Shown: piece after piece, positions 1 through 64,000 of the stretch
Numbering within the stretch: position 1 is the stretch's first letter
Layout: each line of letters begins with the position of its first letter
Assembly (NCBI GenBank): GCA_030950365.1
Contig: JAUZRQ010000054.1
Coordinates: 1 to 64,000, forward strand
Length of the DNA: 64,000 nucleotides
Direction: 5' to 3'
DNA from: Candidatus Zhuqueibacterota bacterium
GTDB taxonomy: Bacteria > Zhuqueibacterota > Zhuqueibacteria > Zhuqueibacterales > Geothermadaptataceae
Program-made: the position numbers and the translations under genes
Notes under the pieces: generated by a model
Seen by the model: only the letters and a program-made list of their open reading frames with translations
Database searches by the model: none
What the model was told of the DNA's origin: nothing

Positions 1-752
1 CCCTGAAATCCGGCCAGATGAAAGGGCGTTTTTAGCGAAACCGAATATAGCGCCCGGGCCAGCAGCTTGATGGCGTTGCCGCGCTGCAGATGAATATCCA
101 CGCCGGAATGGCCGCCGCGCAGCCCGGTAAGTTTGACGTCCAGCGTGACTGTCTGCGAAGGCACGGACTCGCTCCTTAGCGGCAGTCGCAACTGGCTATC
201 GGCGCCGCCGGCGCAGCCCACATACAGCGCACCTTCCTCCTCCGTATCCAGATTCAGCAGCCGCCGGCCTTCGAGCATGTCCGAAGCCAGGGTGCTGGCG
301 CCGGTGAGACCGGTTTCTTCATCCACGGTAAACAGCAGCTCCAGCGGGCCATGCACCAGGTTTTTGGCTTCCATCACCGCCAGCATGGCCGCCACGCCGA
401 TGCCGTTGTCCGAGCCCAGAGTCGTACCCGTGGCCTTGAGATAGCCATCCTCCTGCCGCGGGATGATTGGATCCTTGTCAAAATCGTGCTCCACATCGGC
501 GTTTTTTTCGTTGACCATATCCAGATGCGACTGCAAAATGGTGACGGGGGCATTTTCATGGCCCGGCGTTGCCGGCTTGCGCACCACCACATTACCCGTG
601 GCATCCACTTTGTATTCCAGCCCATGGCGCTCGGCCACGCTGATCACATACTGACGCATCTTTTCCTCATTTTTCGAGCCGCGGGGAATTTTCAAAATTT
701 CATCAAAATGCCGCCAGAGTTCCTTTGGCTCGAGCTCGGCTACGAATGACAT
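1..752 (-). CDS. pepD: Aminoacyl-histidine dipeptidase (M20 family), 3' end outside window
   Basis: This is a cytosolic zinc dipeptidase of the M20C/PepD type, which cleaves Xaa-His and other dipeptides. I translated it from the minus strand; about 250 N-terminal residues are present and the rest lies beyond the left edge. Metal-site signatures sit where expected for PepD: SHLDMV (His76, Asp78), GSDNGIG (Asp115), DEETG (Glu145/Glu146) and NLDTEE (Asp169). The ATG is preceded by a strong AGGAGG with good spacing, which fixes the start. It is transcribed away from the kinase cassette. No signal peptide is visible. The family call is secure. The substrate range cannot be read from the sequence, and the C-terminal lid/catalytic half is not visible here. 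Confidence 0.93.
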   Translation of the reverse strand, partial: MSFVAELEPKELWRHFDEILKIPRGSKNEEKMRQYVISVAERHGLEYKVDATGNVVVRKPATPGHENAPVTILQSHLDMVNEKNADVEHDFDKDPIIPRQEDGYLKATGTTLGSDNGIGVAAMLAVMEAKNLVHGPLELLFTVDEETGLTGASTLASDMLEGRRLLNLDTEEEGALYVGCAGGADSQLRLPLRSESVPSQTVTLDVKLTGLRGGHSGVDIHLQRGNAIKLLARALYSVSLKTPFHLAGFQ

Positions 753-1536
753 GTCGCGCTCCTCCTGCAATTTTGAATATTTATTGGCTTTGCATGGCTA
801 TCAAAAAAAACTGCCAGCCAGGGACACCGTCCGACAGGCTATATTGAGTCGGTATGCCACTGATCCTTTTCCAACCTCAAACAATCAAAGTGCAGCCATG
901 CTCCCATGAAAACGCGTTGCTGCGGTGTACCTTATTTTAAACATTTCTCCCCACAAAAGCAAACGTTTTAACTTTTGAGGTTTTATAGCCTTAACCTCTT
1001 TAAAAATGCCTTGCGAAAATCAAATTATTTCTTCATTTTATTTCTACTCAAATCGACCTGCCCGGCATAACAGGAGCAAAGCGGGGCATTGGGGTTGCGA
1101 AATTTGGGGCGCCTCACAGAAACCCGCTGACGCGCGCTGCTCCCCTCGCGAAAGGAGGGAGTTTTTAAAGGTTGTTTTTCATGAATCCCTGCCTGCGCGC
1201 GCATGGTAGCGAGCGATTGTTTTTTTCAGCGTTCCGCAGGCGTTTCGAAAACGGGGCGACGGCAGCACGCCGTGAATTCGCAACCGCCAAAAATAATTGG
1301 CAACTATTCAGTTAAAAAGAACAATTGGCATTCACCTGCCATTGCGAGGAGCGAAGCGACGACGCAATCTTTTTGCGAATGGCATGGAGATCGCCACGTC
1401 TCCGTCGCCTGGAGAAGCCTCGCGATGACGGAGCCTATCACAACTTATATATAAAGCTGAATAGTTACAATCATCTTTCGCACCGTGCCGGGCGCTGACC
1501 AACCCAGATCAACCACGATCCGGCGGAAGCCCGTTC
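753..1536. other. Non-coding region with palindromic repeat remnant
   Basis: This 784-bp stretch separates the divergent pepD and kinase genes. Short open frames here have no recognisable content or convincing ribosome sites. It holds the interspersed palindromic element listed separately (1340-1431). Around 1100-1275 there is a GC-rich patch with homopolymer-rich, degenerate sequence that resembles decayed repeat DNA. Both promoters must lie here, but I could not single out a convincing -35/-10 pair. Confidence 0.6.
1340..1431. repeat. Interspersed palindromic element (ATTGCGAGGAGCGAAGCGACG type)
   Basis: The element begins ATTGCGAGGAGCGAAGCGAC and ends in the approximately complementary GCCTCGCGATGACGG, so it can fold into a long imperfect hairpin. 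Similar sequences are known from many bacterial phyla, where they are often mis-translated into peptides containing RSEATTQS. Such a peptide is encoded here (1320-1454) and should not be called a gene. A 10-bp inverted repeat, AACTATTCAG at 1302-1311 and CTGAATAGTT at 1457-1466, brackets the element. The family resemblance is from memory; the palindrome is directly visible. Confidence 0.7.
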
Positions 1537-4500
1537 ATGCAGGAAGCCCTTGTTCACATGGCGCGTGCGGTGGGATTCGGCCTGCAGGTCATCTCATCCT
1601 CGCCGCTGCTGAAATTTTTATTGCTGGCGCATATTCTGGTCGGCCTGTTCCTGGCCATCATCTGGATTCGTCTGCATCCACAGGCCTATTTCCTGCATCT
1701 CATCGTATTCAATAGCCTGCTGCTGTTCTATACATTCATTTCGTTTCTGCCCGCTCAGCTCGTTTTGCCGTATCTGGCCTATTTGCGATTCGCCCGCTAT
1801 ACACAGATTGCTTTCCACATCGTCGGGCTGCTGTGGCTCGGGCTGGCCCCATCGGGATATGGTTTCCGGCTGCTCACCGACAAAGAAAAAAAGCGCTTGT
1901 ACGGCCGCACGGGCCTGTTGTTGGTTTCGGCCACGCTACTGGCCACGGCCATGTTGCTGGACATCCAGGGGCTGTGGTTTCCCATTCCCGGATTCGATAA
2001 AATGCTGTGGCTGGTGCCCACGGCGATCGTCGCGCTGCTCTCACTCTATTTCAGCAGCCGTAACCTGATCCGCAGCATTAGCGAATATTTCGTATTCATT
2101 GGCACGCTCGCCTGCTTTGCGCTGGCCTCATACACGCATATTTTTGTGGATATGACGCTTTCGCTGATCCCGGCGTTCATCGGCGGCCTATTCATCATCG
2201 CACTGATTTTGCTGTACCACCGCCACTTTTTTCAAACCGAGGCCGAGCTGCGCAACGGCTTGCTGCAGGAAAGCCAGCAACTGCGCGAGGAAAATCGCAT
2301 TCAAAATAAGGTCCTAGACACCACGTCGCTGGGGTTTGCCTATCTCGATCCCGATGAAAAATTGGTCTATGCCAATCCGGCATTTCACCAGTGGTGCCAC
2401 CCGTCCTCCAATGCGGATAGCGGCAGTCCGCTGAAAAAACAGCTGGGCAAAGACAATTACCAGGCACTGACGCCGGCGTTGCAGGAAGCCCGGCTGGGAC
2501 AGACCGGCCGCATTACCTGCTCCTGGCAAACCAATTCCGTTCGCCGGCAAGTGCGCGTGGAAATCGTACCACTGCTGAATGCACGCAAAAAGATCGAGCA
2601 TTTTTTGCTCATGCTCCAGGACATTACCGAGGACGACCGGGACGCCGACCGCGCACGCGACCTCCTCGAACAGCAAGAACAACAGGTCTGGCTGTATCGC
2701 AGCGCGCTGGAGTCCGCGCCGGATGGCGTTTGTCTCTGCGAGCCGAACGGCAACATCCACTTCGCCAATCCGGCTTTTTCCCGGCTGACCGGCCATTCGG
2801 TCAGCGATTTGCGCAAGCATGGCCTTCCCGTTTTGCGCCGGGCGGATTCGGCGCCGGCAGCGCTGCTGCAAAGCCTGCAGACCGCACGCGCCTGGCATGG
2901 CCACATCGAGGCCGTGCGCCGGGATGGCAGCCGCTACCGCGCCGAAATCACCCTGCTGCCGCTGCCACAGCGCGAATCGCAGCCGCCGCTTTTGCTGTGG
3001 ATCGAGCGGGACGCGGCGGCCTGGCAGCAACAGGAGGCGCGGCTGCGAGAAGCGCAGGAACAGGCGCGACGACAGCGCGAGGAGCTGCGCGTGGCCGAAC
3101 AGTTTTACCGGTCGCTGCTGGGTTCGCTGGACGTGGGTCTGATTCTGGTGCGGCCGGACGGCGCCTGCCGCGCCCTCAATGCACAGGTCGAATCCTTGCT
3201 TGGTATCCGCGGCGATGAAATTGCGCTGAAAAATCTGCCGCCGTTCATCCGCGATTTGCTGCGATTTGAGGCCAATTACAGCGACCGGTTGCAATCGCAA
3301 ATTGCCGAGTTCACTGATGCCTACAGGCAGCCCGGCGGCCGAATGCTGCATCTGAGATGGCGGGTGATTCCGATCCCGGGACAGAACGGCCCTTCGCACA
3401 TTTTGCTGCAAATCGAGGACGCCTCTCAGCAGCGGCAAAACGAGCAACGGCTGGCGGAATTGCAAGAACAATTGCAACAGGCGCGCCTGCAGGATGCGCA
3501 CGCCCTCGAACGTGAATGGCAAACCTGGCAGGCGCTGTTCGACCTGGCCGAGTTGGTTCAAACCGCCCGGGATGAAGCGGCGCTGGCGCGGCGGTTTCTG
3601 CAGGCCCTGCGCGATATGGGCTGGCAACGTTTTGCGCTGTATCTGCGCGACACAGGCGAACGCTATGCGCTGGCTGCTGGCCCCGGCCGGCGCAAGACAG
3701 ACCGCACGCTGCCGGAGCAGATCACCGTCGGGCAGGTGCTGCCGATGCTACGGCCGGCGTTCGCCCGCGGAAGCGCGTTTGTGATCCCGCCAGAAGCGCT
3801 ACAGGAATGGCCGAAACCCGGGCTGCAAAAATGGCTGCAGAAGAACGCAGGCCCGGCGCTGGTTTCACCCATCGGCGCCATGGATGCACCGCTGGCGCTG
3901 CTGCTGGTTTCCCTGGCCGAGCCGCCGGACGAATCTGTCTTGCAATGGTTGCAGCGCTGGACCATGCTGCTGGAGAGTGGCCTGAGCCGCCTGCGCGAGG
4001 CCCGGCTTCGTCAGCGTCAGGCCGAATATGAACGGTTGCTGCTCGATTTGGAAACCATTGTCCAGTCTGAAACCGGGCTGGAGTCCCAGCTTGCGCGTGT
4101 GGCCGAACGGCTATTGAAAACTCTGCCCGCCGGTTTGCTGCTCGCCGTGGACGAGCATCGCACTCTGGCATTCTGGACCAATCCCGGCCGCCAGAGCGCC
4201 CGCGGCAAATTTCTGTCGGCAGCCACGGCCAAATCGCTGCTGCGTTGTCTGCGGCCGCACCTCAGCGGCAAATCCGCCGTGCTGCTGCCGATGGCGGAAG
4301 TCGCATCGGAGCTTGAACGATGGCTGCCCTCAAAGGCCGTCGGATCGTACTCGGCCCTGCTGGCCGCCGACCTGCGCAAAAAACAAAAACGCTTCGGCGT
4401 CATTGGCCTGTTGCTACCGGAGGCTCGGCCTGATGCCGCGATGCGTGAATTTTTTGACCGATTCAGCGAGCGCATGGCCGGCTGGCTGGAAAGCCAGTTG

Positions 4501-5676
4501 CTGTTCGAGGCGTTCGAACAGAAAGCGCGCGAACTGGAGCGCGCCAACCTGCTGATTTCCGAGTTTCTGGCCAATGTATCGCACGAGCTGCGCACGCCAC
4601 TGAATTCCATTTTATCGTATGTGGAAGTCATGCGCAGGAAAAAGCCGCTGTCCGATCGCGACAAGCAGCACTATCTGGACATCATTAGCAACAGTGGCGA
4701 TCATCTGTTGGCGCTCATCAACGACCTGCTGGATTTGAGCAAGATCGAGGCCGGACGCATGGCGCCCAATCTGGCGCCCTGCTCGCCGGCCCAGGTGCTC
4801 GATGAGGTCGTGAACAAAATCCGGCCGCTCTGCGATCAGAAAGGCTTGCAGCTACATACGCACATCGGCAAAACCGTGCCCGAAGCGGTCGTGTCCGATC
4901 CCGAACTATTTCAGCGCGTGCTATTGAATCTGGCCCGCAATGCACAAAAATTTACCGACAAAGGGCAGGTGAGCCTCAGCCTCGGCTGGGAAAAAGCATC
5001 ATCGTCGCTGGTGTTTCGCATCAAAGACACCGGCATTGGCATCCCGAAATCCAAACAAAAAGCGATTTTTGAGCCGTTTTACCAGGTCGAGCGGTCGGCA
5101 TCGCGGCGCTATGAGGGCACCGGTCTGGGGCTGGCCATCACGCAAAAAATTGTGCATTTGCTCAACGGCAGCATCGAAGTGCAAAGCGAACCGGGCAGGG
5201 GCACGCAGTTCATCGTGAAAATCCCGGTACAGACCGCCTCAAAAGCCGCGCCCGCACCCACGGCGGCCAGGCCCACCAGACGCCGCCGGCGGCTGCTGTC
5301 GCGAAAGCCGCGCATCCTGCTGGTGGATGATGATCTCAGCACGCGCGAGGCGATGCAGTTTCTACTGGAAGAGGCCGGTTATCAGGTCGAATTCGCCGAT
5401 GATGGTCCGGCCGCGATTTCCGCCGCGCAGCGGCTGCATCCGGACCTGATCCTGCTTGATATCATGATGCCCGGCATGGATGGCTATCAGGTAGCACGCA
5501 CGCTGAAATCGCAAAAGCATTTGCGCGATATTCCCATCATCGCCCTGAGCGCGCGGGCCATGGTGGAGGACCAGCAAAAGGCGCATGAGGCCGGATGCGA
5601 GGATTTTCTGACCAAGCCATTTGCCATGAACGATTTTTACCGGATCCTGGAAAAATATTTGAACCATCACGGCTGA
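1537..5676 (+). CDS. Membrane-bound hybrid sensor histidine kinase/response regulator
   Basis: A 1379-aa hybrid sensor kinase. Residues 1-235 hold about seven hydrophobic segments, a membrane sensor of no recognised family. Three PAS-like segments follow (about 255-365, 385-495, 520-635) joined by coiled-coil linkers, then two GAF-like regions (about 655-800 and 840-975). The DHp domain carries SHELRTPLN with phospho-acceptor His1016. The ATPase domain has the N box (LLNLARNAQKFT), DTGIGIP (Asp1164) and GTGLGLAI (Gly1194). A C-terminal receiver has the acidic pair near LLVDDD, phospho-acceptor Asp1308 in LLDIMMPGMDG, and the TKPF lysine. All kinase residues are present, so it should be active. 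It heads a cassette with a DHp-like protein and an NtrC-type activator and is probably their phosphate source. The upstream Shine-Dalgarno (GGCGGAAG) is weak, so the exact start is uncertain. Confidence 0.93.
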   Translation: MQEALVHMARAVGFGLQVISSSPLLKFLLLAHILVGLFLAIIWIRLHPQAYFLHLIVFNSLLLFYTFISFLPAQLVLPYLAYLRFARYTQIAFHIVGLLWLGLAPSGYGFRLLTDKEKKRLYGRTGLLLVSATLLATAMLLDIQGLWFPIPGFDKMLWLVPTAIVALLSLYFSSRNLIRSISEYFVFIGTLACFALASYTHIFVDMTLSLIPAFIGGLFIIALILLYHRHFFQTEAELRNGLLQESQQLREENRIQNKVLDTTSLGFAYLDPDEKLVYANPAFHQWCHPSSNADSGSPLKKQLGKDNYQALTPALQEARLGQTGRITCSWQTNSVRRQVRVEIVPLLNARKKIEHFLLMLQDITEDDRDADRARDLLEQQEQQVWLYRSALESAPDGVCLCEPNGNIHFANPAFSRLTGHSVSDLRKHGLPVLRRADSAPAALLQSLQTARAWHGHIEAVRRDGSRYRAEITLLPLPQRESQPPLLLWIERDAAAWQQQEARLREAQEQARRQREELRVAEQFYRSLLGSLDVGLILVRPDGACRALNAQVESLLGIRGDEIALKNLPPFIRDLLRFEANYSDRLQSQIAEFTDAYRQPGGRMLHLRWRVIPIPGQNGPSHILLQIEDASQQRQNEQRLAELQEQLQQARLQDAHALEREWQTWQALFDLAELVQTARDEAALARRFLQALRDMGWQRFALYLRDTGERYALAAGPGRRKTDRTLPEQITVGQVLPMLRPAFARGSAFVIPPEALQEWPKPGLQKWLQKNAGPALVSPIGAMDAPLALLLVSLAEPPDESVLQWLQRWTMLLESGLSRLREARLRQRQAEYERLLLDLETIVQSETGLESQLARVAERLLKTLPAGLLLAVDEHRTLAFWTNPGRQSARGKFLSAATAKSLLRCLRPHLSGKSAVLLPMAEVASELERWLPSKAVGSYSALLAADLRKKQKRFGVIGLLLPEARPDAAMREFFDRFSERMAGWLESQLLFEAFEQKARELERANLLISEFLANVSHELRTPLNSILSYVEVMRRKKPLSDRDKQHYLDIISNSGDHLLALINDLLDLSKIEAGRMAPNLAPCSPAQVLDEVVNKIRPLCDQKGLQLHTHIGKTVPEAVVSDPELFQRVLLNLARNAQKFTDKGQVSLSLGWEKASSSLVFRIKDTGIGIPKSKQKAIFEPFYQVERSASRRYEGTGLGLAITQKIVHLLNGSIEVQSEPGRGTQFIVKIPVQTASKAAPAPTAARPTRRRRRLLSRKPRILLVDDDLSTREAMQFLLEEAGYQVEFADDGPAAISAAQRLHPDLILLDIMMPGMDGYQVARTLKSQKHLRDIPIIALSARAMVEDQQKAHEAGCEDFLTKPFAMNDFYRILEKYLNHHG

Positions 5677-5864
5677 ACCGTACTGCTTACAGAACTCAAC
5701 GTCTCTGAAAAGTTTTTTTTCTATGGATATGGCTGAACAGGGAAAAACGCTCCGAGGTTAATGGGGACCTCAGCCGTCGGACCGGGGCGTCCACGGATAC
5801 GCATACGCTTCATAACGCACGAATGGGCGAACGACCATCCAGTATTTTACGGGAGAGGCATATC

Positions 5865-6074
5865 ATGGACCAGACCCGTCTGCGCAAGCTGATTCACGAT
5901 TTGCGAGCCAGTCAGCATGCCATCCGTCTGAACGTGGAAGCCGCACAGATTCTGGCCGGAAAACTTTCCGGTGATGCCGCAACACGGCTGCAACGTCATC
6001 TGAAATTGCTCGCAAACGACGTAAAAAAATTCAGCGACCAACTGGAAGCATTGAGTACCCTGCTCAAAAAATAG
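5865..6074 (+). CDS. Small protein resembling an isolated histidine-kinase DHp domain
   Basis: A 69-aa protein. The ATG at 5865 is chosen over an upstream in-frame ATG at 5823 because GGGAGAGG lies just before it. The sequence reads as two amphipathic helices. The first contains IHDLRAS with His11, matching the H-box (H-D/E-L-R) of HisKA domains. The second ([10 protein letters not shown] through LSTLLKK) resembles DHp helix 2. There is no ATPase domain, membrane segment or signal peptide. It lies between the hybrid kinase and the NtrC-like regulator, 11 bp upstream of the latter, so it is probably co-transcribed. It could be a phosphotransfer intermediate, a dimerisation inhibitor of the kinase, or a decayed kinase fragment. 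The gene is likely real; the function is inference. Confidence 0.75.
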
Positions 6075-6085
6075 GAAGGCCGCCC

Positions 6086-7480
6086 ATGATGAATCCAGGA
6101 CCAAAACCCCGCATTCTGATCGCCGATGACGACGCCTCAGTACGCGAATCCCTAAAAATCATTTTACAGGAACAGGGCAATTTCGACATTGTGCTGGCCG
6201 AAACCGGACGCCATGCCTGGGAGCAGTTGCAATCCCGCCGCATCGATGTGGCGCTACTGGATCTCATGTTCGATGACCTGTCCGGACTGGATATTCTGTC
6301 TCTGGCGCAAGAACAGCGCCTCGATACCGAGATCATTCTGATCACCGGGCGGGGTACCATCGAAACCGCGGTGGAAGCCATGCGCCGCGGCGCGTTCGAT
6401 TACCTCACTAAACCGGTGGACGGCCAGGAAATCCAGCGCGTGCTCAAGCATGCGCTGGAAAAACGCGCGCTGGTTGATCGCACCCGTTCGCTGGAGACGC
6501 AGCTCGCCGGCCTTTCGCGCTACGAAGGATTGCTCGGCAAATCCGCCGCCATGCAGCAGCTCTACCGCACATTGGAATCCGTGGCCCCAACCGATGCGAG
6601 CGTGTTCATCACCGGCGAAAGCGGCACGGGCAAGGAACTGGTGGCGCGCGCCATCCATAACAAAAGTCGCCGCGTCAGAGGGCCATTCGTGGCGGTGAAC
6701 TGCGCCGCGCTGCCAGCAAACATTCTGGAAAGCGAACTGTTCGGCCACGTCCGCGGGGCTTTCACCGGCGCCATCCGCGACCGCACCGGCTATTTCGAAC
6801 AGGCCGACGGCGGCACTCTGTTTCTGGATGAAATCGCCGAAATGCCCATCGAGCTGCAGGCCAAGCTGCTGCGCGTGCTGGAAACGCAATCGTTCCGGCG
6901 TGTGGGCGGGCAAAAAGACACATGCGTGGACGTGCGTATCATCGCCGCCACCAATCAACCGGCGCGTGCTGCCATCGACGAACGCCGGCTGCGCGAGGAC
7001 CTGTACTACCGTCTGGCAGTGATCGAAATCGAGCTGCCGCCGCTGCGCCAGCGCCGGGAGGACATTCCCATCATCGCGCAGGCCTTTCTAACGACGTTTG
7101 CCGAGGCGGTAAACAAGCCAATCCGCAGCATCTCGACGCCGGCCATGCAACGGCTGCTCAATTACCCCTGGCCCGGCAATGTGCGCGAGCTGCGCAACGC
7201 CATCGAACGGGCGGTGATTTTGTGCCACTCCGAGCAGATCGAGCCGGATGACCTGCCGCCGGCGCTGAACCCGGCTGGCGCGCCGGTGCCAGCACCACAG
7301 CCGGATGGCGGTGACGACCTGCTGGTGGTGCCGCTGGGCACGCCGCTGGCCGACGTGGAGAAGCAGCTCATTCTGCGCACCCTCAAAAAATGGCAAAACA
7401 ACAAAACGCATACCGCGCGCGTGCTGGGCATCAGCCTGAAAACGCTGCACAATAAGCTGGCGCGCTATCAAAACGAGTAA
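6086..7480 (+). CDS. NtrC-family sigma-54-dependent response regulator
   Basis: A 464-aa activator. An N-terminal receiver (about 8-125) has the acidic pair in IADDDAS, phospho-acceptor aspartate near residue 58 in LLDLMF, and YLTKPV. An AAA+ domain (about 145-380) has Walker A GESGTGKE, the sigma-54 contact loop GAFTGA, Walker B GTLFLDEI and the arginine-finger region. A C-terminal Fis-type helix-turn-helix ends [16 protein letters not shown]. It is therefore expected to drive sigma-54 RNA polymerase when phosphorylated by the upstream kinase. A near-perfect sigma-54 promoter lies about 190 bp downstream, before the next two genes, which are the obvious candidate targets. The start follows GGAAGG; two consecutive ATGs are possible. 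Confidence 0.95.
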
Positions 7481-7668
7481 TTTTTACACAGCGGGCTAAT
7501 TGCCACAAAGTCAGGCACTTGCCTGCTCCAGTCGCGCCCCTGCCGGTCGGCTTGCAAATTTTACATGGCCGGCAGGCAATTTTCACTTCAGACCACCTCT
7601 CCCGATCAGAACACATAATCCCCTGTTTTTCAATCAGCTACAGCCATCCCAATAGACCACTGGTGTTC

Positions 7669-7684
7669 TGGCACCAGGTTTGCC
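7669..7684 (+). promoter_or_regulatory. Sigma-54 promoter (-24/-12)
   Basis: TGGCACCAGGTTTGCC matches the sigma-54 consensus TGGCACG-N4-TTGC, with GG and GC exactly 10 bp apart. Transcription would start near 7694, about 70 bp before the ATG at 7763. It lies in the 282-bp gap directly after the NtrC-type activator gene, so regulator and target are adjacent. I could not identify an enhancer repeat with confidence. Confidence 0.8.
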
Positions 7685-7762
7685 TTAATCGCAGCGACCG
7701 CAGGATGACGCGGCGCAGCGCATGGCGCCGCCAACAACGAATCTCAACGAGAGGATGGCATC

Positions 7763-8116
7763 ATGGCCATGTGGCAAATCATGGTGACGGTGTTCACGGG
7801 CCTTTTTCTGGCGCATACGGCCATCGCCTATCGCGGCGACCGATCGTACTGGCGTTTCCCGGCCTACGGTATGGCTGGTTTTCTGTGCTATTTCAGCAGC
7901 CGGCTCGCATTGTCTCTGCCGCTGTTACGGAACGTGCCCCTGTTGGTGGGCATGGCCGTGGCTGTGGCCGGACTTGCGCTCTTTTTCTGGTCTCAGCGCC
8001 ATTACGCCGCGCGGCTGACCTGCTTTGGCGTGCATGTCATGGCCTGGTTGCGGTCGCATGCCCCCTGGCGAAAAACCAAATCGAACATCCATACAATCAA
8101 GGGAGGTGTATCATGA
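7763..8116 (+). CDS. Small multispanning membrane protein
   Basis: A 117-aa protein of no recognised family. Three hydrophobic segments are visible (about 3-20, 31-52 and 57-78), followed by a short basic C-terminal tail rich in Arg, Lys and His. The ATG follows GAGAGG at good spacing. The gene ends in an ATGA overlap with the next gene (8113), a sign of translational coupling. It is the first gene downstream of the predicted sigma-54 promoter, so it is probably controlled by the adjacent two-component system. It may be a membrane partner or chaperone of the LysM protein, but nothing in the sequence proves that. Confidence 0.75.
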   Translation: MAMWQIMVTVFTGLFLAHTAIAYRGDRSYWRFPAYGMAGFLCYFSSRLALSLPLLRNVPLLVGMAVAVAGLALFFWSQRHYAARLTCFGVHVMAWLRSHAPWRKTKSNIHTIKGGVS

Positions 8117-8901
8117 AGGCCCTGTTGAAAGGCTTGCTCCTGTCCGTTTTGCTGGCCTCATTCTGGATTCACGGTGAAACCCTGTGGAGCAGCCGCTTGT
8201 TTCTGAACGAGCCTCGCATTCATGTGATTCGGGAAGGCGAGTATTTGAGCAAAATCGCGCAGCAGTATTACGGCAAGGCCAGCTACTGGCGGGCCCTGGC
8301 GCTGCTCAATCGCGCTCCCGATCCGAACAAGATTTATCCTGGCGAGCGCATCATGTTGCCAGAAGCGACGGCCGTGGCCAAAATTGCGCGTGCCCGGCGG
8401 TTGTCGGAAGTCAATGAAATCGCCTTCGAGCAAGAACAGATGGCGAAAATCGAAACCGAAGAAGAATTGACCGAATTCCGGAATCGGCAAAAAGGCGGCT
8501 TTCATCAGGCGGCCGCAGGAGATGAGCTGGCCGAACCCGAGCCGGAGATCAAAAAAGTGCTGGAGTCGCCTGCAGAGCCCGGGGAAACGCTGAGCCTGCC
8601 GGAATCGGAATTGCCCGAACCAGCCACTCAGGACGAAGATCGGGCGGAAATCCAGGCTGCGCTGCCCGGCCAGACGGAAACGGGTGGCCGCAACTGGCTC
8701 TGGCCGGCCATTATCGTGGCGATGCTGGTGTTTGGCAGCGGTTATGTGTTTGTGCGCCGGCGTCGCGAGGCGTTCGAGGATGAACCGGTGGATGAGACCG
8801 GCGAAGCGGTCTGGGAAGCGGTGGATAAACACAAGGATGGCGCCGCCAAAACCGGTCGCGCCGGGTCTGAGAAAAAAGACGAGGCATTGCTTTTGCAATA
8901 A
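8113..8901 (+). CDS. LysM-domain membrane protein
   Basis: A 262-aa envelope protein. Residues 5-22 form an N-terminal hydrophobic signal/anchor. A LysM domain spans about 37-83 (starts HVIREGEYLSKIAQQYYG, ends IYPGERIMLP) and should bind peptidoglycan glycan. An acidic, Glu/Pro-rich linker follows (about 95-190), then a second transmembrane helix (about 194-214) and a basic and then charged cytoplasmic tail. The architecture recalls FimV-like proteins, with LysM and tail joined by a membrane helix. A strong GGGAGG precedes the ATG at 8113. Longer in-frame starts back to 7519 would read through the overlapping 7763 gene and are rejected. It is co-transcribed with the small membrane protein under the sigma-54 promoter, and a hairpin terminator follows. 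Confidence 0.85.
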   Translation: MKALLKGLLLSVLLASFWIHGETLWSSRLFLNEPRIHVIREGEYLSKIAQQYYGKASYWRALALLNRAPDPNKIYPGERIMLPEATAVAKIARARRLSEVNEIAFEQEQMAKIETEEELTEFRNRQKGGFHQAAAGDELAEPEPEIKKVLESPAEPGETLSLPESELPEPATQDEDRAEIQAALPGQTETGGRNWLWPAIIVAMLVFGSGYVFVRRRREAFEDEPVDETGEAVWEAVDKHKDGAAKTGRAGSEKKDEALLLQ

Positions 8902-8944
8902 TGGACTTCTCTTACCCCTGTTCTTCTCCTTCCTCACTTGCCGT

Positions 8945-8985
8945 GGCCCATCCTGTTCTGCCCCGGGCGGGATGGGCCTTTTTTT
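8945..8985 (+). terminator. Rho-independent terminator after the LysM gene
   Basis: The stem GGCCCATCC / GGGATGGGCC is followed by seven T residues, 44 bp after the LysM stop codon. It ends the sigma-54-driven transcription unit. Confidence 0.9.
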
Positions 8986-9058
8986 AGCGTCACTTATGAA
9001 AATCCAAATTCGAGCTACCCCGTTTCGCAAATTTTGCAAAGGGCTGGCGCTTTTGGCT

Positions 9059-9188
9059 GGCATCCATGTTGAACCACTGGCAGCACTGATTTATTATGAG
9101 ATTTTCACCATGTATTCAAATTCACTATATTTTCTTCGTGCCCTTCGTGTTCTTCGTGATTAAACAAAAATTTTGCCGGATTTGCAGA
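9059..9188 (+). repeat. Dispersed repeat, copy A
   Basis: It begins GGCATCCATGTTGAACCACT, continues with a CACTGATT..TTTTCAC core, then CTTCGTGCCCTTCGTGTTCTTCGTG-like tandem motifs and a TTGCCGGATTTGCAG tail. The same order of blocks recurs at 9205, 9419, 11771 and, inverted, about 30345-30463. Confidence 0.65.
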
Positions 9189-9204
9189 TTGAGCCATTTC
9201 TGGC

Positions 9205-9290
9205 GGGCATTCAAGTTTTAACCACAGATTGCACTGATTTTCACAGAAAAATTAATGCGCCTTTCTTCGTGGCTGCATGATGACAAACAG
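9205..9290 (+). repeat. Dispersed repeat, copy B
   Basis: It begins GGGCATTCAAGTTTTAACCA, followed by CAGATTGCACTGATTTTCAC and a single CTTTCTTCGTGG block. It is shorter than copies C and D, apparently decayed at its 3' part. Confidence 0.6.
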
Positions 9291-9418
9291 ATTCACGCGA
9301 TTGGGAAAATCAAAATGTAGCCAGGATGGACACGGATTTTCGTGGATTTTGAGTATTTTGCATTATTTTGTCGCGTAATGAAAAACGGCGACGCCATCAA
9401 ATCCGTGGGCTCTGGGAA

Positions 9419-9537
9419 GGCATGCATGTTGAACTACTGATTGCACTGATTTTCACAGAGATTTTTTAGGAAATTAAATTCGCTTCTCCTTTTTCGTGCG
9501 CTCGTGGTGAAACAATCATTTCGCCGAATTGGCAGAA
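9419..9537 (+). repeat. Dispersed repeat, copy C
   Basis: It begins GGCATGCATGTTGAACTACT and continues GATTGCACTGATTTTCACAG. It ends in TCGTGGTGAAACAATCATTT, then CGCCGAATTGGCAG. The tail is nearly identical to copy D, 2.3 kb away, on the other side of rmlA-rtcA. Confidence 0.7.
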
Positions 9538-9780
9538 TTATAAATTATACATGAGGTGGCGGCCGGTTCATGAAGGACGTTTTTTATTAAACCAAAACGT
9601 GTTTGGTCGTTGCCGAGAATATGCCGCCGATCTTCCTTTATTTTCGTTGCTTTCATTTCCGCAATCTTGTAATTTATGCGCGTAAAATTTCGATAATACA
9701 GTTGACCGCCGCCGGCGACAGCGGCGCTATCCGCAGCAATTCCCCCGAAGTCTCAACCGAAACGGATCAAAGGAGCGTCT

Positions 9781-10665
9781 ATGAAAGGCATCATTCTGGC
9801 AGGAGGCAGTGGAACCCGGCTGTATCCGATCACGCAGGTCATCAGCAAACAGTTGCTTCCGATTTACGACAAACCCATGATTTATTACCCGCTGTCGGTG
9901 CTCATGCTGTCCGGCATTCGCGACATTCTCATCATTTCCACGCCCCATGATCTGCCGCGCTTCCGCGAGCTGCTTGGTGACGGCCACCAGCTCGGGCTGT
10001 CATTCCAATATGCAGAGCAACCCCGCCCCGAAGGCCTGGCCCAGGCCTTTCTTATTGGCAAAGATTTCATTGGTAGCGACCGCGTGGCGCTAGTTCTCGG
10101 CGACAATATCTTCTACGGCCACGGCCTGCCCGATTTGCTCAAACAGGCCGCACGGCAGGAAGAAGGCGCCACCGTGTTCGGCTATTACGTGCGCGATCCG
10201 GAACGCTACGGCGTAGTGGAGTTTGACGATGAGGGCCGGGTCATTAGCATCGAGGAGAAGCCGAAACAGCCGAAATCCAACTTCGCCGTCACCGGCCTGT
10301 ATTTTTATGATAATCAGGTGGTGGAATACGCCAGGACGCTGAAGCCCTCGGCGCGCGGGGAGCTTGAAATCACCGATCTGAATCGTATCTATCTGGGAAA
10401 AGGCAAGCTCAACGTACTGCTCCTGGGCCGCGGTTTTGCCTGGCTGGATACCGGCACACACGATTCGCTCATTGAGGCGGCGTCGTTTGTGGCCACCGTG
10501 GAAAAGCGACAGGGACTGAAAATTTCCTGCATCGAGGAAATCGCCTACCGCATGGGGTACATCGATGCCGATCAGCTCCGCACCCTGGCCGAACCCCTGA
10601 TGAAAAACGAATATGGCAAATATTTGATGCGCATCCTGGAGGCCGACCATCATCGCATGCCGTAA
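9781..10665 (+). CDS. rmlA: Glucose-1-phosphate thymidylyltransferase
   Basis: A 294-aa cytosolic enzyme that makes dTDP-glucose from glucose-1-phosphate and dTTP, the first step to dTDP-rhamnose and related sugars of surface polysaccharides. The nucleotide-binding signature GGSGTRLYP is at residues 8-16, followed by [17 protein letters not shown]. The metal-site LGDNIFYG, the EEKP motif and the [10 protein letters not shown] motif are all present. The length is normal for RmlA/RfbA. AAAGGAG precedes the ATG. Unusually, no other rml genes are adjacent: the next gene is an RNA cyclase homologue, 26 bp downstream on the same strand. The family assignment is secure. Confidence 0.96.
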
Positions 10666-10691
10666 TCACGGATTCCATTTCAGAGCCTACC

Positions 10692-11756
10692 ATGATTGAA
10701 ATCGACGGCAGTCAAAAGTCTGGCTCCGGCACCATCGTGCGAGATGCCATTACGTATGCGGTTTTGCTGGGACAGGGCGTGCGAATCACCCACATCCGGG
10801 CGCAGCGGGAAAAGCCCGGACTGCGCCCGCAGCATCTCGGTGTGGTGCAGGCCTACGCCCGGTGGACCGGAGCAAACGTGCGCGGCGCGGAAATAGGCTC
10901 GGAGGAAATAGAGTTCGTACCAAAGCGGCCGCTCAAGGATTATTTTCTTGAATGGGATATCGGAACCTCCGGCTCGGCCACGCTGTTTTCGCTGGCCGTA
11001 TTGCCGGTGTTGCAATTCGCCAGATTTCCAACCAAACTGGATGTCAAAGGCGGGCTGTTTCAGGATCATGCCCCGACGGCGTTGTATCTGCAACATGTAT
11101 TGAGCTATGCTTTGCGTCAGATGGGGGCGACGGCTTCGTTTGAAATCCACCGGCCCGGATTCATCCCAACCGGCAACGGCGAATTTTCCGTTTCGACCCA
11201 GCCTTTGCAGGGTCCGCTGAAGCCCCTGCAACTCCTTGAACAGGGCCAGATTTCTGCCGTCAATGGCATCGCGCTGTCTTCCCACCTGAAAGAGCGAAAC
11301 GTCTCGGATCGCATGGCTGGAGAGGCGATGAAAGTGCTCCGGGCCACAAGTTTGCAGAGCTCCATCACGGTGGCTTATGATGAAACCGACATGCCACTGT
11401 ATTACAAGCCAGCGCCGCAACCGGGAGCGGCACTGTGTCTGTGGGTTTACAGCAGCACCAAAGCCACTCTGGGCGCTGACATGGCTGGCGCTCCGCGGCG
11501 CTCGTCCGAGTGGATTGGCCGCAACACCGCGCGGCAATTGCTGCAGGACATTCAGTCCGGCGCCACCGTGGACCGGCATCTGGCCGATATGCTCATTCCG
11601 TTTGCCGCGCTGGCCGATGGCGAATCCCTTTATCGCATCCCCCAAATGACCGGGCACATCGAGGCGCGGCTGTGGCTGATGGAGACCATGCTCGGCGCAA
11701 GCTGGGAGCTCGAAGGCACTCTGCTGCGCATTGGTGGCATTGGCTTCCGGCCATGA
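10692..11756 (+). CDS. rtcA: RNA 3'-terminal phosphate cyclase
   Basis: A 354-aa homologue of RtcA, which uses ATP to convert RNA 3'-phosphates to 2',3'-cyclic phosphates through a covalent AMP-histidine. The C-terminal TVDRHLADML motif places the adenylated histidine at His296, as in E. coli RtcA (His309). The N-terminal signature reads DGSQKSGSGTIVR where the common form is DGSxxEGGGQxLR. GTSGSATL and the SSHLKERN segment also fit the family. It lies 26 bp after rmlA, probably in the same transcript, and no rtcB or rtcR is visible nearby. The start ATG has only a weak upstream purine run. Confidence 0.9.
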   Translation: MIEIDGSQKSGSGTIVRDAITYAVLLGQGVRITHIRAQREKPGLRPQHLGVVQAYARWTGANVRGAEIGSEEIEFVPKRPLKDYFLEWDIGTSGSATLFSLAVLPVLQFARFPTKLDVKGGLFQDHAPTALYLQHVLSYALRQMGATASFEIHRPGFIPTGNGEFSVSTQPLQGPLKPLQLLEQGQISAVNGIALSSHLKERNVSDRMAGEAMKVLRATSLQSSITVAYDETDMPLYYKPAPQPGAALCLWVYSSTKATLGADMAGAPRRSSEWIGRNTARQLLQDIQSGATVDRHLADMLIPFAALADGESLYRIPQMTGHIEARLWLMETMLGASWELEGTLLRIGGIGFRP

Positions 11757-12135
11757 GGCCCGTTCCTCCGGGCATCTGGGTTTAAACCACTGATTTCACT
11801 GGTTTGCACAGAAACTTGCAACGCTTTTCTTCGCGCTCTTCGCGCGCTTTGTGGTGAAACAATCATTTCGACGTATTGGCTGGCCTGTCTCATCATCCGC
11901 GAATATCCGTATTATCCATGTCAATTGTGTTCGTTTTTTTCCTTTTGCGCACAATCCATGCAACCTCACCACCGCATTTTGCCCGGTTTGGTCATATCTT
12001 TCTTGGAGAATCATGTTCATTACATTATTTTGACTATCATTGCAGGCACTGCGGCCTTGCCAAAGCGGACGGCGGTTGCCTGATCACGCCCATTGAAGCC
12101 CCAAATATCATTCAAAACCAGTTGGAGACCATTTC
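11757..12135. other. Non-coding region with repeat copy D
   Basis: 379 bp between rtcA and the acylase gene. Its first third is copy D of the dispersed repeat (11771-11885). The rest is AT-rich and should hold the acylase promoter. No convincing promoter pair or terminator was found. Small open frames here lack ribosome sites and family features. Confidence 0.55.
11771..11885 (+). repeat. Dispersed repeat, copy D
   Basis: It begins GGCATCTGGGTTTAAACCAC, followed by TGATTTCACTGGTTTGCACA, then CTTCGCGCTCTTCGCGCGCT tandem blocks, and ends GTGGTGAAACAATCATTTCG. The tail matches copy C closely. Confidence 0.7.
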
Positions 12136-14565
12136 ATGCGCTGGTTCAAACTTCTCCTTTCTCTGGCAATCACGGTAGCACTGTTCTGGATTGGTAATTA
12201 TAAAGTCGGCCTGCTGCCACCGATCGGCAAATTCGTGAATCCATTTGCCGGATTCTGGCAAAACGGCAAAGCCCTCTATTCCCTGTCGGAAACGCTGCAC
12301 CTTCCCGGCTTGCAAGCGCCAGTGACGGTGGTGTGGGACAACCGGCAGGTGCCGCACGTCTTTGCCAAAAACGAGCACGATCTGTTTCTTGCCCAGGGGT
12401 ACCTCGTCGCCCGGGATCGATTATGGCAAATGGAATTCATCGCCATGGCAGCGGCCGGCCGGCTGTCGGAAATCTTCGGCGATCGCACGCTGGAATTCGA
12501 CCGCTCGCGACGCCGGCTGGGCATGGTGTTCGGCGCTGAAAACACCGTCAATGCGTTGCAGGAGAACGAAACCGCCCGCATGGTCATGAATGCGTTCACG
12601 ACCGGTATCAATACGTGGATTGCCGGGATCGACGAGCGCCACCTGCCGCTGGAATACAAAATCCTGGATTATCGCCCGGAAAAATGGACCGATCTCAAAT
12701 CGGCGCTGGTTCTCAAATACATGGCCTGGACGCTGACCGGCCGGTTCAATGAGCTGGAACTCACCCGCACCCGGCAGGTGCTTGGTGAAGAAGCCATCCG
12801 TCAGCTATATCCCACTTTTCCGCCGTTCACCGATCCGATTGTGCCTCAGGAGACCCCATGGTCCTTCCGGCCAATCATCCCGGCGCGGCCGGAAAAAACA
12901 TTTTATCCCGTGGCCGCGGCCAATGCCACTGCCGAAGACCCGTTCGTGCCCGGAAGCAACAACTGGGCCGTGGCGGGATCGCGCACACAAAGCGGCCACC
13001 CCATCCTTGCCGCCGATCCGCACCTGGCCCTGAACCTGCCTTCGATCTGGTATGAAATGCAGCTTGTGACCCCGGAGATGAACGTGTACGGCGTCACCAT
13101 CCCCGGTCTGCCCGGGTTGATTTTCGGATTCAACGAGCACATCGCCTGGGGCATGACCAACGCCGGTTCGGATGTGCTTGACTGGTACCACATCACATTC
13201 AGGGACAGCACCTATTCGGAATACAAATACGGCGATGAATGGCGTCAAACCCGCATCCGGGTCGAGGAAATCAACGTGCGGGGCGGCGAAACCGTGCGCG
13301 ACACGGTGGTTTACACGCATTTCGGCCCGGTGGCCTATCTGGAGCATGAACATCCATTTCAACCCAACATTCCGCGCATGGCCGCCATCCGCTGGACCGC
13401 GCACGAGCCCTCAAGCGAGCTGCTGACGTTTTATTACCTGAACAAGGCCAGAGGCTACGACGATTACCGCAAGGCGCTGCAGCACTTCCACTGCCCGGCG
13501 CAAAACATCGCTTATGCCGATGTGGACGGCAACATTGCCATCTGGCACAACGGCAAATTCCCGCTGCGCTGGCGCGAGCAGGGTCGCTACATTCTGGATG
13601 GCAGCGACCCGCAGCACGAGTGGCAGGGTTGGGTGCCCATGGATCAGCTTCCCCATGTCAAAAATCCGCCGCGCGGCTTTATTTCTTCGGCCAATCAGGC
13701 GCCGGCGGCGCCGAGCTATCCCTACTACCTCGGCTGGTTCTACGCTCCGTTCGAACGTGGGGCGCGCATCAACAACTGGCTGCAGACCAGAACCGGTCTG
13801 ACGCCCAAAGACATGATGCGGCTGCAGAACGACAACCTGAACCTGCGCGCCAAAACCATTCTGCCGACGTTGCTGCAATTGCTGGCGGAAGCCGAGCTGA
13901 CGCCGACGGAGAAAGCGGTATACGATACCCTCAAAGCCTGGAATTTCGAAGCGCGCCGTGAGCTTACCGCGCCTATTGTGTTTGAATACTGGTGGCGGGA
14001 GTTTTACCGTGGCGTCTGGCGCGATGACATGCAATCGAAGAGCGGCCGGCTGCTGTGGCCGCGCGCCGACGTCACCATAGAACTGGTGCTGAACCACCCC
14101 GATAGCCCGTATTTCGACGATCGCACCACCGAAGCCCCTGAGACGCTGGCCATGGTGGCGCAGCGCACGTTCAAAATCGCTGTGCAAAATCTGGAAACCG
14201 ATCTCGGGCCCATGGGGCGGAGCTGGCAATGGGGCAAGGCCCGTGGCACCGACATCCTCCACCTGGCGCAGATTCCTGGCATGGGCCGGATGCGGCTGGA
14301 AACCAACGGCAATTACGCCATCGTCAACGCCACGTCGCGGCGCGCCGGACCATCCTGGCGCATGGTGGTGGATCTGACGCCCGGAAAGGTGCGCGCCTGG
14401 GGCGTGTACCCCGGGGGGCAGTCCGGCAATCCGGGCTCCCCGTATTACGACAACATGATCGACGCCTGGGCGAATGGCGAATATTTCGAATTGCTGTTCC
14501 TCAAATCGCCCGATGAAAGCCACAAAAACATCGTCACCCAAACCCGATTCGAGGTCAAAAAATGA
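12136..14565 (+). CDS. Penicillin-acylase family Ntn hydrolase
   Basis: An 809-aa member of the S45 amidohydrolase family (penicillin G acylase, AHL acylase and relatives), which hydrolyses amide bonds after self-cleavage into two chains. Residues 4-22 form a signal/anchor. The first chain has PVTVVWDNRQVPHVFA and the QGYLVARDRLWQME motif typical of the alpha subunit. The predicted nucleophile is Ser274 in PGSNNWAVAG, which becomes the new N-terminus of the beta chain. HPILAADPHL and FGFNEHIAWGMTNAG follow as in the family. The stop codon overlaps the start of the next small membrane gene (ATGA). The substrate is unknown: acyl-homoserine lactones, N-acyl amino acids and penicillin-like amides are all possible. 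Confidence 0.93.
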   Translation: MRWFKLLLSLAITVALFWIGNYKVGLLPPIGKFVNPFAGFWQNGKALYSLSETLHLPGLQAPVTVVWDNRQVPHVFAKNEHDLFLAQGYLVARDRLWQMEFIAMAAAGRLSEIFGDRTLEFDRSRRRLGMVFGAENTVNALQENETARMVMNAFTTGINTWIAGIDERHLPLEYKILDYRPEKWTDLKSALVLKYMAWTLTGRFNELELTRTRQVLGEEAIRQLYPTFPPFTDPIVPQETPWSFRPIIPARPEKTFYPVAAANATAEDPFVPGSNNWAVAGSRTQSGHPILAADPHLALNLPSIWYEMQLVTPEMNVYGVTIPGLPGLIFGFNEHIAWGMTNAGSDVLDWYHITFRDSTYSEYKYGDEWRQTRIRVEEINVRGGETVRDTVVYTHFGPVAYLEHEHPFQPNIPRMAAIRWTAHEPSSELLTFYYLNKARGYDDYRKALQHFHCPAQNIAYADVDGNIAIWHNGKFPLRWREQGRYILDGSDPQHEWQGWVPMDQLPHVKNPPRGFISSANQAPAAPSYPYYLGWFYAPFERGARINNWLQTRTGLTPKDMMRLQNDNLNLRAKTILPTLLQLLAEAELTPTEKAVYDTLKAWNFEARRELTAPIVFEYWWREFYRGVWRDDMQSKSGRLLWPRADVTIELVLNHPDSPYFDDRTTEAPETLAMVAQRTFKIAVQNLETDLGPMGRSWQWGKARGTDILHLAQIPGMGRMRLETNGNYAIVNATSRRAGPSWRMVVDLTPGKVRAWGVYPGGQSGNPGSPYYDNMIDAWANGEYFELLFLKSPDESHKNIVTQTRFEVKK

Positions 14566-14921
14566 TGGGATTCCTGTTCTGTTTGATCGCCATGGCACTG
14601 TTGCAGTGGTTCACTCCTTACTGGTGGTGGATCATGCTGGTGCCGCTCATCTGGACGCTGATGCAGGGCACGTCGTTCCGCGGCTCGTTTTTTGTCGGCG
14701 CCGCCAGCGCGGGCGTGTTGTGGCTGGTCGCCGCGCTGTGGCAATGGAGCACTACCGCACAGATCGTGGCCGACCGCGTGGCGCACATGTTGGCCGTGGG
14801 TAGCGATATCTCTCTGATTTTGCTGACATTCGCTTTTGCCGTGCTGGCCGCCGGATTTGCCGGCGCTACCGGCTATTTGCTACGAAATGCCCTGTTTCCA
14901 CCAAAAGCCGCCGAAGCCTGA
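14562..14921 (+). CDS. Small multispanning membrane protein coupled to the acylase
   Basis: A 119-aa protein with three or four hydrophobic helices (about 2-18, 22-38, 44-62, 82-110) and a short, Ala-rich C-terminus. The ATG overlaps the acylase stop by 4 bp, so its translation is probably coupled and the two products may work together at the cytoplasmic membrane. I do not recognise a family. Trp-rich membrane segments near the N-terminus (QWFTPYWWWIM) are its most distinctive feature. Confidence that it is a real gene rests on the overlap, the hydrophobic pattern and the absence of competing frames. Confidence 0.7.
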   Translation: MMGFLFCLIAMALLQWFTPYWWWIMLVPLIWTLMQGTSFRGSFFVGAASAGVLWLVAALWQWSTTAQIVADRVAHMLAVGSDISLILLTFAFAVLAAGFAGATGYLLRNALFPPKAAEA

Positions 14922-15088
14922 AATGGCTCTGCTTTCTGATGCGGCCTTTGATCTCCACTGCGCGCAGTAATCCTGTTTCGTACGTACAACATTCCCGGCA
15001 ACCCGGTGGCCATTTTTACGTATGCAAGGATTACAATCCATGAGGTGAAAGAACCTGAAATCATGTACCCTTTCGGGGAGAAAAGGCC

Positions 15089-15730
15089 ATGTTTGCCTGG
15101 AAGCGATTTGGGGGATTAGGGCTGGCGGCAGTGCTTGCGCTTTCCGCCTGCAATCTCAGCGTTAATGAATCGATCACGGTGGCGGATGAGGAAACGCACA
15201 ACGGCTCCATCAATGCCGTCAACGGCAACATCATCATCGGCAAAAACGCCGTGGTGAAAGGGGATTGCCGCGCGGTCAATGGTAACATTTTCATTGACCA
15301 AGGCGCGACGGCGCGCAAAGCGATGAGCGTAAGCGGGGGGATCGAAATCAGGGACCGGGCGCGCATCGAAAGGAGCGTGGAGTCGGTCAACGGCCCGGTG
15401 CAGATCGGCCGCGAGGTGGATATTTTTGGCACTATCAAAAGCATCAACGGATCGATTGAGCTGGTCAGCAGTTATGTGGAAAAAGATATCACCACCATCA
15501 ACGGGAACATTTCGCTGTTGGATGGATCGCGGGTGCGCGGCGACATTATCATCAAGGAAAACAAGGGCTCGGAGGTCGGTATTCGCCGTATTAAAATCGT
15601 GCTGCAAAAAGGCTCGGTGGTCGAGGGGGATATTCTGGTGAAAGACAAAAATGTCGAAGTAAAAGTGTTCCTCGATGCATCCTCAGCCGTGAAGGGACAG
15701 GTCGTCGGAGCGGAAGTGGTGCAATCATAG
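15089..15730 (+). CDS. Lipoprotein with bactofilin-like beta-solenoid repeats
   Basis: A 213-aa protein. A signal peptide ends in the lipobox LSAC (Cys around residue 21), so it is probably a lipoprotein. The mature part consists of about 16-20-residue repeats with the pattern VNGNIxIGxxAxVxGD, for example AVNGNIIIGKNAVVKGD and AVNGNIFIDQGA. This is typical of right-handed beta-helices such as bactofilins or DUF4097-like polymer-forming proteins. GGAGAAAAGG precedes the ATG. It stands alone between convergent and upstream units, and a nested palindrome follows. A scaffold role at the envelope is a guess; cytoplasmic bactofilins lack a lipobox, which sets this one apart. Confidence 0.8.
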   Translation: MFAWKRFGGLGLAAVLALSACNLSVNESITVADEETHNGSINAVNGNIIIGKNAVVKGDCRAVNGNIFIDQGATARKAMSVSGGIEIRDRARIERSVESVNGPVQIGREVDIFGTIKSINGSIELVSSYVEKDITTINGNISLLDGSRVRGDIIIKENKGSEVGIRRIKIVLQKGSVVEGDILVKDKNVEVKVFLDASSAVKGQVVGAEVVQS

Positions 15731-15760
15731 CGGCGCAACACAGGTGCATTCCATCGGCCT

Positions 15761-15823
15761 GCCACGCTGCCGCCGGAAACGGCTGATTCCGGCGGATACC
15801 AGCCCACCGGCCGGGAGCGTGGC
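15761..15823. other. Nested palindrome between convergent genes
   Basis: The outer arms GCCACGCT (15761-15768) and AGCGTGGC (15816-15823) enclose inner arms CCGCCGGAA (15770-15778) and TTCCGGCGG (15787-15795). All are perfect complements. There is no T-run, so it is not a textbook terminator. It lies between the convergent solenoid lipoprotein gene and the membrane protein gene and may act as a bidirectional transcript end or 3' stabiliser. Confidence 0.6.
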
Positions 15824-15911
15824 TGCCATCGGCGCTACTCAGGTGTGCATGTTGGCCCATCCCACAGAACCGGAATATCGGCTACAGGCTTATCATCGCC
15901 ATCCCGACCAA

Positions 15912-16637
15912 TCACGCCACCGGCTTTCCCACCACCCGCGCCGTCTCCAGCTCCACAGCCGGCGTGGGTTTGCGTCCGGTGATGATGCGATAGCCCAGAA
16001 AGATCAAACTCAGCCCCACGAACTCGGTAATATACAGCACTTCCACATAGCCAAAGCGAGTGGCCGTACCCCCGATACCGGGCAGCAACGCTCCCAGAGC
16101 GATAAACACATTGCCAACATAGCGGTAATGCGTTTTCGGGCTCTTTTTAAACCGGTACGCCGAGTATATCGCACCGCCAACCAGAAAGATGAACGCATAG
16201 GTATTGATGAACGGACTGAATAGCCGCACCCATTGCCATTCCATGACCCGGCCGCTGAGTCGAAACGGCTCGACCAGCTCATACCGAATCGGGGTGAGCA
16301 CGACCATTATTGCAGCAATCAGGACGAACGGCACCAGGGCCAGAGTCAACCGGTCGGCGGTTTTCCTTTTCATGAGCAAATACACCGTACCCTGAGCCAA
16401 CGGCGCGCCGCCTAACAGAGCTCCGGAAACATACCAGAAGCGAAACACCCATTCCTGCCAGCCGAACAGCGTCGTGATGGCTTCAGTGAATGTGCCGACG
16501 CCATAGATCAGGATGCCTGCGCTCCACCACAGCAGATGCAATCCGCCTTTTTGTTTGTAGCGGCGGTACACCATGGCAGCAAAAATGATCGAAAAAAGCG
16601 TCGTGGCAATCGGAATGAAATGCACCGGATGTCTCAT
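15912..16637 (-). CDS. Seven-helix membrane protein of unknown function
   Basis: A 241-aa integral membrane protein with about seven hydrophobic helices (near 6-22, 33-55, 65-88, 98-116, 135-158, 168-185, 197-215). There are no soluble domains and no catalytic motif that I recognise. It begins 24 bp after the end of the TonB-dependent receptor gene and is on the same strand, so it is probably the third gene of a lipoprotein-receptor-membrane protein operon. In that setting it could be an inner-membrane component for the imported substrate, but no transport signature is visible. The start ATG follows a GAGGAGTG-type ribosome site. Confidence 0.8.
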   Translation of the reverse strand: MRHPVHFIPIATTLFSIIFAAMVYRRYKQKGGLHLLWWSAGILIYGVGTFTEAITTLFGWQEWVFRFWYVSGALLGGAPLAQGTVYLLMKRKTADRLTLALVPFVLIAAIMVVLTPIRYELVEPFRLSGRVMEWQWVRLFSPFINTYAFIFLVGGAIYSAYRFKKSPKTHYRYVGNVFIALGALLPGIGGTATRFGYVEVLYITEFVGLSLIFLGYRIITGRKPTPAVELETARVVGKPVA

Positions 16638-16661
16638 GCACTCCTCGCTGTGTCTGCGGCG

Positions 16662-18956
16662 TTAAAATCGGTAGTTCAGACCGATAATCCAGTTCCGTCC
16701 CGGCATGCGGTAGCGTGCCAGTTCTTCATATTGCGTGTCGAGCAGGTTGCGAACCGAGAGAGACAGCCGCAGTGCCTGGCTCACGCGCGCCTGCAATCTG
16801 GCATTCATCACCCAAAAGGCGTCCGGCTTTTCCAGTGGATACAGGAACACCTCCTCCACCCGGCTCTTATACCGGCCGGTGAGGTTCAGTGAGAACCGGC
16901 CATAGGCAAACGTGCTGGAAAACGAGAACGAGTGTCGGACCCGATAGGCCAGACGATCATCCAGTCGGTTATCGGACTGATCCCGCGCGTCCAAAAATGT
17001 GTAGCTGGCATGCGCACGAAAGTACGGCGACCAGCTCACATTGGCCGCCACCTCCAGCCCCTGCATGAATGCCTTGTTCAGGTTGCGCACCTGGAACAGG
17101 GTATATAGCACGCCTTCTTCGGCAGAAATTTCCACCCAGTAGATCATATCGCGGTAATGGTAGCGGAAGTAGGCCAGATCGAGATCGATCCACTCGCCGA
17201 AATGCCAGCGCACGCCCGTTTCCATGGAAAAATCCATTTTCTCGGCCTTCAGCTTTGGGTTGGGCTTGAACAGGGTGCCGCCGCTGAGCTCCTTCTGGAA
17301 AAAGCGCTCGGCGATGGATGGCGCGCGGAAGGCCTGTCCCAACAACAGCCGAAAAGCCAGATTCGAACGCGGATGATACACCAGCGCAATTTTCGGGCTT
17401 AATTGCCCCTGCGTGATGCCGTTCACAAGATGGTTCCAGTCGTACCGCAGGCCGAGTGTGGTGGTGAGTTCTGGCGTGACTTCCCACTCATCCTGCAGAT
17501 ACAGCGCCACGTTGTTCACCTGCCGGTCGCCGTACATGATGGTATCCGGGTCGGACTGCACACGGTCGATTTGCGTATCCAGTCCGACGATAAGATAGTG
17601 GCGATCGTTGAGGTAATAGTCGAACTGAGTGATATTGCCGAATTTATCGGCATCCACGAGGGTACGCAGACCGAACGGCTGATTGCCGGGAATGGTATAA
17701 TTGGGGTCATTCTCGTTGAAAAACGATCGCGAGGCGGTGCGGTAGAAATAGAACCGCGAGGAATATTTTGCGCGCGTGCTCGGCACGGCCCAGTACAGCA
17801 CATCGGCGCTGTACACATTTTTCTGTTGCCGGTCATCGCGGTATTTGGGCAGCACGCGGTACGGCTGCAGGTTGCTCATCCAGGTATGCGGATAATCATT
17901 ATCCGAAGTGGACCAGTTCAGGCTAATTTCCAGATTCCGGTTCTCGCGAAAATCATACAGCAGCTTGCCAAACACGTTGTAAAATTTGTAGGCCGTGTTT
18001 TCCGTGTAACCGTCCGACTGCTTCCGGCTAAAATTGAGCAAATAACTCATCCGCCCCTTAACGCCGGAATGGCTGATTTCGATCTGGCTTTGTTTTAGCG
18101 GTTCATTGGTGAAGCGCAGCTCCGGATGCGGCTGCTCGTAAAAGCCGTAGCTCAGGTCAACCGTCGTGAGCGATTTGTAGGTGGGCCGCCGAGTGATCAC
18201 GTTGATAACGCCACCCATGGCGGTGGAACCATACAGGCTGGAAAAGGCTCCTTTCACCACCTCGACCTGTTCGATAAAACTGGTGGGAATGAGGCTCCAC
18301 AGCGCGCCGCCGGAATCGGATGTCAGCGCCGGCCGACCGTCGATCAGAAGGAGCACACGGTTCCCCACCCCTCCGCCGGCGACATCCGAACTGCCGCGGA
18401 TGGACAGGCTCTGCACCGAGATGCCCGAGGCGCGGTACAGGTCGAGGCCGGATACCAGCTCCAGCGCCTGATCAAAGGTCACGATGGAGCGCTCGCGCAA
18501 ATCGCGTGAATTGATGATCATCACGCTGGCCGGCGCCATCTGCGCCGTCTGCTCCCGCCGCGCCGCGGTCACCGTCACTTCCTCGGCGCGCACCACGGTC
18601 GGCTTCAGCGCAATGGTGCGGGACAACAGCTTGCCCGGCTGAAGATGGATGATCTCCTGATGCTGCTGATAGCCGATGCGGCGTACGATCAGCCGGTAGG
18701 TGCCCGGTTTCACGTACCGGATGATGAATGTTCCGTCGCTGCGTGTGGCCGCGCCGATGAGCACGCTGTCCAGAAACACATCGGTGAAGCCCAGCGGCTC
18801 CATGGTTTCGGCGTCATACACGCGGCCGGTAATCACGCCGGATACCCTCTGATCCACATGGCCATTTTGGGGAATGCCCTGTAGGGGCATCCCCAGAATG
18901 GCCAACAGCATCAGCAAGAAAATTCCGGTCGGATATTTGCCTTTTGTGTCTGGCAT
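16662..18956 (-). CDS. TonB-dependent outer-membrane receptor
   Basis: A 764-aa receptor from the preferred start at 18956, 8 bp after the stop of the upstream lipoprotein gene; a longer frame to 19010 would overlap that gene. A signal peptide is followed by a carboxypeptidase-regulatory-like domain (GVITGRVYDAETMEPLGFT to IVRRIGYQ), a plug domain (about 135-250, with SIRGSSDVAGGGVGNRVLLLIDGRP), and a 22-strand-type barrel ending in aromatic YRF, as expected for outer-membrane insertion. It takes up a ligand using TonB energy. Neighbours are a small lipoprotein and a seven-helix protein; none identifies the ligand. It is smaller and not closely similar to the pair at 38873 and 45365. Confidence 0.93.
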   Translation of the reverse strand: MPDTKGKYPTGIFLLMLLAILGMPLQGIPQNGHVDQRVSGVITGRVYDAETMEPLGFTDVFLDSVLIGAATRSDGTFIIRYVKPGTYRLIVRRIGYQQHQEIIHLQPGKLLSRTIALKPTVVRAEEVTVTAARREQTAQMAPASVMIINSRDLRERSIVTFDQALELVSGLDLYRASGISVQSLSIRGSSDVAGGGVGNRVLLLIDGRPALTSDSGGALWSLIPTSFIEQVEVVKGAFSSLYGSTAMGGVINVITRRPTYKSLTTVDLSYGFYEQPHPELRFTNEPLKQSQIEISHSGVKGRMSYLLNFSRKQSDGYTENTAYKFYNVFGKLLYDFRENRNLEISLNWSTSDNDYPHTWMSNLQPYRVLPKYRDDRQQKNVYSADVLYWAVPSTRAKYSSRFYFYRTASRSFFNENDPNYTIPGNQPFGLRTLVDADKFGNITQFDYYLNDRHYLIVGLDTQIDRVQSDPDTIMYGDRQVNNVALYLQDEWEVTPELTTTLGLRYDWNHLVNGITQGQLSPKIALVYHPRSNLAFRLLLGQAFRAPSIAERFFQKELSGGTLFKPNPKLKAEKMDFSMETGVRWHFGEWIDLDLAYFRYHYRDMIYWVEISAEEGVLYTLFQVRNLNKAFMQGLEVAANVSWSPYFRAHASYTFLDARDQSDNRLDDRLAYRVRHSFSFSSTFAYGRFSLNLTGRYKSRVEEVFLYPLEKPDAFWVMNARLQARVSQALRLSLSVRNLLDTQYEELARYRMPGRNWIIGLNYRF

Positions 18957-18964
18957 CGGTCCGC

Positions 18965-19447
18965 TCACTTCACGATATCGAGATTGGCTTTGATATCGAT
19001 ATTGTTCCACACCAGCTTGTTATCGGAGATTTCAATGGCGATGGGCTGCACCGTTAGCGTGATGCCATCGTCGGCCACACCGACGCTGTCTTTATTGGCC
19101 CAGTACACCCCCAGCACCTTAGCGCCGGCGGGATTGTTCGGATCACGCCAGCCCACCGTAATGACCGGGTAGGTCCCCTTGCTCAATCCATCGATTTTAT
19201 AGGTTTGCACGTTCTGGCCCGATTGAAAGGCCGTGCTTGCGGCGGCCGGCGGTCCCATGGGAGGCCAGCTCGCCCAGATCGACACCTGAATCTCGCCGGT
19301 TTGCGGCCATGTGCCCACGAACGTCACCGTGCCCGAAATCTCACCGAATTCTTCCGTCTTGACTGGATTGTCATCTTTGCCGCAGCCCAGATTCAATAGC
19401 GCCACTCCCAGTACCGCCAACAGCATCACCAGATTATGCCGTTTCAT
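18965..19447 (-). CDS. Small lipoprotein upstream of TonB-dependent receptor
   Basis: A 160-aa protein whose start is set at 19447, where AAAGGAG lies 7 bp upstream and a clean signal peptide begins. An upstream in-frame start at 19585 would add an unlikely leader. The lipobox LNLGC puts the lipidated cysteine around residue 22. The mature part begins with a charged GKDDNPVKTEE stretch, then a beta-rich domain (EISGTVTFVGTWPQTGEIQVSIWASWPPM) reminiscent of Ig-like or transthyretin-like folds. It is the first gene of the receptor operon and could be a surface ligand-binding partner of the receptor, in the way HmuY or SusD-type lipoproteins are. That is inference from gene order only. Confidence 0.8.
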   Translation of the reverse strand: MKRHNLVMLLAVLGVALLNLGCGKDDNPVKTEEFGEISGTVTFVGTWPQTGEIQVSIWASWPPMGPPAAASTAFQSGQNVQTYKIDGLSKGTYPVITVGWRDPNNPAGAKVLGVYWANKDSVGVADDGITLTVQPIAIEISDNKLVWNNIDIKANLDIVK

Positions 19448-19691
19448 CGTCAAACTCCTTTCTATGATAATAAACTCCTGCTTCGACTCTGGAAAAGCCC
19501 CCCACCTTGACGGCATTTCTATGATCAAAAAACATGCCACGGCCACCATAATGCCATTCCCTGCACAGGATTTTAGAAAAACCATATCTCATTAAATATC
19601 AATAAATTGCAACCTCACATTAAATTGGTGCAAGACTTTGTTAACGGCAGATACGGTCCAAAACTGAGACATCGCTCATTTTTTCCTTTTT

Positions 19692-19804
19692 GAAAAAAAA
19701 CCTTTTCAAATTGAAAAGGTTCTGACTGTTCCTGGTATCTTCCTATTGTTGATGACTGTACCACAGGAAGGGGCATTAGTCATGTGATTGCTTTTTGAAA
19801 TCTT
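19692..19804 (-). ncRNA. Predicted small RNA or attenuated leader
   Basis: The minus strand has a good sigma-70 promoter (19811-19839). About 80 nt after the expected start there is a strong hairpin followed by eight U residues (19693-19722). The roughly 113-nt product could fold an extra stem-loop, TTCCTGTGGTA pairing with TACCAGGAA. No open frame with a ribosome site fits inside. It is either an independent small RNA or a terminated leader for the lipoprotein-receptor operon whose first ATG is at 19447. It matches no Rfam family that I recognise. Confidence 0.5.
19693..19722 (-). terminator. Rho-independent terminator of the predicted small RNA
   Basis: On the minus strand AACCTTTTCAA pairs with the following TTGAAAAGGTT and runs straight into eight T residues. 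It is one of the best terminators in the window, yet no protein gene ends within 700 bp upstream of it. Confidence 0.85.
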
Positions 19805-19810
19805 TCCTTA

Positions 19811-19839
19811 ATTGTAGATTTTCCACGTCTCATTGACAA
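19811..19839 (-). promoter_or_regulatory. Sigma-70 type promoter
   Basis: On the minus strand TTGTCA (19839-19834) and TACAAT (19816-19811) are separated by exactly 17 bp. Each hexamer differs from consensus at a single position. Expected start is near 19804. Confidence 0.65.
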
Positions 19840-20470
19840 GGTGCGATCACCGGACAAATGCCATGTCAGAGACGGCCGGCTTTCGGGAAGTGGATTTCTG
19901 GCGTATGGGGTTTAAAAAACGTTTTTAATTACAGGAAACATAGCAAGGCTTTCCGGGGACACCTGATTGGAAGCCATTGATCCCTCCATCGCAATGCCAC
20001 TGACAGTTCCAGAAAAGATAGCCAGCTTTTGACATACCGCTTCTCCTTGCCCCTTCACTGGCCGCCACGGCACCTCTGAAAAGTTATTAAATCCACAGGG
20101 GGTTGCGTTCCAGTACACATTACACCGATGAGGTCTGGCATTCTGGATGATTGCAATAGGGTATATATCCAGCACCTTCAAACCAATTTCAACCGCGCTG
20201 CGTTGCCATGGTTGCATTGGCTACGGCTCGTAGATAGAGCATATGTAGCCAGAATTCGGGTACGATCGCTCACCGTTTTGAAAACCCTAGCACGGTGGAA
20301 TGTATTTAGAACGTTCATCCAGGGAGTCGCCCGGCAGTGCACGCGAACCAAAATTGTCGGTTTGCCCAAAAATCGGCTTGCCGAAAGAGAAGACGGGATT
20401 CATAGATGGAAAAGTTGGCTTTGTCAAAACGCTATTAACGCATTTTGCCAAATCGGGGTGGGAAAGCCGA

Positions 20471-22417
20471 TTAAACCTTTTCAGGTTTTTGAATCTGATA
20501 TTCGCGCAATTTGCGCCACAAGGTAGTGCGGCCGATGCCCAGAATCCGGCTGGCCATCTCATAATTCCAGCCGCAATCCTCGAGGGTTTCGCGGATGTAA
20601 TGTTTTTCCATCTCTTTCAACGTCATGCGCGAGGCGCGGTGATTGTCACACGGCTCGCTGGTGCGCGCTTGCTGTAAGTGGATCGGCAGGTCGTGCAGCT
20701 CGATGGATGGCCCGATGGCCATAGCTACCGCATGCTCGATTGCGTTTTCCAGCTCGCGCACATTGCCCGGCCATGGATAGGCATACAGTGCCTGCAGCGC
20801 TTCGGCGGAAATTTCATCCACCGCTTTTTGCAGACGCGCCGCATATTTTTTAACGAAATGCTGTGCCAGAATCGGGATATCTTCCTGACGGTTGCGAAGC
20901 CGCGGTAAGTTGATCTGAATCACGTTCAGGCGATAGTACAAATCGCTGCGGAACCGGCCTTCCTCCACCATTTTCAGGAGTTCCTGATTGGTGGCCGCGA
21001 TCACGCGCACATCCACCTTAATCACTTCGTTACTGCCCACACGCTTGACTTCGCCCTCCTGCAAGCAGCGCAACAACTTCACCTGCAATTGTTGTGGCAG
21101 TTCGGCGATTTCATCCAGAAAAATCGTGCCCTCCTGGGCTTCCTCAAAAAGGCCGCGCTTGTGGTTGATCGCGCCGGTAAATGCGCCTTTGACATGACCG
21201 AACAACTCGCTTTCCAGTAAATTTTCAGGTATGGCGCCGCAGTTGACGGTGATGAAGGGTTTGTTGGCGCGCTTGCTAAGCTGATGGATGGCCCTGGCCA
21301 CCAATTCCTTACCGGTGCCGCTTTCGCCCTGAATGAGCACTGTGATATTGGTCTGAGCGATGCGCGAAATGAGCTCGAAAATGCGCTGCATCTCGGGCGT
21401 CGCGCCGATGATGCCCGCAAACTGATGCCGCGAATCGCTATACAGCCACTCGCGGATGGTCGCCGCTTCCTCGCGGATCCACCGGGTGATTTTTTCACCC
21501 ACTTCGGCTTGTTCTTCGCGATTTTTTTGCGCAATCCTCTGCAGGTCGTGAACCTGATACACAAACACGTTGTAAATGCGGTCAATCCCATTGGCATCCG
21601 TGACGCGACCGGTGGCATCGAAAATCAGCAGAGGGAAATTTTGTCGGCTGGACATCCGTCGGGTGATGGCACGCCGCTCCAGTGTGACGGCCTGCTCGTC
21701 AAAAATTAATAAAATATCCACGTTGGACGACAGGATGGGATTGCGCTCAATGGAGAGCACCTGCGTGGCGTATTTGGCCGGCATTATGCGATTGGGTTCA
21801 TGTGTAAGCAGGGTGAATTTGCGGCATCCTTTATGGTACAATGCATCCAGCCAATCGTGCAGGCCCTGCGCCGGGGCTTCGATCATCTGCACATGCACAT
21901 TGCCCAGATCACCGAAGATTTTTTGTGCTAGTTCGGCAAAGGCCTCATGGGGATGGATGCTAAAGCGAAAAAAGTCGGTTTCCATGCGCGCCTTTTCGTG
22001 CAGCCAGATGCCGCGCTGAAACAGCCGGTGGAACACCGGTCCGATATTGCCGCACTCCCCGGCCTGAATATACACTTCGCGCAGGTACTGGATCAGCCGG
22101 GGCTCGGCCTGCCCCTGCGAAATCCCGGTGGCCAGTTGCAGAAACAGCTCCAGCGCCTCGGCGCCGGCGGCTTCCTGATAATCGCATTTCTTACCCGCCA
22201 GCAGCCCGGCCTGGTTCAGCGCCTGCGCCAGATGGTTCTGTGGCCGGTTCGAATCGCTGTAAAAAAACAGCAGGGTTTCCACTGGCAGAATCAGGATCAT
22301 CCACTCGCCGGCCTGAATCTTACCGTGAATCTGAGCCAGTTGCTCGTTGGTCAGTTTTTCAAACGCGCCCGGTATCTTCAGATCATCGTTGGTGATTTTG
22401 AACACTTTGAAAATCAT
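20471..22417 (-). CDS. Sigma-54 activator with degenerate glutamyl-tRNA-reductase-like N-terminal domain
   Basis: A 648-aa protein. Residues about 40-215 read like Hem[20 protein letters not shown] aligns with the GluTR motif A.EHLFrVAsGLDSmvlGE. [36 protein letters not shown] aligns with Q.k.AY..A...G.vGp.LnrLFQrA...gKrvRtET, and [11 protein letters not shown] with AVELAkkIFGdL. The catalytic cysteine of GluTR (STCNR) is replaced by ILPVE (Pro45). The GxGxxG of the NADPH fold is EAPAQG (about 181-186). It is therefore probably enzymatically dead and used as a sensor. A linker follows (236-340). Next comes a complete AAA+ domain with Walker A GESGTGKE (364-371), GAFTGA and GTIFLDEI, then a Fis-type HTH ([16 protein letters not shown]). 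There is no receiver domain. It follows the HemX-like gene by 36 bp, copying the classical hemX-hemA order. Confidence 0.88.
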
Positions 22418-22453
22418 AAGTCCGCTTTCGTTGCAATCCAGTGCTGAATCGAA

Positions 22454-23284
22454 TTAATAGAACCGATGCACACTTTGGAATAGCATGGAGATAAACATGA
22501 ACGAAAAAATCAGCCAGCCAAATCCTACCATCGATACCGAGGCGGCGCGCTGCCCCCGCCATCCCAGGAACCGGCGACCCATAAAATGGATGAAATAGAT
22601 CGCCCAGGTGAGGAACGTGGCCAGGATTTTCGGATCGATCAGCCGTTTCGGGTCCCACACCGACAGCGCATTTTTAAGGCCAAGGATCAGACCGATGGTC
22701 ATGAACATCAGGCCGATGTTGACCGCCACGTTGTTGATTTCTTCAAAAAATGCCAGAGACGGCAGCCGCCGAAAAAACAACCCGAGATGGCGCTTCTGCA
22801 ACTCGCGAGACAGCATCGTATGCATCAAACTGGCGATGAAGGAAACAATAAATCCACCATAGGCAAACAACATTACCATCACATGAATCTCAAACTCAAC
22901 ATCCTCAAGAATTGGGCTAATTTTCTCGTTATATTGAAAGGTCATATTGGAATAAAATAACACGATCAGTAACACAGATAGAATAAACCCTCCCATCGAC
23001 CGCTCTTTCAGGCGGTTTTCAAGCACCAGATATATCACAGCCGTGAGCCATACCAGAGTGCTGGTGCTTTCACTCACGGTAGCTACGGGCAGCCGTTGAT
23101 TGAAAATGCCCAGATAAACCAGATAGCACAGATGCAGAACCAGAGCCACTAGAAAAAATCCGGTCGCCAGTTTGCGATCCCGATTTTCCTTGCGGTAAAA
23201 TTCGCGGCAATAAAAAAGATCGGCTAAAAGGTATACCCCCAAGACCAACCACTGAGTCACGTAAAACACAAGTTTTGGATTCAT
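22454..23284 (-). CDS. CcsA/HemX-family membrane protein
   Basis: A 276-aa integral membrane protein with about eight helices, belonging to the cytochrome c assembly (CcsA/HemX) family. These proteins handle haem at the membrane or regulate GluTR levels. The second half carries the typical conserved histidines: one in FEIHVMVMLFAYGGF, another in YFIHFMGRRFLGWRGQRAA, close to the CcsA C-terminal pattern. The ATG at 23284 follows GGAAACGCG; an ATG five codons upstream (23299) is possible. In many bacteria hemX/ccsA lies directly before hemA. Here the next gene is a regulator with a HemA-like domain. No other cytochrome c maturation genes are visible, so a HemX-like role is somewhat more likely than CcsA proper. 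Confidence 0.85.
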   Translation of the reverse strand: MNPKLVFYVTQWLVLGVYLLADLFYCREFYRKENRDRKLATGFFLVALVLHLCYLVYLGIFNQRLPVATVSESTSTLVWLTAVIYLVLENRLKERSMGGFILSVLLIVLFYSNMTFQYNEKISPILEDVEFEIHVMVMLFAYGGFIVSFIASLMHTMLSRELQKRHLGLFFRRLPSLAFFEEINNVAVNIGLMFMTIGLILGLKNALSVWDPKRLIDPKILATFLTWAIYFIHFMGRRFLGWRGQRAASVSMVGFGWLIFSFMFISMLFQSVHRFY

Positions 23285-23536
23285 CGCGTTTCCATACAAT
23301 CACTTGTGATACCGCACCGACACTTTAAATTATTTTGAAGGCAAACATTTAGACGCTTATGACCGATTCTGAGCTCGAAACATTAATAATTGCACCGGAC
23401 AGCAGTCCAACCGTCCCCAATTCCGGTAGCTATGATCACTTTATTTTTCTTGTACCTGCAAAATCAAATTAAACTACCTCCTCCAAACATCTTGAAAATA
23501 ACAAATTTTTATTCAAGCAACAATCAAAAAAATCAC

Positions 23537-23565
23537 TTGCAAAACTTATCAGCCGATTGTATATT
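23537..23565 (+). promoter_or_regulatory. Sigma-70 type promoter of the feo operon
   Basis: TTGCAA (23537-23542) and TATATT (23560-23565) are separated by 17 bp, about 60 bp upstream of the feoA ATG. The -10 abuts the DtxR-like operator, an arrangement that would let a bound repressor block polymerase. Confidence 0.6.
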
Positions 23566-23583
23566 TAGGTTAGCCTAATTTTC
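23565..23583 (+). promoter_or_regulatory. DtxR/IdeR-type iron box upstream of feoA
   Basis: TTAGGTTAGCCTAATTTTC matches 16 of 19 positions of the DtxR/IdeR consensus TWAGGTTAGSCTAACCTWA, including the entire left half. TTAGG and CCTAA form its inverted repeat. It starts at the last base of the predicted -10. This points to iron-dependent repression of feoAB by a DtxR-family protein. The box-to-family link is established knowledge; binding here is inferred. Confidence 0.7.
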
Positions 23584-23621
23584 AATTTTGTTTAATCTGA
23601 AAATTATCTATCGATAAATAT

Positions 23622-23855
23622 ATGCCAATAACGCTTGCTGAGCTGGATCGAGGGCAGAGAGCCCATATTGTTGAGTTGCGGTTGCACGGGCTCGAACGGC
23701 GCCGGTTGATGGACCTGGGGTTTACGCCCGGGACCGAAGTGGAAGTCGCAATGAAGGCTGCGTCCGGAGATCCGATTGCGTTTGTGGTCCGAAACACGCA
23801 GATCGCCCTGCGCAAACAGCAAGCGGAAAACATCATTGTTGAACCGATTTCGTGA
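23622..23855 (+). CDS. feoA: FeoA ferrous iron transport protein
   Basis: A 77-aa SH3-like cytosolic protein that supports FeoB. The sequence shows the family pattern: an N-terminal LAELDRGQRAHIVEL strand, the RRRLMDLGFTPGTEVEV core with its conserved leucine-glycine turn, and a final IALRKQQAENIIVEP segment. The length is typical. It is the first gene of the operon, preceded by an iron box and followed after 39 bp by the FeoB GTPase gene. Function in iron(II) uptake is established for the family. Confidence 0.93.
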   Translation: MPITLAELDRGQRAHIVELRLHGLERRRLMDLGFTPGTEVEVAMKAASGDPIAFVVRNTQIALRKQQAENIIVEPIS

Positions 23856-23894
23856 ATCGAGCAGGTTTGCGGAATTCAAACGGGGAGTACTACC

Positions 23895-24719
23895 ATGGCT
23901 GGATGCCAATGTGCGCAGGCAACGACTTGTTCGAGTCACGGGAACCTGATTCGGCTGGGCGTGAATATCCGCGATTTTGATTATCTCATCGCACTGGCAG
24001 GCAATCCAAACACCGGCAAAACCACGCTGTTCAATGCCCTGAGCGGACTGCGGCAGCACACCGGCAACTGGCCGGGCAAAACCGTGGTGCGTAGCGAGGG
24101 CGCGTTCCGTCACAACGGCTATAAATACAAGGTAGTGGATCTGCCGGGCACCTATTCACTGCTTTCCACGTCCGAAGACGAAGAGATTGCCCGCGATTTT
24201 ATCCTGTTCGGCAACCCGGATTGCGTGGTGGTGGTGGTGGACGCCACGGCTCTGGAGCGCAATTTGAATCTGGTGTTGCAGGTGCTGGAAATCACCGACC
24301 GGGTGGTGGTGGCGCTCAATTTGATGGATGAAGCCGAGCGCAAGGGCATGTTTGTGGATGCACGCAAGCTGGCCAAAGAGCTGGGCGTGCCTGTAGTGCC
24401 CATGGTGGCCCGCGAAGGCAAGGGCACCGATCACCTCTTGCAGACCGTGCAGGACCTAGTGACCGGCAACCTACGTACGCAACCGCGGCGCATCGAACTG
24501 GACCCGCACATTGAGGAAGCCGTTCAGCAACTTCTGCCGCATTTGAAGAATCTATACCCCAATCTTTCCAACCACCGTTGGCTGGCCATGCGCCTGCTGG
24601 AAGGTGATCCCAGCATCAGGAGAGCCATTTTGACCGATTCGCTGGCCCAAACCGAATCCCCGCTCGCCCCGCAGAAGGAAGAGGACATGTCGGAACTGGA
24701 AGCGGCGCTGGAGGTTTAG
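23895..24719 (+). CDS. feoB: FeoB GTPase half (split FeoB)
   Basis: A 274-aa soluble protein corresponding to the N-terminal part of FeoB. The G domain has G1 GNPNTGKTT, G3 DLPGTYSL and the G4 NLMD. A helical GDI-type region follows, with HRWLAMRLLEGD. The N-terminus has a Cys-rich start (GCQCAQATTC) that could bind metal. It ends in an acidic linker and a TAG stop. The membrane half begins at 24723 in the same reading frame, separated only by TAG-GGC. Since GGAGGT overlaps the end of this gene at good spacing for the next ATG, I treat the split as genuine rather than a sequencing error. GTP hydrolysis here would drive or gate the permease. Confidence 0.92.
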   Translation: MAGCQCAQATTCSSHGNLIRLGVNIRDFDYLIALAGNPNTGKTTLFNALSGLRQHTGNWPGKTVVRSEGAFRHNGYKYKVVDLPGTYSLLSTSEDEEIARDFILFGNPDCVVVVVDATALERNLNLVLQVLEITDRVVVALNLMDEAERKGMFVDARKLAKELGVPVVPMVAREGKGTDHLLQTVQDLVTGNLRTQPRRIELDPHIEEAVQQLLPHLKNLYPNLSNHRWLAMRLLEGDPSIRRAILTDSLAQTESPLAPQKEEDMSELEAALEV

Positions 24720-24722
24720 GGC

Positions 24723-26126
24723 ATGACCGATGCAGAAGGACGCAAACAGCACATCCAGAATTTGCTGCAGAAAGCGGAGCGCCTGCATCAAAACCTGGAC
24801 GGCTCGTTTTCCGACCGACTCGTTTCGTCCATCTATAAAGAGGCGACCGCGATCGCGCGTTCCTCGGTGATCGAATCGGGCAACCGTCGGGCAGGTTGGG
24901 ATGTCTATTTCGATCGCATCGCCACCCATCCTGTTACTGGTTTTCCATTAATGTTTCTGATTCTCGCGGCTATTTTTTGGATTACCATCGAAGGCGCCAA
25001 CTATCCCTCGCAATTGATCGCCAGAGGATTATTCTGGTTCGAGGGCTGGGCCGCCGGGCTGTTTTTTCAACTGGGTGCTCCACCATGGCTCACCGGCTTT
25101 CTCTGGCACGGCGTCTGGCGCGGCCTGGCCTGGGTGGTTTCCGTGATGCTGCCGCCCATGGCCATCTTTTTCCCGCTGTTCACCATCCTTGAAGATTTCG
25201 GTTATCTGCCGCGCGTGGCCTTCAACATGGATGCGCTATTCCGGCGCGTCGGCGCTCACGGCAAGCAGGCCCTGACCATGGCCATGGGCTTCGGCTGCAA
25301 CGCTGCCGGCGTGATCTCCACGCGCATCATCGATTCGCCACGTGAACGGCTGATTGCCATCATCACCAACAATTTCGTGCCCTGCAATGGCCGATGGCCC
25401 ACCCTCATCATGATGGCGACCATTTTCATTGCCGCGCCGTTTCCCGCCGGCGTGGGCTCGCTGGTGGCCGCCGCCTCGCTCATGGCTGTTACCCTGTTCG
25501 GCGTGTTCATGACCCTGGTGGTATCTTTTGGCCTGTCTAAAACGCTGCTCAAAGGCACACCTTCGGTGTTCACGCTGGAGCTGCCGCCGTACCGAAAGCC
25601 CCGAATTTTGCAGACACTGTACACGTCGCTGATCGACCGCACCATTTTCGTGCTCTGGCGCGCCATCATCATGGCCGCCCCGGCGGGCGCCGTGATCTGG
25701 ATTCTCGGCAACACCCACATCGGTGGGCTGCCGCTATCGAACCACATCGCCAATGCGCTGGATCCGCTCGGTCGGCTTATCGGTCTCGATGGGGTGGTGC
25801 TGCTGGCCTATATCATTGCAATTCCGGCCAACGAAATCGTCATTCCGACCATCATCATGGCCTACAGCCAGGCCAGCATGATGATCGAGCTGGATTCGCT
25901 GGAGGCCCTTCGCCATCTGCTGGTGGATCAGCATGGTTGGACGATTGTCACCGCCATCAGCCTGATGCTGTTCAGCCTGCTCCACAATCCCTGCTCGACC
26001 ACCATCCTGACCATCTGGAAGGAAACCCGCAGCGCCAAATGGACGGCCGTTGCAACGTTTCTCCCGCTTACCATTGCGTTCATCGTCAATTTTCTGTTCG
26101 TGCAGATCGTCCTATTTTTCATGTAA
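24723..26126 (+). CDS. feoB: FeoB membrane permease half (split FeoB)
   Basis: A 467-aa protein holding the transmembrane part of FeoB. A short cytosolic helix (to about residue 65) leads into the first Gate segment and about nine or ten helices. The family motifs GFGCNAAGV and FVPCNGRWPTL, with two conserved cysteines, are proposed to line the iron(II) path, and the late IPANEIVIPTI segment is also typical. It has its own Shine-Dalgarno inside the end of the GTPase gene and is in the same frame across one UAG, so a minor readthrough product equal to full-length FeoB is conceivable. The C-terminus stops after the last helix without a FeoC-like tail. Inner-membrane location is certain from the hydrophobic pattern. 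Confidence 0.92.
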   Translation: MTDAEGRKQHIQNLLQKAERLHQNLDGSFSDRLVSSIYKEATAIARSSVIESGNRRAGWDVYFDRIATHPVTGFPLMFLILAAIFWITIEGANYPSQLIARGLFWFEGWAAGLFFQLGAPPWLTGFLWHGVWRGLAWVVSVMLPPMAIFFPLFTILEDFGYLPRVAFNMDALFRRVGAHGKQALTMAMGFGCNAAGVISTRIIDSPRERLIAIITNNFVPCNGRWPTLIMMATIFIAAPFPAGVGSLVAAASLMAVTLFGVFMTLVVSFGLSKTLLKGTPSVFTLELPPYRKPRILQTLYTSLIDRTIFVLWRAIIMAAPAGAVIWILGNTHIGGLPLSNHIANALDPLGRLIGLDGVVLLAYIIAIPANEIVIPTIIMAYSQASMMIELDSLEALRHLLVDQHGWTIVTAISLMLFSLLHNPCSTTILTIWKETRSAKWTAVATFLPLTIAFIVNFLFVQIVLFFM

Positions 26127-26153
26127 TTCGCAGGCCAATTTCAGGAGGGATCG

Positions 26154-26918
26154 GTGAGAACCGTTTGCCAATGGATGATGGTGTGTCTGCTTCTGCCTGT
26201 CGGTACGGGCATGGCGCAACCGGAGCCGCCGTCGATTTCCACAGATCGCCCGGATCAGAGCGAGTCGCCTTTTATTGTGCCGAAAAGGCATTTTCAAATC
26301 GAAACCGGGTTTATGTACACGCGAGCCACAGCCGCGGGGCTGAGTGCTTACGATCTGGCCACGACCCTGCTTCGTTATGGCCTGTCGCCACGCTGGGAAG
26401 TTCGCATCGGAGTGGCATACCGAATGGAAAGCGTGAAAGGGGCGGGAAAGACGGGTATTACCGCAGGACTCAGCGGCCTGATCATTGGCAGCAAAATTCA
26501 CCTGTGGCATGAAACCGGCCGTTTACCGGCAACAGCGGCGGTGATCTGCCTGAATCTGCCTGCGGGGAATGATGCGTTTTCGCCGTCAAAAATGCTGCCC
26601 AAACTGCTGCTGGCCATGTCGCACACGCTGTCCGATCGCTTCAGCCTCTCATACAATCTCGCCGTGGAACAAGATGAGCCCCGCGGCCTCTCACGTTTCT
26701 TCAGCATGTCGTTGGGCATGGGCCTTACGCCGCGCGCCGGCGCTTTTGTGGAATTGTATGGCAGCGCTAAAAATGGGGGGGATTTTCACACGGCCATAGA
26801 CGCCGGACTGACCTATCAGCCCCGCCGTAACGTTCAGCTTGACACCTCAGCGGGCTATGCCTGGTCCGATCGCAGTTGGTTCATCAATGCCGGCGTAGCG
26901 GTTCGACTGCCGCGGTAA
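26154..26918 (+). CDS. Outer-membrane beta-barrel-like protein (MetA-pathway/transporter type)
   Basis: A 254-aa exported protein with a GTG start preceded by a strong CAGGAGGG. Residues 1-21 form a signal peptide ending at MAQPE. The mature part begins ISTDRPDQSESPFIVPKRHFQIETGF, typical of the PF13557 (putative MetA-pathway of phenol degradation) family of small outer-membrane barrels. Alternating beta-strand patterns continue to a terminal VAVRLP strand. It follows feoB by 27 bp on the same strand and is probably co-transcribed, so it may be an outer-membrane partner in iron acquisition. The family's own function is poorly known. A G7 tract occurs near 26765. Confidence 0.75.
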   Translation: MRTVCQWMMVCLLLPVGTGMAQPEPPSISTDRPDQSESPFIVPKRHFQIETGFMYTRATAAGLSAYDLATTLLRYGLSPRWEVRIGVAYRMESVKGAGKTGITAGLSGLIIGSKIHLWHETGRLPATAAVICLNLPAGNDAFSPSKMLPKLLLAMSHTLSDRFSLSYNLAVEQDEPRGLSRFFSMSLGMGLTPRAGAFVELYGSAKNGGDFHTAIDAGLTYQPRRNVQLDTSAGYAWSDRSWFINAGVAVRLPR

Positions 26919-27053
26919 TCCGTTGTCATCTCCTGACAGCCACCCCCCCTTGGCATTTTTTCATTGGATCATTCATTATATTTATTATTTTCAAAATGAA
27001 TTTTTGATTCTTCCATTGATCCAGCGGTAAATCCTAAACCAGGGGACAGTTCA

Positions 27054-27590
27054 ATGCGCACCGGCAAAATCCGTTTTCTTTTGGTGTTGTTTTTCCTTTT
27101 GGTGATGATTGGCGTGGGGCAGTATTTGTTTGATGAACCAGGCCGCTTTCGTGAAGATGCTGAGATCATTGGGAAACCGGTTGCAAACATTTCGCTAAAG
27201 ACGCTTTCGGGCCGTCATGTCAAGCTCAGCGAACTGCGCGGCAAAGTGATTTTGCTCAATGTGTGGGACACCAAATGCCCTCCCTGCATCAGGGAGTTTC
27301 CGGGGTTTATTTCGCTTTATAAAAAATACAAAAACGCTGGCCTGGAGATTTTCGGCCTCACCCTGGCCCTGTATGAAAACCAGGATGGTTTGTCCGCGTT
27401 TGTACGAAAGCAGGGTTTGAATTATAACATCGCCATTGTAAAGCAAAAAGTCCTCCATCGGCTCGGCGGGGTGAAGGGCATCCCGGTGACTTTTCTCATT
27501 GATCGAAACGGCATCCTCATTCGCCGGTATATGGGCTATCAGCCGAAAGAGGTTTTTGAAGAAGATATCCGCCAGCTTTTGGATATCTGA
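27054..27590 (+). CDS. TlpA/ResA-type thiol-disulfide oxidoreductase
   Basis: A 178-aa membrane-anchored thioredoxin-like protein. Residues 5-25 are a hydrophobic signal/anchor. A thioredoxin fold follows, with the active site VWDTKCPPC (Cys75, Cys78), a cis-proline region in GIPVTFLIDRNG, and the insertion typical of TlpA/ResA/AhpC-TSA families. It probably reduces disulfides in exported proteins, for example apocytochrome c haem sites. The nearby HemX/CcsA-like gene, 4 kb away, makes that attractive but does not prove it. It appears to be a single-gene unit. GGGGACAG precedes the ATG, and a near-perfect palindrome follows about 90 bp after the stop. Confidence 0.92.
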   Translation: MRTGKIRFLLVLFFLLVMIGVGQYLFDEPGRFREDAEIIGKPVANISLKTLSGRHVKLSELRGKVILLNVWDTKCPPCIREFPGFISLYKKYKNAGLEIFGLTLALYENQDGLSAFVRKQGLNYNIAIVKQKVLHRLGGVKGIPVTFLIDRNGILIRRYMGYQPKEVFEEDIRQLLDI

Positions 27591-27681
27591 TTTTGCTTTT
27601 TTGTGCGAATTTGAATAATTCAAATACTGAGGCTGAAGAACGGAAGGATGTTTTGAAGAGCGGGTGGCGTACCCGTTAACA

Positions 27682-27720
27682 TTAAACTCCGTCTCAAGTT
27701 CAACTTGGGACGGAGTTTAA
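27682..27720. terminator. Symmetric palindrome, probable bidirectional terminator
   Basis: TTAAACTCCGTC pairs with GACGGAGTTTAA, and the inside continues CAAGTT/AACTTG around a single C. All but two of the 39 bases are paired. It lies between the convergent thioredoxin and GWxTD genes. The A/T-rich ends give short U-tracts on both strands. Confidence 0.65.
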
Positions 27721-27832
27721 AATTCGCACTCTGTCCTCATGACAAATGCCTCGAACGTTCTCAGCGCTCTCAGCGCCTCGGCGAGAGAATAATTCCTTTT
27801 TGCCTATGCCCTGGCAAAATGCCACAGCAGGC

Positions 27833-30127
27833 TCACTCCACCCACAACTCGCTGGATTGTTCCACCGTGCGGCCGCTGGTGAGATCACGGATTTGAAGGA
27901 TCATCCGGTATTTCCCGGGCTGGAGCTGACTCACATCGAACGACACCCACTCAATGGCGGTCTCGCCAGGATGTTCGCGGTCGGTGCTGAGCGAGATCGA
28001 ACTTTTTCCGCCGCCTCCTAAAAAGCCAAACACTTTTTTCAACCCGCGCTTCCGCGATTTCAAGAGCTTCATGGTGTACTCGATGCGATAGCGCGCCACC
28101 CCATCATCCCCGGGCTGCAGGTGATAGATTTCAAAGTACGCATACACCGGCTGTTGCCGCGAAAAGCTGCGCGAGGGATTCACCACCACCTGCAAATCGC
28201 CCTTTTTGAACTTGCTTTTCTCTCCCGGCGCCGCATTGATTTGATACGCCAGTTGCAGATCGCTGACCGCCAATGTCGGCGCATGATAATCCGGCACGGT
28301 CAGATCAAACTGATAGCCGCCAAGCCAGCGGGTGCCCTCGGGGCGCACATGCAGAGAAACGCGATAATCCCCCGGCGGGAGCTGAAACCGGAACCGTTCG
28401 ATGAAATTGGCATCCGGCCGGGATTGCAGCAGCTCCGGACGCAAAAGCGAATAGCGCGCGGTTTTGTAATACGTGCGCCAGGTCGTGGTATCCTGCACCG
28501 CCAGGCCCTGCTCAAACCGCAACGCGCGACCGTTGTTCGTGCTGGCGGCCAGGTCTTTCAGTGGCACACCGTAGAAAATTTCTACCACCGTGCTATCGCC
28601 CTGTCCCCGGAAGGTGGCCGGAGCGAAAAACAGATTCAGCGCCTTGATGGAATCCGGCCAGTGATGCCGGTCGGTTTTGAAACCGACCTCCACAAACTGC
28701 CGGTTCTCTTCGGCCATCTCGTTTTCGTACCGCAGCAGGTCGCCCGCATCGGCCGTCAGCAAGCGGTAATACACACTCCCCCAATCCACCCGATCCTCCA
28801 GCATTTCGGGATAGGCGATCACTGGCGTGAGCCGCCAGTTGTTGCCGGCGGCGTTTTCATCAATCACGAAATGAAAAATCAGCTCCGGCTGATTGTCGCT
28901 TTGCCAGTAGCGCCAGGATTCGTTGGTGGGCACATTACCGCTGACCGTCACCTGCCGCTCATCCGGCTCCCCGTGGCGAATATAAATCAGTCCCTTGTCA
29001 TTGAATTCCGAGCTGAGCTTGTAGGTGGACGGGAATTTTAGATAATTGAGCTTGTCCGGGCTGTTGAACCAGGTGCGGAAGCCGTCGAATTCGTAATGTT
29101 TTTCGGCATAGAGCAGGCGTTTGAAGTGCTCTTGCAAGCGGGCGTTGTAGGCGGCCGCCGGGGTGGGATCGCGGCGGGCAAAAAACTGGCGAAAAAACTC
29201 GATTTTCTCCTCCGGCGTTGCCAGCGCGCTGAACTGCGTCATTTCCTGCTCATTGACAATGTATTTGATTTCCTCGAACACGAACTGCGCATCCACATGG
29301 GACCGGATTTGCGCCACCGCGCGCCAGAAGAAATCTTCTCCGACCTGCGGCCGATTACGCTGGTAAGCAATTTTGGCCAGGGCCAATAAAATTGGCTGCA
29401 AACTCATGTTGGGCTGCGATTGCAGCAGCTCCTGAAATAGCGAATCCGCGGCATCGATGCGGCCTTTGCGCCGCCACAGCTCGCCCAGGGCGAACCGGGC
29501 CTGTGGCCAACGCTGTTGCCGCAGCCAGGCCTCGGCCTGCTTTTGCCTCCGGTGCCGGATCAATGCACGGTACAATTGCATCAATCCGGCATGCGCTTCG
29601 GCCATGTCCGGCCGCAGCTCGATCTGCTCCTGCGCCAGGGTAATGGCCTCTTCGTATTTGCCGCGATACCGCTTCAAGATGGCATACTGATATAGCACAT
29701 CCTGAAAATGTTCGTTGCGGACGATGATCCACATGAAATGCTTTTTGGCGTTGTCCCAATCGAATTTGCGCAACAGGAGCGATTTGAAGGTGCCCCGCTC
29801 GCGATAGCTGATGCCGAGATGATAGTGCGCATCCAGGTCATCCCGCGCCACTTCGATGATCTTTTTATATTGCCCGATGGCGTCGCCCCATTTCTCCCGC
29901 CGGAAGGCCACCTGCCCCAGCCCGCGCCGCGCCTCCATGGCGGATTTATCCAGTTTCAGCGCTTTCTTGAAACTATTTTGCGCTTGCTTCAACCGGTTTT
30001 GCTGCAGCAGCTTCTGCCCGCGCTCAATCCATTGCCGGGCTTTGGCATTCTGTGCACTGGCATCCATCAGGAGGGTCAAGCATAGCGCAAAGGCGAGAAA
30101 GAGAGGTACAACGATTGGACGAACCAT
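27833..30127 (-). CDS. TPR and GWxTD-domain exported protein
   Basis: A 764-aa protein. Residues 1-25 form a signal peptide (ends DASAQ). TPR-like helical repeats span about 28-300 (for example ARQWIERGQKLLQQNRLKQA). A GWxTD domain, found mostly in FCB bacteria, follows (about 305-460). Its first motif is FFARRDPTP and its second is EFNDKGLIYIRHGEPDERQV, where the usual GWxTDRG is EFNDKG. The C-terminal part is beta-rich with Ig-like character (DYRVSLHVRPEGTRWLGGYQ). The role is unknown; TPR-GWxTD proteins are often encoded near secretion or signalling genes. The start ATG follows AGGTGATCC. It stands as a single minus-strand gene just downstream of the long export locus. Confidence 0.85.
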   Translation of the reverse strand: MVRPIVVPLFLAFALCLTLLMDASAQNAKARQWIERGQKLLQQNRLKQAQNSFKKALKLDKSAMEARRGLGQVAFRREKWGDAIGQYKKIIEVARDDLDAHYHLGISYRERGTFKSLLLRKFDWDNAKKHFMWIIVRNEHFQDVLYQYAILKRYRGKYEEAITLAQEQIELRPDMAEAHAGLMQLYRALIRHRRQKQAEAWLRQQRWPQARFALGELWRRKGRIDAADSLFQELLQSQPNMSLQPILLALAKIAYQRNRPQVGEDFFWRAVAQIRSHVDAQFVFEEIKYIVNEQEMTQFSALATPEEKIEFFRQFFARRDPTPAAAYNARLQEHFKRLLYAEKHYEFDGFRTWFNSPDKLNYLKFPSTYKLSSEFNDKGLIYIRHGEPDERQVTVSGNVPTNESWRYWQSDNQPELIFHFVIDENAAGNNWRLTPVIAYPEMLEDRVDWGSVYYRLLTADAGDLLRYENEMAEENRQFVEVGFKTDRHHWPDSIKALNLFFAPATFRGQGDSTVVEIFYGVPLKDLAASTNNGRALRFEQGLAVQDTTTWRTYYKTARYSLLRPELLQSRPDANFIERFRFQLPPGDYRVSLHVRPEGTRWLGGYQFDLTVPDYHAPTLAVSDLQLAYQINAAPGEKSKFKKGDLQVVVNPSRSFSRQQPVYAYFEIYHLQPGDDGVARYRIEYTMKLLKSRKRGLKKVFGFLGGGGKSSISLSTDREHPGETAIEWVSFDVSQLQPGKYRMILQIRDLTSGRTVEQSSELWVE

Positions 30128-30344
30128 AACGGATCACCTGTTTGGGGAATGCGTTTTGACACAGGTTACATTTTTGTAAACGCTTGCAGAGGGAAAAGGT
30201 TTATCGGCGGCCCGGGATTGATTTCAATGTAGGGTATCTGAAGCGGGATTTCAACAGGAATTCGCCCAAACTCATTTTTATGATTTGAATAGGAGAAATC
30301 CGTTGGCCCCGTAGCCCCCGGCCGGGGACATTCGCACGTCCCCT

Positions 30345-30463
30345 GCGAACAAAACCGAATTTTATTTCACCGCGACGCGCACCGAAGAACACGAAGAAAA
30401 GCGCTATGATCTTTCTGTGAAAATCAGTGAAATCTGTGGTTTAAACCTGAATGCTCGATAGCA
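30345..30463 (-). repeat. Dispersed repeat, copy E (inverted)
   Basis: Read on the minus strand it contains TTTAAACCACAGATTTCACT, GATTTTCACAGAAAGATC, and CTTCGTGTTCTTCGGTGCGC blocks in the same order as copies A-D. Confidence 0.65.
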
Positions 30464-30507
30464 AAACAGGCATGGCCTTGAACCACCAATTCCCCGCCCA
30501 CAGATAG

Positions 30508-30568
30508 AGGCGGTCCATGACCGCCTGGAGGGGCCCACGATAATGAAACCCGGCCGTCAGGGACGGCC
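30508..30568. repeat. Two adjacent GC-rich palindromes
   Basis: AGGCGGTCCATGACCGCCT (30508-30526) and GGCCGTCAGGGACGGCC (30552-30568) are each perfect except for a 3-nt centre. Both share a GGTC/GACC or CGTC/GACG core, suggesting a small palindromic repeat family rather than terminators, since no T-run follows either. Confidence 0.55.
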
Positions 30569-30637
30569 TCTGGCCGGTGGAAGAAATATTCTTAACCGAA
30601 TTACCGCGGTTCCCGACCACGGCATGCCTGCTTCCCA

Positions 30638-30678
30638 AAAACCAAAAACGCTGCCAGGGAGTGAAACCCTGGCAGCGT
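30638..30678 (-). terminator. Rho-independent terminator of the GHL10 gene
   Basis: A perfect 12-bp stem, ACGCTGCCAGGG / CCCTGGCAGCGT, is followed on the minus strand by TTTTTGGTTTTTGGG. It begins 12 bp past the gene's end and closes the whole export locus. Confidence 0.9.
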
Positions 30679-30690
30679 GGTGCATTCCGT

Positions 30691-33600
30691 TTACTTCATC
30701 AGCGTCATCGAGCGGATTAGGCGTTGGCCATCGGCTTCAAGAATGTAAAAATACGTGCCGGACGCAAGGCCTTGCGGACGGAACGTCACCCGATGCACGC
30801 CCGCCGGCAAAACGCCCTCCACCACCGTGGCCACCTTCCGGCCCAACAGATCATACACACTCAGTTCCACCCGCGTGGTTCTCGGTACCTCAAAAGCAAT
30901 CACGGTTTCGGGATTGAACGGGTTGGGGTAATTCTGATGCAGTCGATAGGTTTGCGGCGGTGTGTTGGCTCCTGCCACGGAGACCGGCACCGAGGTTTTC
31001 TTCACCAGCCGCAAATTATCGATGTAAATCACGCCTTTGGTGGCGGCATCCGGGGCATGCGTCATCTGAAAGCTGTCGATGCGCAGCGATGGGCCATTGA
31101 GCACCCCATCGCCAATCCACTGTCCGACGCTATTGGGATCGCTGAGCCGCCACTCCACCAACCGCCAGCCGTACCAGTCCAGCTTGATCCACTGCGACAC
31201 CTCATGAAACGCCGCCTGATCCATGGTGCTGTCATCCACCGCGAACCGGAATAGATTGCCGCTACCATCGCTGAACAGATAGCACTGCAGCACGTAAGTG
31301 GTGTCGAACAGCACGCTGCGCGGCGACCCGCCGGAGAGAAACACGCGGATCAGGTGATCGCTGGCGGCCGGGTCCCACTGGTACTGAATGGCCGCGGCCC
31401 TTTGCTGTCCCGCAGGGGCGGCGGGCAAATAAACCTCGCCGGACAGGCCAAAACTCGTGCCCGACCGGATGGTACCGACCGTGGAACCGCTCTGGTACGG
31501 CTGCCACCAGTTGCGCGTGGAAGAAAAGGTGTCGATATTGCGAATTTCGCTGTACATTTTGCTGGAGGTCCGGAAAGCCACGGTCAGATCCTGCTCCTTC
31601 CCATTCCCCAGCGTGTCCAGCACCGATCCGGTCAGCCGCAGTTGATGATCAGTGTTCGGATCGAGCATGCGTGTTGCCTGTACGCTCAATAGCGAGCTAC
31701 CGGCCAAATTGGTGATATGGTAACCGAACTCTACCGGAGCGCCGCCAGCGAGCAGTTGCAATCGATCGGCACTCACACTGGCGAATTTCACGGGTTCGTT
31801 GAAGAATAGGCTCATCACTGTGGCCACATCCACCTGCATGGCGCTACCATCCATGGGCGGATAGGTTTCCACCACCACCGGGCCGCTCACATCCTCGATC
31901 TCGGTGTGAAACCGCAGCACGAATGCATCACCTTCGACGCCGTCACCATTGCCATCGATGGCACGGCCGTTGATATCCTTCGCGCCGGATCCGATGGTGA
32001 GGGTGTATTCGGTATCATAGCTCAACGCCGCTGTCGGGATCAGGGTCATCTGGTGGGCATCGGCGCTCCAGCCGATGTCCAGACCTGGCGCCGGCGGCTG
32101 CAGATCGATTGCCGCGCTGGTGGCTGTAGTATCCATGGTTTTGGAGAAACGCACCACGATGGCGACATCCACCGGCACGGTATCGCCTTCGGCGGGGACG
32201 GTTTCGACCACTACTGGCGCAAACGACGGAATCACGGTCGAAGTCTCAGCGTTGGATGGATCGCTCTCGTGCCGGTAGCGATCCAGTGCCGTGGCGAAAT
32301 AGGTGTACTGACCGTTGAAATCCTGGGTGCCATCGAAACGATCCACGTATTCAAACGGTCCGGCGCCAAAATACAGAGTGAGGATCTCATCCTCAGCCGG
32401 ATCGGGCTGGGCATCTTCCGAGCGGTAAACGGCAAACCAGTGCGGTTGTGTGGCATCGGACGGTGACTGCACCTCAATGCGGTAGGTCAGCGAATCGACC
32501 CGGGTCAATTGCAGTGTGGGCGCCCCGAAGGCCGGTTTGCCCGGGGTGATGGATCGAATTTTGGCCTTTTGCGGAAACAGCGTCTCTGCGGCCCGCTGCC
32601 AGTAATTCTCATCCGCCCAGCTCTGGTAACTGAAAAACTGAAACCCATCCACCCATTGAACGGTTCGCACAACGTTGACAATGGATTCGTGATTGTGCCA
32701 TAGTTTACGTTCAGCTAAAATGTAGGATGGCGGGCCCACCGTGTACAGCCGCCCTGCCTGAATGCCGGGCTGAATCCACTGGCTCCAGCAGCGCGGACAG
32801 CCGGTGGTCAGCATGCTCAAGAAGTCCGCCGGTTGGGTCCAATGGTAATGCATCCCCATAATTTGTTCGATATACCCTTCATTAAACCACAAAGCCGCAT
32901 CCTGATAGACGATATTATAGCCGTTCCAGCCGCCCCAGTTGTAGCGCCCCAGCGCCGCCGGCGACAGCCGCACCCACGGCTTCACCGCCTGGATGGAATC
33001 ATGCAACGTGCGCACGAATTCGGTCACCGACCACCGCCACCATTCCTCCCAGGAGCCAAAACCCGCCGGCACGCCCGCATTGTAAGGATGCTGCACATCG
33101 TAAAGAAACCGGCCGGCCGCGTTTTGCTGCAACTCCATGAGCTGTTCTTCGGTGATCACGCCGTCGGGGAGGCCGAGTTCCTGCGCCCGTTTGGCCAGTT
33201 GCACCGATTGCTGCGAGCTGGTGTGCTCATTCCAGCGCACAAAATCCAGATGCAGGCCATCGATATCGTAATTGCGCACGATCTCCATGGCCACGTTCAC
33301 CAGGTATTCGCGCACTTCAGGCAATCCCGGCGAAAGCCAGGCCACCTCCGCCGGCATGATGTGGCCATCCTGATCGCGGCAAATCCATTCGGGATGCTCA
33401 GCCCCCGGACTGCCATCGTACAAATGCCGCGTTTCGAATACGTTCATCCAGGCGTGGAACTCGAGGCCGCGCTTGTGCGCCTCTTCGATGGCATAGGCCA
33501 GTGGATCGTATCCCGGCGGTTTGAAGCCGGCTGCCGATCCGAAGGGTTCATACGAGGACGGATAGTACACATTGCCAAACCGCCGCACCTGCCAGATCAC

Positions 33601-33801
33601 CGCATTCATGTTGGCGGCCTTGTGATTGTCCAGAATCTGCCGGGTGCGGGCTTTGTTGGCCTCGATGGTCCCGGAGGACATCCATTGATAATCCACCACC
33701 CAGGTGGCCCGAAACTCCTGATTCCCCTGTGCCAGCAGCATGGCCGGCAACCATAGAACCATCATCCCGAGCCATGCCCGGCTTTTCGCAAGCTTGTTCA
33801 T
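30691..33801 (-). CDS. Secreted GHL10-type glycoside hydrolase with Ig-like domains and sorting tail
   Basis: A 1036-aa exported protein. The start is set at 33801 because AGGAG lies 7 bp upstream; a frame six codons longer lacks this. After a signal peptide, residues about 30-390 resemble the GHL10/YngK (DUF187) TIM barrel, with FRATWVVDYQWM, NMNAVIWQVRRFGNVYYPS, GLEFHAWMNVF and DIDGLHLDFVRW motifs. Domains with fibronectin or Big_5 character follow (two copies of the PxxGxxxxVDVAxVxxF pattern near 520 and 630), then a jelly-roll-like region. The C-terminal about 85 residues form a type IX-like sorting domain containing HQNYPNPFNPET and ending SMTLMK. The sugar substrate is unknown. It is the last gene of the locus. 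Confidence 0.88.
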   Translation of the reverse strand: MNKLAKSRAWLGMMVLWLPAMLLAQGNQEFRATWVVDYQWMSSGTIEANKARTRQILDNHKAANMNAVIWQVRRFGNVYYPSSYEPFGSAAGFKPPGYDPLAYAIEEAHKRGLEFHAWMNVFETRHLYDGSPGAEHPEWICRDQDGHIMPAEVAWLSPGLPEVREYLVNVAMEIVRNYDIDGLHLDFVRWNEHTSSQQSVQLAKRAQELGLPDGVITEEQLMELQQNAAGRFLYDVQHPYNAGVPAGFGSWEEWWRWSVTEFVRTLHDSIQAVKPWVRLSPAALGRYNWGGWNGYNIVYQDAALWFNEGYIEQIMGMHYHWTQPADFLSMLTTGCPRCWSQWIQPGIQAGRLYTVGPPSYILAERKLWHNHESIVNVVRTVQWVDGFQFFSYQSWADENYWQRAAETLFPQKAKIRSITPGKPAFGAPTLQLTRVDSLTYRIEVQSPSDATQPHWFAVYRSEDAQPDPAEDEILTLYFGAGPFEYVDRFDGTQDFNGQYTYFATALDRYRHESDPSNAETSTVIPSFAPVVVETVPAEGDTVPVDVAIVVRFSKTMDTTATSAAIDLQPPAPGLDIGWSADAHQMTLIPTAALSYDTEYTLTIGSGAKDINGRAIDGNGDGVEGDAFVLRFHTEIEDVSGPVVVETYPPMDGSAMQVDVATVMSLFFNEPVKFASVSADRLQLLAGGAPVEFGYHITNLAGSSLLSVQATRMLDPNTDHQLRLTGSVLDTLGNGKEQDLTVAFRTSSKMYSEIRNIDTFSSTRNWWQPYQSGSTVGTIRSGTSFGLSGEVYLPAAPAGQQRAAAIQYQWDPAASDHLIRVFLSGGSPRSVLFDTTYVLQCYLFSDGSGNLFRFAVDDSTMDQAAFHEVSQWIKLDWYGWRLVEWRLSDPNSVGQWIGDGVLNGPSLRIDSFQMTHAPDAATKGVIYIDNLRLVKKTSVPVSVAGANTPPQTYRLHQNYPNPFNPETVIAFEVPRTTRVELSVYDLLGRKVATVVEGVLPAGVHRVTFRPQGLASGTYFYILEADGQRLIRSMTLMK

Positions 33802-33867
33802 ATTCGACTCCTGTTTCAATCCTGCACGATGCGCTCAACCCAATTTGCCCATGTTCGGCTACCTATC

Positions 33868-33901
33868 AAAAAAAAGCCGGCAGGGTGGCAGCCCCGCCGG
33901 C
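33868..33901 (-). terminator. Rho-independent terminator
   Basis: On the minus strand a GCCGGCGGGG / CCCTGCCGGC stem with one mismatch runs into eight T residues, just after the propeller-protein gene. It implies partial or full separation from the GHL10 gene that follows. Confidence 0.88.
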
Positions 33902-33926
33902 CTGGTCATAACCGCAAATTCCGGGC

Positions 33927-35294
33927 TTACTTCAGGAACATCATCTGTTTGGCCTTCAACTCACCATCCACCTCAAGGCGATAGTAATAGACGCCCGTCG
34001 GCAGGCCGGTGGCATCAAACAGCACCGCATGCTTGCCAGCGTTCATCTTGCGGTCGAGCAACGTGGCCACCAGACGGCCACGCACGTCATACACGCGCAA
34101 GATCACATGGCTGTCGCGGTTCAGTGAGAACGGAATGGTGGTCGAGGGGTTGAATGGGTTCGGATAATTCTGACCGAGATCGAACGTGACCGGCATGGGC
34201 ACGTTGGTTTCGACGCTCGTCAGCACGCGGTTCCAGACGCTGACCACGTTGTAATCATAGTCGGCCAGATACATGGTCTGGCCGTCTGCGGTCCAGGCGG
34301 CACCACGCGGACTGTACACACCGCCGTCGCTGGAATCATGCGGGACGGGTTTGCCCACGGTCCAGACGATCTCTTTGGTCTGCACATTGAAGGCGTAGTA
34401 CTTGCTGCCGCCGGGGCCGGACCAGTCGCTTCTCAGCTTGCCAACAACCAGGTTGCTGTCCGGATCCCAGTCGAGGCAGCTGGCCCACATTTTCACTTCC
34501 GCCCAGGTAGAGTCGGTGGCCGGATCGTAAACGTTGGTCAGGTTGGCAAAGGTATCCACCGGGGCAAATTTGATCACGCCCGGCAAATCGCTGTGGTACT
34601 GCACCACACCAAATCCGTTCCAGGTCGAGCCCGTGTACAGGTCTTTGCCGTCATAGGAAACCGCAAGAGTCCGGTTGATGTAGCCCAGAGTATCGATGGC
34701 GTTTCCGATCAAGTTGAAATCGTTATCCAAGATGTACACGGGACGTTCTTTGCTCAGCACATAACCGATGTAAATATTGCCGTTGCCGTCCTGTACGGCT
34801 TCGGTCATTGAGTTTTTATCATCCGGAATGAAGCGGTTGAGCACCTTTCCGGTCTTGTAATCGATGCGATACAGAGTAGACCAGGACGTGGCCAGAATGT
34901 TGCCGTCCATATCCACGCTGATGCCCTTGCCGCTGCCGTTGTGGGCGCTTTCGGTCCACAGCGTATCCAGGGTGCCGTCCGGCATTTCGAGCACCTTCAG
35001 GGGCGAGAACGAAACATGCTCACCCGTGTTGGGGTCCAGCACATAGATCGGCCGGTACCAGCCCAGCGTGTCACCATTGGCATTGGTCACGGGCTCGCCA
35101 TGCAAATTGCCATGGATGGACAGCCACACCTTGCCATCCGGGTCGACCGCAACGCCATGGATACCCCAGGCATTGCTCTGCGGCTTCTGAAAATCGAACA
35201 GCAGATGGCTAAACTTCCACACTTCCTGGTCCTGTCCAAAGACATTGCCCACGACAAAAAGCAAAGCAAAGCACACAATAGCTAATTTTTTCAT
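33927..35294 (-). CDS. Secreted beta-propeller protein with type IX-like sorting tail
   Basis: A 455-aa exported protein. Residues 1-20 form a clean signal peptide (ends VFG-QDQ). Residues about 30-360 show repeated blades of the NHL/SMP-30 kind: GIHGVAVDPDGKVWLSIHG, GKGISVDMDGNILATSW, YSPRGAAWTADGQTMYLADY. The C-terminus is a sorting domain with GQNYPNPFNPSTTI and a final KAKQMMFLK. AGGAGG precedes the ATG. A six-bladed propeller on the surface could bind ligands or act as a lactonase-like enzyme; no metal-site pattern is clear enough to choose. It shares NHL-type blades with the adjacent lipoprotein at 35452, so the two may act together. Confidence 0.87.
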   Translation of the reverse strand: MKKLAIVCFALLFVVGNVFGQDQEVWKFSHLLFDFQKPQSNAWGIHGVAVDPDGKVWLSIHGNLHGEPVTNANGDTLGWYRPIYVLDPNTGEHVSFSPLKVLEMPDGTLDTLWTESAHNGSGKGISVDMDGNILATSWSTLYRIDYKTGKVLNRFIPDDKNSMTEAVQDGNGNIYIGYVLSKERPVYILDNDFNLIGNAIDTLGYINRTLAVSYDGKDLYTGSTWNGFGVVQYHSDLPGVIKFAPVDTFANLTNVYDPATDSTWAEVKMWASCLDWDPDSNLVVGKLRSDWSGPGGSKYYAFNVQTKEIVWTVGKPVPHDSSDGGVYSPRGAAWTADGQTMYLADYDYNVVSVWNRVLTSVETNVPMPVTFDLGQNYPNPFNPSTTIPFSLNRDSHVILRVYDVRGRLVATLLDRKMNAGKHAVLFDATGLPTGVYYYRLEVDGELKAKQMMFLK

Positions 35295-35451
35295 GGCAAC
35301 TACCTCCTATTGAACCAGATTGACATTTGAACGCGAGATCCCAATTGTCGTTCTTCGCGCGAGCAATACAACCTTTCCCCGCTGGTTTATCACCTCCCTC
35401 CTGTAGCATGCGTTTGAGGTTCATGAATGGCTGTTTGCGGCTATTGACCTG

Positions 35452-36648
35452 TTACTGTCGTCCAAAATAGGGCGCTCCGTTTTTCAACATATTGATGCGA
35501 ATGATTTTCTTCTTGGTCGCATCCACATTGCGGCGGTTGACATAGAGATACTGGCCATTGCCCCAGACCATCGCATAGGTCTCCGGCTCGATCACGCCCG
35601 GATACAGCGGCTCGAAACTGCCATCCGGATGCACTACAAAAATGGCTTCGGGCGCATTGGTACCGACGTACATGTCGCCGTCTGCGGCAAACGTCAGGCT
35701 CAGCAGGTCGGCATGGCTGCCAATTTTGGCAGTCCAGTCGAAGTACACTTCCTGCGGACCCAGCTCGGTGGCGGACACAATTTTGTTGCGCCAGACCTTA
35801 TGCTCGCCCGTACTGTTATCTTTGCCACCCACGTAAACATAGCCTTCGTACACGCGGATGGTGCGGATGACCACGTTGCCGTAGTCGGCTGCCACTTCGC
35901 TGCTGCCGTCCGGTTTCACGCGGTACACGGCTTTGCCACTGCCACCGCAGTAGATATTACCATTGGGCCCGAAATCGAGATCGAAAGCGCCGCCCGGCAA
36001 GCGCGCAAAAAGACCATCCTTGCCCTGGGGCGAAATCTTGAACATGAAGGGCAAAATGTTGACATAATAAATCGATCCATCCGGCCCGATTTTCATGCCC
36101 GATGCTTTGTCCGCCAGGCTGGTGGTGTAGTCCTGCCGCTCGCCATCCGGCGTGACTTTGACAATTTTCCGGCCTTTCAGCGAGACATACAGGTTTTCAT
36201 CTTTATCGCAGGCGATGGCATAGGCGTCATCGAATTTATCGAAATCGCCCCATTCGATGGCGGCTGGTTCCAGTTTGTACGGATACCACTCGGCAAACAG
36301 GATCGCACCGTCCACCCGCAGCTTGATGCGCACCGAGTCGCCGGTCAGGTTGGGGGCCTTCACCTGCACGGCGGTTGGCGTGGCCGACAAAATCTCGCCT
36401 TTGACGCCATCGAAATACACGTGATTTTCCGCTGGCTCCGAGGAAAAGTTTTCACCGATGAGAGTAACGATGCCAATACCCGCGAAGGTGCCGCCCGGCG
36501 GTTCCACACCCGTGATCACCGGATCGGGGCGCCCCTTCCACTCCGGATCCCAGATGGATGGCGTGGGCTCGGTTCCGCAGGTCACAAGCCAGGCAGAAAT
36601 CGCCAGCAAAACAGCCAATTGCACAAAACGGTTTAGCCGCGACGTCAT
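35452..36648 (-). CDS. Lipoprotein with IPT/TIG domain and NHL-type propeller
   Basis: A 398-aa protein. The signal peptide ends in lipobox WLVTC (Cys about 24). An IPT/TIG domain follows (about 42-125, PVITGVEPPGGTFAGIGIVTLIGENF), then NHL-like blades (IACDKDENLYVSLKG, GMKIGPDGSIYYVN, DLDFGPNGNIYCGGSG). This IPT-plus-NHL architecture is common for surface lipoproteins encoded beside TonB-dependent receptors in Bacteroidota, where they bind glycans. Here it follows receptor B and secreted protein B. AGAGGAG precedes the ATG. There is no sorting tail, consistent with lipid anchoring. A glycan-binding role is inference from architecture and context. Confidence 0.88.
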   Translation of the reverse strand: MTSRLNRFVQLAVLLAISAWLVTCGTEPTPSIWDPEWKGRPDPVITGVEPPGGTFAGIGIVTLIGENFSSEPAENHVYFDGVKGEILSATPTAVQVKAPNLTGDSVRIKLRVDGAILFAEWYPYKLEPAAIEWGDFDKFDDAYAIACDKDENLYVSLKGRKIVKVTPDGERQDYTTSLADKASGMKIGPDGSIYYVNILPFMFKISPQGKDGLFARLPGGAFDLDFGPNGNIYCGGSGKAVYRVKPDGSSEVAADYGNVVIRTIRVYEGYVYVGGKDNSTGEHKVWRNKIVSATELGPQEVYFDWTAKIGSHADLLSLTFAADGDMYVGTNAPEAIFVVHPDGSFEPLYPGVIEPETYAMVWGNGQYLYVNRRNVDATKKKIIRINMLKNGAPYFGRQ

Positions 36649-36694
36649 TTCACTTCTCCTCTAATGACATTGGTCTATTCATCAAGTTCTCGTT

Positions 36695-38848
36695 TCAGCG
36701 AATGATCACAAACTTGCGAATGGCGGTGTCGCCTTTGCGGTATTTCAGCTCGCCGGTTTCCGGATCGCGATAATCCTCGGTGACGGTGAAGTGTGCAATG
36801 TACACACCGCTCACCACCACCTGCCGCGAGCTGGTCACCGAATTCCAGACCTCATCCCCGCTGCCATCGGTGTGGTGGATGGTCTGGATGAGATCACCGC
36901 GCACCGTGTAAATGCGAATGATGCACTTGGCCGGGATGTTCAGAAACATGATTTTGTCCGGCTCGCCCGGATACTGCAAATCGCGGGCACGCACATTGAA
37001 TGGATTGGGCACCACCCGAATTTCCGCCAGCGACTCCCCGGCCTGGCGCCGCAAATACGCCGGCTGGTTGGTTTTGGTGTAAAACCGGCTGCTGTACAGC
37101 GGACCGGTGGGATTGGTCTCGCCGGTCGTGTTGTTGCTGCCGTCGTTAAACGCCACGATGTAGTAATAATACGCCTTGCCGCGCTCGGCCTCGGTATCTT
37201 CATATTCGGTCTCGCCGGGCATGGCGGTGTAGATTTCTTCGAAGGTCGTATCCGGTTTGCCGACCGCGCGGAAAATTTTGTAACCGGCGAAATCCGGCTC
37301 GCCTTCGGACGGGCTCGGCGACCAGCGCAGAAAAATGCGGTCACCGCCGGAAGTCACTTCAAACAGCGGCGGTGGAAGCGGCGGCTGCGGAATCTGGTAT
37401 CCCGCATCATAGTTTCGCTTGGCCCGGCCAAAGGTCAACAGTATCGAATCCTTGCCGGTGTACACCCAGGCATTTTTGAATTCATCTTTATCCGTGGTGG
37501 TGCCGCCATCCGGAAGTGGGAACGGGCCTTTGTCCGTGGGATCATCATAGGCCTTTTTCCAGCGCCGGCCGATTTTTTCGCACATTTGTCGGCTCAGTCC
37601 GGCCACGCCCTCGGCCTCCACGATGGTGATGCTTTCGCCCGGCGCCAGGTCCCACGGCCCGTAACAAATCCAGATGTTGGTGCCGCCGGCGTCGTTGTGC
37701 ACGGTGTACGGATCGGGGTTCGAGGCCATGTATTTCTCATCGAAGCGCTCATTGCCGCCCAGTCCCTGATGCGGATTGCCACTGAGCATGCTGTAGAGCT
37801 GCTTCATTTTGTCGATGGTTTGCGGCGACATATCGCCCAGACTGGGGTAGGTGTCGCCGGCGTGCCAGCCCAACACAATCGGCTGGTTGGAATCGTCGGA
37901 GCGATCCTCCGGGCTTTTATCCACATGCAGCACCACGATACCGGCATGCTGCGGGGCGGTCAAACGGCCGTCGAGCTTGACCGCGGGCCCGCCGATGTTA
38001 TCGAACGCGTTTTTAGCATTCTGTCCGGCCCAGCCGAACCCGCAGCGCAGCCAGTCCACAATGGGATTGGCCTCGGTGATGCGGTCGTTGACGTGCTGAG
38101 CGTAATTCTCGCCGCGTTTGGTCACCCACATGTGCTGTCCCCAGGATTGCGTGCCGCCGATGTGAAACGCGCCCTCGCGGCAAACGCTGTAGCGCACGCC
38201 CCAACTGATGCGCACGCCTTTCAGCGTGGCATTCAGCTCGATCTCATCGTCGTAATCCGTGTTGCCGGTATTGGTGAACGTAAAAATCTTGATGAAATAG
38301 TTGTCATGATATTGCTGACTGAATACCAGGATGCGCCGCGTCAGGGTCAGGCCCATGGAAGTGTTGACCACGTTGGTGATGATGCGATCGGGGATTTGCT
38401 CCGGATCGATCTCGTCCACATCGCCGGCATACGGCGCGGTGATGTTGTAGCCATCCACATACACCACGGGCGGCGGGAATTTGGCCGTTTGTTTGAGCTC
38501 CACCGGAAACAACGATTGGCCCACGTAATCGGCGGCGAAGTAAATGCCGTAACGCTCCCAGTAGCGGCCCTTCTCATCGGTGAAATCCATCACCCCGATC
38601 CAGGCACGCTTGATCACCGCGTTATCCTGGTACGGATAATCCGCCGGCCAGATCAGGCCCTCGTAGTATTTGTTGTTCCAGGCGCGCTCCGAACCGTAGG
38701 CAGAAAAGTGGCTCTGCAGCGAACCGATCCGGACATAGCGCTTTTCCGTGGCTTCCACCTGCGCCTGCAGCTCCGACGCCGAACGCATCCACAGCCCCAG
38801 CACTACCAGCCACGCGCTCAGCCACACCGATTGTCTTCGAATGCTCAT
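36695..38848 (-). CDS. Large secreted protein B of receptor-linked pair
   Basis: A 717-aa exported protein with a signal peptide ending around ASELQAQ. It has no enzyme signature. Residues about 45-470 form a long beta-rich domain with conserved segments shared with the gene at 43247: NVVNTSMGLTLTRRI, FSQQYHDNYFIKIF, AFDNIGGP and GLSRQMCEKIGRRWKK. A fibronectin type III-like domain follows (about 490-590), then a C-terminal domain with VVPNPFNVRARDL and IRIYTVRGDLIQTIHHTDGSGDEVWN, ending FVIIR, resembling a sorting tail. It starts 24 bp after receptor B. Together they look like a receptor plus surface partner, analogous in position to SusC/SusD but unrelated in sequence to SusD as far as I can see. 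Confidence 0.8.
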   Translation of the reverse strand: MSIRRQSVWLSAWLVVLGLWMRSASELQAQVEATEKRYVRIGSLQSHFSAYGSERAWNNKYYEGLIWPADYPYQDNAVIKRAWIGVMDFTDEKGRYWERYGIYFAADYVGQSLFPVELKQTAKFPPPVVYVDGYNITAPYAGDVDEIDPEQIPDRIITNVVNTSMGLTLTRRILVFSQQYHDNYFIKIFTFTNTGNTDYDDEIELNATLKGVRISWGVRYSVCREGAFHIGGTQSWGQHMWVTKRGENYAQHVNDRITEANPIVDWLRCGFGWAGQNAKNAFDNIGGPAVKLDGRLTAPQHAGIVVLHVDKSPEDRSDDSNQPIVLGWHAGDTYPSLGDMSPQTIDKMKQLYSMLSGNPHQGLGGNERFDEKYMASNPDPYTVHNDAGGTNIWICYGPWDLAPGESITIVEAEGVAGLSRQMCEKIGRRWKKAYDDPTDKGPFPLPDGGTTTDKDEFKNAWVYTGKDSILLTFGRAKRNYDAGYQIPQPPLPPPLFEVTSGGDRIFLRWSPSPSEGEPDFAGYKIFRAVGKPDTTFEEIYTAMPGETEYEDTEAERGKAYYYYIVAFNDGSNNTTGETNPTGPLYSSRFYTKTNQPAYLRRQAGESLAEIRVVPNPFNVRARDLQYPGEPDKIMFLNIPAKCIIRIYTVRGDLIQTIHHTDGSGDEVWNSVTSSRQVVVSGVYIAHFTVTEDYRDPETGELKYRKGDTAIRKFVIIR

Positions 38849-38872
38849 GAATGTCTGCGCTCGTTTTCGCTT

Positions 38873-41800
38873 TTAAAAATTGATCTTGATTCCAAACACC
38901 ACGTCCTTTGGATTCAAAAACGTCAATGCTCGAATATTGGGCATGTCGATATAAGATTTCTTGCGCTTGCGCTCCTCATTGCGCTTGCGGATTTCCGGAT
39001 CATTGTTGGGATTGGGCTCCAACGGGTCATACGGCACATCGTCGGGTCGGTACTCGCCGATGCGATCGTGCCCCTTTTCGACCCCCTCTTCCCACTCAAA
39101 ATTGAGAGACTCGAGATAGTCGAGATAATCGTACCGATCCGAAAATGCGGCGTAATTGAGAAACTTGAAATTGAACAGATTGCGCACGTCGACGTAGGCC
39201 TGCACCTCGGCCCGGCCCATCTTGAACGCCTTCGACAGCCGCATATCCACGTTGTACCAGTCCTTCCAGCGCACGTTATCCACCACGCCCGGGATGCTGT
39301 TCGGATTATAGGTTTCATAACGGCCGGAATACCACTCGGCCAGGAAGCTGCAGCGCCAGTCGCCGAGGATGTAATGCCCGAGCCAGAAGGGGCCCCATTT
39401 TTTCGGGGTCTGGATGGTGATATTGGCGCGCGCGTACGGCCGCGGGCGCGGCTTTTCCTGGTACGGATTCAGCCGCAGATACTCGCGCTGCTTGTTGGGG
39501 TCCTCGTAATAGGCGGTGAGGCCAAAATAGCCGGACGTGCGCACGTCGTAGGTGTAATTGATAAACCCGGTGACCCAGCGGCCGCTGCGTTTGGTGAGCG
39601 TGATCTCAAAGCCGCGGATGTCCTGATAATTGTTGCTGGCGGCCTTGTAATACTGCACCGAATTGTCGATGCTCTGATAATAAATCCAGCCGGGCTGATT
39701 GGTCACATCCTTGTAGTAGGCCGCAATGTTCAGTAAAAATTCCTCGAACAGGCTCTGGGCATAGCCTACCTCATACGCCACCGTTTTTTCCAGATGCATC
39801 CATGGGTTGCCAACATAGGTCACCAGGCCGTTGGATTCACGCTGCAGTCGGAACCGGTATGACGACGCCGGCTCGGAGCGAAAGTGGCCGTAGTTGAAAT
39901 ACAGCTTCGAGGATTCCGTGATTGGATGCGATACCCCCAGCCGCGGGCTCAGGGTCAAACTGGGCTCGGCCTTCTCGCGCGGCGCCTCCAATTCGATGGC
40001 CTTGCCGTAGCCGGCTTTGAAATATTTGGCATACGGATCGAGCGCAAAAAATTCCGTATTCGGATCCGAGTAATCCAGCCGCAGCCCGACATTGGCGATG
40101 AACCCCTGAAATTCCAGCTTGTCCTGCACATACACGCCGATGCGGTACGGGAACACATCGTATTTCATGCTGCGCGTCCAGGTCGGCATGGATGGGCTGT
40201 AGGTGGAAGAGCGGATGCGGTAGTCGTTGTACACCACCTGTATCCCCGCCTTGACCTGGTTGTGCGGATTGAGCTGGCTGGTCAGATCGAAACGGAAAGA
40301 GGTCGTGGTATTGACGCTGCGGTCGCGGCCCAGATTCATCCAGCCGCCCATGATCATGCCATCGATGCCATTGACGCTGTAGCCCCAGTAGCCAAACGGC
40401 GCCTCATCGACGAAGAAGCCGGGCACCACTTCATAGCGCCGAGTGGTATCGCGCGTGGCCATTTGATAAGTTTTGTAGCGATTGATATTGTGCTGCAGGC
40501 TGAATTCATAAAACGTCTTCGGGCTCACCACATGCGTGATCTTCAGGCCGATCATCGTACGGAAGATGCTGCTCGGGCTGTAAAATCCCGGCATGTACAG
40601 GATGGCGCTGCCATAGCTGCTGTTCAGGAGATTGGCCACTTCGTACGGCGTGCGCAACACATAGCCCGTCGGCGTGGTTTTCCAGTTGTACGGCGACACC
40701 GAGTGGATTTCGCCGTACAGCAGGGTGGCAATCATTTTGGTGGAAGAGGTGATGTCTGAGGTCAATTTCAATTGCGTGTGGTGATCGAAATAGCTGTCGC
40801 GCGACAGCGGGAAGATGAACATCTCACGCTCGCGGAAATGCGACAGATAGAACCGCAAATTACCCAGCGGCCGCCCGATCAGCGGCAACGGGCCGCCAAA
40901 GCCGACATCGACCACGAAGTCGGGTTTGGTAATGTCGCCCTGCCGCCGCCGCTGCCAGCGGAACAACCTTTGCGCCGCCTCGGGCGTCAGGTCGTTGGTC
41001 GGATCATCATCCTGCATGGTGGCTTCCGACACGGCATACCAGCCCTCGAAATTGGGATACTGCCGCCGCGTGTATTCGTCCCAGTAGGAACGCACACCGT
41101 CGCCATTCAAATCGCGAAAGGGTTCGCCGGGGTCCCAGCGTCCATTGCTGTTCACATCGGTGAAGGGCTCGCCCACGTTGGTGCCGTACCAGCACACGGC
41201 ATCGTCCAGGTACGGCCGGTTGAAATACGAATTGGGATCGTACAGGGACGGTCCGAAGTGCTTGGGTGCCGGTGGCCGATACTGAATCGAAGCCACGGCC
41301 ATGTAGCGCTTGCGGTCGCCCTCGCGGGTGACCACATTGATGAGCCCCGAGCGCAAGTTGCCGTATTCGGCATTGAAGCCGCCAGTCTGAATTTTGATTT
41401 CGCGCAGGGCACTCAGACCCACCGCCGTGTATGGAAAATTGGACCGTTCGTCATTCAATGACAGGCCATCCACCAGAAAGACGGTTTGATTGGCCGCGCC
41501 TCCGCGCACGATGAAACCGCGGCTACCGCGCTCGATGCCGGCCTGCAGGGTGATCACCTCATCGACCGTTTTCACCGGCAGCTTTTCGATCACTGCGGCT
41601 TCCACGTTCATCTGGCTTGCGGAGACGTCCTTTTGCACCACCGGCCGTTCTGCCACAACCACCACCTCTTCGCCGGCAATCACCACCGGCCGCAGCTCCA
41701 CATCGATGGTGGTGGTCAGTTCCATCTCCACTTTGACATCTTTTTCCACATGCGTGGCATAGCCAATCATGCGAAAGCTCACATTGTAATGACCGGGTGG

Positions 41801-42001
41801 CACATTCAGAATCACGTAATAGCCGTTGGCATCGGTCGCGGCGCCCAGATCGGTGCCTTCCACCACCACATTCACGCCGGGCAGACCGCTACCGCTCTCG
41901 GCATCGCGCACGTATCCGGCGATCTTGCCCGTGGTGCCGGCGAATGCGTACCACGGCCCTAATACAAATCCGATTATCGCAAGCCAGGCCAAGCGCATCA
42001 T
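38873..42001 (-). CDS. TonB-dependent receptor B with carboxypeptidase-regulatory domain
   Basis: A 1042-aa receptor. The start at 42001 is chosen because GGAGAG lies 6 bp upstream; the frame extends to 42028 without a better site. After the signal peptide comes a CarboxypepD_reg-like domain (GTTGKIAGYVRDAESGSGLP to RMIGYATHVEKD), then a hydrophobic VVIAGEEVVVVAERPVVQKD box. The plug domain carries FIVRGGAANQTVFLVDGLSLNDE, and a very large barrel ends FGIKINF. It closely resembles the receptor at 45365 in order and sequence, so the two are paralogues. Putative Ca-binding-like DVNSNGRWDPGEPFRDLNGDG occurs in an extracellular loop (about residues 285-305), absent from the paralogue. The ligand is unknown but probably large, as for SusC-like receptors. 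Confidence 0.93.
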   Translation of the reverse strand: MMRLAWLAIIGFVLGPWYAFAGTTGKIAGYVRDAESGSGLPGVNVVVEGTDLGAATDANGYYVILNVPPGHYNVSFRMIGYATHVEKDVKVEMELTTTIDVELRPVVIAGEEVVVVAERPVVQKDVSASQMNVEAAVIEKLPVKTVDEVITLQAGIERGSRGFIVRGGAANQTVFLVDGLSLNDERSNFPYTAVGLSALREIKIQTGGFNAEYGNLRSGLINVVTREGDRKRYMAVASIQYRPPAPKHFGPSLYDPNSYFNRPYLDDAVCWYGTNVGEPFTDVNSNGRWDPGEPFRDLNGDGVRSYWDEYTRRQYPNFEGWYAVSEATMQDDDPTNDLTPEAAQRLFRWQRRRQGDITKPDFVVDVGFGGPLPLIGRPLGNLRFYLSHFREREMFIFPLSRDSYFDHHTQLKLTSDITSSTKMIATLLYGEIHSVSPYNWKTTPTGYVLRTPYEVANLLNSSYGSAILYMPGFYSPSSIFRTMIGLKITHVVSPKTFYEFSLQHNINRYKTYQMATRDTTRRYEVVPGFFVDEAPFGYWGYSVNGIDGMIMGGWMNLGRDRSVNTTTSFRFDLTSQLNPHNQVKAGIQVVYNDYRIRSSTYSPSMPTWTRSMKYDVFPYRIGVYVQDKLEFQGFIANVGLRLDYSDPNTEFFALDPYAKYFKAGYGKAIELEAPREKAEPSLTLSPRLGVSHPITESSKLYFNYGHFRSEPASSYRFRLQRESNGLVTYVGNPWMHLEKTVAYEVGYAQSLFEEFLLNIAAYYKDVTNQPGWIYYQSIDNSVQYYKAASNNYQDIRGFEITLTKRSGRWVTGFINYTYDVRTSGYFGLTAYYEDPNKQREYLRLNPYQEKPRPRPYARANITIQTPKKWGPFWLGHYILGDWRCSFLAEWYSGRYETYNPNSIPGVVDNVRWKDWYNVDMRLSKAFKMGRAEVQAYVDVRNLFNFKFLNYAAFSDRYDYLDYLESLNFEWEEGVEKGHDRIGEYRPDDVPYDPLEPNPNNDPEIRKRNEERKRKKSYIDMPNIRALTFLNPKDVVFGIKINF

Positions 42002-42132
42002 GCGAGCTCTCCAAATCCAGTGAACCATCTTGTCTTTCCCGACACCGGCCTGTCCCGGCCGGTCAGCCTTCCATTCCAGCCAGTTGCCCCAATAGCCAAC
42101 TCCCGTCCCCCCTGCCTCCGCAGCCGTCCTGC

Positions 42133-43146
42133 TTACAGCGAAAACCGCACCGTGAACCGGTTGATATTGCCAAACACGTCAAACGGCATGTACGAATAAT
42201 CCAGAGCAAAACCGAACGACCGGATACCGAACCCCGCAGTCATGTTGTATTCTTCGCGATTCAGCAAATAGCCAAACCGCAGAGCAATGAGGTCCATGAA
42301 CACGTATTCGGCACCGTAGCTGACGTATTCCGGATAGGAACGCGGATGTACCGCATCCAGCGAAATGAACAGCTTGTGGCTACTGGCATCGATCTGCGGG
42401 AAGAAATCCAGCGCGTTGATGGAAATGCCGATTTTAAACGTCAACGGAAGCTGAAAACCTTCTTTTTCGTATTTGATTTCGCGCGACAGGTTGCGCACGG
42501 TCATGCCAAAGACCAGGCTCTTGAACCCGGTTTTGTACTGAGTTCCAAAATCGAACGCGAACACGCTCAGGTCGTAGTCCTGCTCCTCGATCAGAGTATC
42601 GGTTTCGGTGTAGATCGGCACCAGACTCTTGCCCAACCGCTGATAAACGTATTTGATCTGCCCGCCAACAACAAATCGGTCGGTGAGTTCCTTGCTATAG
42701 CCGAAACCGACTGCCAGCGCCGTGGGCATGGCCCAGTCTCCGCCGATGTCCTCATAGCCCTGTTCCGTTGGAGCGACGCGCGTCCACAGGAATTCGCCGT
42801 AATCCACGGTCAGGAAGCTCAGCCCGAACACGCCATACTGGCCATCGGCTGGACGGAACGCCAGCGCACCCGAAACGTATTCGATGTCGGCGATCCATTT
42901 CATTTTATTCAGCGACACGTCCAGCAATGTCGGGATGCGCGCCATGCCGGATGGATTGTAGAACAGCGCAGCCGAGGTGCCTTCGACCGTGGTGAACGCC
43001 TCGCCCATGCCGGTGGCCCGGGCGTCCACGCCCACGCTCATAAACTGAAAGCCCGTCTGCGCCAGCTTTTTCTGCGCATTTGCATTAAAGGCAACCAATC
43101 CACTCAACAGCAGGATTGCCGCGAAATACCCTCGACGGATCAACAT
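42133..43146 (-). CDS. PorV/UPF0164-like outer-membrane barrel protein
   Basis: A 337-aa exported protein. The ATG at 43146 has AAGGAG 7 bp upstream and is preferred over an upstream TTG at 43152. After the signal peptide the mature N-terminus reads TGFQFMSVGVDARATGMGEAFTTVEGTSAALFYNPSGMA, the hallmark of the PorV/PorQ/UPF0164 family of FadL-like barrels. In type IX secretion PorV is the outer-membrane carrier of sorting-tail proteins. It sits between the two receptor/secreted-protein modules in a locus whose products carry sorting tails, which supports an export role. The final RFTVRFSL strand fits a barrel. No PorU or PorK/L/M/N homologues lie in this window. Confidence 0.88.
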   Translation of the reverse strand: MLIRRGYFAAILLLSGLVAFNANAQKKLAQTGFQFMSVGVDARATGMGEAFTTVEGTSAALFYNPSGMARIPTLLDVSLNKMKWIADIEYVSGALAFRPADGQYGVFGLSFLTVDYGEFLWTRVAPTEQGYEDIGGDWAMPTALAVGFGYSKELTDRFVVGGQIKYVYQRLGKSLVPIYTETDTLIEEQDYDLSVFAFDFGTQYKTGFKSLVFGMTVRNLSREIKYEKEGFQLPLTFKIGISINALDFFPQIDASSHKLFISLDAVHPRSYPEYVSYGAEYVFMDLIALRFGYLLNREEYNMTAGFGIRSFGFALDYSYMPFDVFGNINRFTVRFSL

Positions 43147-43246
43147 TGCCAATCTCCTTCGTTATATCCCATCGTTTTCATGGGTCACGTGCTCATGCCT
43201 TGCGGTCGAGTCGCGGCCGCAGGCTATCGGCCCGGCCGGAAGCCGT

Positions 43247-45319
43247 TTATCGAATAACCACGAATTTCCGAAACGTCTTTTCGCCGTCGGGCGTCTCAAA
43301 AACCACGATGTACACACCGCTGACGATGACCTGACCGTATTTGGTAACCGAGTTCCAGGCCTCGTCACCGCTTCCGTCGGTATGCTCGATGGTATAGATC
43401 AGATCGCCACGCTCGGTGAATATTTTGATGGTGCATACGGGCGGCAGGTTCAGGAACATGATGCGGTCCGGACCGCTCTGCCCGAACTGCAAATCGCGAG
43501 CGCGAATGTTGTACGGATTCGGCACCACGCGGATTTCCTCCAGCGATTTGCCGGCGGCGCGCCGCAGGTAGGCCGGCTCGTTGGTCATGGTGTAGAACCG
43601 GCTGCTTTCCAGCGGCACCCCCGGATGGATGTCGTTGGTGCTGCCGTCATCGTACGACACGATGTAATAGTAATAATCGAAACCGCGTTGCGGCGTGGTA
43701 TCTTCATAGCGGTTGACAATTTCCGGGTGATCGGTTCCCGGGCCGCATTCGAAAATCAGCTCATAGGTCGAGTCCGGCACATGGATAGCGCGGTAGATGC
43801 GGTAGCCCCGGAAAGTCGGCCACGACTCGGCGTTGTCGGACCATTCGAGGATGATGCGGTCGCCACCGGAGGTCACCGTGAACTTTTCGGGCGGGGGCGG
43901 GGGCATCGGCACAGTGAAGCCCGATTTCCAGTTGGCAATGGCGCGTTTGAACGTCTGTGCCAGCGAATCCCGCCCGGTGAACACCCATGCATTTTTGTAT
44001 TCGTCCTTGTCGTTAGTGGTTGAGCCATCGGGAAGCACAAATGGCCCGGTGCCTTTCAGCCAGCGTGCACCGATGCTGAAACAGGAGTCCCGGCTCAGGC
44101 CAGCCAAGGCTTCTACCAGAACAATGTGGATGCTGTCGCCGGGAGCCAGGGTATAAGGGCCGAATCCCTGCGTATGCGAAAACCCACCTGGCGTGCCGCC
44201 GAACAGGTCGGCAAAGCCATCGCCCACTGCTTCCGCATGCGTCAGCTCCGGATGCCCGGCGGTCATGGCCGCATATTCCTGCGCCATTTTCTGCGCATTG
44301 AACTGATCATTGCCGGAGGTAATGGGATTGTCGGAGTCGAGATACATCGTGGTGGTGGGCTGATTCGGATCGTGCGACTTATCCGTGGCCGATTTATCGG
44401 CATGCAGCGTCATGACGCCCGGATGCTGGGCCGCGCTGAGCCGGCCGTCGCCGCCTTCCCCCCCCCAAGGACCACCGATGTTATCGAACGCGGCCTTAGA
44501 GTGGCGGCCATGCCAGGAGTACAGAGCCAGAAATTCTTCGCCGGTTTCCGGATAAATCACGTGCATGGTATCGTTCATCGTGTTATGCCCCCAGGATGAA
44601 GACTGCGGCAGGAAGTAGTAGCCGTACGGACCGCCCTCGCGAGATGGGGCATATCGGTACTGAAAATAGAATACCACGCCTTCCAGAGTCTGCTGGTACA
44701 CCGTGCCCTTCTTATCGATGATGCCGGTGTTTTTAAACACATAATCGTAAATGAAATAGTTGTCGTGGTTCTGCTGGCTAAACGCATAAATTTTGCGCGT
44801 CATAGTGATGCCGATGGCGGTATTCACGACATTGTACAGCATGCGGTCGGCCGGCAGGTTCTCGTCGATTTCATCGACGAAATCTAGGAAATCCAATTTG
44901 CCAGCGGGCACTCCATCCACCGTCACAATGGATTTGGGGAACCGGCCAATGAGCTTAAATTCCACCGGCATGAATTCGTTTTCTTCATCCAGCACGCGGG
45001 GCCCCACGTGCACGACTTTATAATCGAAGGTTTTATCCACCAGCGGATCGTAGTAATTGGTCGCGCCGATCCACAGCGCCTTGGCGGCCTTGCTGTCCTG
45101 ATAGCGGAATTGCGCCGGCCAACGCAGGCCGTCCTGCTGGTCGGAAACCAGATGCGTTCGTCCCACTTCGATCTCGCAACCGGCACTGGAGTACCAGTCG
45201 TGCAGCATGCCGACGGCGATCCATTTTGTTTCATCCGCAACCGCATTCTGGCCGGCATACAGCATCAGCGATAGGACGAAGGACAAAGCACGCATCACAA
45301 ACTGTCTTTTTCCGCTCAT
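43247..45319 (-). CDS. Large secreted protein A of receptor-linked pair
   Basis: A 690-aa exported protein starting at 45319 (AAGGAAAG upstream), with a signal peptide ending at QNAVA-DET. It is a paralogue of the 36695 product: shared segments include NVVNTAIGITMTRKI, FSQQNHDNYFI, AAFDNIGGP, GLSRDSCFSIGARWLK, a fibronectin type III-like domain (about 460-570), VVPNPYNIRARDLQ and a GDLIYTIEHTDGSGDEAWN tail ending KFVVIR. Nine consecutive G residues on the coding strand (44458-44466 in window coordinates) encode the Trp-Gly-Gly of GGPWGGEGGDGR, an insertion relative to the paralogue. It follows receptor A by 45 bp. Its role is unknown; I expect a surface-exposed partner of the receptor. Confidence 0.8.
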   Translation of the reverse strand: MSGKRQFVMRALSFVLSLMLYAGQNAVADETKWIAVGMLHDWYSSAGCEIEVGRTHLVSDQQDGLRWPAQFRYQDSKAAKALWIGATNYYDPLVDKTFDYKVVHVGPRVLDEENEFMPVEFKLIGRFPKSIVTVDGVPAGKLDFLDFVDEIDENLPADRMLYNVVNTAIGITMTRKIYAFSQQNHDNYFIYDYVFKNTGIIDKKGTVYQQTLEGVVFYFQYRYAPSREGGPYGYYFLPQSSSWGHNTMNDTMHVIYPETGEEFLALYSWHGRHSKAAFDNIGGPWGGEGGDGRLSAAQHPGVMTLHADKSATDKSHDPNQPTTTMYLDSDNPITSGNDQFNAQKMAQEYAAMTAGHPELTHAEAVGDGFADLFGGTPGGFSHTQGFGPYTLAPGDSIHIVLVEALAGLSRDSCFSIGARWLKGTGPFVLPDGSTTNDKDEYKNAWVFTGRDSLAQTFKRAIANWKSGFTVPMPPPPPEKFTVTSGGDRIILEWSDNAESWPTFRGYRIYRAIHVPDSTYELIFECGPGTDHPEIVNRYEDTTPQRGFDYYYYIVSYDDGSTNDIHPGVPLESSRFYTMTNEPAYLRRAAGKSLEEIRVVPNPYNIRARDLQFGQSGPDRIMFLNLPPVCTIKIFTERGDLIYTIEHTDGSGDEAWNSVTKYGQVIVSGVYIVVFETPDGEKTFRKFVVIR

Positions 45320-45364
45320 AATGGCTTTCCTTGCTTGAGGTTCAAAGCGCATCTGTTTTCAAAC

Positions 45365-48300
45365 CTAAAAGCGATAGTTGAATGTCAGACCAATGAAAAT
45401 GCTGCGCGGATTGAGGAACGTGAAAAAGGTTTGATTCGGCATATCGATGTAGGCCTTGGTATCCAGGATTTCCTTGATCCTGCCGCTGTCCACCTCTTTC
45501 CAGTTGTCGTTTACATACTGCATGTATTTCCGGGTCCTGGCATCCCAGTAAATCACCTTCGGATTCGGATCGCGGAACTGGTTGATATCAGCGACCCATT
45601 CCATGGGCTGAAATTCCACGCCCTCTTTGCGGTAATCGCCCGGGCGATCGTTACCAGGAATATTGCCATAGCCGAGGGTCTTGCCAATGTCTTCCGGCAG
45701 GTGCAACGATTTCATGTAATAGTTGAAATCATGCAGGTTAAAAAACGACACACCGGAGAAGCGGCGGATATTGAACAGGTTGAAGATGTCGGCGAAAAAG
45801 CGGACATCGAATTTATCAAAGGAGAAAGTCTTTGAAATCTTTAAATCAACATTATAGTAATCCCGCCACTGCACATTGTATTCGATTCCGGGGACATTGT
45901 TGGGATTCCAGGTAAACCAGCTCCCGGCCGTCCAGTAGCCGATGAAATTGAAATTCCATCCGGCCAGCGGACGGTGCCCGGCAAGCATCGGGCCAAAATC
46001 CTGCGGAGTGTGCAGATTCAGTGTGGACTTCACCCGCGGACGGGGCCGGGGTTTGAATTGAGGCGGATTGCGGCGCAAATATTCGCGCTGTTCGGCCGGA
46101 TTCTCGTAATAGATCGCCGAGCCGAAATACGCCGAGGTCCCCACCCGGTACTCGTAGTTGATATGGCCGGTAAACCAACGGCCCCACATTTTGGTCAGCT
46201 CGAGCTCGAAGCCGCGAATATCTTCGTAGCTGTTGTTGGTCAGCTTGCGGTAATTGACCTTGCCATCGAAGCTGATGTAGCGGACCCAGAATTCCTGATC
46301 CGTGATATCTTTGTAGTAAGCGGAAATATGTAGCAGGTAGTTACTGAACAGCGCGTGCTCATAGCCCAGCTCGTAGGCCACGGTTTTAGCCAGGGGGATG
46401 GTCGGATTGCCGATAAAATCCACCTGATTGGTGAGCGAACGCTGCACGCGGTACAACCGCTCGGATGTGGCCACCTGGCGGTAGTGACCATAGTTGAAAT
46501 ACAGCTTGGAATTCTCGGTAATCGGATGCGACACCGCGAGCCGCGGGCTGAATGTCAGCCGCGGTTCGGCGCGCTTCTTCAGGAATTTTTCCTCATCCTC
46601 CGGCCGGAATTTCTGCGAGAAAAATTCGCGATCGTAATCGGTTACATCGTACCAGTTGCCATTGGGATTGGTGTATTCCGTCACAAGACCGACGATGGAA
46701 ATGAAGCCTTTGAATTCCAGCTTGTCTTGCAAATAATAGGTAAGGCGGTAAGGATTGCGACGGATGCGCGTCCAGGTGTTGCCTTCCGGCAGGAATTTAT
46801 TCACCATGCCGAAACTCATGTTGAAATCATCATAAACGAACTCGAGCCCAGTTTTGACCTGGTTGTTGCTGTTGATCTGACTGATCAGGTCGATTTTGGC
46901 CGTGGTTGTGGTCACCCGGCTGTAGTCGCGAGAGGTGCTGACCGCGCCGCCCATCCCCAGACCGTCGATGCCAAACACCGGGTTCTCTTCAAAACCGTAC
47001 GGCGCTTCATCCACGAAGTATCCGGGGAAAATTTCGTATTTTTTGGTACGGTCGCGATGCCGGCCAGGCGCCGTGAAGTATTTCTTACCCACGCGCTTGA
47101 CATAAACCTCGTAGAACGTGCTCGGACTCAATACATGCGTGAATTTCGCGGACAGCGCATGGTAATAGCGCGAAGTCGGCGACCAGTAGATGTTGGTGTA
47201 AATCCGCCAGGGCACGGTGAAGCCGGCACGGTTCATTTGTCTGGCCACGTCATACACGCTGGTCATCATGGCCGTGCCGCCACTGCGGGACAGTGACGTT
47301 CCGTGAGTTTCGCCATAAATGCCTAGAACCGAGAGCTTCATATTGGAGCCGACGTCCGAGGTCAGCTTCAGCATAAGAGTTTGCTTGGTAAGCGCGTCGC
47401 GAGATAGCTCGATGAGATACATGTCGCGTTCCTGCCGGTAGGACGCGTAAAATCGTAAGTTCCCGAGCATTTTACTCACCAGCGGCACCGGTCCGCCAAA
47501 TCCCGCGTCGATGTAGTAATCCGGCTTATCGATTTCACCCTGTTTGCGGTGCTCCCACATGAAAATACGCTGTGCCGCTTCCGGAGTCAGATCATTGGTC
47601 GGATCATCATCCTGCAGGGTGCGCTCAGAAACCGCCACCCAGCCCTCGAATTCCGGATACTGGCGCTGCATGAACTCGTCCCAGGCGCCGTTTTTGGTGC
47701 CGGTCCAGCACACCGCCGGGTCCAGATACGGCCGCAGCCAGAACGAGTTGGGATCGTACGGCGAAATGCCGAAATGCTTGGGAGCCGGCGGACGGATCTT
47801 GTAGGTGATGGTGCCGGTATAGCGGTCCGGATCGCCCTCTTTGGTGACCACGTTGACCACACCGGATCGCAGGTTGTGATATTCCGCCCCGAAACCGCCG
47901 GTCTGCACCGAGACTTCCTGCACAGCGCTCAAGGGAATTTCTGCGATAGGACGATTGGTACGCTCATCGCGCAGGACCACGCCATCTACCATGAACAACG
48001 CCTGATCCGGCCCGCTACCGCGGATAGACAAGCCCGACGTGATTCCGGCTTGTAAGCCTATAATCTCGCTTACCGAGGTCATGGGCAAATCGCGAATCTG
48101 ATTCGAAGTGATGCTTTTATGACTGGCGGCCACATCCGGCTGCACCACCGGCCGTTCCGCCAATACCACCACCTCTTCGGTGGCCAGCACCACCGGCGTC
48201 ATTTCAATATCAATATTGGCAGTCAAATCGATCTGCACGCGCACATTCTGTATGGTGACATCGGCATAGCCAATCATGGTGGCCTTCAGTTTGTACACCC

Positions 48301-48514
48301 CCGGAGGCACATTCAGGATCACATAATAGCCGTCTGTATTGGTCGCCGCACCGATGGATGTGCCCTCCAGGAAGACATTGACCCCGGGCAGGGCTTCCCC
48401 GGTTTTCTTGTCCCTGACCGTGCCCGCAATTTTGCCGGTCGTGCCGGCGTAAATCGAGCTGCTCATCAGCACCAGGACAAGAGAAAGGCAAAAGCGGCGG
48501 AGCGCTGTGCTCAT
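45365..48514 (-). CDS. TonB-dependent receptor A with carboxypeptidase-regulatory domain
   Basis: A 1049-aa receptor and the first gene of the long export locus. GGAGG lies 7 bp before the ATG. The signal peptide ends at SSIYA-GTTG, the same mature start as the paralogue at 38873. A CarboxypepD_reg-like domain follows (GTTGKIAGTVRDKKTGEALP), then the VVLATEEVVVLAERPVVQPD box and a plug with GLSIRGSGPDQALFMVDGVVLRDE. The barrel ends in FIGLTFNYRF, a canonical C-terminal aromatic. The Ca-loop-like insertion of receptor B is missing, so extracellular loops differ while the barrel skeleton is conserved. This suggests duplication followed by divergence in ligand specificity. Energy would come from a TonB complex encoded elsewhere. 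Confidence 0.93.
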   Translation of the reverse strand: MSTALRRFCLSLVLVLMSSSIYAGTTGKIAGTVRDKKTGEALPGVNVFLEGTSIGAATNTDGYYVILNVPPGVYKLKATMIGYADVTIQNVRVQIDLTANIDIEMTPVVLATEEVVVLAERPVVQPDVAASHKSITSNQIRDLPMTSVSEIIGLQAGITSGLSIRGSGPDQALFMVDGVVLRDERTNRPIAEIPLSAVQEVSVQTGGFGAEYHNLRSGVVNVVTKEGDPDRYTGTITYKIRPPAPKHFGISPYDPNSFWLRPYLDPAVCWTGTKNGAWDEFMQRQYPEFEGWVAVSERTLQDDDPTNDLTPEAAQRIFMWEHRKQGEIDKPDYYIDAGFGGPVPLVSKMLGNLRFYASYRQERDMYLIELSRDALTKQTLMLKLTSDVGSNMKLSVLGIYGETHGTSLSRSGGTAMMTSVYDVARQMNRAGFTVPWRIYTNIYWSPTSRYYHALSAKFTHVLSPSTFYEVYVKRVGKKYFTAPGRHRDRTKKYEIFPGYFVDEAPYGFEENPVFGIDGLGMGGAVSTSRDYSRVTTTTAKIDLISQINSNNQVKTGLEFVYDDFNMSFGMVNKFLPEGNTWTRIRRNPYRLTYYLQDKLEFKGFISIVGLVTEYTNPNGNWYDVTDYDREFFSQKFRPEDEEKFLKKRAEPRLTFSPRLAVSHPITENSKLYFNYGHYRQVATSERLYRVQRSLTNQVDFIGNPTIPLAKTVAYELGYEHALFSNYLLHISAYYKDITDQEFWVRYISFDGKVNYRKLTNNSYEDIRGFELELTKMWGRWFTGHINYEYRVGTSAYFGSAIYYENPAEQREYLRRNPPQFKPRPRPRVKSTLNLHTPQDFGPMLAGHRPLAGWNFNFIGYWTAGSWFTWNPNNVPGIEYNVQWRDYYNVDLKISKTFSFDKFDVRFFADIFNLFNIRRFSGVSFFNLHDFNYYMKSLHLPEDIGKTLGYGNIPGNDRPGDYRKEGVEFQPMEWVADINQFRDPNPKVIYWDARTRKYMQYVNDNWKEVDSGRIKEILDTKAYIDMPNQTFFTFLNPRSIFIGLTFNYRF

Positions 48515-49340
48515 GTTTCATCCTCCAGTCATTTGACCCAATTTTTTCAAGTAATGAACAAATTCACGCGAAAAGGAAAACTTCACCATGAGCTTTTGGT
48601 CAATTCCTTTCCTCACGCCTGAAAACCTTGGTTAAGTTGCTTTTTGAATTGATATAAATGCCTGTACTAAAAGGAGAGGTCGTATCTCGCCCGATAATTG
48701 CCTGTACTAATTTTAATAAATCCAATGTGTTTCATCATCCAATATTCTGCGATTGGCACCATTTATCCAACTCTGGATACCGGGCTTCCTGCCGGGCGGG
48801 CTTAAAAACGGTACTGCATATTCAAACCATATGCACCGTCGATGTTCGATACCATGTGCCCTTAAAAAGTCGGGTGATGAATCCAATCAAAGCAGCGAAA
48901 TCACCTGTTTTGGTTCTTTTCCGGAATTGCAGATCAAGCAGACTCGACACCACGGCCTCGCTATCGTCCAGACATTCAGGGGGAACTCTAAGGAAGAAAG
49001 AAAGCGCCGGTCTCGATGATTTCTGCTGTTTTGAATAGAGGTGTGTGGCCTTCAACGATCGAATTTTTGTTTACTAACAATTCTTTGTTTATTCAACCAA
49101 TAAATTGTTCGCTTAAAAAAAACTTTACCGCTGAGATGAGACCGATTTTCTGAGGATTGGTTTACAAAAGTATAAAACGAATATCGCAAAAAATCAAGTA
49201 TAAATGTCCATTTAGACAATTTATTGAATTTCCTGTTAAATTTAATGCTTTGACTGCCTTAATGCCGTTTTGCAGCAACGACTGAGCGCCAGACACAAGC
49301 AGATTCCACATCCAGCGCCGGATGATCAATCCATATCCTC
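48515..49340. other. AT-rich non-coding region upstream of the export locus
   Basis: 826 bp. It should contain the promoter of the 18-kb export locus (minus strand) and the 3' end signals of the muramidase gene. TGCCTGTACTAA occurs twice, 40 bp apart (48659-48670 and 48699-48710), a possible pair of regulator sites. Around 49066-49110 TTTGTTTA is repeated and AACAATT/AATTGTT form a short inverted repeat. Short open frames here lack features of genes. Confidence 0.55.
48659..48710. repeat. 12-bp direct repeat upstream of receptor A
   Basis: TGCCTGTACTAA is present at 48659-48670 and 48699-48710, about 150-195 bp upstream of the receptor A start codon. The 40-bp spacing is close to four helical turns, compatible with cooperative regulator binding. 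No known regulator motif is recognised. Confidence 0.45.
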
Positions 49341-50570
49341 TCAATAAATCAAATATTTCCGCCGCTTTTGCATGAACCAACGCAAATCGGCCTCCCAGCT
49401 TCGCATGATGGCATCCGGATGTTGGCCGGCCAGCAGGGCCAGACGCACTTTGTCGGTGCCCATGGCGCGATCGAACTGTTTCTTTCGTGGCGTGCGGAAG
49501 ATGTTGTGGCGCTGATACAATGTGAGCAGCGCATGCAAAAGGTGCATCTGAGTGCGCATGGGAGAAAATTTGACCGGATCCAGAATGTGGATTTGAACGC
49601 CGCCCAGCTCCTGATTCTGAAAACGAAAGTAGTACGGCCGGAAATAGCACGGACGAAAATACACGCCGGGCAGGTTGCGCCGGTTCAGCTCGGCGGCCAG
49701 CCGCTCCGGATCGATCCATTTCTGGCCGATGAGCTGGAAGGGCTGCGTGTAGCCAACGCCCTCGGATACGGTTTGCAATTCGCCAATGATACCGGTCGTG
49801 GCGCAGTACAGCGCGGTCTTGGCGTGCGGAATGTGTGGTGACGTCGCCACCCACTGCAGCCCGGTATCCGGCCAGCGCATGTCGCGGCGGTAACCCCGCA
49901 TGGGCACCACGCTCAAATCGCAGTGAATACCAAACTCGTTGTTGATAAACCGCGCCAGCTCCCCGACGGTCATGCCGTAAATGTACGGAATCGGATACAG
50001 GCCGATGAACGATTTGAAATTTTCTTCCAGCACCGGCCCTTCGATGAGCTCGCCGCCCAGCGGATTGGGCCGGTCGAGCACCACAAACGGGATGCCTTTT
50101 TCCGCAGCGGCCTGCATGGCCAGGGCCATGGTGTAAATGTACGTGTAAGTGCGGTTGCCGATGTCCTGAATGTCGTACACCAGCATGTCGATGTTTTTAA
50201 GCATCTCCGACGTGGGCTTGCGTACGCGACCGTAAAGGCTGTACACCGGCAGGCCGGTCTTTTTATCCACGTAGCTGGCGACCCGCTTGCCGGCCATGAT
50301 GTTGCCGCGCACGCCGTGCTCGGGCCCGAACAGGGCCACCAGCCGCACGCCCGGCGCGTTTTTCAATACGTCGATGGTCGATCGCAAATCTGCGGTCACG
50401 CCTGTGGGATTGGTAATCAGCCCAACCTGTCGGCCCTGCAATAAATCAAAATGCCGTTCGATCAGCACATCGATGCCGGGCTTGACCTGTGCTCTTACGG
50501 AATAGGCATTAATGATGGAAACCATTAGAACCACAAACAACATGGAACAATAACGCTTGAACCGATTCAT
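49341..50570 (-). CDS. namZ: NamZ/DUF1343 exo-beta-N-acetylmuramidase
   Basis: A 409-aa exported protein of the DUF1343 family. Characterised members (NamZ) release MurNAc from the non-reducing ends of peptidoglycan fragments. The signal peptide runs from the start at 50570 to SVRAQ; a 14-codon longer frame is possible. Family motifs: GLITNPTGVTADLRSTIDVL, LFGPEHGVRGN (with the Glu-His pair), DMLVYDIQDIGNRTYTYIYTMALAM, VVLDRPNPLGG, and EGVGYTQPFQLIG. The length is normal. Two genes upstream on the same strand is an AmpG-like muropeptide permease, with a GNAT protein between. That supports a peptidoglycan salvage role in the periplasm. Confidence 0.92.
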   Translation of the reverse strand: MNRFKRYCSMLFVVLMVSIINAYSVRAQVKPGIDVLIERHFDLLQGRQVGLITNPTGVTADLRSTIDVLKNAPGVRLVALFGPEHGVRGNIMAGKRVASYVDKKTGLPVYSLYGRVRKPTSEMLKNIDMLVYDIQDIGNRTYTYIYTMALAMQAAAEKGIPFVVLDRPNPLGGELIEGPVLEENFKSFIGLYPIPYIYGMTVGELARFINNEFGIHCDLSVVPMRGYRRDMRWPDTGLQWVATSPHIPHAKTALYCATTGIIGELQTVSEGVGYTQPFQLIGQKWIDPERLAAELNRRNLPGVYFRPCYFRPYYFRFQNQELGGVQIHILDPVKFSPMRTQMHLLHALLTLYQRHNIFRTPRKKQFDRAMGTDKVRLALLAGQHPDAIMRSWEADLRWFMQKRRKYLIY

Positions 50571-50780
50571 AGGACCATCAACCGTTCTACATTTTTGTGC
50601 CATCATATCCACTGATGCAACCCGTTATCATCGCGGCTCCGCCAGCCAACAGATACTGGAATCTTTTTCCAGAAATCATAGAATAAAAGTTGGGCCGGTC
50701 ATTGGCTTCCGACGGATAGCCGCTGAGAACCGAAATGTCCTATCGTGGAGCAGGTGGAATCATTCTGTAAGCCCAGATTT

Positions 50781-51680
50781 TTAAAGCGTCTTTTGATAGC
50801 GGTAAAACACGCGCGAGATTTCGGCACCGGCATAATGTAGATAAAACGCAATCGGGCCGACCCAGGGGATGGTGGCAAAGCGGTGCCCCTGCTCCTTGAT
50901 GTCCTTCAAACAGCGTCGCAGCAGCACACCGCCGATGCCCTTGCCGCGGTAGTCCGGATCGGTGCCCATGGGGCCGAACCAGCCGGTACGGAAATTGTTG
51001 CAATCGTGGGCGGAAAAGGCCACCACGCGGCCATCCACCAGCGCCAGGTGGAGACTGATGGGGTAGTTTAGCAAACTGCGCTGCACCTCTTCAATCCACG
51101 CCGGCCAGTGCTGCCGCAACAGCGTTTCCAGGTCCTCCCAATCGCCCATGATGGCGCGGCGGACTTCGATCCCCTTCCCGGCCAGCCGCTGCTCCTCCGC
51201 CTCCGTATCGAAATTCTCGCGGCTCAAATCCGCCTCCATGTTCCAGGTCTCGCCGATGCGCTCGTAGCTCTGTTTTTCAAAAAACACCATGCCGCGCGTG
51301 TAGCGTGCATCGATGCCCGGATTGAGGTAGTTCGGCGCCGATTCGCACACCCGCACCACCGGCGCGCCTCCGGCCTTCAATCGCTGTTCCACTTCTTTCA
51401 CCAGGCGACTGCCAATGCCGCGCCGCTGGAATCTTTCATCCACCACCAGCAACTTGATGAATCCCGCGTTTTCGGGCATGCCGGTACGGATCAAGCCCAT
51501 GATGAAGGCGATGATGGTGTTGTCATGCTCCACCACCAGCGCCAGCTCCTCGCTGAAATCTTTGTCGTCCCAGACTTTTTCTTCCAGCAATTCCGGCGTG
51601 AGCTGGTCATAACGCATGTTGCGATTCCACAGGGCCAGCAGCGCCTCGATGTCGCTATCGCGAAGGTGCCGCATTTTCAT
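50781..51680 (-). CDS. Double-GNAT-domain acetyltransferase
   Basis: A 299-aa cytosolic protein with two tandem GNAT folds. The first (about 1-150) has acetyl-CoA loop FQRRGIGSRLV. The second (about 170-299) has YRGKGIGGVLLRR. Both match the R/Q-x-x-G-x-G/A motif, so both might bind acetyl-CoA. Its ATG overlaps the stop of the AmpG-like gene (ATGA), so the two are translationally coupled. It precedes namZ by about 210 bp. In this context it could acetylate an amino sugar or recycled peptide, but the substrate cannot be read from the sequence. Confidence 0.9.
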   Translation of the reverse strand: MKMRHLRDSDIEALLALWNRNMRYDQLTPELLEEKVWDDKDFSEELALVVEHDNTIIAFIMGLIRTGMPENAGFIKLLVVDERFQRRGIGSRLVKEVEQRLKAGGAPVVRVCESAPNYLNPGIDARYTRGMVFFEKQSYERIGETWNMEADLSRENFDTEAEEQRLAGKGIEVRRAIMGDWEDLETLLRQHWPAWIEEVQRSLLNYPISLHLALVDGRVVAFSAHDCNNFRTGWFGPMGTDPDYRGKGIGGVLLRRCLKDIKEQGHRFATIPWVGPIAFYLHYAGAEISRVFYRYQKTL

Positions 51681-53557
51681 GATGCATCTCCGTTTTTCTT
51701 GCCAAATTCCGGATCAAGCGGGATGAGTTTGGTCACGATAAAGCCCGGCACGGTTGCAATCATGATCCAGATAAAAAAGTGCTGATATCCGATGACTTCC
51801 TGCAGCCAGCCGCTGAACATGCCGGGGATCATCATGCCCAGCGCCATGAAGCCGGTGCAAATGGCGAAATGGGCGGTCTTGTGCTCGCCCTCGGACACGT
51901 AAATCATATACAGCATGTACGCCGTAAAGCCAAAACCATAGCCGAATTGTTCGATGGCCACGCTCAGATTGATCACCCAAAAATTGGTCGGTTGCACGTA
52001 AGAGAGAAAAATATACACCGCATCAGGCACGTTGATGGCAATGACCATCCACCACAGCCAGTATTTGAGGCCGTGTTTGGCGGCGAGGAATCCGCCCAAT
52101 AGGCCGGCCAGGGTCAGCGCAATGATGCCCACGGTGCCATACACGAAGCCCACCTGCCCGGTAGTGAGCGCCAGGCCGCCGACTTCCTGTGCGTCCAGCA
52201 AAAATGGCGAAGCGATTTTCACCAATTGTGCCTCGGCGAAGCGGTACAGCAGCAGAAATGCCAGAATGCGGCCGATGTACGGTTTCTGGAAAAAGGTGAC
52301 AAAGGTCTTAAAAAATTCGGCCAACAGGCCCGTGGCGCCGTCAGTGCCGCGCACCACATCGCTCCTGGGATATGGCAAAATGAATTTGTGGTACACAAAA
52401 AATAGCAGGAACAGTCCGGCCAGTAGCGCAAAGGTGGTCATCCACGCCAGGGGGATGTTGCCGGAACGCGCCGCAAATCGAGCCCGGGTGGCGTGTTTTA
52501 ATTTGGGGTCGAGCTGGATGACGGCGATTTGCGGCCGGTCCCAGTTGGCGGCGTCGAACACCATGCGTGAACCGAGCACCAGTTTGATGCTGGTGTCGCC
52601 GGACTCGCGGCCGAAATTCACCACCACTTCCTCGCCCGGCTCCGGCTGTTTCGAGAGGTAGAAATACACAAAGCCCAGATTGCCGACCCGATCGCTGGCG
52701 CGCCGTTCATTCAAGTCCGGACCGAAATGCCGGCGCAGAAAGCGCTCCAGCGGCTGGCTGACATGCCGCTGCCACCGGGACGGTTGCTGTTCGGCCGTCT
52801 GTTCCTGCCGCCGTGTTTCCTGGACGGTTTGCGTGCCGCTACGGTGATTCCACTGTTTGACCAGCGCCAGAAGCGAATCTGCCTCAGCGCGGCTGCGGGG
52901 CCGGATGGCGATGTGCAGCGTCTCAGGATACACCACCATGCGCAGCTCGCTGGCATCGAAACGGCGCCGCAGGGAATCCGGATGCAACAGCCGCATCTCA
53001 GTGGCCTGCGGTACGGCGCGCACCTGCAGCTTTTCGGTCGGCAGGCCGGTGATGCTCTCGATGTAGCCGGCCATGATTACCAGCAGCCCCTGCCCGGTAA
53101 TCATGGCAAGCCGGTAGAACGTGCTGCGAATGCCCACGAACCAGGCCTGCTGATGTTTGTTGAGACCGAGCATGTAAAAACCATCGGCGGCGATGTCGTG
53201 CGTGGCCGAACTGAACGCCAACAGCCACAAAAAGGCCAGCGAATATTTGAAGAAGTTGGAGGTGGGCAGAGTGAGGGCCACGCCGGCCAGTCCGGCACCG
53301 ATGATGAGCTGCATGGTGACGATCCAGAAGCGCTTGGTGCGCAGCAAATCCACCACCGGGCTCCAAAGCGGTTTGATGACCCACGGCAGATAGAGCCAGC
53401 TCGTGTACAGCGCGATTTCGGTGTTCGAGATGCCCAGCCGCTTGTACATGATGACCGAAACGGTCATCACGATCACATATGGGATGCCTTCGGCAAAATA
53501 GAGACTCGGAACCCAGAGCCAGGGCTTGCGGGACCGCGGTTTGCTTTTCGTGCTCAA
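51677..53557 (-). CDS. AmpG-like MFS transporter with large central insertion
   Basis: A 626-aa MFS protein resembling AmpG, the permease for anhydro-muropeptides. The N-terminal half starts PSLYFAEGIPYVIV with LGISNTEIALYTSWLYLPWVIKPLWSP, typical of AmpG. AFSSATHDIAADGFY is also conserved. Between the two six-helix halves there is a hydrophilic insertion of about 200 residues (about 178-375) rich in Arg, Gln and Glu, with beta-strand character near its end. E. coli AmpG has 491 residues and no such domain. The translation start appears to be TTG at 53557 after AAAGG. It is the first gene of the AmpG-GNAT-NamZ group, making muropeptide uptake the best guess. Confidence 0.87.
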   Translation of the reverse strand: MSTKSKPRSRKPWLWVPSLYFAEGIPYVIVMTVSVIMYKRLGISNTEIALYTSWLYLPWVIKPLWSPVVDLLRTKRFWIVTMQLIIGAGLAGVALTLPTSNFFKYSLAFLWLLAFSSATHDIAADGFYMLGLNKHQQAWFVGIRSTFYRLAMITGQGLLVIMAGYIESITGLPTEKLQVRAVPQATEMRLLHPDSLRRRFDASELRMVVYPETLHIAIRPRSRAEADSLLALVKQWNHRSGTQTVQETRRQEQTAEQQPSRWQRHVSQPLERFLRRHFGPDLNERRASDRVGNLGFVYFYLSKQPEPGEEVVVNFGRESGDTSIKLVLGSRMVFDAANWDRPQIAVIQLDPKLKHATRARFAARSGNIPLAWMTTFALLAGLFLLFFVYHKFILPYPRSDVVRGTDGATGLLAEFFKTFVTFFQKPYIGRILAFLLLYRFAEAQLVKIASPFLLDAQEVGGLALTTGQVGFVYGTVGIIALTLAGLLGGFLAAKHGLKYWLWWMVIAINVPDAVYIFLSYVQPTNFWVINLSVAIEQFGYGFGFTAYMLYMIYVSEGEHKTAHFAICTGFMALGMMIPGMFSGWLQEVIGYQHFFIWIMIATVPGFIVTKLIPLDPEFGKKNGDAS

Positions 53558-53721
53558 TGGACGGCCTTTCGAACCTGGTTCACTCGCCAGATTAATTTAT
53601 TGCAGAAACGAACATTTATAAAATAGCAATATAACAAACATGGCCATATTTGCAAGCGAAACTTGTGCGGATGAAAGGCGCGTTGTTCGATCATACGGGG
53701 CATCCATGAAATTCTGCCTTT

Positions 53722-55011
53722 TCAATACACAAACTCACGGATATCGTAATTGGCCACTTTCACGTGGCGCAGCCGTTCATCCGAGCGCAGAGCACGCAGC
53801 CACTGCTGGCGCTGCGCATGCAATTCCTCCGCGGACAGCAAGTCCCAGCCCTGCCGCTGCGCCACGGTGCGGTAGTCCGAATCCTCGCACACCATCAGAT
53901 CGCTCAAATAAATCATATCCTGCGCATCCAGCGGCATGGCCTGCAGCGCCGCGAGGCTGTCGCGCAGATGCGTCTCAAAAAACGTCCGCCCGCCGATGCC
54001 GTTGAGCAGAATCACGCCCACACACACGCCCGCCTGTTTCAGATTTTGCACGGCCTCGATGACCTGTTGCGTTTTGCCAGGCTTTTGCAGCAAGTGCCGA
54101 AGCGGATCGTGTCCAGTCTCAAAGCCGAGATACACGCGCCGGAGTCCGAGCCGCGTGAGTTGCGTCAGCACGTCCCGGGAGAGATGCGCCCCGGTGAACG
54201 CATCGATGAAAGAATAGATGCCGCTGAACGCCAGACGGTCATCCGCGGCGCGGCGGCCGATGCGGTAGCGCTGATTCAGAATCTCGAAGCGGCGCAGCAG
54301 CGCATCGGCGGGCATGTGCAGCGCGTTGGCATCGCCGAGAAACAGGGTTTTGCGCATGCGGATGGCGTGGCCGAAATAGTGCTCCACCGCCTCCAGATGG
54401 CGCAAAAAACCGGCGTCATCCAGCTCACGGTACGGCCGGTCGCGGTAAAAGTCACAAAATACGCAACGGTTGTAGTAGCACCCGAGGGTCATCTGGATAT
54501 ACAGCGCCAGGTATTGATCCGGCGGCAAGATGGAGACCGGCCGGTACACCCGGTGAAAGGCGACCACATCCGCGGCCAGGCGGGCGTCATCCCAGGCGAA
54601 AATCGTCTGCAATAATTGCCGCAGCGCATCCCGGTCGGGCTGGATTTCGTGGGGATGGCCGGTTTTGCGCAGCCGGTAGCGGCCAGCGCTTACCGCCGCG
54701 TACACGGGTTGCACGCGCTCGCGGAACCGGCGCAAAAGCCCGCTTTTTTCTTCGCCTTCCAGCAACCGCACCCGGCGATGACGCAGCCCCCGGGCGCCGG
54801 TCACCCACACGGTTTCAATCACCCGGCCGTCCAGCGCCCGGCGGAAGCGGCGTTCGTTGAAAAAGGCCGCAAACGGCCGTCCTTCGAGATCGTAGGTGTA
54901 GCCCTCGGCGCCGCCGAGCCACACCGAATGCGCGGGGGCATTGAGTTTGATGTAAACCGGCGAGGGGCCATCCTTCGAATCCAGCTCTAATGCGACGATG
55001 CCTTTTCGCAT
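53722..55011 (-). CDS. Radical SAM protein (COG1032-like)
   Basis: A 429-aa protein with a radical SAM core at about 165-380. The [4Fe-4S] cysteines are Cys178, Cys183 and Cys186 in LGCYYNRCVFCDFY; the CX4CX2C spacing with an internal Asn is that of the B12-binding-type or COG1032 group. Further core motifs are FLGDANAL (SAM ribose region), FSGIYSFIDAF, and GLRRVYLGFETGHDPL, a typical strand-6 element. An N-terminal region of about 160 residues is of unknown fold, with no clear B12 site. It is a single gene with weak ribosome binding (GGGATTCC). The product is unknown. The flanking envelope genes do not identify a substrate. Confidence 0.88.
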   Translation of the reverse strand: MRKGIVALELDSKDGPSPVYIKLNAPAHSVWLGGAEGYTYDLEGRPFAAFFNERRFRRALDGRVIETVWVTGARGLRHRRVRLLEGEEKSGLLRRFRERVQPVYAAVSAGRYRLRKTGHPHEIQPDRDALRQLLQTIFAWDDARLAADVVAFHRVYRPVSILPPDQYLALYIQMTLGCYYNRCVFCDFYRDRPYRELDDAGFLRHLEAVEHYFGHAIRMRKTLFLGDANALHMPADALLRRFEILNQRYRIGRRAADDRLAFSGIYSFIDAFTGAHLSRDVLTQLTRLGLRRVYLGFETGHDPLRHLLQKPGKTQQVIEAVQNLKQAGVCVGVILLNGIGGRTFFETHLRDSLAALQAMPLDAQDMIYLSDLMVCEDSDYRTVAQRQGWDLLSAEELHAQRQQWLRALRSDERLRHVKVANYDIREFVY

Positions 55012-55113
55012 GGAATCCCTTTTTGAGGAAGGTTTCGGTGTGTGGCCTGATTGTTCGGCAAAAGCGTTTCGACCGGGCGCAAAAACTGTCTGCTATCGGA
55101 CATTTTCAAAGCA

Positions 55114-55144
55114 ATGCTGGCAGGGCTTCCGTCCCTGCCAGCAT
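55114..55144 (-). terminator. Hairpin at the end of the M49 peptidase gene
   Basis: A perfect 12-bp stem, ATGCTGGCAGGG / CCCTGCCAGCAT, begins 12 bp past the stop. Only a short T-run (TGCTTTG) follows, so termination may be partial. Confidence 0.65.
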
Positions 55145-55156
55145 CAGAATATCGGC

Positions 55157-56827
55157 TCAATCATTCAGAGACTCCCCGGCGAGGGGATATTTCGGAGCGA
55201 TGTCCACCGGGATGTCGGCCATATCGGCCAGTTTGGCGGCCAGAAAATCCGGTACATGGGCATATTTGTCGAACATCGCCCTGGTGCCGTCGTAATCGCC
55301 ATACGCTTGCAGCACGCACAGGTCGCTTAACAGATCACGAATTCCACGATCGAAGCGATCGAAATCCACCCGGAATTTGCCGCTGGCCTCATCAAACGCG
55401 ATGGCGCCTTTTTCCAGCAGATAATTGAGCTGCAGCGCCACCCCTTTGCCGTGCGCCTCTTCGATGCCAAACCGGATGCTCCGGAACAGGCCCGCCAGGT
55501 AGGTGACCGCCACTTTTTTATGCATGTCCCTCGGGATGACGCCTTCCTGAATCATGTAAAACAGATTGTACACGCCCATGACATCGGCTTTGGCCTCCTC
55601 GCTGGCACTGTACAAATCCTTCAGCTCGAGACGCACCTCGGTTCTCCGGCCATTGACGACGATTTTCCCCGGTCCCAGGCCATGCGACAGCTCATGGAAC
55701 AGCACCTCATTGGTGAAGGCCTCGGCCGAAAGATACGGCAACTGGTCGCTATCCACAAACCGCTCGGCAATCGGCTTGAGGATTTTCTCATACTTGGCCT
55801 GAATCACGTTGCGCAGCAGCACCTTTTTACTGCCCTTTTCTTCACGCACGCGCTCATCGTTGGGCAAATTAAATGCGATGGTCTGCACGCCGGCTTTGGT
55901 GTCGCCCGCCGTGAACACCACATCCACCACCCGGATCGGCGACTCGGTACCCCGGTTGCGATTTTTTAGGTGATCCGGGATCGGCAGGTTTTCTTCCATG
56001 GCCGGCAGCAGGGATTTATATTTGGCCAGCTTCGCGCTTTCTTCGGGATCGGCGATGGTCACGAACGATTCAAAGGCCGCTTTATAGCCAAACAGCGCAT
56101 CTTCATACACCTCGTACGGACCGATGGTGATCTCCACCGGGCTGTCGAGATCCATCCAGGCCAGATCGCTCTCGTAATAATCGTCGTTGAAAAAGGCGTC
56201 GGCGCGCTTGAGGAGAAAATCCCGCAGCGATGCATTTTGTGTCAGCTCCGCGGCCTCGCGCATCAATTTGGCGGTCGGTTCCAGCCACTCGCGGTACGCC
56301 TGCGAATACGGGATCGCCTGCAGCGAATCCCCGCTCCGGCGCACGATGGCATAAAGCCCTTTCAGCGCCTCGGCCTGATCCGGATGCGCTTCGAGGTACT
56401 GCTCGAACTCCTCTTTGGTCATGTCTTCGGGATAGTAGCCGGCCCCTTTCGGCTTGGGTATGGTGCCCACAAATGGCTCGTTTTCTTGGAGGCGGTCCCA
56501 CGGCCCAAAATTGATCAGGAAGTACCGGTAGGCCGCCTTTCCGAGGTCATCCCGGCGCGACCGCAGTGCCTCGCGGTAGGCCGGATTTTTCTCCCACACC
56601 TGACGCAGAAATATCTCATCCATGTAGCGGCTGGCTTCGATGAGTTTATGCACCACCTTCTGCTCGTTTTCCGGCAGGAAGGCAATATCCGCGGTGATGG
56701 CCACCGGTGCAAACTGTTTCAGCCGATCGGCCACATCCGGTTTGATGGTCAGATCCAACTTGTCGCGCTTGCTGCAGCCCACACTGAACACCATCAATCC
56801 AATCAAAATCCATACATTTCTTCGCAT
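55157..56827 (-). CDS. Lipoprotein of the dipeptidyl peptidase III (M49) family
   Basis: A 556-aa zinc peptidase homologue. The signal peptide ends in VFSVGC (Cys18), a lipobox. The zinc motif is HELSHGLGPG (His378, Glu379, His382), that is HEXXH. Most DPP III enzymes carry HEXXGH; the short form is known from the Caldithrix enzyme. The second zinc motif EEAKAD (Glu410/411) is present, so the active site is complete. The family removes dipeptides from peptide N-termini. As a lipoprotein it would act outside the cytoplasm, whereas classical DPP III is cytosolic. GGAGG precedes the ATG. It follows the DUF151 gene after a terminator and is probably transcribed separately. Confidence 0.9.
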   Translation of the reverse strand: MRRNVWILIGLMVFSVGCSKRDKLDLTIKPDVADRLKQFAPVAITADIAFLPENEQKVVHKLIEASRYMDEIFLRQVWEKNPAYREALRSRRDDLGKAAYRYFLINFGPWDRLQENEPFVGTIPKPKGAGYYPEDMTKEEFEQYLEAHPDQAEALKGLYAIVRRSGDSLQAIPYSQAYREWLEPTAKLMREAAELTQNASLRDFLLKRADAFFNDDYYESDLAWMDLDSPVEITIGPYEVYEDALFGYKAAFESFVTIADPEESAKLAKYKSLLPAMEENLPIPDHLKNRNRGTESPIRVVDVVFTAGDTKAGVQTIAFNLPNDERVREEKGSKKVLLRNVIQAKYEKILKPIAERFVDSDQLPYLSAEAFTNEVLFHELSHGLGPGKIVVNGRRTEVRLELKDLYSASEEAKADVMGVYNLFYMIQEGVIPRDMHKKVAVTYLAGLFRSIRFGIEEAHGKGVALQLNYLLEKGAIAFDEASGKFRVDFDRFDRGIRDLLSDLCVLQAYGDYDGTRAMFDKYAHVPDFLAAKLADMADIPVDIAPKYPLAGESLND

Positions 56828-56854
56828 GTCCTATTCCTCCAGTTCTTCCAGAAA

Positions 56855-56884
56855 TGAAAAAAGCACAACCTCACGATTGTGCTT
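56855..56884 (-). terminator. Rho-independent terminator of the DUF151 gene
   Basis: On the minus strand AAGCACAA pairs with TTGTGCTT around a TCGTGAGG loop and leads into TTTTTT. It lies about 135 bp after the gene end and 28 bp before the next start. Confidence 0.85.
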
Positions 56885-57018
56885 GACAGATTTGTTAGCC
56901 ATTTCCATGCCCGGCTATCTCAGTCGGTTTGCACTCCGCACACCTCCGCAGCCGCACGTCCACGTTCAGCTCCCCCTCGTTGACCAATGACACTTTTTCT
57001 ATCTCAAAGAGACACGGC

Positions 57019-57606
57019 TCAATCTTCTTCGTCTTCAGCCGGACTCTCCTTCTCGCGCTCTTTTTTCAGCGCGTTGATCTCGTCGCGAATCCGGGCCGCA
57101 TCCTCGTAACGCTCTTCACTCACGGCCTTTTCCAGCTCCATGTTCAGCCGTTCCAGCTTATCCATCGGCGCGAGGTCCTCGGGCGACTCCATGACTTCGG
57201 TGTCTTTATCGGAAACCGAGGCTTTGCGCATCACTTCCTCTTCCACAAAAATCGGCGAATCGGTGCGCAGCGCCAGGGCAATGGCATCGCTGGGTCGGGC
57301 GTCGATCTCGGTATGGCTGCCATTGACTTTGAGGCCGATCAGCGCATAGTAGGTGTTTTCACGCAAATCGTTCACTACCACCCGGGAAACGCGCACTTCG
57401 ATCGAATCCAACAAATTCTTCATCAAATCGTGCGTCAGCGGCCGTGGCGGCTTGATGCGTTCCAACTGCAGCGCGATCGCCTGCGCCTCCGTGGACCCCA
57501 CCACGATCGGCAGCCAGCGACGATTCTGCTCATCTTTGAGAATGACGACGAAGCGGTTGGAAGCCGTGTCTAGCGTAACACGATCAACCTTGACTTCAAC
57601 AAGCAT
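57019..57606 (-). CDS. Bifunctional nuclease family (DUF151) protein with UVR motif
   Basis: A 195-aa protein. GGGAGG precedes the ATG at 57606; the longer open frame to 57708 runs into the predicted promoter and is rejected. The DUF151 core (1-135) shows MLVEVKVDRVTLD, LPIVVGSTEAQAIALQLE, PPRPLTHDLMKNLLDSI, and EIDARPSDAIALALR, all family hallmarks. A C-terminal UvrB/UvrC-like coiled-coil motif follows (about 155-185: LNMELEKAVSEERYEDAARIRDEI), then an acidic tail. Family members from plants and Thermotoga have been studied as nucleases, but the cellular role in bacteria is open. It has its own strong promoter and terminator, so it is monocistronic. Confidence 0.93.
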   Translation of the reverse strand: MLVEVKVDRVTLDTASNRFVVILKDEQNRRWLPIVVGSTEAQAIALQLERIKPPRPLTHDLMKNLLDSIEVRVSRVVVNDLRENTYYALIGLKVNGSHTEIDARPSDAIALALRTDSPIFVEEEVMRKASVSDKDTEVMESPEDLAPMDKLERLNMELEKAVSEERYEDAARIRDEINALKKEREKESPAEDEED

Positions 57607-57686
57607 GAAATACAAACCTCCCAAGCCTGAGCTTGCAATAAAGTGGCCATCCGATCTGGCCAAATGACATTTTTCAAAGGTAATAA

Positions 57687-57715
57687 ATGATAAAGATAAT
57701 TTTTTCAAGTGTCAA
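57687..57715 (-). promoter_or_regulatory. Strong sigma-70 promoter of the DUF151 gene
   Basis: On the minus strand TTGACA (57715-57710) and TATCAT (57692-57687) have 17-bp spacing. The transcript would begin near 57680, giving a leader of about 75 nt before the ATG at 57606. Confidence 0.78.
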
Positions 57716-57729
57716 GAAAAATCTTGACA
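57710..57729. promoter_or_regulatory. Perfect palindrome over the -35 element
   Basis: TGTCAAGA (57710-57717) and TCTTGACA (57722-57729) flank AAAA. The palindrome includes the whole -35 of the DUF151 promoter and could be a repressor operator. Confidence 0.55.
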
Positions 57730-57901
57730 GCACGCCTTCTCATCAATTTCAGTGGAATCAATGGGTTATACAAAATCAGTCATCACCGATTTTGATATCG
57801 ACGCATTTAGCGGACACAAAGCTTTTTTTCAATAATATAATCCCAGTCGAGTTGGATTGCAGAGGAAAGCTTCCAAATAGACGAGATCGTCCCCCGGTGA
57901 A

Positions 57902-59524
57902 TTAATACACTGCACCGATTTTGACCCCCTGGTAATAGTGCTTCAGGATCTGATCGAATGTCATCCCCTGGAGCGCCATACCGGCGGCCCCGGTTTGGCA
58001 CATGCCGACTCCATGGCCCCATCCGGCACCACGAAACGTGAATGACGCTGGCAGGCCGTTGGTGCCATTGTGCTTTTCGATCACAAAACAGGTGCTGTAC
58101 AGTGTTTTTTCTTTCAAAGCCCTGCGAATGGTCAGCTCGCGATCGATGTCAAACGTGGCCCCGGTGCCGATCACGCGCAGCCGGGTCGCCCGACCAGATA
58201 CGCCGCGCTCCACCACCTGCAAATCCTGCAACTGGCCAAATAGCTGGCCGGTGGCCTTGCGAATCGAAGCTTCCAATTCCTCACGCTTCAGCGTTTCCTG
58301 CCAGCGAAAATATTTCTTGGTGTAATCCAGCGCCGTGGGGATGTCGTCATCCAGGGTGTTGCAGTAGACCGGCGGTTTTGAATCGATCCAACGGCGGACG
58401 CGCTCCTCACTGCGCAGCATGCCATCGAGCAGATCCGGGCGGCCTTTGCCGTCAAAAATGCCGCGCAGGGCCGGCTGCGGATTGCCGGCCCACATGCTCT
58501 CGTTGTTTTCGGTGTGGCCGCCGCACACGCCGCTATATACGGCGTCCAGAATTTTATCGCCGAAAAACAGCACCATGCCCGAGGTTTCGCGCACGGCCTG
58601 GTTGCTGGATTCCGATTCGCGCACCAGCCCGCGGTACACCTGGCAATGCACCGTGGCACAAATATCGAAATCCTCATGCGCCTGATTGCGAGCAATTTTT
58701 TCCAGCACCTGACTGCGTGCAGCCACCGCCTGCGCTTTCAGCGCTTCCAGCGGGAAGCCCGGATTCATCTCCGCCGGGACCACGCCGCGCAAATACGTCT
58801 CGATGGGCAGCACGTTCACCGCCGTGAGCTTGTTGTTGCGGTTGATGAGGAACTGCAGCTTGCCGCGGTACACCAAATTGAGCGTGTCGGCCCAGTGGAA
58901 TCCTTCGCCCACGGGCACATCCAGCAGCGCGAAACGATCGGTGATAATCAGCGAACCGCTGGGGAAGCGATAGCTCAGGGGGAATTCCGTGCTGGCGATT
59001 TCAATGATGCCACCGGCGGGCTTTTTCACCATTTCCATGATTTCCAGCCCGACCCTGGCGGCCAGCTCGCGCTTGCGCGCTTCGGCGGCCTGGCGCGTTG
59101 GAAACGTCTCCCACAGCACCACGTGATAAATCACCCGCTCCAGGGGCTTGATCCGCCAGCGATTGACCGGCGATGGCATTTCCAGAATCTGTGGCCGAAG
59201 ATGTTTCTCGGCCAGCTCGTGCGATTTTTCGAAGGCCAGTTTGTGGTCGGCGGTCATCCAGTAGCGCAGCCGGTATTCAAACACCGCCGAATCCGACCGC
59301 ACGATGCGCGCTTTCCATTTGGTGCCACGGGCGCTTTTGGCGACAAACCGGCCATCCGCACGGAAAATGGAAAACGGCCCGCCAACCATGAAGTAGATTT
59401 CATCGCGGTTTTCCAGCAAGCCGACACGAATAATGGGTTCGGGATTGCGGTCCCGCCGGTGGGTTGGGTTGCTACAGCCGATCAGGGCGATCAGCCCGAT
59501 CATCCAGATGAACTGTCTGCGCAT
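57902..59524 (-). CDS. SpoIID/LytB-domain lipoprotein
   Basis: A 540-aa lipoprotein. The signal peptide ends ALIGC (Cys17). A SPOR-like segment occurs at about 130-170 (HVVLWETFPTRQAAEARKRELAA). The SpoIID domain (about 230-535) carries the family motifs LNKxLTAVNVLPIETYLRGVVPAEM-like (here NVLPIETYLRGVVPAEMNPG), ALKAQAVAARSQVL, VYRGLVRESESSNQAVRET, SGVCGGHTENNESMW and GAGWGHGVGMCQTGAAGMA. SpoIID is a lytic transglycosylase in Bacillus sporulation, and homologues in non-sporulating bacteria act in peptidoglycan remodelling. Here it would act in the periplasm. The upstream DUF3078 gene ends 20 bp before, so both are likely in one transcript. Confidence 0.92.
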   Translation of the reverse strand: MRRQFIWMIGLIALIGCSNPTHRRDRNPEPIIRVGLLENRDEIYFMVGGPFSIFRADGRFVAKSARGTKWKARIVRSDSAVFEYRLRYWMTADHKLAFEKSHELAEKHLRPQILEMPSPVNRWRIKPLERVIYHVVLWETFPTRQAAEARKRELAARVGLEIMEMVKKPAGGIIEIASTEFPLSYRFPSGSLIITDRFALLDVPVGEGFHWADTLNLVYRGKLQFLINRNNKLTAVNVLPIETYLRGVVPAEMNPGFPLEALKAQAVAARSQVLEKIARNQAHEDFDICATVHCQVYRGLVRESESSNQAVRETSGMVLFFGDKILDAVYSGVCGGHTENNESMWAGNPQPALRGIFDGKGRPDLLDGMLRSEERVRRWIDSKPPVYCNTLDDDIPTALDYTKKYFRWQETLKREELEASIRKATGQLFGQLQDLQVVERGVSGRATRLRVIGTGATFDIDRELTIRRALKEKTLYSTCFVIEKHNGTNGLPASFTFRGAGWGHGVGMCQTGAAGMALQGMTFDQILKHYYQGVKIGAVY

Positions 59525-59544
59525 CCTGCCTGTTTGCTCCGTGG

Positions 59545-60405
59545 TTAAAAGAAATTATACGTCAGGCCGATGGTGATGGAATGCATGAACTGGCCTTTGA
59601 GCGATACATCCTTATCGTACAAATAATGTGCCTTTACATTGACGGCGATCATTTTCGTGAGTTTGGCTTGCAAGGTATTGCGCCAGCGCACATCCACCAC
59701 ATCCAGGTGCTCGAATGAAGAGAACAGCTCCAGCTTAGAATACAGTTTCAGATTTTTATTGAAGGTTTTATTGAATTCCGTCGTGTGATCGATGCCGGTT
59801 TCCACTTTCAGCCGCTCCACGTCGGGCGTTTTGGGATTATCGCTATAAAAAGTGAACTGGTGCGTGCGGGTTTCCTTCAGCGCAATGCCGAACCGGGTCT
59901 TCAATTCTTTTATGGGATTGAATCCCATGCCCATGCTCTGTTGCAGCACCAGCGGATCGAAAAAATCGGCTTTGGGCTGTTTGGGAGTTTTGCTGTAATC
60001 ATAGGATCGGGTGATCGGCGAATTTAGTTTAACGGAAAAGAAGGGATTGACAAAGGAGCCTTTCAGGTAGGTAATGACGGTTTCGACGTTGAGCTTGTTT
60101 TGCGCCACTTTCGGGGGTTCTTTGTCTTGCTTGACCTGGCCGTATTCCATATTGGTAGAAAAATGATAGCGCATTTTCTTGTGTTTGATTTCAAACTTTG
60201 CATCGATGCTGGCCACCCATGATAGGGCATCCTCGCCTCCAGCTACCCAATTTTCATAATTGATCTGCGAAATATTGAGGCCCGTAATCAACTGCTTATG
60301 CGTAAACAGGCTGGACGGATTCTTGGCATTCTCAGCCGCATATCCATCACTCAATTGAAATAAAGTTAGGAAAGTGATCGTAAAAAAGATAAACAGGTAC
60401 TTCAT
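59545..60405 (-). CDS. DUF3078-type exported protein
   Basis: A 286-aa protein starting at 60405, where GGGGAG lies upstream; a 16-codon longer frame is less likely. The signal peptide ends at DGYAAEN. The mature part is beta-strand rich, with GLNISQINYENWVAGGEDALSW near the start. This phrase pattern (NxSQ...W..GG..S.S..) is characteristic of DUF3078 proteins of Bacteroidota/FCB bacteria. It ends with the aromatic strand SITIGLTYNFF, as in outer-membrane barrels. The function of the family is unknown. It is followed after 20 bp by the SpoIID-like lipoprotein gene. Confidence 0.82.
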   Translation of the reverse strand: MKYLFIFFTITFLTLFQLSDGYAAENAKNPSSLFTHKQLITGLNISQINYENWVAGGEDALSWVASIDAKFEIKHKKMRYHFSTNMEYGQVKQDKEPPKVAQNKLNVETVITYLKGSFVNPFFSVKLNSPITRSYDYSKTPKQPKADFFDPLVLQQSMGMGFNPIKELKTRFGIALKETRTHQFTFYSDNPKTPDVERLKVETGIDHTTEFNKTFNKNLKLYSKLELFSSFEHLDVVDVRWRNTLQAKLTKMIAVNVKAHYLYDKDVSLKGQFMHSITIGLTYNFF

Positions 60406-60694
60406 GGATTTGTCTCCCCATCGTTTGGGATCCTGGATAATCGGTTCGGACATCGGATGGAAAATCGCCGTGGCAGATCAATTTAGATTTTGAGGATGTT
60501 GTTATCAAACGACCGGGTGCGGGCCCGGGTTCGGCTTCCAGCCAATCGAAGAGGTTTGTTACCTGGGAGAATTCCTAATGGGCCGGTCTGGCGCAATCGG
60601 ATCACGGAGCGAGGTCCGGTTGGCTTTGCCCATCAACCCGACGCTGGATAATATAAAAGGCCGAAAGCCATTTTGCAAATATGTAATATTCAAA

Positions 60695-62044
60695 TCAGCG
60701 TTTTTTTTCATTGGATCGCAGCATTTCGGTCACAAATTCGGCGATGTTCTCGCTGGCTCCACAGCGTCGGTCCACAAACTGCCTTACCCTTTCCGCCGTC
60801 TCGCGCAAACGCAGCGGCTGTTCCAGCCATGCGCCCAGCCGCTGCATGCATTCCGATACATCGCGCACCACAAATCCACAGCCCGCGCGAAGCATGTCCA
60901 CGGCCTCTGGGCTGTTGCGCATGCGCGGCCCGAACAGCACCGGCAGACCATGCGCCGCCGGTTCGATCACGCTGTGCACGCCCGGTCCGAAGCTGCCGCC
61001 AACGAACGCTACCTGCCCCATGGCATACAGGTTGGCCAAAATCCCCACGCGATCGACGATGAGCACGTCCCATTCCGTGGTCTGGTTCAATTGCGACAGC
61101 CGCAGCGGCCGGAGACCGAGCTCGCGGCAGCGTGATTCGGCCTGCTGCACGTGCGCCGGCGACGGCTCATGCGGCACCAGCACCAACCGCAGCGAGTGTT
61201 GCTGCCGCAGCCGGGCAAATGCCGGAATGACCACAGCCTCGTCCTCGGGCCAGGTGCTGCCAGCGATCCAGAACGGTCCTTGCTGCAGAACCGATGCCGG
61301 CAGCAGCTCCTCGGGCTTTTTTTCGCGTGCACGAAATACTACCTGATCGAAACGGGTATCCCCGAACACGCGCACATCCTGGGTTCGGGCCAGAAAAATG
61401 CGCATGTTCGCAGCCGCGTTTTCGGATATCGCCAGCACGCTATGCACACTCTTGAACAGAGCACGATAAAACAGCCGCGCCGGCCACCGCCGACGGAACG
61501 AGCCGGTCTGCACCGATGCGTCGATGAGCGCGATGTGCGTTCCCAATTGCCGCGCCTGCCAGATGAAATTGGGCCACAGCTCGTAGCGGACGATCAGCAG
61601 CATAGCCGGATCGATGAGCCGCAAAAAACGCCGCATCTGGCGCGGCGAATCGAAAGGCAGGTAAGTGACCACATCGGCTTCGCTCTTACCCAGGATGTGG
61701 TCATAGGCCGAGGGCGAAAACACGCTGGCCACCATGCACACATCCGGCCGGCGCTGCCGGATTTCGCGAATCACCGGCCGGGCCTGCTCATACTCCCCCA
61801 TGGATGCGGCGTGAATCAAAACGACCGGGCCTGATTTTCCGGTAGCGGCAAGCGCCTGTTCCAGTTGCCGAAACAGCGCACGGCGCCCGGCTATGCCTTT
61901 GCGGATTTTATCATTGAAGAGGCCTGAAATGCGGAAAGCCAGATACAACAGGGGCAGGATAAAACCGTTATACAACAGCCATGCAATCCATTCGTCGATA
62001 TTCCGGTTCCGGGACTTCGCGGTCTCTACGCTGGGTTCATTCAC
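60695..62044 (-). CDS. waaA: 3-deoxy-D-manno-octulosonic acid (Kdo) transferase
   Basis: A 449-aa GT30 glycosyltransferase that adds Kdo to lipid IVA in LPS synthesis. It begins with a GTG that overlaps the stop of the LytR_C gene (GTGA). An N-terminal membrane-association helix lies at about 22-42. Motifs: PVVLIHAASMGEYEQARPV (with the catalytic-region Glu), MLLIVRYELWPNFI, FWIAGSTWPEDEAVVIPAF, LVPHEPSPAHV, FVGGSFGPGVHSVIEPAAHGLPVLFGPRM. All GT30 signature residues appear present. It shows that the organism makes LPS. Other lipid A genes are not in this window. Confidence 0.95.
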   Translation of the reverse strand: MNEPSVETAKSRNRNIDEWIAWLLYNGFILPLLYLAFRISGLFNDKIRKGIAGRRALFRQLEQALAATGKSGPVVLIHAASMGEYEQARPVIREIRQRRPDVCMVASVFSPSAYDHILGKSEADVVTYLPFDSPRQMRRFLRLIDPAMLLIVRYELWPNFIWQARQLGTHIALIDASVQTGSFRRRWPARLFYRALFKSVHSVLAISENAAANMRIFLARTQDVRVFGDTRFDQVVFRAREKKPEELLPASVLQQGPFWIAGSTWPEDEAVVIPAFARLRQQHSLRLVLVPHEPSPAHVQQAESRCRELGLRPLRLSQLNQTTEWDVLIVDRVGILANLYAMGQVAFVGGSFGPGVHSVIEPAAHGLPVLFGPRMRNSPEAVDMLRAGCGFVVRDVSECMQRLGAWLEQPLRLRETAERVRQFVDRRCGASENIAEFVTEMLRSNEKKR

Positions 62045-62601
62045 TTTTTCGATCGTAAGAAGTCGAGTTTCGGATAATCTTTGCCGATGATGATGGTCAC
62101 ATCCGCTCTGGTTTCGTCGTTAGCCAGGTACTGCACAAAACTGGGTGAGACGCCGAGCACCTCGGCCACACGCAGGCCATTGTAACGGTTTTTAGCTTTA
62201 CGATCAAGAATCAGGGTGTTGGGCATGTCGAAGTTTTCGAAATTGCCCACATCAATCGGTTCGTAGCCGGCACGTTGCAAAAAATCAGCGAGCTTTTTGG
62301 CGATGCCCTTTGCGCCGCAGCCGTTCAGCACTTCCAGCTTCAGTGCGTCCGGCATTTTGGCTTCAACGCGGGTCTGAGGCCTGGTCGGTTCTTCGAAGCG
62401 CAGAACCTGCTCGTCGCCGGTGGAAAGATGTTTATGAATGAAGGAAGCGATGAGTAAAGCGTTGAAGATGCCGAGGCCCCACAATCCAACACCATACAGG
62501 GTCTGCCGCAGATTGCTGGCACCTTTTTTCCTGGTCGTTTTCCGCCTACCACTCGATTTCGATGTCGTGCGTCGTCCCATGCTCTGTTTGCGTCGTTTCA
62601 C
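62041..62601 (-). CDS. LytR_C-domain membrane protein
   Basis: A 186-aa protein. I choose the GTG at 62601, which has GGGAGG directly upstream; an ATG seven codons inside (62580) is an alternative. The N-terminus is strongly basic (KRRKQSMGRRTTSKSSGRRKTTRKK). One transmembrane helix follows (about 38-56), then a linker and a LytR_C-type domain (about 90-186, LKLEVLNGCGAKGIAKKLADFLQRAGYEPIDVGN), placed outside the cytoplasm. The stop overlaps the waaA start, coupling the two. LytR_C domains occur in envelope proteins, but the function of stand-alone ones is not known. Confidence 0.85.
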   Translation of the reverse strand: MKRRKQSMGRRTTSKSSGRRKTTRKKGASNLRQTLYGVGLWGLGIFNALLIASFIHKHLSTGDEQVLRFEEPTRPQTRVEAKMPDALKLEVLNGCGAKGIAKKLADFLQRAGYEPIDVGNFENFDMPNTLILDRKAKNRYNGLRVAEVLGVSPSFVQYLANDETRADVTIIIGKDYPKLDFLRSKK

Positions 62602-62671
62602 GCGCTCCTCCCTGATCCTCCACAGATGGTTGAATTTGAAAGCGCCCTCCCCCTGTCCGTCTGGCGGACGC

Positions 62672-62697
62672 AAAAAAAGACCGGACTATGCCCGGTC
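62672..62697 (-). terminator. Rho-independent terminator
   Basis: On the minus strand a GACCGG / CCGGTC stem leads into seven T residues, 8 bp past the stop of the small exported protein gene. It separates that gene from the LytR_C-waaA pair. Confidence 0.85.
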
Positions 62698-62705
62698 AGA
62701 CGCCT

Positions 62706-63194
62706 TTATCGATCGCGATCCCACAGCCACGAACGGCTCGAATAGGGCCGCGAATACAGGGGATAGCTGGAATATTGAATGCCGATCTGGAAATTATCGC
62801 TGGGCTTGTATTCCAGGCTGGCACCGGAAAGGAAAAAGCCGTTTTTGTACGGACTGTTCAATCCCACCGAAGCCAGCGGCGAATTCATGATGCCCCATTC
62901 CAGGTTGAGGGTCAGCGGACTATCGAACTGATAGCTCATGCGATTGAGATAGATACCCTGGCTAAAGCTCTTTCCCCCCATAGACATCAAGGCCAGGGTG
63001 TAACTCTGGCTCATGTGAAACCGACTGGGATCCAGGCCCAGAATGCCGACCAGGCCCTGCGGGCGAACTCCGCTGCTCAGCAGTGAGGCGAAATTCACTT
63101 TGCCCTGCTGCTGACTTTTGAACTGGCTGATGCCCGTGGCTGGAACACTCAGTATCATGATCAGCCAAACAAGAACCCAGGCGCGTTTCATCAT
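62706..63194 (-). CDS. Small exported protein of unknown function
   Basis: A 162-aa protein with a clear signal peptide (residues 1-23, ends ATGISQ). The mature part has SSGVRPQGLVGILGLDPSRFHMSQSYTLALMSMGG, then alternating beta segments up to NFQIGIQYSSYPL and a short Arg/Ser-rich end. The beta pattern suggests a small outer-membrane or surface protein. I do not recognise a family. GGAGGTCAC precedes two consecutive ATGs. It is transcribed alone, with its own terminator. Confidence 0.75.
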   Translation of the reverse strand: MMKRAWVLVWLIMILSVPATGISQFKSQQQGKVNFASLLSSGVRPQGLVGILGLDPSRFHMSQSYTLALMSMGGKSFSQGIYLNRMSYQFDSPLTLNLEWGIMNSPLASVGLNSPYKNGFFLSGASLEYKPSDNFQIGIQYSSYPLYSRPYSSRSWLWDRDR

Positions 63195-63260
63195 AGTGAC
63201 CTCCGTTCATGCCATAGAAATTGATTATCAAATTCTACAAATTTTTCGACTTAATGTCAA

Positions 63261-64000
63261 TTATTTTTTACCCAACGACTCCGCATCCGGTTCGCGGATT
63301 TTTTGCGGCTGCTCTCGCAGCATTGGCTTTGCGATTTGGTTTGCAAGCGGTTTCGTGCGCCCGAGGATGTGATCACTCAACGACACCATGAGAATGGCCA
63401 CGAAGATGATAGCGGCACCCGACCATTCCACCTGACTCAGGCGCTCACGCAAAATGATGTATGAAAGCACCGCCGCAAAGACCGGTTCCATCAGCAGAAT
63501 TGCCGCAGACACCGTGGGCTGGACGCCGCGAAGCCCCTGTGTCCATAGCACAAACGGCGCCGCGGTGCAAAATAGAATCATGTAGCCGGTCACGGTGAGG
63601 TGCTTGCTGGTGACAGTCTGCGGCCATTGGCCCCACAGCAGGGCGATGGGCAAAATCCAGATCGCTGCCACGAACAGCACCAGGGCCGTCAGCGGCACCA
63701 CGCGGATACCCGGGCGATGCAGAATCCATTTATTACCCACGGTGTAAGCAGCCCAGAAGATGCCCGCCGCCAGAACCAGTAGATTACCGCGAAGTTTGCC
63801 CACCGCGAGTTCATTCAAATGCAGGCCACCACTCAGCAAAACCGCGCCGGCCACCGCCAACACGATGCCCAGAATTTTCAGCCAGTCGAACGGTTCTTTG
63901 AGCCACATCCACGAAAACAGCGCCACGAAAATGATGCCCATGTTGATCAAAAACGCGGCTGCGCTGGCCGTGGTTTCCACCATGCCAATGTATTGCAACA
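63261..64000 (-). CDS. EamA/DMT-superfamily transporter, 5' end outside window
   Basis: At least 245 residues of an inner-membrane drug/metabolite transporter. The visible part starts in the second half of the first EamA repeat (QYIGMVETTASAAAFLINMGIIFVALFSWMWLKEP), followed by the complete second repeat (about GNLLVLAAGIFWAAYTVGNKW to IILRERLSQVEWSGAAIIFVAILM). It ends in a basic cytoplasmic tail. The open frame continues to the right edge, so about 60 N-terminal residues are missing here. The substrate is unpredictable for this family. Confidence 0.9.
   Translation of the reverse strand, partial: LQYIGMVETTASAAAFLINMGIIFVALFSWMWLKEPFDWLKILGIVLAVAGAVLLSGGLHLNELAVGKLRGNLLVLAAGIFWAAYTVGNKWILHRPGIRVVPLTALVLFVAAIWILPIALLWGQWPQTVTSKHLTVTGYMILFCTAAPFVLWTQGLRGVQPTVSAAILLMEPVFAAVLSYIILRERLSQVEWSGAAIIFVAILMVSLSDHILGRTKPLANQIAKPMLREQPQKIREPDAESLGKK

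Follow-up and report, generated by a model that had tools for sequence, protein, structure and literature searches.

SusCD is the textbook route of glycan uptake, and we know of no earlier TonB receptor with a surface partner delivered and anchored by the type IX machinery. That machinery has its own pairs of surface proteins and barrels. PorV anchors PorU, and PorQ anchors PorZ, at the cell surface (PMC5562754, PMC7463736), and type B CTD proteins are secreted and anchored via dedicated PorP/SprF-like barrels encoded beside them (PMC9143113, PMC12618676). Here we describe a cassette whose parts are of known kinds; what appears to be new is how they are combined, with a TonB receptor, a partner that is probably exported by type IX, and a dedicated PorV-like barrel as its probable anchor. 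The open literature that we searched contained no description of a receptor-Sec-PorV-like cassette.

A seven-gene unit in the window

The window, i.e. the whole stretch of DNA that was analysed, is 64,000 nt long. We use Rec for the TonB-dependent receptors, Sec for their secreted partners, and A and B for the two paralogous pairs. The genes discussed in this section are all on the minus strand. RecB (45365..48514, 1049 aa) is followed by SecB (43247..45352, 701 aa, or 690 aa counted from the second Met), by a PorV/PorQ-family outer-membrane barrel (42133..43152, 339 aa), and by RecA (38873..42028, 1051 aa) and SecA (36695..38848, 717 aa). The two Rec-Sec spacings are 12 and 24 bp. An earlier note had described these five genes as two paralogous pairs around a PorV-like gene, and our comparisons agree: SecA and SecB are paralogous over their full length (42% identity, 470 bits, E = 5e-161), RecA and RecB share 46% identity (936 bits), and the barrel passes model NF033709 of the PorV/PorQ family (186.2 bits, cut-off 90). 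The positions given for the genes also stand, but the unit is longer than was thought. Downstream of SecA, and closely packed, it runs on through a lipoprotein with a TIG domain and an NHL beta-propeller (35452..36648, 398 aa, PF01833), which is a candidate surface glycan-binding accessory, and a protein with an NHL/SMP-30-like propeller and a canonical type A CTD (33927..35294, 455 aa, PF08450 and PF18962, TIGR04183 at 30.7 bits). A strong terminator-like hairpin of 12 pairs with a T run (33874..33903, minus strand) closes this seven-gene unit.

Genes of glycan metabolism lie on both sides. Beyond the hairpin is a GHL10 glycosidase-like enzyme with two Big_5 domains and a type A CTD (30691..33819, 1042 aa, PF02638 at 134.3 bits against a cut-off of 27.9), itself followed by a hairpin at 30678-30648. 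Upstream of RecB are the exo-beta-N-acetylmuramidase NamZ (49341..50612, 423 aa, PF07075 at 300 bits, PF20732), a GNAT protein and an AmpG-like muropeptide MFS transporter (51677..53557, 626 aa, TIGR00901 at 153 bits, under the cut-off of 350). We found no RNA families across positions 30000-50000. Long ORFs on the plus strand, such as 36791-39736, run antisense to the Rec and Sec genes and have no support.

Both receptors carry CarboxypepD_reg (PF13715) and Plug (PF07715) domains. They match the SusC/RagA model TIGR04056 at the N-terminus only, with 57.3 and, for RecB, 63.4 bits, and do not reach its cut-off of 368. The barrel is likewise below the equivalog cut-offs for PorV proper and PorQ proper (72.8 and 81.7 bits vs 250 and 220), and the PorV structure 6h3i matches it marginally (E = 0.007).

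Pairing and recurrence across phyla

Searches with SecB and RecB each gave matches in 60 of 60 relatives, some of the listed SecB matches covering the tail only. Among the matches listed, we read 40 neighbourhoods from these relatives and 80 from a GTDB scan, a total of 120 loci that is slightly inflated, as some loci of both sets share one contig. They hold at least 176 Sec genes, and the family is larger than this count. According to the record titles, the carriers are KSB1, Calditrichota, Neomarinimicrobiota, Melioribacteraceae/Ignavibacteria and Delongbacteria. Among the matches listed, a receptor directly precedes Sec in 155 of the 176 genes, with a median gap of 20 bp and many overlaps. 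Eight of the other 21 are at contig ends, and the remaining 13 are mostly second or later copies in a tandem Sec run, or else are preceded by a PorV-like gene that has been displaced, by an unidentified gene or by a fragment. The pairing, whose failure to recur would have told against the earlier note, is obligate in at least five phylum-level groups; in the 120 loci it occurs wherever the contig allows, far beyond chance. Even remote Sec versions, at about 31-33% identity to SecB (loci L053, L068 and L072), keep the order receptor, Sec, PorV-like gene, propeller gene.

The cassette extends beyond the pair. Among the matches listed, a PorV-like gene was found in 91 of the 94 loci with room downstream, and nearly every cassette has a TIG-propeller lipoprotein. 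The commonest ratios of receptor, Sec, PorV-like gene and lipoprotein were 1:1:1:1 (46 loci) and 2:2:1:1 (22 loci). Receptor and Sec are thus tied one to one in most loci, and the barrel and lipoprotein can be shared, often by two pairs. These counts bear on whether the lipoprotein, rather than Sec, might be the lid of the receptor, as BtuG is for BtuB, with Sec as an extra surface protein that binds glycan or acts as a scaffold. The lipoprotein is predicted to be a beta-propeller, 76 of 87 homologues have a lipobox-like signal, it is nearly always in the cassette, and BtuB-BtuG is a solved precedent (PMC10404256). Yet two receptors often have a single lipoprotein between them, whereas receptor and Sec remain one to one, and the immediate neighbour of the receptor is Sec. 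We regard a lipoprotein lid as rather unlikely, and take Sec as the candidate partner in what follows.

The two members of a pair also diverge together. Tree distances of 128 receptor-Sec pairs, among the matches listed, correlate at r = 0.926. When Sec was swapped within loci (34 loci, 1000 trials) the mean correlation was 0.52 and the maximum 0.71, so that none of the 1000 trials reached the observed value. The trees indicate that the pairs are inherited as units, without reshuffling after duplication; contact between the proteins does not follow from co-divergence alone, which is expected for any stable operon.

Fold, probable export and proposed anchoring of the Sec proteins

No Pfam family matched SecA or SecB. 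The earlier note had read the Sec proteins as a large uncharacterised domain followed by FN3 and a sorting-like tail, and this architecture is borne out. The FN3 domain (residues 498-577) is supported by profile comparison with FN3 domains of known structure (E = 2.5e-4) and by Foldseek, and the tail matches type IX CTD models. AlphaFold2, run for SecB with 55 relatives, gave a confident model (mean pLDDT 90.1, pTM 0.88), as it did for the large domain alone (residues 36-486, pLDDT 91.3, pTM 0.92). The predicted order is a beta-rich large domain with few helices, then FN3, then the CTD. The best 50 Foldseek matches of the large domain were exclusively GH94, GH65, GH116, GH161, related glucan-synthase or glycosidase entries, and copper amine oxidases, most of which have the supersandwich fold (SCOP b.30). 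The resemblance to the N-terminal supersandwich domains of GH94, GH65 and GH116 is weak (E down to 1e-7, TM about 0.36, 8-12% identity). Because the TM-score is under the level that secures a common fold, we call the domain only supersandwich-like.

Could Sec then be a carbohydrate enzyme on the surface, such as a lyase or mutarotase, whose role is just to feed the receptor? Its best fold matches are indeed carbohydrate-active. GH94/GH65/GH116-type proteins catalyse with an alpha/alpha barrel, however, and this barrel is absent from the Sec models. The large domain has few invariant polar residues among 55 Sec sequences, and tandem arrays with a fixed one-to-one receptor pairing suit a binding partner better than an enzyme. 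We consider the enzymatic reading improbable. The earlier note named a known SusD-like or enzyme fold as one thing that would refute it; the weak likeness to the supersandwich domain of these enzymes touches on this, but their catalytic barrel is lacking.

SusD was absent from the best 50 PDB matches of either Sec model, full length or large domain. Nor did the 157 Sec proteins among the matches listed contain a convincing lipobox; a regular expression picked out 27 of them, but in these the Cys falls within the mature chain or in the core of the signal. An identity of Sec with SusD is ruled out by the Pfam, fold and lipobox tests, as the earlier note had supposed.

With no convincing lipobox, Sec cannot share the way in which SusD is held, and its CTD suggests another route. 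At E ≤ 0.01, the PorZ model matches 39 of 55 Sec proteins, the PorU model 12 of 55 and the generic type A model TIGR04183 22 of 55; the SecB tail scores 18.6 bits on the latter, whose cut-off is 23. The NHL-CTD protein and the GHL10 enzyme of the window show the reverse preference, for the generic model. The SprA translocon was over its cut-off in 40 of 40 relatives, including the genome of the window (716 bits). A PorZ/PorU-like CTD together with SprA makes type IX export the probable route of Sec. By analogy with PorZ and PorU, the neighbouring PorV-like barrel probably holds it, and Sec probably works with its own receptor; that the barrel, a candidate anchor or shuttle, would receive and hold Sec is the simplest reading of its place in the cassette.

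The same CTD and barrel family could instead indicate a module for envelope assembly or type IX attachment, with Sec akin to PorZ, the barrel akin to PorQ, and a receptor engaged in sensing or assembly rather than uptake. PorZ is among the Foldseek matches, but the sequence similarity of Sec to PorZ is limited to the CTD. Genomes have one to several cassettes, and the neighbours are genes of glycan catabolism with ROK-type regulators and one LacI-type regulator, not LPS or secretion genes. Such a module seems to us highly improbable.

Glycan neighbourhood and relation to known systems

We counted GHL10 genes within 20 kb of Sec by a Pfam-based search, with SpoIID as control. The Pfam-based search was preferred because some of the weak phmmer matches to GHL10 (about 40-170 bits) seen in several neighbourhoods were cross-matches to the CTD, such as L119:16218-17693, which is a GH18. 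A GHL10 gene lies within this distance in 25 of 45 genomes, against 1 of 46 for SpoIID. By genes, 29 of 131 GHL10 are linked vs 1 of 93 SpoIID (Fisher p about 1e-6, the genes of related genomes not being independent). The single linked SpoIID is that of the window itself (57902-59524); we reject it as part of a peptidoglycan cluster there, since its nearness is probably due to chance. Linkage of NamZ to the cassette, seen in 5 of 47 genomes and with the gene order kept in four of the five, is no more than suggestive (p = 0.11 at 20 kb vs SpoIID). The only solved relative found in the PDB for the GHL10 enzyme of the window is Cwp19 (E = 1.7e-27), whose GHL10 domain is a peptidoglycan lytic transglycosylase (PMC6016235). 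Another GHL10 enzyme, DogH, reportedly acts on starch (PMC9967864). Given its Big_5 domains and type IX CTD, the enzyme of the window is probably on the surface.

Outside the class of the window, the cassettes have other neighbours active on amino sugars: GH18 with a CTD (L119), GH20 (L127), GH84 (L136) and NagB-type genes (L140, L149). Three Neomarinimicrobiota cassettes (L117, L120, L129) adjoin a NagZ-type GH3, a NagZ-PBP4B fusion, SpoIID and a sodium symporter. In four genomes (G060-G063), every one of the six GH3 genes is within 14 kb of Sec, a count that is illustrative and not a test, because the loci were picked after the neighbours had been seen. The GHL10 linkage and the GlcNAc-active neighbours across phyla make GlcNAc/MurNAc glycans the candidate substrate, as gene content suggests: probably peptidoglycan strands in the window, with chitin favoured in some other loci. 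The cassette might also import cargo other than amino sugars, the amino-sugar neighbours being limited to certain lineages. GH92 and GH2 are found beside some cassettes (L127, L110) and many have no informative neighbour, but the GHL10 linkage concerns 25 of 45 genomes and varied GlcNAc-active enzymes recur in several phyla. We see such cargo as a possibility, if a doubtful one, and it is compatible with the uptake machine that we favour.

For the export route, anchoring, docking, lid action, transport and substrate of this machine, we infer the following. The Sec protein has a Sec-type signal, and the type IX system would carry it across the outer membrane by its CTD. The CTD would stay bound to the PorV/PorQ-like barrel of the cassette, as happens between PorZ and PorQ and between PorU and PorV. 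In this position, Sec would sit on its own TonB receptor, capture oligosaccharides and pass them on, with TonB powering their passage to the periplasm. Outside the cell, the glycan, presumably a beta-linked GlcNAc/MurNAc glycan, would be supplied or cut by the propeller lipoprotein and by a CTD-bearing GHL10 enzyme or chitinase; inside, NamZ, NagZ, NagB and symporters would use the products. On balance, we lean towards this mechanism as a whole, i.e. SusCD-like outer-membrane uptake with an unrelated surface partner. The full and more specific proposal is less likely than not: a TonB uptake complex, evolved independently of SusD, in which a non-lipidated supersandwich protein, secreted by type IX and held on a dedicated PorV/PorQ-like barrel, serves as the lid, and which forages for peptidoglycan or chitin oligosaccharides in KSB1, Calditrichota, Neomarinimicrobiota and Ignavibacteria. 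If true, this would be, to our knowledge, the first case of type IX machinery delivering and anchoring the surface partner of a TonB receptor, and the cassette would predict which organisms consume the walls of dead bacteria in sediments and in the dark ocean. The earlier note had proposed an analogue of SusCD. The recurrence, the non-SusD partner and the glycan-foraging neighbourhood speak for this reading, which had missed that the PorV-like gene and the propeller lipoprotein belong to the conserved cassette, as well as the likely anchor and the likely amino-sugar substrate.

Several known systems resemble parts of the cassette. DigH has a GHL10 domain, as do Cwp19 and the enzyme of the window, but the latter adds Big_5 domains and a type IX CTD. 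Like the type B CTD/PorP-SprF-like systems, the cassette encodes a dedicated barrel next to its own candidate CTD substrate, whereas its barrel is of the PorV/PorQ family and the Sec CTD is type A-like. PorZ-PorQ and PorU-PorV are closer in this respect, each joining a surface protein with a type A-like CTD to a PorV/PorQ-family barrel, and their models match the Sec CTD best. In contrast to them, Sec has neither the PorZ propellers nor the PorU protease domain and is tied to a TonB receptor, and the barrel scores below the PorV and PorQ equivalog cut-offs. BtuB-BtuG offers a TonB transporter with a non-SusD surface partner, and the cassette also has a propeller lipoprotein, but Sec itself is not lipidated and has no propeller fold.

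With SusCD and RagAB, the cassette shares a CarboxypepD_reg TonB receptor, an obligate adjoining surface partner, duplicated pairs and glycosidase neighbours. It differs in that the receptors match the SusC model over the N-terminus only, below cut-off, and that Sec departs from SusD in Pfam matches, fold and lipidation and has a CTD and its own PorV-like barrel. Its anatomy suggests that it works like SusCD, but as the SusC score and the family, fold and lipidation of the partner all fail the tests, the cassette does not belong to that system. The two coexist in the genome of the window, since five SusD_RagB matches are on its other contigs. SusD_RagB has no match in 37 of the 60 relatives and Sec-family matches, some to the tail only, are found in all of them, so that the Sec cassette is more general than SusCD in this clade and may serve several abundant uncultured phyla as a main route of glycan uptake. 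The cassette is apparently a separately evolved counterpart of SusC-SusD, aimed at amino sugars of the cell-wall or chitin type.

Genes adjoining the cassette

In Neomarinimicrobiota, a gene fusing a NagZ-type GH3 domain to a PBP4B/beta-lactamase-like domain lies directly 5' of the receptor in one cassette neighbourhood (L120:3846-6803, + strand). Domain analysis was made on this copy; a similar-looking gene in the same position in a second neighbourhood of this phylum (L117:3835-6756) was judged alike by appearance. SpoIID genes repeatedly adjoin the cassette in Neomarinimicrobiota, and a SpoIID-domain protein is also encoded near it in the window (57902-59524), where it is probably a chance neighbour. 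A further protein encoded in the window (55157-56827) belongs to peptidase family M49 and is dipeptidyl peptidase III-like; it carries a lipobox-like signal, which is unusual for this mostly cytosolic family.

Variation within the cassette

In approximately 40 loci (e.g. L073, L097, L114, L120 and L129), an additional small gene of 170-340 aa separates the gene of the secreted partner, Sec, from the PorV-like barrel gene. A lipobox-like signal was detected in 35 of 40 such genes, and a Pfam search of one of the proteins (n = 1) returned no match. A second tier of receptors with around 33-35% identity to RecB (G020:C1:686603, G022:C5:96592 and others similar) had no Sec neighbour among the matches listed; their partner may come from a different family.

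Distribution and copy number

The cassette also occurs in a record labelled Euryarchaeota archaeon (L128). Since its gene order is similar to that of Neomarinimicrobiota cassettes, this label or the binning is probably wrong. The window's own genome has a third, divergent cassette, with the order receptor-Sec-PorV-propeller, at L053 (G000:C80). Sec genes occur in tandem, at least three per run, in L063, L064 and L065, in L063 after one receptor and one PorV-like gene. These runs resemble an enlarged repertoire of surface partners.
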